Below are positions 1-32,582 of a stretch of 32,582 nucleotides of DNA, piece after piece. The notes under the pieces are model-generated. The model searched no databases. It worked only from the letters and a program-made list of their open reading frames with translations, and was not told where the DNA came from. The stretch is from positions 1-32,582 of the forward strand of contig JANLFX010000032.1 in assembly GCA_024653325.1 (NCBI GenBank), read 5' to 3'. Both the position numbers and the translations under genes were made by a program. The stretch comes from Anaerolineae bacterium (GTDB taxonomy: Bacteria > Chloroflexota > Anaerolineae > JACIWR01). Numbering within the stretch: position 1 is the first letter of the stretch; each line of letters begins with the position of its first letter.

Positions 1-90
1 TAAGGACTGGGTTAATGTGCCTATTGGTCCCCTATACCAAAGTTCGAACAGTCACTAAATCTCGTCGGACAGCAAAACCTTAAAGAATGA

Positions 91-120
91 TTGCCCGTTT
101 TTATGCAATTGTGCTATAAT
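91..120 (+). promoter_or_regulatory. sigma70-like promoter upstream of the MalT/BTAD regulator
   Basis: TTGCCC-N18-TATAAT preceded by TGTGC (extended -10), about 70 nt upstream of the ORF. Confidence 0.55.
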
Positions 121-191
121 GGGAAAGCGAAATTTGCAACCGATGGCCATTTCTCCTAAATTGGCATACCACACAAGGCGGATTGTAAAGC

Positions 192-3100
192 ATGATCGCG
201 CCAATGATTACTAAAGTTCTTCTTCCACAACTGCCCCGTGGCCTGCTGCGGCGCTCGCGCCTGGTTGAATTCCTACACGCTTCTGTAGACTACAGACTCA
301 TCCTCTTGTCAGCAGCCGCCGGTTACGGCAAAACCACGCTGCTGACCGACTTTGCTCACGATACCGATCTCCCGGTGTGCTGGTATGCCCTGTCTCCCTC
401 CGATAGTGACCCACGGGTCTTCATCGAACACTTCCTTGCCGCTATAACCCATCGCTTCCCAGATTTCGGGGAGCAAAGCCGGACAGTGTTAGGCAACACC
501 ACACAATTCGACGAAGAAGGGACGTATCCCCTCGTCACTGCCATAGTCAACGAGATTTACCAGACCATCCCGGACTACTTCATCCTCGTCCTGGATGACT
601 ACCATCTGGTAGAAACCAGTTCCGCCATTAACGACTTTCTGAACGCCTTGCTAGCCCATTTGCCCGAAAACTGCCATCTCATCATTGCCAGCCGGACCGT
701 TCCCGGCGGGTTGTCCCTGGTGCGACTTGCTGCCCGTCAACAGATGATCGGCCTGGGCACGCAAGACCTGCGCTTTACCGGTGACGAGATACGAGCTCTG
801 GTCAAGCAGAACTACGACCTCGATCTGCCCATTGAGAGCGCTGAACAACTCGCTCAGAACTCGGACGGCTGGATCACCGCCATTATCCTCACCGCGCAGA
901 CAGGATGGAAACAACTTCTAGCTGGCGCAATAGAGAAGGCAGGCACCAGTCAGGTATACGACTATTTGACCAGCGAGGTATTCGCCCGGCAAGCACCAGA
1001 AGTGCAGGAATTCCTGCTCGCCTCATCTGTTCTCAATGAGCTGAGCCCCTCCCTGTGCGATGCCTTGCTGGGCATACACAACTCCACAGAGATGCTCGAT
1101 CTGCTAGTGGACCGCAATCTGTTCATCATCCGCTTAGAAGGCAGTGAGCGCCAGTACCGCTATCATCACCTTTTCCAGGAATTTCTGCAAGGCCGGCTCT
1201 GGAACCGTGATCCAGGCCGATTCATCAATTTACACCGCCGTGCCGGCCAGCTCTTAGAAGCCCAACAATCCTGGGAGGAAGCCATCTCGCATTACCTGAA
1301 AGCCCAGGATTGGGAGAACGCCGGGCGGGCCATCGAGACCATAGCCGCCGAGATACATCAATCAGGGCGTTGGACCACCTTACTTTCCTGGATAGACGCC
1401 CTGCCCCGCAATTTGCTCTCCGCCAAGCCGATTTTGCGTCTCCACCGAGCGGCTGTTCAGATCGAACTGGGAAAGCGGGATGAAGCATTGGCGGACTACA
1501 AGCGTGCCCAGGCCGACTTCGCAACCCAGGGCGATGAAGAAGGGATAGCTCGTGCCCTGGTAGGTCAGGGGAATATTCATCGCCTGCAAGGCCGGTATCA
1601 AGAAGCTATCGGGACCTGCGAAAAAGTGCTGGCCATTAAGAGCGCCGACGAGAATACCATAGCCAAAGCCTACAGATACCTCGGAATCTGTTATGTGCAT
1701 CAGGGACAGCCGTTGCACGGCGCGCGTTACCTGCACGATGCACTATCCCTCTTCCAGCGCCTGGGATCTCCCTACGTGCCCAGCCTGCACCTGGACCTGG
1801 GCGTCGCCTACAGTGAAGCTGGTGACCTGGACACTTCGTCAAAGCACCTGCAAGAAGCCAGACGCCGTTGGAAAGAATTGGGCAACACCGGGGAATTAGC
1901 CCGCACACTAAACAGCCTGGGAGTGAACCTGCACTATCAAGGCGAGTTGGCCGCCGCCCTGGAGACTCTACAGGAATCGTTAAGCACCGCGCGTCAGGCT
2001 GGTTACCAGTGGATCGAGGGATACGCCCTGATCAGCCTGGGCGATGTACACCGGGACCTGGGCGATACCGTCCAGGCTCTGAAAGTCTATGAAGAGGGTT
2101 TGCACATCGCCGAGAACATGAACGAGGGATTTCTCCTGGTCTACACTCTGAGCGCCTTGGGAGAAACCTATCGCCTGTTGGGCCAGCATGAACAGGCCGC
2201 CGTCCGTGGTCGCCAGGCTCTCGAACTGGCCACCCTGCACAAATCACCTTACGAACTGGGGATGTGCCTGACCGCTCTGGGCATCAACAGCTATGAACAG
2301 GATGATCTGGCTGCTGCTCGACTTTACCTTCAACAGGCCCACGAATACCTGCACCAGTGCGGAATAATCAGAGACCTGGCCAGAGTGCATTTCCACCTGG
2401 CCCAGTTGGCCTTTCTGGAGAAAGACACCGCAAATATGCACACTCATCTGAGCACGGCATTGGACCTGGCCGCGCAACTGGGCTACGACCAATTCCTTGT
2501 CGCCGATGGCAAGCGAACCATACCCATGCTGGAAACGGTGGCCACCGGCCCCTCACCTGACCCCCGGGTTCAACAGCTTCTGGACAAAGCCAGGCGACTG
2601 GCCCAGCTCAAAGCCCGTCCAGCAATCGGTGCCCTGGTCAAAGCGGCCATAGCCTTGCCCAGCCTCAAGGTGTACGCTCTGGGCCGACAGGAGGTGCTTG
2701 TGGACTCACAACCCGTATTCCGCTGGCTGGGAGCGCAAACCCAGGAGTTCTTCTACTATTTTTTGAGCCATCCAGAAGGCGTGCTCAAAGAGCAGATTGG
2801 TGAGATATTCTGGCCTGACCGCTCACCAGCCAAAATGCACAGCGCCTTTCACGCTACCCTGTTCCGCCTGCGCAAAGTGCTCTTTCCCGATTGCGTAATT
2901 CTGGATAGTGACCGCTACCGCCTCAATCCGGAGATCAACCTGTGGTATGACGTCGAGGAATTCACCCGATTACTGGACGAAGCAGAACACTCCCAGTCCG
3001 AACCTGCCGCAGCCCAGCTCTACCAACAGGCAATCAATCTGTACCAGGGCGATTACCTGGCACAATTTTACTCCGAGTGGTGTGCACCTGAGCGCGAACG

Positions 3101-3380
3101 CCTGCAGGAGCGGTACCTAAACGCTGTGGATGCCTTGATCGGGATTTACATGCGCCAAGGGAAATACGACCAGGCCGCTGCTTTATGCCAGCGCGCCCTG
3201 ATCATTGATCCCTATCGCGAAGCCTTATATCGCCGGTTAATGGAATGCGCCTCCCTCGCCGGAGATCGAGCTACTGCTATCCGCTACTACCAGCAATGCG
3301 TTAAAATGCTGGAAGAGGACATGGGCGTCGAGCCCATGCCGGAGACCCAGGCTCTCTACGAACAGATTATCGCCCGCTAA
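192..3380 (+). CDS. MalT-like ATPase/TPR transcriptional regulator with C-terminal SARP/BTAD domain
   Basis: 1062 aa; P-loop AAAGYGKTTLLTDF, LVLDDYH Walker B, long TPR region, C-terminal winged-helix-like plus BTAD segment (SLKVYALGRQEVLV...RYLNAVDALIGIYMRQGKYDQAAALCQRALIIDPYREALYRRLME). Start could be 192 or 204. Confidence 0.85.
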   Translation: MIAPMITKVLLPQLPRGLLRRSRLVEFLHASVDYRLILLSAAAGYGKTTLLTDFAHDTDLPVCWYALSPSDSDPRVFIEHFLAAITHRFPDFGEQSRTVLGNTTQFDEEGTYPLVTAIVNEIYQTIPDYFILVLDDYHLVETSSAINDFLNALLAHLPENCHLIIASRTVPGGLSLVRLAARQQMIGLGTQDLRFTGDEIRALVKQNYDLDLPIESAEQLAQNSDGWITAIILTAQTGWKQLLAGAIEKAGTSQVYDYLTSEVFARQAPEVQEFLLASSVLNELSPSLCDALLGIHNSTEMLDLLVDRNLFIIRLEGSERQYRYHHLFQEFLQGRLWNRDPGRFINLHRRAGQLLEAQQSWEEAISHYLKAQDWENAGRAIETIAAEIHQSGRWTTLLSWIDALPRNLLSAKPILRLHRAAVQIELGKRDEALADYKRAQADFATQGDEEGIARALVGQGNIHRLQGRYQEAIGTCEKVLAIKSADENTIAKAYRYLGICYVHQGQPLHGARYLHDALSLFQRLGSPYVPSLHLDLGVAYSEAGDLDTSSKHLQEARRRWKELGNTGELARTLNSLGVNLHYQGELAAALETLQESLSTARQAGYQWIEGYALISLGDVHRDLGDTVQALKVYEEGLHIAENMNEGFLLVYTLSALGETYRLLGQHEQAAVRGRQALELATLHKSPYELGMCLTALGINSYEQDDLAAARLYLQQAHEYLHQCGIIRDLARVHFHLAQLAFLEKDTANMHTHLSTALDLAAQLGYDQFLVADGKRTIPMLETVATGPSPDPRVQQLLDKARRLAQLKARPAIGALVKAAIALPSLKVYALGRQEVLVDSQPVFRWLGAQTQEFFYYFLSHPEGVLKEQIGEIFWPDRSPAKMHSAFHATLFRLRKVLFPDCVILDSDRYRLNPEINLWYDVEEFTRLLDEAEHSQSEPAAAQLYQQAINLYQGDYLAQFYSEWCAPERERLQERYLNAVDALIGIYMRQGKYDQAAALCQRALIIDPYREALYRRLMECASLAGDRATAIRYYQQCVKMLEEDMGVEPMPETQALYEQIIAR

Positions 3381-3464
3381 TGTCCAGGCGAGCGGTCACA
3401 GCCCCCTTGCTGCGCAGGGGGCTTGCCTGGGAAGCCCCTGCCATTTGAATTCTTTCCCATCAAG

Positions 3465-3495
3465 ACCTCCGAGACCTGAGAGATCTCAGAGGTTT
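3465..3495 (+). terminator. imperfect hairpin, possible terminator or intergenic palindrome
   Basis: ACCTCCGAGA / TCTCAGAGGT (one mismatch) followed by TTTATTTAT. Confidence 0.4.
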
Positions 3496-3503
3496 ATTTA
3501 TGT

Positions 3504-3538
3504 CTAGTAAATATTTAGTAAATCTTGTATGGTAAAAT
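3504..3538 (+). promoter_or_regulatory. putative promoter with 11-bp-spaced direct repeats (SARP-box-like)
   Basis: TAGTAAAT at 3505 and 3516 (11 bp apart), then TAAAAT -10-like hexamer at 3533-3538. Confidence 0.4.
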
Positions 3539-3586
3539 AGAAGTGCATTTACCAAAAATAAGATTTTCATTGGGAGGAAGGAAGCG

Positions 3587-3712
3587 ATGAAGGAGATCAA
3601 GTACCTTTACAACAAGTATGCCAACGTCCGGTCACTGCGGGTGCTGTACGTTCTGCTCACCCTGGCCGCCATCGTCCTGGCTGGCGGTGCACCGCATTCT
3701 TTCGGTGGCTAA
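3587..3712 (+). CDS. small 41-aa peptide with hydrophobic segment (not in supplied ORF track)
   Basis: ATG preceded by GGGAGGAAGGAAG; translation MKEIKYLYNKYANVRSLRVLYVLLTLAAIVLAGGAPHSFGG; basic N-terminus plus hydrophobic stretch. Confidence 0.55.
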   Translation: MKEIKYLYNKYANVRSLRVLYVLLTLAAIVLAGGAPHSFGG

Positions 3713-4052
3713 CGCAGACAGCCCGTAAAGCGGACAGGCACTCTTACTATCAAAGCCATCATTGCTGCCACCCAACTGTCACAGGCCTGGTACGAGGGGG
3801 GACCTGGGCCGAATTTCAAATTGTGTCCCATATGCGGGGGATAGATGCTGCTTGCTTTCGTTCATCCAGCAAGGTGGCGGAGGAGAGCAGCGTCTTTTTT
3901 TGTCAGATAAACATCGCTGTCTCCTTAGGTCCCCTTCCTACATACGCTCACAACACCGGTTTTGAATAACATACAGGCCTGGATTCATCAGAACATCATT
4001 TAGCGCAGTGACACCTCGACCACAAAGATCAGGGAATTAAGGAGACAAACCC

Positions 4053-4334
4053 ATGATAGATTATACCCTAAACAAACTAATTGGCACAGCCATTACCGAT
4101 CAGAAGTTTGGGGCGCTGCTCCTGTCCAATCCTGGAGCCACAGCCCGGCATTTTGGGCTGGCAGCGGAGGAGCTGGAGGCAGTGGCTTCCATCCGTGCTT
4201 CCACAATTAGCGAATTCGCCCAGCAATTGGACGAGTGGATGATGCAGCGACATCACCGCCGAAATGGAAGAGGCGGTCTTCGGCCGCTATACACAACTCC
4301 GGTATACAGCCCGGCGCTGGTCGCTATGGGGTAA
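4053..4334 (+). CDS. Os1348/Franean1_4349-like NHLP-clan putative RiPP precursor
   Basis: Leader-like MIDYTLNKLIGTAITDQKFGALLLSNPGATARHFGLAAEELEAVASI resembles the 'LIGRALTDxxFRxxLLADPEAALxxYGLSxEEL' pattern; RBS AAGGAGAC. Confidence 0.5.
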   Translation: MIDYTLNKLIGTAITDQKFGALLLSNPGATARHFGLAAEELEAVASIRASTISEFAQQLDEWMMQRHHRRNGRGGLRPLYTTPVYSPALVAMG

Positions 4335-4435
4335 TCTATTACCACCATAAAGTACGCAATCACTAAAGACCCACCCCGGCATGAGCGTGATTATCCGGCG
4401 TAATAGGTTTACCGCCGATCGCGACAACGACGTCG

Positions 4436-5239
4436 TTGCTGGGAGGGCACATGTACTACTTGAAATGTTCAGGCATAACACCAAAACCAGGACCATCCAT
4501 CGTGTCAGATAACGCCGCCAGACGAATCGCCGAATTGGAAGCCCAGCTTGTACATTCGGCCAAACTGGTTACAGTGGGGCAATTGACCGCGTGCTTTGCT
4601 CACGAGATCAAGAACCCGCTGACCAGTATCCTGGGTTACGCTTACAATGTGCGCAAGACTGTTTCCGATGATTCGCCCATAGCCAAAGACATGGACATTA
4701 TCATCGCCCAGGCTCAGCGCATCAGCCAAATGACCCATAACCTGCTTGATCTCTCTCGTCCAGAATCCAGCCCGTGGTCTTCTTGCGATATTCATTCCAT
4801 CCTCGATAAAACGCTGGATTTGCTTAAGTACCAATTGAAAACCATCGAGATCAAGCGAGAATATGAACCGCAGATACCCGCTATTCCAGGTTCGGCCAGT
4901 CATCTGGAACAGGTATTTATCAACCTGCTGTTGAACGCTATACAAGCCATGCCCCAGGGTGGAACACTGACCATCCGCACCAGCCTGGTACGCGGCGAGG
5001 AGAACGATCTGGTTAGCATTGCCATCAGCGATACCGGACAGGGGATTCCACCTGAGCACCTGGAGTACATGTTCCAGCCCTTTTTCACTACTAGGTATGA
5101 GGAAGGCACCGGCTTGGGGTTGTATATATCCCATCGCATCATACAGAGCCACGGGGGTTCAATCACTGTGGAAAGCAAGTTAGGCATTGGCTCAACATTT
5201 ACCGTTCTTCTGCCCACGGGGATTTCTCCGGAGGAGTAG
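4436..5239 (+). CDS. sensor histidine kinase, cytoplasmic (NtrB-like HisKA + HATPase)
   Basis: H-box ACFAHEIKNPLTSILGY, N-box NLLLNAIQAMPQGG, G-boxes DTGQGIP / GTGLGLYIS; GTG at 4502 is an alternative start. Confidence 0.85.
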   Translation: MLGGHMYYLKCSGITPKPGPSIVSDNAARRIAELEAQLVHSAKLVTVGQLTACFAHEIKNPLTSILGYAYNVRKTVSDDSPIAKDMDIIIAQAQRISQMTHNLLDLSRPESSPWSSCDIHSILDKTLDLLKYQLKTIEIKREYEPQIPAIPGSASHLEQVFINLLLNAIQAMPQGGTLTIRTSLVRGEENDLVSIAISDTGQGIPPEHLEYMFQPFFTTRYEEGTGLGLYISHRIIQSHGGSITVESKLGIGSTFTVLLPTGISPEE

Positions 5240-5278
5240 ATCAGCCAGCAAGAAGCTCTGTTTTCGTCAGATAAGCAC

Positions 5279-5310
5279 AAGGCGGGACGCAACGGGTTGC
5301 GTCCCGCCTT
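5279..5310. terminator. bidirectional intrinsic terminator between convergent genes
   Basis: AAGGCGGGACGCAA-CGGG-TTGCGTCCCGCCTT, perfect 14-bp stem between the + strand kinase and - strand GH20. Confidence 0.85.
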
Positions 5311-5351
5311 TGCATTCAGGTCTGTCGCGGGATCTAGAGGTGAAACCAAAT

Positions 5352-7229
5352 CTAATCGCCTTCGTAACCCCGGCGCATTTTCTCCATCCGTGCCAGGCTG
5401 TCTTTAAAACCGCCGGGGCGGTTGCGGGCGTGCCATATTTCGTGGAATTCAGCAACGAGCTGCCGGGCGTCTTCCGCCAGCACCTTCCGCAGAGCAACGT
5501 CCTCGTCGCCACCAGCCCTGCCCAAGGCCCATAGCCCACGCCGACAGGCATGGCGCAACATGCCTGCCGTCCAGACAAACTCTCGCCGAATAAGATCGGC
5601 GTCTGATCGCTGCATCTGTGCCGAGGGTAAGAACGACACCACCCCATCTATGTAATCCAGAGTCCTGTGTAACCCCTTTTCGTCTAACCCACCGATTTCA
5701 GCGATTTTCTCCGACGTCATCTGTAGGAGATGGAAGAGGACCGAGGCATTGAAAAGAGTGACGCCGGTTTCCCGGTAAGCATTTCCCAGGTCATAAGCGA
5801 TGCGGCCCATGGTGCCTGTCGCATCGCAGAAGGCGTAAACGCTGACGGCCTGAGAAATATCCAGGTCGCGGTTGGTCTCGTAGGTCCAGGAGACAGCCGC
5901 ACCGTAGGCGTAGCCCAGGTAACTGACGGGCAATGGTTGCCAGTGGCCATTGTCTCCCCAGTCAGTATTCAGAAAGCCCACCGCACCGTATTTCAGGCCA
6001 TTCTCGGCGGCATTGCGCAGGTTGCCGATCGCATTCTCTGTACGGCCAGCAACGGTATTCCATGTCGAAGTGCCGGGACACACGAAGAAGGGCACACCGG
6101 AGGCCGCAAAGACTTCTCCATGTTCGTCAAAGGGATGATCGGCCTCGTAGCCCCACTCCAAAACAATCACATCGCGCGGCAACTCTGGCACCAAATCCGG
6201 ATGCTCCATAATGATGTCCCCCCAGAACAACATGGTGCGTCCCCGGGCCTGCACCTCGTGGTAAATCTTGAGCAGAAAATCCAGGTATACCCGCCCGGCA
6301 CCATATGTCTCCACCGCCTCCCGGCTTCGGCCCTGACCCAGGTCCACCGTCTCGTCGCAGCCCACGTTGCAATATCGGCTGCTAAAATGGGGTAGCAATT
6401 CATCGAAGATGCTGCGGGCTAAATCCAGACTGCCCGGGTCCAGGGGGCAGAGGCTGAGGGGCGTGTCGAAATAGCCCCAGCTCGTTTCGCACCCGGTTGG
6501 GCATTCCGCCAGGTGACGGTAACGGTCGTGCACCAGCCAGCGAGTCATGTGGCTAAAGACGTTTTGATAGGGCACCAGTTCCACGAAACGCTCACGACAA
6601 TAAGCATCCAGGGCCAGCACCTCCTCCCCGGTAAAAGGCGAGGCCTCAGCCCACACCTGGGGATGGTTGCGGTAAGCAAAGGTGTGCTCCATGTATAACT
6701 GCAACTGGTTCACTTTCCAGGAGGCCAGCAAATCAACCAGTGAAAACAGGGTTTCCATAGTGGGCACCTTATCCCGGCTGATGTCCAACATAACTCCCCG
6801 GTGGGGAAAATCAGGCCAGTCGCGGATGCGCAGAGCAGGAAGGTCACGACCGCACTGGGATAAAAGCTGGCTCAGGGTCATGACAGCGTAGAAGATACCA
6901 ACAGGGGCATTGGCTACGGCGTGTATACCGTCCTCGGTGATAGTCAATTCATACCCTTGAGGATGGCAAACGCTGCCGGGAACCACACTGAGGGTGACAC
7001 CCATCCGCTGCCGGGGTACAGCGGTACCGGCTACGATCTCCCAGGTGATCCCGGCATAGTCTCGCAGGGCCCATTGCAGACGGGACGCGGTAAAGCGCAG
7101 GGTCTGGGGATCGGCGCTGTCCAACACTATGAGCCGGTCCGCAGCCAGGGTGAACTTTCCCTGGGAGAAAAGCACATGACGGGGTGTGGGCAAAAGCAAC
7201 AAGTTCTCCATAAGCGTTTTCTCCATCAT
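5352..7229 (-). CDS. glycoside hydrolase family 20-like (beta-N-acetylhexosaminidase-type)
   Basis: GH20b-like N-terminal domain, PDFPHRGVMLDISRDKVPT, NVGCDETVDLG (Asp-Glu catalytic pair). ORF track start at 7235 is TTG; ATG at 7229 preferred. Confidence 0.8.
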   Translation of the reverse strand: MMEKTLMENLLLLPTPRHVLFSQGKFTLAADRLIVLDSADPQTLRFTASRLQWALRDYAGITWEIVAGTAVPRQRMGVTLSVVPGSVCHPQGYELTITEDGIHAVANAPVGIFYAVMTLSQLLSQCGRDLPALRIRDWPDFPHRGVMLDISRDKVPTMETLFSLVDLLASWKVNQLQLYMEHTFAYRNHPQVWAEASPFTGEEVLALDAYCRERFVELVPYQNVFSHMTRWLVHDRYRHLAECPTGCETSWGYFDTPLSLCPLDPGSLDLARSIFDELLPHFSSRYCNVGCDETVDLGQGRSREAVETYGAGRVYLDFLLKIYHEVQARGRTMLFWGDIIMEHPDLVPELPRDVIVLEWGYEADHPFDEHGEVFAASGVPFFVCPGTSTWNTVAGRTENAIGNLRNAAENGLKYGAVGFLNTDWGDNGHWQPLPVSYLGYAYGAAVSWTYETNRDLDISQAVSVYAFCDATGTMGRIAYDLGNAYRETGVTLFNASVLFHLLQMTSEKIAEIGGLDEKGLHRTLDYIDGVVSFLPSAQMQRSDADLIRREFVWTAGMLRHACRRGLWALGRAGGDEDVALRKVLAEDARQLVAEFHEIWHARNRPGGFKDSLARMEKMRRGYEGD

Positions 7230-7231
7230 TG

Positions 7232-7687
7232 TCAATGGGATACCTCAGAAACGGCGGCAGTTGATCCGGAGACATAGTCTTCGATCCAAAGCACCCAGGG
7301 TAGACGGTCCCTGACAGCGTTATACAGGCGGCGATCTCCCGTCACCAATTTGCTCCCCGTTTCCTCAGCCAGTGCCAGACAGGCCCCATCATAAGCTGAC
7401 CGGTCATAAGCGTAGGCCAGTTCCCAGGCCCGCTGCCAGGAAACCGCTGCTGTTGGAATACCCAGCTCTTCAAAGGCACTAAGAATTTCCTGCCCTTTCT
7501 CCGGATGAATACGATCGCGCCTCACTGCCTGGAGAATAGCGTTAACCACCTCATAGGGAAGCAAGGTGGGCGCCAAAAGCTCAATTTCCTCCTGGGCATA
7601 TGCCCGGATAATCGCCTGAGCTTCTGCATGCCCTTCCTCATCAGGGAAGAACCCCTTTAGCACTACGCTGGCATCTATGACGACCAT
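7232..7687 (-). CDS. PIN-domain (VapC-type) toxin
   Basis: MVVIDASVVLKGFFPDEEG ... AYDRSAYDGACLALAEETGSKLVTGDRRLYNAV, typical PIN acidic residues. Confidence 0.85.
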   Translation of the reverse strand: MVVIDASVVLKGFFPDEEGHAEAQAIIRAYAQEEIELLAPTLLPYEVVNAILQAVRRDRIHPEKGQEILSAFEELGIPTAAVSWQRAWELAYAYDRSAYDGACLALAEETGSKLVTGDRRLYNAVRDRLPWVLWIEDYVSGSTAAVSEVSH

Positions 7688-7941
7688 AGCCGTTCGTCCA
7701 GCTCCTTTCGAGAAGCCTCATCCAATTCCGTGGCGGTCACGCCAACCCCGGCCAACTCACGGGAAAGGCGCACCATGTTCGAATAGCCCCTCTGTCGCCG
7801 CAGGCGTTCATACTCACCAAAGGGCAGGATCACCGCATCTGGTTTGCCTCGTCGGGTTATAATCACTGGCCCTTCTCGCGCGTGCCTGAGCAGTTTGGAA
7901 AAGCTGCCCCTGGCTTCGGCAATGGAAACCCTCACAGTCAT
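7675..7941 (-). CDS. Phd/YefM-family antitoxin
   Basis: MTVRVSIAEARGSFSKLLRHAREGPVIITRRGKPDAVILPFGEYERL; overlaps the start of the PIN toxin. Confidence 0.85.
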   Translation of the reverse strand: MTVRVSIAEARGSFSKLLRHAREGPVIITRRGKPDAVILPFGEYERLRRQRGYSNMVRLSRELAGVGVTATELDEASRKELDERLWSS

Positions 7942-8132
7942 TTTGAAGCTCCTTTCTGACTATTTTATTTGTTCATATTTTATAGTCATAAACCCAATCC
8001 GTCAAGCGAGAAAGACATTCCGCAATGCAGGGCACCAGGCACTCTTGGACCATTGGGCCTTTCGTACTACCTGGGATGGTCCCTCTGAAGGATGACAACA
8101 TGATCAAATAGAGGTACAATGAGCGCAAATCA

Positions 8133-8163
8133 CAAGACCTCCGGGGGTACCTCGGAGGTCTTG
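8133..8163. repeat. intergenic palindrome CAAGACCTCCG...CGGAGGTCTTG
   Basis: Perfect 11-bp inverted repeat with 9-nt loop just upstream of the 8183 kinase. Confidence 0.8.
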
Positions 8164-8182
8164 GAATAGTTGGGAAGCAACC

Positions 8183-11100
8183 ATGCGCCACGAGAGGCTA
8201 CAGCACATGTTGTTGGCTCGCAAGCAATTGACTGAGGACCTGGCCCAAATGGGCGATAGCTGGTTCGCCGTGGACCGCGCATATCGCATTATCGCCGTCG
8301 GCGAACGCATTCTGGCCTGGACCGGTAAAGAATTGCTCAACACCCCTTGCCACGAAGCCCTGCGCGGCCAAGATGTCCCCTGCGCCGATTGTCCGCTACG
8401 TATTGCCACTCGACCAGATCAATATCCGATCACCCTGACTACCTGGTACAACGACAAAATGGGTCACCGCTTTCGCGTCCAGGTCACCGCCATTTCCCTG
8501 TCTGAACAAGGAGACGGCTCTGCCCGGGCCGTTTTCATCGTGAAAAATCTCTCTGCACATGAAAGTCTCCAACAGCGGCTTCAAGATCATTTTGATTATG
8601 TAGACCAAAGCATGGATTCACTCACCTCGGAACTGCGCCAGCGCACCACTGCCCTGCAACGCCAGTTGAGCACTGTGTTCTCTGCCTCGTTGGCCGCTAT
8701 CTCTACCGACGAAAAGGCCAGTATTGAACGGATAATCCGCGAAACGGCATACATCTTGGGCTGTGAGACGGCAGCCCTCCGCCTGACGGGTCAGGACAAA
8801 GACGGCCACGCCTGTCTGATTCTGCGCCACGCTTACGGCTGGCCAGAAGGGTACGTGAAAGAAGCTCATACCCTCCGTCTGGATCACGAGAGTCTGGTAG
8901 TAGACGCTTTCCGTTCCCGCCAAATCAGGACATCTTCTCACATTAGTCGCAGGGGTCGAGGGGCCATCCATTTCATCGAACATGCCGACCGGCTCAAACT
9001 GCGCTCGGTGATTTGTTTTCCGCTGATGGTCGGCGAGGAACCTATTGGCACGCTATCGCTATATCGCACCCAGGTGCGTCCCTTCACCCGCGAAGAACAA
9101 CAGCTCGGCCAGGCCCTGGCTAACAATCTGGCCATCTGTGTGCACAATTTTGAACTCTACCACAAAGTATTGCGTGAAGCTGAGACCCGTCGCCGATGGC
9201 TGGATGCATTGCACATCTTAAGCCAGCGGTTGGCGGGCGTCAGCCAATTGTCCCCCCTGTTCCAACTGGCGGCAGATACCACCCGCGCCCGGTTGAACGC
9301 TGAGGTGTCTTCTGTTTTCCTGTTGGAAAATGGCCGATTGGCGCGCAAGGCCATCTCGGGTGTGGAAAACGAATGGTTTCCTGAAGAAAGCTACGAGATT
9401 GGCGAAGGGCTGACTGGCCGCGTGCTCGTACCCTCTGAGGAGGGCCAGTATGGTGCACCTGTCCTCGAAAACGAAGTAGATGCCAGTGCTATGGTCATCC
9501 AGGACCATCTGGCTCGCTACCAGGCCCGCCTTCCCTCGGGCAAGGTAAAGCATTTACTGGCCGTGCCGCTGAACGGACGGGAAGGCTCCTTCGGAGTGCT
9601 GCGGGTGGTAAATCGCCTGCGGGCCGATGGCTCGCTACATCCCACGGGCTTCACCCAGGATGATTTGGATCTGCTTTCCACCATCGCTGGCGTGGTAGCC
9701 ATCGCCGTGGATAACGTGCGGCTGTTTACCACCGCAGCCCAGGCACGAGACCGGCTAGAGGTATTGTACAACATCACCAGCCAGTTCAGCACTAAACTTG
9801 ACCTGCACAGTGTGATGGAAACCATCCTGCGCCTGACCATCGCCAGCGTAGGCGCCGAGGACGGGAACATCCTCGTGCTGGCCGAAGATGGCACGCCGCT
9901 GGGCCACATCCGCATCCGGCGAGGCGTGGCCAAAGAAGTCCCGGCCCAGGTGATAGAGCGAGTGCTCAGCGAGGGACTGGCCGGCTGGCTTTTAACCCAC
10001 AAGCAAGGGGTCATCTTGCAAGATGCCAGCCAGGATGTGCGTTGGCTTGCCCTGTCACCCAAACACCAGAAAACGCGCTCGGTCATGGCCGTACCTCTCA
10101 TCTGGGGTGAGCGGGTGAATGGGCTTCTTTTCCTGGAACACTCACGGCCCGACATGTTCACTACCGAGCACCTGGAATTGGTCACTGCCAGTGCCACCCA
10201 GGCAGCAGTGGCCATCGAGAACGCCCGTTTATGGGAGCAGGTCGTCGAACAAAAGAGGCGGTTGGAAGACTATTTGGCCGGGTTGAGCGAGAGCATGGCC
10301 CAGTATACAGACCTGGAGGGCCTGTACCAGATGATCGTGCACGCCGGGGCCCGCTTTCTGAACGCGAAAGAGTGTTCCCTGTACATCAAAAATCAGGAAA
10401 CAAACGCTTTATTCCTGGTCGCCTCCACCCGGCAACCCGGTTTTCCCATCCCCACCGAGCCACTGCCCATCAGTTCTGAAAAAGGAGTGGGACTGATTTC
10501 ATTTGTGGCAGCCACCGGCGAGACCCTGAACTTCGCCTCGTTGGAGGCATGCCAGGCTCACCCCGCCTGGAGTGGACGCCAATGCCGAGACTGCCTGTCT
10601 TATCTTCCTGAGATAACCTGTTGCACATTGCTGTTGGTACCTATGCGCGACACCTCAGGGGAAATCATGGGCGTGCTGCGGGTGCAACACCGGGAGAGAG
10701 GTTCTTTCTCCGAGTTTGATCAGGAACTGTTGACCACCTTGGCCCGCCACGCAGCCACGAACATCGAACGCGTCCGGCGTTCAGAACAGCTACGCGAAGA
10801 AATGCTACAGAAAGAACGCAACCGCCTGCAGGGTGATCTACACGACACGATGAACATCCTGCACGCCGGGGTGATGCTCGAAGCAGAGCACATCAAGGCC
10901 AGGCTGGAAAAGCAAGAGCTCACCGAGGCGCAAGAAGCCATCGTCCAACTCCTGCAATCCTCGCGCCACGTCTACCGCGATCTGCGGGGTCTGCTGGAGA
11001 ATCTGCGCCTGCCCCTCCAAAAAGGTGAAGGAGTGATACCGGCCTTGCGGCAATATGCACAAGTACTGCATTGCCAGCGCATCCAGTTCCACGATGCCCT

Positions 11101-11434
11101 GGGCCTGGCCCTGCCCCCCGATGTAGAGTACGCCCTGGTGCGCATCGGTCAGGTGGCCCTGCACAACATCGTCAGACATGCGCACCTGGACAGCGTGCCC
11201 AACGGTCAGGCACGGGTCGTACTGGATGGACAGGATGACCTGATCGTGTTATGGATTGAGGACAACGGGGTAGGATTCAATGAGGAGACAGTGTTGCGCA
11301 GCGAGGAGGCACTGGGGCTAAAAAGCATGCGCTGGTGGGCAGAATCCATCGGGGCCGCCCTGTGGATTGATTCCCAGCCCGGACAGGGAACCAAAATCCG
11401 GGTGGCCGTCACTTCTGAGGTATTGCTCAGGTAA
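8183..11434 (+). CDS. PAS/multi-GAF NarL-type sensor histidine kinase
   Basis: 1083 aa; N-terminal PAS-like region, several GAF-like segments, HisKA_3-type DLHDTMNILHAG, HATPase IEDNGVGFNEE. Confidence 0.85.
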   Translation: MRHERLQHMLLARKQLTEDLAQMGDSWFAVDRAYRIIAVGERILAWTGKELLNTPCHEALRGQDVPCADCPLRIATRPDQYPITLTTWYNDKMGHRFRVQVTAISLSEQGDGSARAVFIVKNLSAHESLQQRLQDHFDYVDQSMDSLTSELRQRTTALQRQLSTVFSASLAAISTDEKASIERIIRETAYILGCETAALRLTGQDKDGHACLILRHAYGWPEGYVKEAHTLRLDHESLVVDAFRSRQIRTSSHISRRGRGAIHFIEHADRLKLRSVICFPLMVGEEPIGTLSLYRTQVRPFTREEQQLGQALANNLAICVHNFELYHKVLREAETRRRWLDALHILSQRLAGVSQLSPLFQLAADTTRARLNAEVSSVFLLENGRLARKAISGVENEWFPEESYEIGEGLTGRVLVPSEEGQYGAPVLENEVDASAMVIQDHLARYQARLPSGKVKHLLAVPLNGREGSFGVLRVVNRLRADGSLHPTGFTQDDLDLLSTIAGVVAIAVDNVRLFTTAAQARDRLEVLYNITSQFSTKLDLHSVMETILRLTIASVGAEDGNILVLAEDGTPLGHIRIRRGVAKEVPAQVIERVLSEGLAGWLLTHKQGVILQDASQDVRWLALSPKHQKTRSVMAVPLIWGERVNGLLFLEHSRPDMFTTEHLELVTASATQAAVAIENARLWEQVVEQKRRLEDYLAGLSESMAQYTDLEGLYQMIVHAGARFLNAKECSLYIKNQETNALFLVASTRQPGFPIPTEPLPISSEKGVGLISFVAATGETLNFASLEACQAHPAWSGRQCRDCLSYLPEITCCTLLLVPMRDTSGEIMGVLRVQHRERGSFSEFDQELLTTLARHAATNIERVRRSEQLREEMLQKERNRLQGDLHDTMNILHAGVMLEAEHIKARLEKQELTEAQEAIVQLLQSSRHVYRDLRGLLENLRLPLQKGEGVIPALRQYAQVLHCQRIQFHDALGLALPPDVEYALVRIGQVALHNIVRHAHLDSVPNGQARVVLDGQDDLIVLWIEDNGVGFNEETVLRSEEALGLKSMRWWAESIGAALWIDSQPGQGTKIRVAVTSEVLLR

Positions 11435-11449
11435 ACAGGAAGGTGTATA

Positions 11450-11812
11450 ATGGACAAGGGCAAGGAGAAGAGAGTGCTGATCGCGGACGATAACCCGGCT
11501 GAACGCCAGGGAATAGCCAAGATTCTCAGTTCTGCCGAGGGCATTATAGTAGCCGGACAAGTGGAACAGATTAGCTTCATCGTGGAAGCAGTGCGCCAGG
11601 CCCGGCCAGATGTGGTTTTGTTGGACTTAAAATGGGATGATGACGAGAGGGCGGGCATTTCGGCCACCCTCCAGCTTAAACGGCTCTACCCAGGGATTAA
11701 AGTGATAGCCATCAGCGTGTACGATCACCTGCTCCCGGAAGCACTCAAGGCCGGGGCCGATGCCGCCCTGCTTAAAGGCTTCTCAGGAGAGGATCTTTTG
11801 AAAATGATTTGA
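11450..11812 (+). CDS. stand-alone receiver-domain protein
   Basis: RVLIADDNPAERQG...VVLLDLKWDDDERAG...ADAALLKGFSGEDL; no output domain. Confidence 0.85.
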   Translation: MDKGKEKRVLIADDNPAERQGIAKILSSAEGIIVAGQVEQISFIVEAVRQARPDVVLLDLKWDDDERAGISATLQLKRLYPGIKVIAISVYDHLLPEALKAGADAALLKGFSGEDLLKMI

Positions 11813-11836
11813 CGCTCAAGTAGTAAGGGGGGAACC

Positions 11837-12463
11837 ATGACGGATAGCGCAACGGAGCCAATTCGGGTGCTGATCGCCGACGATCAGGTCATCGCCCGGG
11901 AAGGGCTGAAAAGGGTCATAGGGCTTACCGATGACATTGTGGTGGTCGGCGAAGCCACGGTCGCTCAAGAGGTCCTGATCAAAGTACAAGAAACTCAACC
12001 CGATGTCGTTTTACTGGACTTAAAGTGGCTCGGCGATGAAAGCGCCGGGGTTGCCGCCCTGCAGCAGATCAAACAGGCCGCACCCAAAACCAAAGTAGTG
12101 ATCCTCACCGTTTATGAAGACCTCATCCAAAAAGCCCGTCAGATTGGGGCGGAAGCGGCCCTGGAAAAGGGGTGCACGGTAGATGAATTATTCACTATAA
12201 TTCGGAGTGTACATTGTTCCCACAAATTCCCCGCCGCGCCCACGGAGGCAGCATCACACCCAGACGATGTCCTCAGCGACCGAGAACTGGACGTACTCGC
12301 CCTATTGGTGGAAGGGCTCAGCGACCGGGAGATCGGAGAACGGCTTTTCCTGGCGGAAAGCACCGTCAAGAAGCACGTATCCAACATCCGCGATAAACTG
12401 GGCGCGGCCAACCGCACTCAGGCCGTGTCCATCGCCCTACAGAAGGGGCTTATCCAGCAATAA
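11837..12463 (+). CDS. NarL/FixJ-family response regulator (REC + LuxR HTH)
   Basis: RVLIADDQVIAREG...LLDLKWLGDESAG...LSDRELDVLALLVEGLSDREIGERLFLAESTVKKHVSNIRDKLGAANRTQAV. Confidence 0.93.
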   Translation: MTDSATEPIRVLIADDQVIAREGLKRVIGLTDDIVVVGEATVAQEVLIKVQETQPDVVLLDLKWLGDESAGVAALQQIKQAAPKTKVVILTVYEDLIQKARQIGAEAALEKGCTVDELFTIIRSVHCSHKFPAAPTEAASHPDDVLSDRELDVLALLVEGLSDREIGERLFLAESTVKKHVSNIRDKLGAANRTQAVSIALQKGLIQQ

Positions 12464-12499
12464 AAAGAGCGACGCACCTTCCAGGTGCGTCGCTCTTTT
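12463..12499 (+). terminator. intrinsic terminator
   Basis: AAAAGAGCGACGCACC-TTCCA-GGTGCGTCGCTCTTTT. Confidence 0.9.
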
Positions 12500-12598
12500 A
12501 TGATACTTTCGTGGTATGCAAAGTGGGACATTTGGGGGATTTCAGAAGACAAAGTTTCATGGTAAAATAAGCTCGGAAAAAAGCTGAGAAGGACAACC

Positions 12599-12784
12599 AT
12601 GGAGAATCTGTCAATTATCAAGCGGGCAATTGCAAATACCAAGTACGTGAACGTTCCCAGGCCACATACCGGCGGGAGTGATCACTGCCATGCCGGAGGC
12701 GCGCTATTCACAGCAGGTATTGGGCCACATCACAAAATCCGCGCTTACGGCACGACAACATCAAAGTGGAGATGTTGTCGCTGA
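12599..12784 (+). CDS. possible small protein of unknown function
   Basis: 61-aa ORF with RBS-like GAGAAGG, promoter-like ATGGTAAAATAAG upstream and terminator downstream (12822-12865); no recognised family. Confidence 0.3.
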   Translation: MENLSIIKRAIANTKYVNVPRPHTGGSDHCHAGGALFTAGIGPHHKIRAYGTTTSKWRCCR

Positions 12785-12821
12785 AACATCCTGTCTGCAC
12801 TGCTGCACTATAAATCTATCC

Positions 12822-12865
12822 AATCCGCTCCCGTCACAACTTAAGACGAGAGCGGATTTTATTTT
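12822..12865 (+). terminator. terminator-like hairpin, or leader element of the 12886 gene
   Basis: AATCCGCTC...GAGCGGATT followed by TTATTTT. Confidence 0.6.
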
Positions 12866-12885
12866 CGGCAGGGAGGTGAATCGAG

Positions 12886-13794
12886 ATGTCGCGCACAAGG
12901 TGGGAAGATAGAGGGCGTGACGACCGGGTGGTCTTCCGCACCCACTGGATCTTCCTGGTCCCACGACTGGCAGCGTGGGCCCTCTTCCTCGCCCTCACTA
13001 TGGCCTTCGTCGTACTGGTCAGGCCTCACCAGTGGACACTGCGGCTGCTGCCTTCCGCTCCACTGCTCGCCATTGTCTGGATTATCGTAGACTGGCGGCA
13101 ACGGGTCTTCGTTTTCCACGGGGGACGGCTGTACGTGCCAGAGGGCCTGCTACATCTGCACCAGCGGGTGCTCAACTTCCCTTTCCAAAATTGGATCCTG
13201 AACCAGTCCTTACCGGGAAAGCTGCTGGACTACGGTGACGTGGAGATCGGCATGGGTGCTAATCCAGAACGGCTGGAATGCGTTGGCCGCTTCAAAAATT
13301 TCATCGAGGCCCTGGATATCCTACGCCAGCAGCAGGCGGCGCAGCAGGCACCGCCCACCCAGTGGCAACAACAAGCGGTGGTATTCATGTTCCCCAGGCC
13401 GCCAGGAGACGGCGCAATCCCGCCTGCGCCCCGGCGTCCAACGCACGTGCAAATGGATTTGCCCGAGGATAAAGGTTACATGTACCAGGGTACACTCCTT
13501 GATGTGGACGTACCTTCTTACGCTGGATTCCTGGCCTTCTGCGACGAATTCGTGCTGCGCCAGCACAATTGGGCAACCTGGTACTACATCACCGCCGATC
13601 CGGGCCGTCACTACTATCCTCATGGGATTGGTCAGCACGCTGCCCGCTACTATCTGGAGCTGCTGGAGCGGGCCCGCATCATCCGTGGGGCAAACAATGG
13701 CAACAACGGCTGGGTATCATCCCGCATTCACACACTGGAGGACATCAAGAAGCGGATACCGTACTTCGACCGGTTACAGCCGATCAACAGGTAA
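12886..13794 (+). CDS. membrane protein with PH-like (bPH2/YdbS-type) N-terminal region, unknown function
   Basis: 302 aa; two hydrophobic segments followed by YGDVEIG...RFKNFIEALDILRQ, as in bPH2 membrane proteins; C-terminal region unassigned. Confidence 0.55.
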   Translation: MSRTRWEDRGRDDRVVFRTHWIFLVPRLAAWALFLALTMAFVVLVRPHQWTLRLLPSAPLLAIVWIIVDWRQRVFVFHGGRLYVPEGLLHLHQRVLNFPFQNWILNQSLPGKLLDYGDVEIGMGANPERLECVGRFKNFIEALDILRQQQAAQQAPPTQWQQQAVVFMFPRPPGDGAIPPAPRRPTHVQMDLPEDKGYMYQGTLLDVDVPSYAGFLAFCDEFVLRQHNWATWYYITADPGRHYYPHGIGQHAARYYLELLERARIIRGANNGNNGWVSSRIHTLEDIKKRIPYFDRLQPINR

Positions 13795-13833
13795 GGGCGG
13801 CTTTGCGGTCGCCCCCAAGGGGTAAGGAGGCGC

Positions 13834-14250
13834 ATGATGAGCCTGAAAATAACCTTTCCGGACGACATAGAGGAATTGGCTGCCGCTTTGGACGGCATCA
13901 GCGAGGCCACCGCTCAGGCCGCCCAAAATGGGGCAGAGAGTCTGGAGGCCTTCCGCCGGGGCGTGCAGGTGGCGATAGCGGCGATGGTCAAAGCCACGGG
14001 GGGTCAGCCAGGTCAGCCGATTGGTCATCCGATGGAGCCGATTAAGCCGATACATCAGCTCCATCGGTTTAATCGGATGACCAACCCCTGCCCCCTCAAG
14101 GGCATCTACGCCGCCCAATCCAACGGCTATTACTGCCGCTTCTACCAGGGCTACTGCCCAATGATAGAAAATCCGGCATATGATTATCTATCCTGCCCCG
14201 GCTGGCACAGCTACGAGGCAGAAAGACTCCAGCACGTCTGCTACGGGTAG
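13834..14250 (+). CDS. hypothetical protein with Cys/Tyr-rich C-terminus
   Basis: 138 aa, RBS GGTAAGGAGG; MKATGGQPGQPIGHPMEPIKPIHQ...CPLKGIYAAQSNGYYCRFYQGYCPM. Confidence 0.5.
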   Translation: MMSLKITFPDDIEELAAALDGISEATAQAAQNGAESLEAFRRGVQVAIAAMVKATGGQPGQPIGHPMEPIKPIHQLHRFNRMTNPCPLKGIYAAQSNGYYCRFYQGYCPMIENPAYDYLSCPGWHSYEAERLQHVCYG

Positions 14251-14254
14251 ATCC

Positions 14255-14287
14255 ACCCTGGCGAAGGTTTGCAACCTTCGCCAGGGT
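14255..14287. repeat. 33-nt perfect palindrome with 3-nt loop
   Basis: ACCCTGGCGAAGGTT-TGC-AACCTTCGCCAGGGT. Confidence 0.9.
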
Positions 14288-14418
14288 AGGCCCGCACACT
14301 ACACTCCTCTCAGGACACACGGCCTCACAGGCCTCACAGGCTTGCCAGTGTTCGACAGTCGAACAGCAAACCTACAGCAAGGCGGGAAAAGGCGTCCAAT
14401 CTGCCACGGAGAGCGCAT

Positions 14419-14447
14419 TTGCCCCCGCCTTACATCTGTGCTACAAT
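14419..14447 (+). promoter_or_regulatory. sigma70-like promoter
   Basis: TTGCCC-N17-TACAAT with TGTGC extended -10, upstream of 14515 gene. Confidence 0.6.
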
Positions 14448-14514
14448 AGCGCCCGGCGCGTTGCCGAGAACATCTGTCAGCCCGAAATATGAACCTGTCA
14501 GCAAGAGGTGCATC

Positions 14515-14706
14515 ATGGAAAAACCCCAGGAAGTCGAACACAATCCCATTTGCCCGTATTGCAATCAGGAAATCCCGTACCTGAACCTGCACAACTGGCG
14601 CGTGAAGGGTCTGGTTTTCAGCGAGACCGGGCGTATCGGTGCGTTTTCATGCCCTCATTGCAAAAAACTCCTGGGCGTGGCCAGCATCGCCTGGGGGAAA
14701 GAATAG
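14515..14706 (+). CDS. small zinc-ribbon-like protein
   Basis: MEKPQEVEHNPICPYCNQEIP...AFSCPHCKKLLGVASIAWGKE, two CxxC motifs. Confidence 0.65.
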   Translation: MEKPQEVEHNPICPYCNQEIPYLNLHNWRVKGLVFSETGRIGAFSCPHCKKLLGVASIAWGKE

Positions 14707-14723
14707 GCATTTGAGGAACTGGA

Positions 14724-15266
14724 ATGTATCGAGTAGCCATCTTCATTGACGGCGGGTATCTGGACAAAATCCTGCGCCGGGAACTGGATAACATGCAGGT
14801 GGACCTCGACGAGCTGGCCCGGGCCATCGCTGCTACCATTCACCCCACCGCTGACATTCTCCGCACATACTATTACCACTGCCTGCCTTACAAGAGCAAT
14901 CCACCAACCCCGGAAGAGATCGAGCGCTTTGAAGCTATGGAAAGCTTCCTGGATGCTCTCAATCGCCTGCCCCGCTTCGTCGTCCGCCTGGGCCGGCTTG
15001 CCCGCCGTGGACTGGATGAGGATGGGCGGTTTTCCTTCGAGCAAAAGATGATAGACGTGTTGCTCAGCATAGATTTGGTGCAAACGAGCCTCAAGGGCAA
15101 GATCACCCACGCGGCCATTGTGGCCGGGGATTCGGATTTCGTCCCGGCCATCGAGGTGGCCAAGAACGAGAGCGTGGCCGTCTGGCTGTTCCACGGCAGC
15201 CAACTGCACAATTCCCTGTGGGAAGTGGCCGACGAACGGATCGAGATTGCCCGCCTGTTCGGCTGA
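14724..15266 (+). CDS. NYN-domain (LabA/DUF88-like) putative nuclease
   Basis: MYRVAIFIDGGYLDKIL...KMIDVLLSIDLV...AAIVAGDSDFVPAIEVAKNESVAVWLF. Confidence 0.85.
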   Translation: MYRVAIFIDGGYLDKILRRELDNMQVDLDELARAIAATIHPTADILRTYYYHCLPYKSNPPTPEEIERFEAMESFLDALNRLPRFVVRLGRLARRGLDEDGRFSFEQKMIDVLLSIDLVQTSLKGKITHAAIVAGDSDFVPAIEVAKNESVAVWLFHGSQLHNSLWEVADERIEIARLFG

Positions 15267-15301
15267 ACCCCCCTGAGCAAAACAAGACCAGGAAAAGCCG
15301 G

Positions 15302-15338
15302 ATCACCCCGCGAAAATCGCGGGGTGATTTTGTTTTTT
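15302..15338 (+). terminator. intrinsic terminator
   Basis: ATCACCCCGCGA-AAA-TCGCGGGGTGAT-TTTGTTTTTT. Confidence 0.92.
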
Positions 15339-15475
15339 CGTGTCTTTATCAAAATCCATTAGTCATGCATCGTTGTCTTTCAGCCTTTTTTACGCCCATA
15401 TTTACCCCCAGCATACGCCGACTTTACTCCCAAGCTCTCAAAGTTATTGTATACTGAAACGCGAATTGAAAATCT

Positions 15476-15730
15476 GGGGGGCCTTCGCGGCCTCCTTTTT
15501 ATTTTATTTCAGCCCTTTCGCCCCTGAGACCTGCTCATCAGTCGAGGATACACCAGACTTCAGGGGCAGCCAGGGGCCGAAAGCGAAAAACAAGCCTGGG
15601 GGGCTTAACAGCCCCCCTTTTTATTTAGCCCTTTCGCCCCTGCACCCCGCTCACCCGATGGCGGCACCCTGATGGGACGGGCGAGACGGAGGACGCGCCA
15701 GGCCTCCGGAGCGGGCAGGAGGGACGAAAG
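15476..15730 (+). promoter_or_regulatory. two tandem structured modules (hairpin + U-tract + AGCCCTTTCGCCCCTG) upstream of archaellin
   Basis: GGGGGCC..GGCCTCC-TTTTTATTTTATTT and GGGGGGCT-TAAC-AGCCCCCC-TTTTTATTT, each followed by AGCCCTTTCGCCCCTG; each CTTTCG has a downstream CGAAAG partner. Confidence 0.5.
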
Positions 15731-15859
15731 GAGCGATGCCAAGGAGGTGATCGAAAAAAACAGACTACTGCTTCCGAGCCAATAACTAGCTGGCAACCAG
15801 CAACCAGAATCCTTCAACAAGTATCCAAGAAAAGCATAAAAACACAAAAGGAGCATAAA

Positions 15860-16429
15860 ATGAACCCCCTGAAGAAAATGATGAAAGACGAAAGTGGTAT
15901 CACCGCCCTGGAGACGGCGATTATCCTGATCGCCTTCGTCGTGGTCGCTGCCGTCTTCGCCTTCACCATCCTCTCCGCCGGCACCTTCACCACCGAGCGC
16001 AGCAAAGAAGCCGTCTACGCCGGCCTCTCCGAGGTGAGAGGTTCCCTGGAACTGCGCGGCAGCGTCATTGCCAACGGCATCACCAGCACCGAAACTATCA
16101 CCAGCGTCGTCTTCACCCTGGCCAACGTCGCCGGTGGCGAGCCCGTGGACTTCTCCACCACCAACCGTGTGGTCATCATCGAGTACCGCGACACCAACCA
16201 GCGCCAGGAGATCACCGATTGGTCGGTGAACTGGCTGGGCTACAATGACGGCGATAGCCTGCTGGAAGAGCGGGAACTGGTGGAGATCACCTGCCCATTA
16301 GGTAGCCTATCCACGGCCCTGGGCAAGAACACCACCTTCGTCGTCGAAGTGAAACCGCCCAGTGGCGCCGTTGTCAACATCCAGCGGACCACGCCCTCGG
16401 GCATTGACCCGGTGATGGACCTCAACTAA
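15860..16429 (+). CDS. arlB: archaellin (archaeal-type flagellin) with class III signal peptide
   Basis: [50 protein letters not shown]...; conserved archaellin N-terminus and beta-rich C-terminus; position before arl genes. Confidence 0.85.
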
Positions 16430-16474
16430 CCAAACAGGGCCTGAAGACGGGTCACCCGCCAGGGCCCCAACAGA

Positions 16475-16510
16475 GCGGTTCGGCCGGGCGACGAGGTTCG
16501 GCCGAACCGC
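16475..16510 (+). terminator. stem-loop immediately after archaellin gene
   Basis: GCGGTTCGGCCG...CGGCCGAACCGC perfect 12-bp inverted repeat. Confidence 0.6.
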
Positions 16511-16630
16511 CAGTTTCCAATCGAGTTTCTTTCTCGGGGCCCTTGCGCCCCAAATCCAAGCAGGTTATAAGGCACGGCCAAGCCAAGAATTCATATAACC
16601 CGGTCTCGTCGCTCATTATCGAGCACAGAC

Positions 16631-16674
16631 AACTGCCCCGTCTCACTTGGCCGTGCCGGCGGGGCAGTTTTTTT
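16631..16674 (+). terminator. intrinsic terminator between archaellin and the downstream arl genes
   Basis: AACTGCCCCG-N19-CGGGGCAGTT followed by TTTTT. Confidence 0.7.
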
Positions 16675-16734
16675 GGACTCGTTCTTTGAAAATCATCGCA
16701 ATCCTCACCCCTGAAATAAAGAAGGGAGGTTCCC

Positions 16735-17343
16735 ATGGAACTGGAACAGAGAGTAAAGGCTCTTGAATACGACATGAAAATTCTGAAGAACGAAATCCAG
16801 AGGACATTGCTGGATATTCAGGAACAAATACTTATCCATTACTACCCGTCCCTCAGGACAGAGGAGACGGCTCCCTCGGAAGGCATCATCCAGGCCCTGG
16901 AATCGGTCCGCGCCAAGCGGCGGGATTTACCCCAGGAAGCATCGGCCTCGCCCATCAAGAGAGTCTCGCTCGATGAGATCGGCGAAGAGCAGGGAGAAGA
17001 CAACCCGCCTTTGGATGAGGAGTCCGTCGTCGTTCAGCCCACCACAGACCCGGACAAGGATATTGTCATGCGCCTATCGGGATGGGTGAGTAGTACCGCA
17101 AGGAAAATAGGGGGAGAGCGCACGGGCAAACTGATCCAGGCATACACGAACAGGGGCATCATCTCCTCAGAACTGGAAAGCCCATTACTCCGGCTCGTCG
17201 GCCTGATCACCGACGATGAGGCCCCCAAAAAGGTGGCGGTCAACGAGGTGCTCAAGGCCGTCCTGCACCTGAACGAGCTGCTGGGACGGGATAATAATGC
17301 CGAAGAAGCTCTCTCCTTGATAGAGGAGGCAGAGCTTGGATAA
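16735..17343 (+). CDS. archaellum ArlD/E-like protein with N-terminal coiled coil
   Basis: N-terminal MELEQRVKALEYDMKILKNEIQRTLLDIQEQ; C-terminal RLSGWVSSTARKIGGERTGKLIQAYTNRGIISSELESPLLRLVGLI resembles the FlaD/E domain pattern; lies between archaellin and arlF. Confidence 0.5.
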   Translation: MELEQRVKALEYDMKILKNEIQRTLLDIQEQILIHYYPSLRTEETAPSEGIIQALESVRAKRRDLPQEASASPIKRVSLDEIGEEQGEDNPPLDEESVVVQPTTDPDKDIVMRLSGWVSSTARKIGGERTGKLIQAYTNRGIISSELESPLLRLVGLITDDEAPKKVAVNEVLKAVLHLNELLGRDNNAEEALSLIEEAELG

Positions 17344-17806
17344 AACCATCGTCACCGCTCTCCTGATTATAGCTGGCGTGGTATCCGTGGTCCTGGTGTT
17401 CAACACCATCTATCCGGCCGTGCTGCAAAGCGGCAATGCCATCGTCGGACGAGGAAAGAGGATAGACGAACACCTGCAAAGCCAGATCGAGATCGTCCAC
17501 GCGGTGGCTTATGGTGATGTAACCAAAGTCGTCTATGTATGGGTCAAAAACGTTGGTTCTCTTTCCATCGGGGCCGTGGAGCAATGCGATGTCTTCTTCG
17601 GCCCGGAAGGCAATTTCACCCGCATCCCCTACGGCGAGGGAGCCTCCCACTGGACATACACGGTGGAAAACGGCACCAACTGGACTTCCACGGCAACGGT
17701 GAAAATCACCATTGATTATCAGGACTACCTGGTAAATGGGCAAAGATACTTCGTCAAGGTAGTCCTGCCGAACGGGGTTTCCGACGAATACTGCTTTAGC
17801 AAGTGA
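17336..17806 (+). CDS. arlF: archaellum stator-type protein ArlF
   Basis: N-terminal TM helix (MDKTIVTALLIIAGVVSVVLVFNTIYPAV), beta-sandwich with VYVWVKNVGS; TTG start overlapping previous gene. Confidence 0.7.
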   Translation: MDKTIVTALLIIAGVVSVVLVFNTIYPAVLQSGNAIVGRGKRIDEHLQSQIEIVHAVAYGDVTKVVYVWVKNVGSLSIGAVEQCDVFFGPEGNFTRIPYGEGASHWTYTVENGTNWTSTATVKITIDYQDYLVNGQRYFVKVVLPNGVSDEYCFSK

Positions 17807-17809
17807 GCT

Positions 17810-18325
17810 ATGGACACGGCAATCACCGCACTGATTATCATCACTCTTCTGATACTGGTAGTACTCACCCTGTCCGAGCAGTACCTCCTGGCCCAGGACA
17901 TCATCTCCGAGTCCTGGCAGAGGATGGAAGCGCGGATGGATGAGCAAGCCAGAACTGATCTCACGCCAGTGGGGGCCACAACCCTCAGTGGAGGTTCTGT
18001 GGTGGAGGTCACTCTCAGGAACGATGGAACTACCAAGCTGGCCGACTTCGACCAGTGGGATGTTATCCTCCAGTATCGCGGCATTGATGGCGGCTACTAT
18101 GCAACGTGGTATCCTTATGGTCTGGGACAAAACGAGTGGTCAGTGTACGACATTTTCCTGGATGCCCCAACCACTCCGGAGGTTTTCGAGCCGGACATTC
18201 TCAATCCAGGAGAAGAGGTAGTGATTTGGGTATCGGTCGCGCCTGCCGTGGGGGAAGGTACCACCAACCTGGCAACCGTAGTCACCCCTAATGGCATCAG
18301 CGCCTCGATACATTTTACCCGTTAG
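17810..18325 (+). CDS. arlG: archaellum stator-type protein ArlG-like
   Basis: MDTAITALIIITLLILVVLTLSEQYLLAQ TM helix, VEVTLRNDGTTKLADFDQWDV...VVTPNGISASIHFTR; paralogous to the preceding protein. Confidence 0.65.
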   Translation: MDTAITALIIITLLILVVLTLSEQYLLAQDIISESWQRMEARMDEQARTDLTPVGATTLSGGSVVEVTLRNDGTTKLADFDQWDVILQYRGIDGGYYATWYPYGLGQNEWSVYDIFLDAPTTPEVFEPDILNPGEEVVIWVSVAPAVGEGTTNLATVVTPNGISASIHFTR

Positions 18326-18374
18326 CAGAACGGGTTGGCAACCTGATCGTCGTTTTTTGGTAAAGGGAAGGAAC

Positions 18375-18875
18375 ATGACAACGAAATCGGGATCGGAAAC
18401 CGGAGGCGGCAGGGAAGTCCAGTTGCTCACCTTCAAGCTGGATGACCAGGAATATGCCCTGGACATCACCAACGTCGTCCAGGTCGTGCGCATGGTGGCT
18501 ATCACCCCGATACCCAAAGCTCCGGAAGTCGTGGAAGGGGTGATCAATCTGAGGGGCAAAGTCATTCCGGTCATTAACCTTCGCCAACGGTGCGGGCTGC
18601 CGACCAGGCCCTACGGTCTGAACGACCATTTGCTGATCGCTCGGATCAACGACCAGGTGATGGCCTTGATCGTGGACGTGGTCTCCGAGATGTTAACCCT
18701 GCCGATGAGCGATCTGGATTTCACCTCGGAGATTGGGCCGCAGAAAATGGAATTCATTTCGGGAGTGGGCAGGTTAAACGACAAATTGATCCTGGTCCTC
18801 GATCCCAACGTGCTGCTGGCCTGCGAGGATCAACAGCGGCTGACAGCAGCCCTGGCGAGTACATCATCGTCGTAG
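18375..18875 (+). CDS. cheW: CheW-like coupling protein
   Basis: QLLTFKLDDQEYALDITNVVQVVRMVAITPIPKAPEVVEGVINLRGKVIPVINLRQR. Confidence 0.95.
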   Translation: MTTKSGSETGGGREVQLLTFKLDDQEYALDITNVVQVVRMVAITPIPKAPEVVEGVINLRGKVIPVINLRQRCGLPTRPYGLNDHLLIARINDQVMALIVDVVSEMLTLPMSDLDFTSEIGPQKMEFISGVGRLNDKLILVLDPNVLLACEDQQRLTAALASTSSS

Positions 18876-18914
18876 GATGAGATGGTATCTCGTCCAACAC
18901 CAAGCGGAATTCAC

Positions 18915-20393
18915 ATGAGTAACGAGGAGTTCGAACTGACCCAAACGGATTACGAGCGCTTCCGGGACCTCATCCTGGAGAGGAGCGGCCTGTATTTCCC
19001 GGAAGAAAGGCGACAAACCTTGAGCAGAGGTCTGGCCGAGGCTTTGCGCGCGTCTTCGCGGAATAACCTGGACGAATACTATGATTTGCTGCGCAAAAGT
19101 CCTGTGGCCAGCCACGAGTGGGACTCGCTGGTCAGCACCCTGACCGTGGGCGAGACCTATTTCTTTCGCAACAAAAGCCATTTCGACGCCCTGGCTCAGC
19201 ACATTCTGCCGGAGATCATCACCCGCCAGGGACTCCTGAACCGGCGTATTCGCATCTGGGGTGCTGGCTGTGCCACCGGCGAAGAGCCTTACTCCGTGGC
19301 CATACTCCTGCGCGAATTGATCCCGAACCTGCACAGTTGGAATATCCTGATCCTGGCCACCGACATCAACCGGGAGGCGTTGCGCAAAGCCCGCGAGGGT
19401 GTATACGGGACCTGGTCCTTCCGTGGCGTCGAAAAGCGCATCCAGGAGCGTTATTTCCACCCTAATGGCCATGGACAGTACATCTTGGATAATGAAATCA
19501 AAAATATGGTCACTTTCGATTATCTGAACCTGGTGGAGGATTGTTATCCATCTCTGGTCACCAACACCCGCGGGATGGATTTAATCCTCTGCCGCAACGT
19601 GACTATTTACTTCAGCCCAGAGGTGACCCAAAAGGTGGTAACCAGGTTTTACAACAGCCTGACGGGGGGAGGGTGGTTTATCCCGGGCTCTTCGGAACCT
19701 AACATGGTGTTCTATCGGGATTTCCAGCAAAAGAACTTCCCCGGCGCCGTGGTTTACCAGAAGCCCAGGATGGAAACGAAAGCGATGCGGAAGCCAGAGT
19801 TCGAGTTACAGATACCCACGACGCCCGTGGTAAAGGCTACCGAGCCGCTTCTCAAGGGTTCAGAGGAAGGCAAGGAAAAGCCATCACCGGCGCCCGATCC
19901 CTACCAGATAGCCCTGGAATTGGTGCGGGCCGGACGATTAGACGACGCATTGCTCAGACTGTACGAGAAGCTCGACCAGGATCCTGATTTTGTGCCCACA
20001 TACCACATGCTGGGCAAGATATATGCCAACAAGGGTGACCTGGAAGAGGCGCAGAATTGGTGCGCCAGAGCTATCAAGAAAGACAGGCTGCATCCTCAGC
20101 CCCATTACATTCTTTCCCTGATTTATCAGCAGGATGACCTGCCAGACATGGCCCTCCAGGCCTTGAAAACGGCTATCTACCTGGATCGGGAATTTATCCT
20201 GGCCCACTATCACCTGGCCCAACTCTACCGGCAGCAGGGAAAGAAGAGGCAGGCTTACAAGTCGTTGCAGAACGTCCAGCGCCTGCTGGAAGGCAGATTG
20301 CCTGACGAGCCCATCCCTGAGGGCGATGGCTTGTTAGCTGGCCGTCTGCTGGAATTAGTCAAAACAGAGCTGGCAAGCGAGCAATGGACCTGA
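18915..20393 (+). CDS. cheR: CheR methyltransferase with C-terminal TPR repeats
   Basis: WGAGCATGEEPYSVAILL, ILATDINREALRKAREGVYGTWSFRG, DLILCRNVTIYFSPE; TPR region DPDFVPTYHMLGKIYANKGDLEEAQNWCARAI. Confidence 0.95.
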   Translation: MSNEEFELTQTDYERFRDLILERSGLYFPEERRQTLSRGLAEALRASSRNNLDEYYDLLRKSPVASHEWDSLVSTLTVGETYFFRNKSHFDALAQHILPEIITRQGLLNRRIRIWGAGCATGEEPYSVAILLRELIPNLHSWNILILATDINREALRKAREGVYGTWSFRGVEKRIQERYFHPNGHGQYILDNEIKNMVTFDYLNLVEDCYPSLVTNTRGMDLILCRNVTIYFSPEVTQKVVTRFYNSLTGGGWFIPGSSEPNMVFYRDFQQKNFPGAVVYQKPRMETKAMRKPEFELQIPTTPVVKATEPLLKGSEEGKEKPSPAPDPYQIALELVRAGRLDDALLRLYEKLDQDPDFVPTYHMLGKIYANKGDLEEAQNWCARAIKKDRLHPQPHYILSLIYQQDDLPDMALQALKTAIYLDREFILAHYHLAQLYRQQGKKRQAYKSLQNVQRLLEGRLPDEPIPEGDGLLAGRLLELVKTELASEQWT

Positions 20394-20463
20394 GGTAAGC
20401 GCAGGGTGAAAAGCCAGGCCAACGAGCAAGGGACGGACACGCCAGTCCCCAGGAGATGAAAAC

Positions 20464-21282
20464 ATGGAGCCAAAACTGAACTGCTGGGAATACAAACGCT
20501 GCGGTCGAGAGCCTGGCGGGGCCAGGGCATCCGAACTGGGAGAGTGCCCGGCGGCAGGGGTTACCGTCACCGATGGAACGAACAATGGGAAAAATGGAGG
20601 GCGGATTTGCTGGGCCATCGCCGGCACGTTATGCGGTGACCAGGTGCAGGGCACGTTTGCTCAAAAGCGACGCTCTTGCACACAATGCGACTTCTATCAC
20701 CTGGTCAAAGCGGAAGAGGGGAGAGATTTTGTGCTGATGCTGGAAAGAGACATAGACAGAACTTTGTCTGCCGATAAGGTGCGGGCCATCCTGGAAGAGC
20801 GGGCGCGCGCCCTGGCCAGGTCTACCGAGACCAGGACCGGCGAGACTCTGCGGGTCGTCGTCTTCTCCCTGACCAATGAGACCTACGGCATACCCACCGA
20901 CTACGTCAGAGAGGTACAGCCGCTGCGAGAAATAACCCCCGTGCCCTGCACCCCTGGCTTCGTGGTCGGCGTGATCAATATTCGCGGGTTCATCTACTCG
21001 GTCATAGACGTCCGCGATTTCCTGGGCGTGCCCAGACGGGAGATCACCGAATTAACCAAGGTCATCCTGGTCAACGCCGCCGGGCTGGAGGTGGGCATCC
21101 TGGCCGACGATGTATCGGGGGAGATAAGCGTACCCCTGTCCGAGATCAAGTCTTCACTGGCTCCCCGCGCGGGCATCAAAGAAGAGTACACTCAGGGAGT
21201 GACCAAAGACATGTTAATCATCCTCAACCTGGAAGCGCTGATGCGCGATGAACGGATGGTGGTTCATGAAGAAGTCGTGTAA
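20464..21282 (+). CDS. two-CW-domain and CheW fusion protein
   Basis: N-terminal NCWEYKRCGREPGG...CPAA...GKNGGRICWAIAGTLCGDQVQGTFAQKRRSCTQCDFYHLV; C-terminal CheW VVVFSLTNETYGIPTDYVREVQPLREITPVPCTPGFVVGVINIRGFIYSVIDVRDFLG. Confidence 0.85.
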   Translation: MEPKLNCWEYKRCGREPGGARASELGECPAAGVTVTDGTNNGKNGGRICWAIAGTLCGDQVQGTFAQKRRSCTQCDFYHLVKAEEGRDFVLMLERDIDRTLSADKVRAILEERARALARSTETRTGETLRVVVFSLTNETYGIPTDYVREVQPLREITPVPCTPGFVVGVINIRGFIYSVIDVRDFLGVPRREITELTKVILVNAAGLEVGILADDVSGEISVPLSEIKSSLAPRAGIKEEYTQGVTKDMLIILNLEALMRDERMVVHEEVV

Positions 21283-21327
21283 ATTCAGATTTCCGAAGTC
21301 TGGACTTTTAATAAAAAGGAGTGGCCG

Positions 21328-23688
21328 ATGTTAGAAAAAGCGTTATCCAGATTCAAATTGCTGCCCAAGATCGTTGCCCTGGGACTGGTAGTGAACCTGT
21401 GCTTTGGCCTCGTCCTGGGGTACCTGTATACCCAGTTTAGAGCGAGCCAGTACGAGGCCAGGCGGGAAGAAACCCGAAACCTGGTATTGACCGCTTACAG
21501 CGTGCTGGAGTATTACGCTCAACAAGCCAGAGAGGGTCTCATCTCCGAAGAAGAAGCGAAATCCGCAGCCCTGGAAGCGGTCAAGGCCATGCGTTACGGG
21601 GAGGACGATTATTTTTGGATCAACGATCTGGAACCAAAAATGGTTATGCACCCCAACTATCCGCCAGAAAAGAAACCCGAGTGGTATGCCACCAACGGGC
21701 TGGCCGATTACGCCGATCCGACCGGAAAAAAGTTGTTCGTGGAGTTCGTTAAAGTCTGCAACGAAAAGGGACAGGGTTTCGTGGACTATTATTGGACCAG
21801 GCCGGGCCAGGAGCGGGAAAAACCGGTTCCCAAAATCTCCTACGTGAAACTGCTGCCCGATTGGGGATGGATTGTCGGCTCAGGCATTTACGTGGACGAT
21901 GTGGAAGGGGAAATAGCTAGACTGACCCGCATGGTACTGCTTATTGCAGCAGGAATCACCGGGCTGTCTATCGTCCTGTCGTTTGCCCTGGCCCGCTCTA
22001 TCAGCAAACCGCTGGCCCTTATCGTCCAAGGTGCTCAATCGTTGGCCCAGGGCGACCCGGACATGACCGGGCTTGACTACGCCCAGACGCTTAAGGTCTC
22101 CACGCGCCAGGATGAGTTGGGCGAAATTGGGCGGGCTTTTGGTCGCCTGGAGCAATATTTCAAGGCCAAATCAAGCGCCGTACAAAAGATTGCCCAAGGG
22201 GACCTCAATATAGAAGTCCCGGTAGCGTCCGAGAAAGACATCCTGGGCCAGGCCATGGTGGAGATGAAAGATAACATCAGCGCCCTGGTAGCCGACGCCA
22301 ACATGTTGGCCGAGGCGGCGGTGGAAGGTAAACTGGATACCCGCGCCGATGCCGCCAAGCATCAGGGTGAGTATGCGAAGATCATCCAGGGCATCAACAG
22401 GGCCCTGGATTGGATAATCGGCCCCTTAAACGTGACCGTTGACTACATCGCGCGCATCGCCCAGGGCGACATTCCCAAAGAGGTGGAGGTCGAATACAAG
22501 GATTGGGAGTGGAAAGGCGCTTTCAAAAAGGTCAAAGACAATCTTAACACCTGTGTCAATGCCATTCATCTGCTGGTTTCCGATGCCAATATGCTGGCCG
22601 CCGCCGCCGCGGAGGGGAATCTGGACGCCCGCGCCGATGCCTCCCGTCATCAAGGCGATTACCGCAAGATAGTGGAAGGCATGAACGCTGCCCTGGAAGC
22701 GGTAATTGCCTCGATGAAAGAAGCCAGTGAAGCCATGGCCCGTATCGCCCGTGGCGACCTGACCGTGCAAATGGACGGTAAGTATCGGGGTGACTATGCT
22801 CTCCTCAGCCAAAGCATTGATTCGATGATCAGCGGCTTAAAGGGAATGACCACGCACATGCAAGAAGGCTCGGTGAACATCAGTTCTGCCACCGCCGAGA
22901 TCCTGGCCGCGGCCAGCCAGATGGCCGCCACCACCCGTGAGCAGGCCTCCGCCGTCAGCCAGATCACCTCGACCCTCGAGGAAATCAGAGCCTCTGCCGA
23001 ACAGGTCGCCCAACGCGCTCAAAGCGTCGCCGATGCCGCCACGGAAGCCGCGCAGGCCGCCCAGCGTGGCACTGCCGCCGCCGAGGATACAATCACCGGC
23101 ATGGAAGACATCCGCAAAAAGGTGGAATCCATCGCCCAGAATATCCTCTCCCTTTCCGAACAAACAACCCAAATCGGCGACATCATTGACACCGTCACCG
23201 ACATCGCTGACCAGTCCAACATCCTGGCCCTCAACGCGGCCATCGAAGCCGCCCAGGCCGGCGAGGCTGGCAAGGGCTTCCGCGTCGTCGCCGACGAGGT
23301 GCGCTCCCTGGCCGAACAGTCCCGCCAGGCCGCTGCCCAGGTTAAGCTCATCCTCGGTGACATCCAAAAAGCCACTAACCTGGCCGTCATGGCCACCGAG
23401 CAGGGGTCCAAGGGTGTGGATGCTGGCGTCGAACTGGTAAACCGTACCGCCCAGACCATTCGCCAACTGGCCGAGACGGTACACGCCTCCGCCCAGGCCG
23501 CCCAGCAGATCGTCGCTGGCGTGCAGCAGCAGACCATCGGCCTGGATCAGATCGCCATCGGTATGCACGACATCAACCAAGCCGCTCACCAGTCAGCGGC
23601 AGGCGCCCAGCAATCCCAGAAAGCCGCCGAGGACCTGAACGAGCTGGCCGCGCAGTTGAAAGAGGTTGTGGCACAGTACAGATTGTAA
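21328..23688 (+). CDS. methyl-accepting chemotaxis protein (single Cache_2-type sensor, repeated HAMP-like modules)
   Basis: YGEDDYFWINDLEPKMVMHPNYPP...GWIVGSGIYVDDVE; MCP hairpin IADQSNILALNAAIEAAQAGEAGKGFRVVADEVRSLAEQS. Confidence 0.95.
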   Translation: MLEKALSRFKLLPKIVALGLVVNLCFGLVLGYLYTQFRASQYEARREETRNLVLTAYSVLEYYAQQAREGLISEEEAKSAALEAVKAMRYGEDDYFWINDLEPKMVMHPNYPPEKKPEWYATNGLADYADPTGKKLFVEFVKVCNEKGQGFVDYYWTRPGQEREKPVPKISYVKLLPDWGWIVGSGIYVDDVEGEIARLTRMVLLIAAGITGLSIVLSFALARSISKPLALIVQGAQSLAQGDPDMTGLDYAQTLKVSTRQDELGEIGRAFGRLEQYFKAKSSAVQKIAQGDLNIEVPVASEKDILGQAMVEMKDNISALVADANMLAEAAVEGKLDTRADAAKHQGEYAKIIQGINRALDWIIGPLNVTVDYIARIAQGDIPKEVEVEYKDWEWKGAFKKVKDNLNTCVNAIHLLVSDANMLAAAAAEGNLDARADASRHQGDYRKIVEGMNAALEAVIASMKEASEAMARIARGDLTVQMDGKYRGDYALLSQSIDSMISGLKGMTTHMQEGSVNISSATAEILAAASQMAATTREQASAVSQITSTLEEIRASAEQVAQRAQSVADAATEAAQAAQRGTAAAEDTITGMEDIRKKVESIAQNILSLSEQTTQIGDIIDTVTDIADQSNILALNAAIEAAQAGEAGKGFRVVADEVRSLAEQSRQAAAQVKLILGDIQKATNLAVMATEQGSKGVDAGVELVNRTAQTIRQLAETVHASAQAAQQIVAGVQQQTIGLDQIAIGMHDINQAAHQSAAGAQQSQKAAEDLNELAAQLKEVVAQYRL

Positions 23689-23745
23689 AACGTGAGGCGT
23701 AAAGAGTCGGGAACACGCACCACAGATCGCCTACGGGAGTGAAAC

Positions 23746-24273
23746 ATGGTTATGCTGGACGATGACATCATGCGCCAATTGCGGGCTACCTTCAAAGCCG
23801 AGGCCGCCGATCACCTTCAGGCCATGAACCGTATCCTGGTGGAGCTGGAAAAAGGATCCAATGGCAGAGAGCGGGTCGAGCTTTTGGAAGAGATTTTCCG
23901 CGAGGCCCACAGCCTGAAGGGAGCCGCCGGCGCTGCCGATATTGGCGATGTTGAGACCACAGCCCACAAACTGGAGAACGTTTTCGGCGCGATCAAAGCT
24001 GGCGAGATCGAACTGACCGCTGACCTGTGCGATGTCCTCTACGAGGCCATTGACGCTGTGGAGCTCATCGTCGAGGCCGTCCTTACCGGTAAAGCCCATG
24101 GACTGGACCTGCCCGACCTGCACGCTCGCCTGGAGGCCGCTGAAAAGGGGCGGATAATAGCGGGAAAGAAGCAAGAGGCAGGAAGCAAGAAACAGGCAAG
24201 GGGTATCCCATGGCATTGGAGAAAGTGCTCATCGTCGAAGATAGTCCCACCGAGGCATTACTGGCCCGGCTGA
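23746..24273 (+). CDS. stand-alone Hpt (CheA P1-like) protein
   Basis: [45 protein letters not shown]; no kinase domain in same frame. Confidence 0.85.
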
Positions 24274-26198
24274 TCCTCGAACGCCAGGGTTACCAGGTCA
24301 GCATAGCCACCGACGGTAAAGAGGGTCTGGTCAAAGCGGCTGAGGAAAAGCCGGATTTGATCATCCTCGATACCATCCTGCCTCGCATGAGCGGCTACGA
24401 GGCGTACCAAAGACTGCGGGTGGACCCCAGGACCGCCGACATTCCGGTGCTCATGCTGCTCACGGATACCGAGACGACGGATACACCGCGCAGGCTAGGA
24501 CTGGACGCCGATGCCTACATCGCCAAGCCATACACCCCACCTCTCCTTCTGGCCGGCGTGGAACAAATCTCCAGGTCTAACGGCAGGCAACCCGAAGACG
24601 CCGACCTGTTTGAAGAGGAAAGGCAACGGTACCATGAGGAGTTACAGAAAGCCAGACGGGAAGCCGAGATGGCCCGGCAGGCTAAAAGTGAATTCCTGGC
24701 CACGATGAGCCATGAACTGCGCACGCCCCTGCATGAGATCCTGGGCATGACCGACCTGGTCCTGAACACCGAGCTGACACCCGAACAGCGCGCCTATTTG
24801 CTCACCACCAAAAACTCGGCTAACGCCCTTCTGGCCATCATCAGCGATATTCTGGAATTCGCCGAAATCGAAAACGGACAGTTGACCCTGGCGGCGGACA
24901 GTTTTGACCTGTGGCTCGCCGTGGAAAAAACAATCCAAATCATGATCCCACACGCCCAGGAGAAGGGCCTGAAATTGTCTTGCCAAATCGCGCCCGGAGT
25001 GCCCCGTGACCTGGTGGGCGACCCGGTGCGCCTGCGACAAGTGCTGACCAGTCTGATAGGCAACGCCATCCGCTTCACCGAACACGGCGAAGTGGCCGTG
25101 GGAGTGGAGGAAATCGTCCCATCCCAGGAAAAGGCCGGGGGCGAGGCGGAACTACACTTCCACGTCCGCGATACCGGCATCGGCATCCCTAAGGACAAAC
25201 AAGACGTTATCTTTGAAACCTTCCGTCAGGCCGACAGTTCCACCACCCGCCAATACGGCAGCATCGGCCTGGGACTGGCCATGGCGAAGAAACTGGTGGA
25301 ACTGATGGGCGGTCGCATCTGGGTGGAAAGCGAGGTCGGACAGGGTAGCACCTTTCATTTTACCGCCAGGTTCCAGCGCCTGGACCAGGCTCTCCACACC
25401 CCGGATACAACCGCTGGAGCCACAGAACCAGAACAGCCGTGGTCATTGCGGATACTGGTCGCCGAGGATAGCCCGACCAATCAATTGATCGCCCAGGCCA
25501 ACCTGAGCAAGGCGGGCCACACAGTACAAATCGTCGAGAACGGGCAGAAAGCCATCGCGGCCTGGGAACAGGGGGACTTCGACCTGATTCTGATGGACAT
25601 CTCCATGCCTCAGATGGACGGCCTGGAGGCGACCCGGATCATCCGCGAGCGGGAAAAACAAACCGGGCGACACATTCCCATCATCGCCATGACCGCTTTC
25701 GCTTTGAAAGAGTACCGGGAAAAGAGCCTGGCCGCCGGCATGGACGCTTATGTCTCCAAACCGGTGAGCGCCGGGGAACTCCATCGGGCCATCGCGCCAT
25801 TCCTGAAAAAGGCAGGACCCGGCGAGCTACCAGAACCTCCCCGGCCAGCGGTTGACCTTCACGAGGCGTTGGAAGTGGTGGATGGAGATGTAGACCTTTT
25901 GGAAGCGGTGACGGAGGTATCCCTGGCAGAATACCCGGAACACATCGCCGCCCTGAAAGAGGCCCTGGCCCGCCAGGACGCCCCGGGCGTGGAAGCCGCG
26001 GCCCATCGGCTGAAAGGGGTGCTGGGCAACCTGGGCGGTTTGACCGCCCGGGACGTGGCCCAGCGCCTGGAGACCATGGCCGAAGAGGGTCGCCTCGATG
26101 GCGGTGAGATTGCTCTGGCAGCATTGGAAGCGGAGATCGAACGAGTGGTGGCTTTCTATTCAGACCCGGCATGGAAGCAAAAAGCAGTGGAAAGCTGA
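24210..26198 (+). CDS. hybrid histidine kinase REC-HisKA-HATPase-REC-Hpt
   Basis: [14 protein letters not shown]...; [66 protein letters not shown]. Confidence 0.93.
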
Positions 26199-26209
26199 GG
26201 AGTATAAAC

Positions 26210-26641
26210 ATGAGCAGACAGGCGCGCATCCTGGTCGTTGACGATGATAAACCCACGGTGATGATCATCTCCAGTGTCCTGCAGAAACAGGGGTACGAAG
26301 TGCACACCGCCTTCGACGGCAAAGCCGGGCTGGAAAAGGCGCGAGAGCTGAAACCAGACCTCATCATCCTGGACATTATGATGCCCCTGATGGACGGTTA
26401 CCAGGTCTGCCGCCGCCTGCAGAACGATCCAGAGACTGCGCGCATCGCCGTTCTGATGCTCACGGCCAAGGGGGGCATTGACGAGGACGTGGAACGGCAG
26501 TACGAATTTGCCACCCGCGTCAAAGACCGGTTAGCGGGCTTCGATTCCGGAGCAGTGGATTTTCTGACCAAACCGGTCAAAGCCAAAGAAGTGGCCCAAC
26601 GGGTGAAATCGCTGCTTTGGGCCAGCGGATTCCCGGTCTAA
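26210..26641 (+). CDS. stand-alone receiver protein with extended beta4-beta5 segment
   Basis: [17 protein letters not shown]...[14 protein letters not shown]...[43 protein letters not shown]. Confidence 0.93.
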
Positions 26642-26660
26642 CCATCCCTGTGGAGGAACG

Positions 26661-29624
26661 ATGACCATTTCCGATCCCATTTTGATCGTTGACGATGATC
26701 CGGAGATACACGGCCTGCTACGGGCCTGCCTCAGCCCTTTGGGACATGAGATCGTGGCTACCGATAATGGCCGCCAGGGGTTGGAAATGCTCCAGACCGG
26801 CCAATTCAGCGTGGCCATCCTGGACCTTATGCTCCCCGACCTCAACGGGATGGAGATCCTACGCCGCATCCGGAAAGAGCGACCCGAGATAGAGATAATC
26901 GTGCTCACCGCTTACGCCTCCCTGGAGACAGCCATCGAGGCCATCCGGCTGGGAGCCTACGACTACGTGACCAAACCGTTCTACTCCGACACCATCCGCT
27001 CGGCGGTCAAGAGAGCGGTTGAGAAGCAGCTTCTGGCCCTGGAGCGTCGGCGGGCAGAACAGGCGCTGATCCGCAACCTGGAGGACCGCCTGGGCACCGA
27101 GGAAGCCCTCCGCCAAAGCAACCTGGAACTGGCCCTGCTCCACCGCGCCAGCCAGACCTTCAGTTCGACCCTGGAACTGGACAGGGTGCTGGCCACCATG
27201 CTGGAAGAAGTGCGCCACCTACTGGATGCCGTCCTTTGCTCGGTCTGGCTGATTGACCCGGAGACGAATGAACTGGTCTGCCGCCAGGCCACGGGCCCCC
27301 AACACGAGCTCCTTCACGGCTGGCGGCTGTCACCGGAACAGGGGCTCGCCGGTTGGGTAGCGCAAAACGGGCAGAGCCTCGTCGTGGCCGATGTCCAGGC
27401 CGATGAACGTCACTTCAGCGGCGTGGAAGAGAAAACCGGCTTGCCGCTGCGTTCCCTGCTCAGCGTCCCGCTACGGGCCAAACGGGGCGTGATCGGCGTA
27501 CTACAGGTATCAGATACGAGCATCGGGCGTTTCAAACCCACCGACCTGCGCCTGCTGGAGCCGCTGGCCGCGGCTGCGGCCGTAGCCATTGAGAATGCCC
27601 GGCTGTACGAGCAGGCTCAGCGGGAGATCGCCGAACGCAAGCGCGCCGAAGCAGCGTTACAAGAAGCCAAAAACGCCGCCGAGGCCGCCAGCCAGGCTAA
27701 GAGCGAGTTCCTGGCCCGCATGAGCCACGAGATTCGCACTCCCATACACGGCATCATCGGCATGGCCGACCTGATGCTGGACACCCCGCTGGCCCCGGAA
27801 CAACGCGAATACCTGCAAATACTCAAATCCTCCGCCGACTCGCTGATGACCATCGTCAACGACATCCTGGACTTCGCTAAAATCGAGGCCGGACGGTTGG
27901 AGCTGGAGGAAACCGACTTCGATCTGCGCACCATTATTGAACAGGCCGCAGACATGCTGGCCCTGCGCGCCCAGCGAAAAGGACTGGAACTGGTCTGCCA
28001 TATCCCACCCCAGGTGCCCACGGCGCTGGTGGGTGATCCAGGACGGCTGCGCCAGGTGTTGCTTAACCTGATCGGCAACGCCGTCAAATTCACGGCCCAG
28101 GGCGAGATCGTCGTCCAGGTAGAAACAACCTCTGAAACCGAAGATAACGTGACCCTCCACTTCTCGGTCCGCGACACCGGGATAGGCATCGCCACGGATA
28201 AGCAAGAAATGATCTTTCAGGCTTTCTGCCAGGCCGATGGTTCCACCACCCGCGAGTACGGCGGGACCGGGCTGGGGTTGACCATCTCGCAGCAGTTGGT
28301 GGAACTGATGGGCGGGAGCATCTGGGTAGAAAGCCAGCCGGGAGTGGGCAGCACGTTCCACTTCACCGTGAGATTGAAGAAACAGCCCGACGATGGGCGC
28401 AGCGCCGGCGAGGAATTTAACTGGGCAGGACTACCGGTGCTGGTGATTGACGACAACGCCACCAGCCGCCTGGTATTGCGCGAGACGCTGGCCTATTGGG
28501 GCTGCGCGGTCACCGAAGCGGAGAGCGGCCCGGCGGGATTACAAGAGTTCGAAAGGGCCCTGGAAGCATCACACCCCTTCCATCTGGTATTACTGGATGG
28601 AACGTTGCCGGGCATGGATAGTTTCACCGTGGCTCAGGCAATTCTGAAACACCCCGTCCCGGGGAATTCCATAGCGCTGCTGTTTCCCTCGGACGGTGTG
28701 CAAAGCGACGTGGCCCGCTATCGCCAACTGGGAATCACCACCCACCTGGTCAAGCCGGTGAAAAAAGCCGAGTTGTTTCACATCGTAGCGAACACCGTGG
28801 GCACCGCCTCGCAAGCCAGCGACGAACCTATCCGAAGCCACCCAGCCACCAGCCCGGAATCGGGCCTACGTATTCTGTTAGCCGAGGACAACGTCGCCGC
28901 CCAGTTGATCGGCAAAAAAGCGCTGGAAAAGGCCGGTCACACAGTACAGGTAGCGGGCAACGGCCTGGAAGTCCTCCAGGGGCTGGAAAAAGAAAAATTC
29001 GACGTGGTGCTGATGGACGTGGAAATGCCGCAGATGGACGGCCTCGAGGCCACGCGAGCCATCCGCCAACGGGAAGCAAAATCCGGACACCATATCTTTA
29101 TCCTGGCCATGACCGCCTACGCCTCGAAAGAGGATCGGGCAAGATGCCTGCAGGCAGGCGTTGACAGCTACCTGGCCAAGCCGGTAAGCCCGGACAAATT
29201 GCGCGACGCGCTGGCCCGACTCCTGAACACGGAGCGGGACAGCGACGCTGCTCAACCGGTTGATCTGGAAATGGCTCTGGAGGCGGCCGGGGGCGATTGG
29301 GAACTCCTGCGCGAGGGAGTTGAGTTGTTCATGGCCCACGACTATCCCAGGCATATGGCCGCCCTCGTTCAGGGCATCGAACTGGGAGATGCCCAGGCCG
29401 TCAAAGCGGCCGCGCACGGCATGAAGGGGGCCCTGGCCAGCTTTGGCAGCCGTCCGGCGCGGGACGTGGCCCAGCGCATCGAAACCCTGGGACGAGAAGG
29501 TGACCTGGCCGGGGTTCAGGGCGCACTGGCAGAGCTGGAAACAGAGGTGCAACGGTTCGCGGCCTTCTTCGAGCAACCATACCTGGAAATCTCACTTCCT
29601 CTGGAGAAAAAGCATGAGTGCTAA
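26661..29624 (+). CDS. hybrid histidine kinase REC-GAF-HisKA-HATPase-REC-REC-Hpt
   Basis: [17 protein letters not shown] segment; [79 protein letters not shown]. Confidence 0.93.
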
Positions 29625-30114
29625 AACGCGCATCCTAGTGGTTGATGACAATCGTTCAGTGGTGCGGCTGATCGAAGCCCTCCTGCAAAAAGAAGGCTTC
29701 GAAGTCCTGACCGCTTTCGATGGCCTGGACGGGCTGCAAAAGGCACGGGAGGAAAAACCCGACCTGATGATCCTGGACATCCTCATGCCCAAAATGGATG
29801 GGTATGAGGTCTGCCGCCTGTTACAGAACGACCCGCATACCGCCGCCATACCGGTGCTCATCCTCACCGTCAAAGGGCAGGTGGATGAGCCGGGTCTGGA
29901 TGACCAGGACGTCGAAGCTCGCATCCAGGAGCAAATGGCCGGATACGAGGCCGGGGCCGTGGACTTCCTGAGCAAGCCCATCAAAGCGAAGACGTTGTTG
30001 GAGCGAGTGCGAACCATGCTCTGGTTCGATCACTTTTCCGTGAAGGATATTTGTGAGGGTAAACCCGAAGCGGCAGTCAGCCCGCTTCCTCTGCCCGGAA
30101 ACCCAGATTACTGA
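29614..30114 (+). CDS. stand-alone receiver protein with extended beta4-beta5 segment (paralogue of 26210)
   Basis: [19 protein letters not shown]...[14 protein letters not shown]...[43 protein letters not shown]. Confidence 0.92.
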
Positions 30115-30133
30115 AACGTAAGCAGGTGTGCCA

Positions 30134-31201
30134 ATGCCCGCAAACAAGAAAATCTTGCTGGTCGAGAGCGACCCCAAACTGGTAGAACTTATCAGATACC
30201 CTCTCGAAGACGAGGGTTATGCGGTGATGTGGAGCAAAGATGGCCCTGAGGGATTACAGGCCGTCATCAAATTTCAGCCTGACCTGATCCTGGTGGGCTT
30301 CAAGCTGCCGAGCATGAAGGGCAACTCTTTCGCTCGTCGCGTGCGCAAAGACCCGGTGACCAACCACATCCGCATAGTCATGATCGCCGACGAAAGCCAG
30401 TTGGAAAACCTGGAGATCGGCCCCGGCTCGGCTATAGACGATTTCCTCATCCAACCTTTCGGCACCGTGGAGCTGATCACCAAGATCAAGCCCCTGCTGG
30501 TCAGCAGCGACGAGCTGGAGGGATCCATCATCTCCACCGGCAACGGCGAACTGGATGGGAAAATGGGTGGCGGCATCCCGATAAAGTCGCTGACCCTGAT
30601 CGAGGGCGATTCGGGGGCCGGCAAATCCGTGCTCGCCCAGCAGATGATGTATGGCAGTCTGGAAGACGGCTACAAAGTGACCCTGTTCAGCAGTGAAAAC
30701 ACGGTGAAAAGCCTGGTCAAACAAATGCGCAGCCTGAACCTGGACATCATGGACTACCTGCTGCTGGACAAAATCAGGATATTCCCCATCGAAACCTCCC
30801 GTCTGGGCAAAGATGCTCCTCCCACCTTGATCGAGGCCATGAAAAAGGAAAGGAGACGGGATATGATCTTCGTGGATTCCCTCACTTCCTCCATTCCGAG
30901 CTCCTCGGATACAGAAGTACTGGCCTTCTTCGAGGCGTGTAAGCGGCTCTGCGCCGATGGCACCACGGTGGTCATCGTCGTCCACTCGCACGGTCTGACC
31001 AGGGAACTGCTCACCCGCATCCGCTCCCTGTGCGACGCTCACCTCCAGCTCCGCACCGAGGAAGTGGGGAACAAATTGGTCAAGACGCTGGAGGTCACCA
31101 AGGTGAGGGGCGCGGAGCAAAGCACAGGCAACATTGTCAGCTTTGAAGTCGAACCCGGCTGGGGGATGCGCATCATACCTATCAGCAAAGTTCGGGGGTA
31201 A
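30134..31201 (+). CDS. arlH: pseudo-receiver-ArlH fusion (KaiC-like archaellum ATPase homologue)
   Basis: Receiver-like N-terminus KKILLVESDPKLVELIRY...DLILVGFKLPSMKG; then ArlH core LIEGDSGAGKSVLAQQMMYG, DMIFVDSLTSSIP, adjacent to ArlI. Confidence 0.85.
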   Translation: MPANKKILLVESDPKLVELIRYPLEDEGYAVMWSKDGPEGLQAVIKFQPDLILVGFKLPSMKGNSFARRVRKDPVTNHIRIVMIADESQLENLEIGPGSAIDDFLIQPFGTVELITKIKPLLVSSDELEGSIISTGNGELDGKMGGGIPIKSLTLIEGDSGAGKSVLAQQMMYGSLEDGYKVTLFSSENTVKSLVKQMRSLNLDIMDYLLLDKIRIFPIETSRLGKDAPPTLIEAMKKERRRDMIFVDSLTSSIPSSSDTEVLAFFEACKRLCADGTTVVIVVHSHGLTRELLTRIRSLCDAHLQLRTEEVGNKLVKTLEVTKVRGAEQSTGNIVSFEVEPGWGMRIIPISKVRG

Positions 31202-31206
31202 GTTCT

Positions 31207-32544
31207 ATGGCTCTGGTAAAACTGCCCTTCCCAATTGAAAACACCGGTGACGGGGTCAATAACGGCCCTGGCAATAACCTCAGTTCCATGCTGCCCAAAA
31301 ACCTGCAGCAGGCCTGTGAGGAATACCCATTTCTGGCCGAGTACCTGCGCTACGTCCCGTTCGACCAGATCGGTGTGCCCGACTATTACCCCAAAGTCAC
31401 CCGCAACCTGAAGGACCTGGAGGAACGCAATCTCATCTACAAGGCCAGCAAGGGGCTTTTTGTGCACATCTACCCGGACCCTTCCGGCGAGCGAGACCTT
31501 TACATCCCGATAGAGCCCCATACCACAGTGAATCTGGATGCCATCATCCCAGAGGTCGAGCTCAAACTTCTGGACTGGACGGAGAAAATCGGTGCCGAAG
31601 AAACGACGGAAGGGAAAAAGCAAAGGCTGCTGGAAGCCATAGACAACATCGTCACCACCAACGGCACGAGTGGGAAAGTCAAAGTGACGCCCCGCGAGTT
31701 GGAAGCCCTCAAGTACGTCATGGTGCGGGACAAGGTCGGCTTTGGGCTTCTGGAGCCATTGCTTCTGGATCCTAACATCGAGGACATAAGCTGCAGTGGC
31801 GTGGGATCCATCTTCATCGAGCACAAGGTCTTCAAAAGCCTGCAAGCAGCTCTCGTCTTCCCTACCGAGGAGGAACTGGACGAGTTCGTCATCTGGCTGG
31901 GCGAGTGGATCAAGCGGCCAGTTACCGTCCGCAACCCCATCGTGGATGCCACGCTCCCCGATGGCTCGCGTATCAATATCGTTTATGGGAGCGACGTATC
32001 CAGGCGGGGCAGCAACTTCACCATTCGTAAATTCGCCGGTACTCCGCCCAGCATCATGAACCTCATCGAATGGGGCACGATGGATTACATGATGGCCGCG
32101 TACCTTTCCTTCATCCTGGAGGCGGGTATGAACGTGTTCGTCGTGGGAGCGACGGCCTCAGGCAAGACCACCACGATGAACGCCATCACCACCTTCATCC
32201 TGCCGGACAAGAAAATCGTGAGCATCGAGGATACGCCGGAACTCCAGGTGCCCCACAAAAACTGGATCCGAGAGGTGACCCGGGGCACGGGAAAAGACCA
32301 GAAAGGCGCCGAAGTGGGCATGTTCGACCTGCTGAAAGCGGCCCTCCGTCAGCGTCCGGATAGAATCATCGTGGGCGAGATCCGTGGTGAAGAAGGGGCC
32401 ATCGCCTTCCAGGCTATGCAGACCGGACACGGTGTGATGTCCACGTTCCACGCCGCGTCCGTGGAGCGACTCATCCAGCGCCTCACCGGCGACCCCATTA
32501 ACATACCAAAGACCGGGATGGTTCAGAACTATAGTTTCCGGTAA
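31207..32544 (+). CDS. arlI: archaellum motor ATPase ArlI (type II/IV secretion ATPase family), apparently truncated
   Basis: FVVGATASGKTTTMNAI; QRPDRIIVGEIRGEEGAIAFQAMQTGHGVMSTFHAASVERLIQRLTGDPINIPKT; then GMVQNYSFR-stop in place of the expected C-terminal region. Confidence 0.88.
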   Translation: MALVKLPFPIENTGDGVNNGPGNNLSSMLPKNLQQACEEYPFLAEYLRYVPFDQIGVPDYYPKVTRNLKDLEERNLIYKASKGLFVHIYPDPSGERDLYIPIEPHTTVNLDAIIPEVELKLLDWTEKIGAEETTEGKKQRLLEAIDNIVTTNGTSGKVKVTPRELEALKYVMVRDKVGFGLLEPLLLDPNIEDISCSGVGSIFIEHKVFKSLQAALVFPTEEELDEFVIWLGEWIKRPVTVRNPIVDATLPDGSRINIVYGSDVSRRGSNFTIRKFAGTPPSIMNLIEWGTMDYMMAAYLSFILEAGMNVFVVGATASGKTTTMNAITTFILPDKKIVSIEDTPELQVPHKNWIREVTRGTGKDQKGAEVGMFDLLKAALRQRPDRIIVGEIRGEEGAIAFQAMQTGHGVMSTFHAASVERLIQRLTGDPINIPKTGMVQNYSFR

Positions 32545-32582
32545 ATTGATTGGCTCATCCGGCGAATTTGTGGCAGAATATG

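Follow-up and report, generated by a model that had tools for sequence, protein, structure and literature searches.

We identified, in the archaellum (arl) loci of Anaerolineae, a gene fusion that joins a response-regulator receiver (REC) domain to the N-terminus of ArlH, an apparently undescribed arrangement that is conserved among relatives. The explanation that fits best is an acquired arl locus with REC-ArlH as a candidate bacterial signal-to-motor link, to which we assign a probability of roughly 0.5. At sequence level, this reading builds on the fusion, its conservation, its two separate origins, the adjoining canonical CheY genes and the absence of CheF; the receiver itself would carry the signal to the motor. 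An archaellum in Chloroflexota as such is not new. Gene clusters have been published for 243 genomes, together with a cryo-EM filament structure and swimming in Litorilinea aerophila (PMC12488501, Nat Microbiol 2025), and archaella are also known from SAR202 isolates (PMC10444878). An earlier note made from the DNA letters had likewise mentioned archaella in some Chloroflexota. We found archaellum-type ArlI in 21 of 396 genomes sampled from the class. What is new is a REC-ArlH variant of a known system, of interest as a family and with a signalling role put forward as a hypothesis. The earlier note was right to place any novelty in the architecture but missed both the fusion and the signs of incompleteness (a cut ArlI, no ArlJ and a CheA reduced to P1).

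The window, i.e. the whole 32,582-nucleotide stretch analyzed, is one complete contig (G000:C137) of a 3.86-Mb genome bin with 211 contigs and 93.7% completeness. This genome belongs to a Chloroflexota of the class Anaerolineae, so that the host is bacterial and not an archaeon. The arl locus in this genome is real and starts at position 15860, with all genes on the plus strand in the order given in Table 1. It is of archaellum descent, and we do not claim a complete archaellum for this genome. The proposal of an archaellum locus in a bacterial context was thereby upheld, with profiles matching archaellin, ArlG, ArlF, ArlH and ArlI. Likewise, Pfam confirmed the MCP, two CheW proteins and CheR (with TPRs) that had been named, and the BTAD regulator and NarL-type pair in the first half of the window were confirmed.

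Table 1. Features of the arl locus and its interruption (positions in the window).
Feature	Positions	Strand	Evidence
arlB, archaellin with class III signal peptide	15860..16429	+	Pfam PF01917 1.6e-27; NCBIfam TIGR02537 (archaellin N-terminal domain) above cut-off
ArlCDE-like protein, arlB-arlG interval	16735..17343	+	no Pfam family; phmmer against syntenic archaeal proteins 2.4e-8 to 7.1e-5
arlG, stator	17336..17806	+	PF01917 5.3e-8; ArlG model 4.6e-9, below its cut-off
arlF, stator	17810..18325	+	PF01917 2.1e-7; ArlF model 5.6e-5, below its cut-off
cheW 1	18375..18875	+	PF01584 2.8e-35; ORF open from 18291, start set to the ATG at 18375
cheR with C-terminal TPRs	18882..20393	+	PF01739 1.3e-51
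cheW 2	20464..21282	+	PF01584 8.9e-32
Methyl-accepting chemotaxis protein with Cache domain	21328..23688	+	PF00015 and PF08269
CheA remnant, P1 (Hpt) only; P2-P5 and receiver gone	23746..24273	+	Hpt 1.2e-16 only
Hybrid histidine kinase REC-HisKA-HATPase-REC-Hpt	24210..26198	+	domain profile matches
CheY-like response regulator 1	26171..26641	+	all canonical residues present
GAF hybrid histidine kinase REC-GAF-HisKA-HATPase-REC-REC-Hpt	26661..29624	+	domain profile matches
CheY-like response regulator 2	29614..30114	+	all canonical residues; 13 bases upstream of arlH
REC domain of REC-ArlH	30128..30511	+	PF00072 4.1e-15; REC fold at high pLDDT
ArlH (KaiC-like) domain of REC-ArlH, Walker A intact	30512..31201	+	PRK06067 4.4e-78; PDB 4yds FlaH, sequence match 5.5e-46, fold match 1e-19
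arlI, truncated near residue 437 of about 560	31207..32527	+	NF058587 7.3e-154, model positions 2-405 of 527
End of multi-copy repeat (transposon-like), cuts arlI and ends contig	32528..32582	+	54-55 bases identical at five other places

The Pfam family Arch_flagellin (PF01917) matched all three of 15860-16429, 17336-17806 and 17810-18325 above its curated cut-off, in agreement with the earlier assignment of an archaellin with a class III signal peptide and of ArlF and ArlG homologues; the specific ArlF and ArlG models match below their own cut-offs. ArlH of the window reached 262 bits with the PRK06067 FlaH model (cut-off 194) and 214.4 bits with an ArlH-specific model (cut-off 215). For ArlI, the comparison with PilB and TadA that had been suggested came out on the archaellum side: the archaellum FlaI model scored 513 bits compared with 178 for BasE, 163 for TadA and 61 for PilB. 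The match covers residues 45-438 and stays below the 550-bit cut-off, as expected of a cut ORF. A single ArlDE-like gene can be recognized by position and weak similarity to syntenic archaeal proteins, which is the part of the earlier ArlD/E-like assignment that holds. No ArlCDE family profile matched its protein in the Pfam search, and the archaeal syntenic counterparts themselves fall below the PF04659 cut-off, a formal ArlD/E assignment by Pfam failing for both alike. A class III/type IV prepilin peptidase, sought across the genome as had been proposed, was found outside the arl locus on contig G000:C7 (PF01478, 2.0e-17). ATPase and pilin folds are common to all systems of this kind and would also fit genes of another type IV filament (Tad, type IV pilus or bindosome). 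However, this identity is contradicted by the ArlI score gap over BasE and TadA, the presence of an arlH gene, the order arlB-ArlDE-arlG-arlF-arlH-arlI conserved across the loci compared and the full-length ArlI proteins of relatives, which score above the ArlI cut-off; we consider it extremely unlikely.

The sequence evidence for the fusion itself is strong. Positions 30128-31201 form a single ORF encoding a CheY/PhoB-like REC domain (residues 1 to about 125) followed by ArlH, so that the gene annotated earlier as arlH does encode ArlH, though not a plain one. Using ArlH genes from 80 named loci, including eight archaeal loci, we found the same single-ORF REC-ArlH in 13 other Anaerolineae-type loci (L080-L091 and L117), while L099 and L100 carry a different, AtoC/NtrC-like receiver fused to ArlH. 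All remaining ArlH genes of the set, the eight archaeal ones included, are plain and begin directly with ArlH, the archaeal sample being too small to claim absence of the fusion from archaea. In the receiver tree, the 14 main-type fused domains group together in a single clade (SH-aLRT 95) and those of L099 and L100 are placed elsewhere, which points to at least two fusions. Standalone regulators adjoining arlH make up another clade across lineages (support 91). On the ArlH+ArlI tree, the fusion label needs four changes (mean after shuffling, 14.8), a number that would fit two gains plus two losses. One locus, L088, contains a tandem arlH pair (8864-10672), one copy with and one without REC, whose ArlH parts are nearly alike.

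AlphaFold modeling of REC-ArlH returned a REC fold, with pLDDT above 90 over most of the domain, and an ArlH fold whose best PDB match is 4yds, the FlaH of S. acidocaldarius; the relative placement of the two domains is uncertain (pTM 0.60). REC-ArlH shares the KaiC-like ATPase domain and Walker A motif with archaeal ArlH/FlaH (PDB 4yds and 4wia) but differs from them in its N-terminal REC of about 125 residues, and none of the best 60 sequence matches among solved chains contained both REC and ArlH. Within the open-access articles searched, no earlier description of REC-ArlH was found. In common with L. aerophila and other Chloroflexota archaella (PMC12488501; SAR202, PMC10444878), the window shows the arlB, arlCDE-like, arlG, arlF, arlH, arlI order (arl2 type) and no CheF, and the L. 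aerophila archaellum has a cheY homologue, as the window has CheY-like genes. In contrast, neither a REC-ArlH fusion nor a chemosensory operon separating arlF from arlH is mentioned in the main text of PMC12488501, from which the words fused, fusion, CheA and receiver are absent. The window further differs from published Chloroflexota archaella in being without ArlJ and the ArlI C-terminus, and its REC-ArlH differs from the Caldilineaceae locus L095, where ArlH is plain with a separate CheY upstream.

Gene order between arlF and arlH varies among the loci. In most, arlF adjoins arlH; L093, L095 and L105 have one separate CheY-like gene in between; L083, L087 and L089-L091 have one or two CheY-like genes followed by REC-arlH; and in L080, L084-L086 and the window, a chemosensory set lies upstream of REC-arlH. 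The resulting series runs from arlF-arlH over arlF-cheY-arlH and arlF-cheY-[REC-arlH] to a chemosensory operon before REC-arlH. We infer from this series that cheY settled beside arlH first and that the fusion and the larger insertions came afterwards. The copy in the window is useful mainly as the degraded end of the series.

In archaea, CheF binds phosphorylated CheY at the ArlCDE ring (PMC9126983). CheF has been described as absent in Chloroflexota, where another component may have evolved, and the signal-to-motor link was left open (PMC12488501). Our searches agree with this absence: none of 21 arl genomes had a PF04283 match above cut-off (best sub-threshold match E=0.55), with three archaeal controls positive. 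Autophosphorylation of archaeal ArlH has been reported, in work cited in PMC12488501, to inhibit its oligomerization and its interaction with ArlI, and ArlH oligomerization is therefore a plausible target of the receiver. We propose that an arl locus was acquired by Anaerolineae-class Chloroflexota and that its arlF-arlH interval then took up bacterial genes of two-component and chemosensory systems. The Cache MCP and the hybrid kinases would signal to the arl-linked CheY-like regulators, the ArlH receiver or both, and the receiver would alter ArlH oligomerization or docking on ArlI or the ArlCDE-like ring. The changed state of ArlH would in turn change rotation or switching, the job of CheY-P with CheF in archaea. 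Such a system would resemble the archaeal CheY-CheF-ArlCDE switch (PMC9126983) in that a CheY-type receiver acts on the archaellum motor base, and would differ from it in having no CheF and a receiver covalently built into ArlH.

The phospho-Asp and Lys retained in most fused receivers and the canonical CheY genes adjoining arlH speak for a signalling link; against it, relatives with plain ArlH manage without the receiver and the modeled placement of the domains is uncertain. More tentatively, at somewhat below even odds, part of the Anaerolineae may control the archaellum through a receiver built into ArlH that replaces CheF and arose at least twice, after cheY had settled beside arlH. The link need not belong to chemotaxis. 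Of 16 fusion-bearing genomes, CheA and MCP occur together in eight and are both missing from seven, and the remaining one, the window genome, has an MCP but no CheA; we reject REC-ArlH as a chemotaxis-specific trait based on the seven that lack both. If the link is true, these genomes would suggest control by ordinary histidine kinases. Archaella passed from archaea to Chloroflexota without CheF, and a receiver fused to ArlH in two lineages is a concrete, testable candidate for the link; if borne out, it would show an imported machine rewired to bacterial signal transduction and suggest ArlH as a motor control point.

The receiver residues bear on whether the domain signals or has a structural role. 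At the positions of the acidic pair, phospho-Asp, Thr and Lys, relatives' fused receivers mostly read E, x, D, A, K. All 14 main-clade receivers show E-x-D in place of the acidic pair, the second acidic residue being lost, and most have lost the Thr. The phospho-Asp is gone in three of the 14 (the window; L088, lost; L082, Glu). Standalone CheY-like regulators beside arlH have the canonical D/E-D-D-T/S-K. Positions fixed in fused and not in separate receivers cluster at alpha4-beta5-alpha5, the usual output or dimer face of receivers. From this clustering and the residue pattern, a partner-binding or dimerizing role of the fused receiver seems well motivated, while phosphorylation control is uncertain. 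The same losses, and the location of fusion-specific conservation on this face and not at the active site, favor a pseudo-receiver, i.e. a constitutive dimerization or docking module that would help ArlH assemble in the bacterial cell independently of a phosphorylation signal. Against this, 11 of the 14 still have the phospho-Asp and 11 the Lys, and the independent fusion in L099/L100 retains D-D-D-K; we regard a pseudo-receiver as a serious but distinctly less probable reading than a signalling link. In the window, the corresponding residues are E, S, G, A, Q, with the phospho-acceptor Asp replaced by Gly, the second acidic residue by Ser, Thr by Ala and Lys by Gln. As this receiver is without the residue set for phosphorylation (acidic pair, phospho-Asp, Thr/Ser, Lys), it could act there at most independently of phosphorylation.

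The window's copy of the system is probably degraded or rewired also in other respects. Its ArlI match ends at residue 437 while relatives' ArlI proteins have 559-596 residues. ArlI had been read earlier as ending at 32544; the identity stands, but a natural end there is rejected since ArlI runs on for over 100 residues in every full-ORF relative and the DNA from 32528 is that of a multi-copy repeat. The five other places where the repeat occurs (G000:C135, C204, C87, C29 and C47) have differing flanks, and four run to the contig end. It probably represents one end of a mobile element at which several contigs are broken, "transposon" referring to copy number and varied flanks only; a 143-residue reading of a longer copy had no Pfam, NCBIfam or plasmid match. 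The ArlI C-terminus is on no contig of the bin. ArlJ, whose gene would be placed just past the contig end and which the earlier note had suggested looking for, was not found in the 93.7% complete assembly using a query that matches six of six relatives. Further, the P1 domain of CheA corresponds in alignment to the first 145 or so residues of the CheA of relatives, a protein of 777-820 residues that comprises P1, dimerization, ATPase, CheW-like and receiver domains and sits before the hybrid kinase, with CheB and a CheY-like regulator in between in L080. In the window, P1 is directly joined to the hybrid kinase, and the CheA catalytic core, CheB and subsequent CheY of relatives are missing there. 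Whole-genome profile searches found no CheA dimerization domain (H-kinase_dim) and no full CheA (dimerization, ATPase and CheW-like domains) elsewhere in this genome, and only one MCP match, the one in the locus.

Taken with the lost receiver residues and a same-genus genome (G001, 89% complete) in which no archaellum-type ArlI was found, the missing parts of ArlI, ArlJ and the CheA-CheB-CheY segment make a decaying remnant slightly the likelier description of this locus, even though its other genes are open reading frames matching their families and the missing end could sit on an unbinned contig. A remnant here is compatible with REC-ArlH as a signal-to-motor link in the family. The truncation of arlI may instead be an assembly or binning artefact, with the arlI end and arlJ on an unbinned contig or on a strain variant. 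The repeat at several contig ends and the 211 contigs would fit such an artefact, but the remaining ArlI or ArlJ is on no contig of the bin and a repeat inside arlI still needs explaining; we give this explanation a little under an even chance. Unless assembly or binning dropped the missing segment, the motor in this genome is probably incomplete. The window's copy is probably not the one for testing a signalling role of REC-ArlH.

Several further observations were made in the window and in related loci. At 4053-4334, beside a histidine kinase, the window encodes a small protein similar to the Frankia Franean1_4349 ribosomal peptide family (9.4e-9, under the Pfam cut-off), and its minus strand carries a Phd/YefM antitoxin gene paired with a PIN toxin gene at 7232-7941. 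ArlF has one or two C-terminal Cadherin_3-like domains in a sister clade whose ArlH is plain, with E down to 1e-43 (L096 8820-9950; likewise L101, L097 and L114), possibly an envelope anchor. L096 also has an FHA-GAF-histidine kinase downstream of arlJ and a prepilin peptidase in the arl neighborhood (the two at 14408-16090 and 16109-16771). L080 too has a peptidase near arlJ (14848-15549), whereas published Chloroflexota work places the prepilin peptidase outside the locus.
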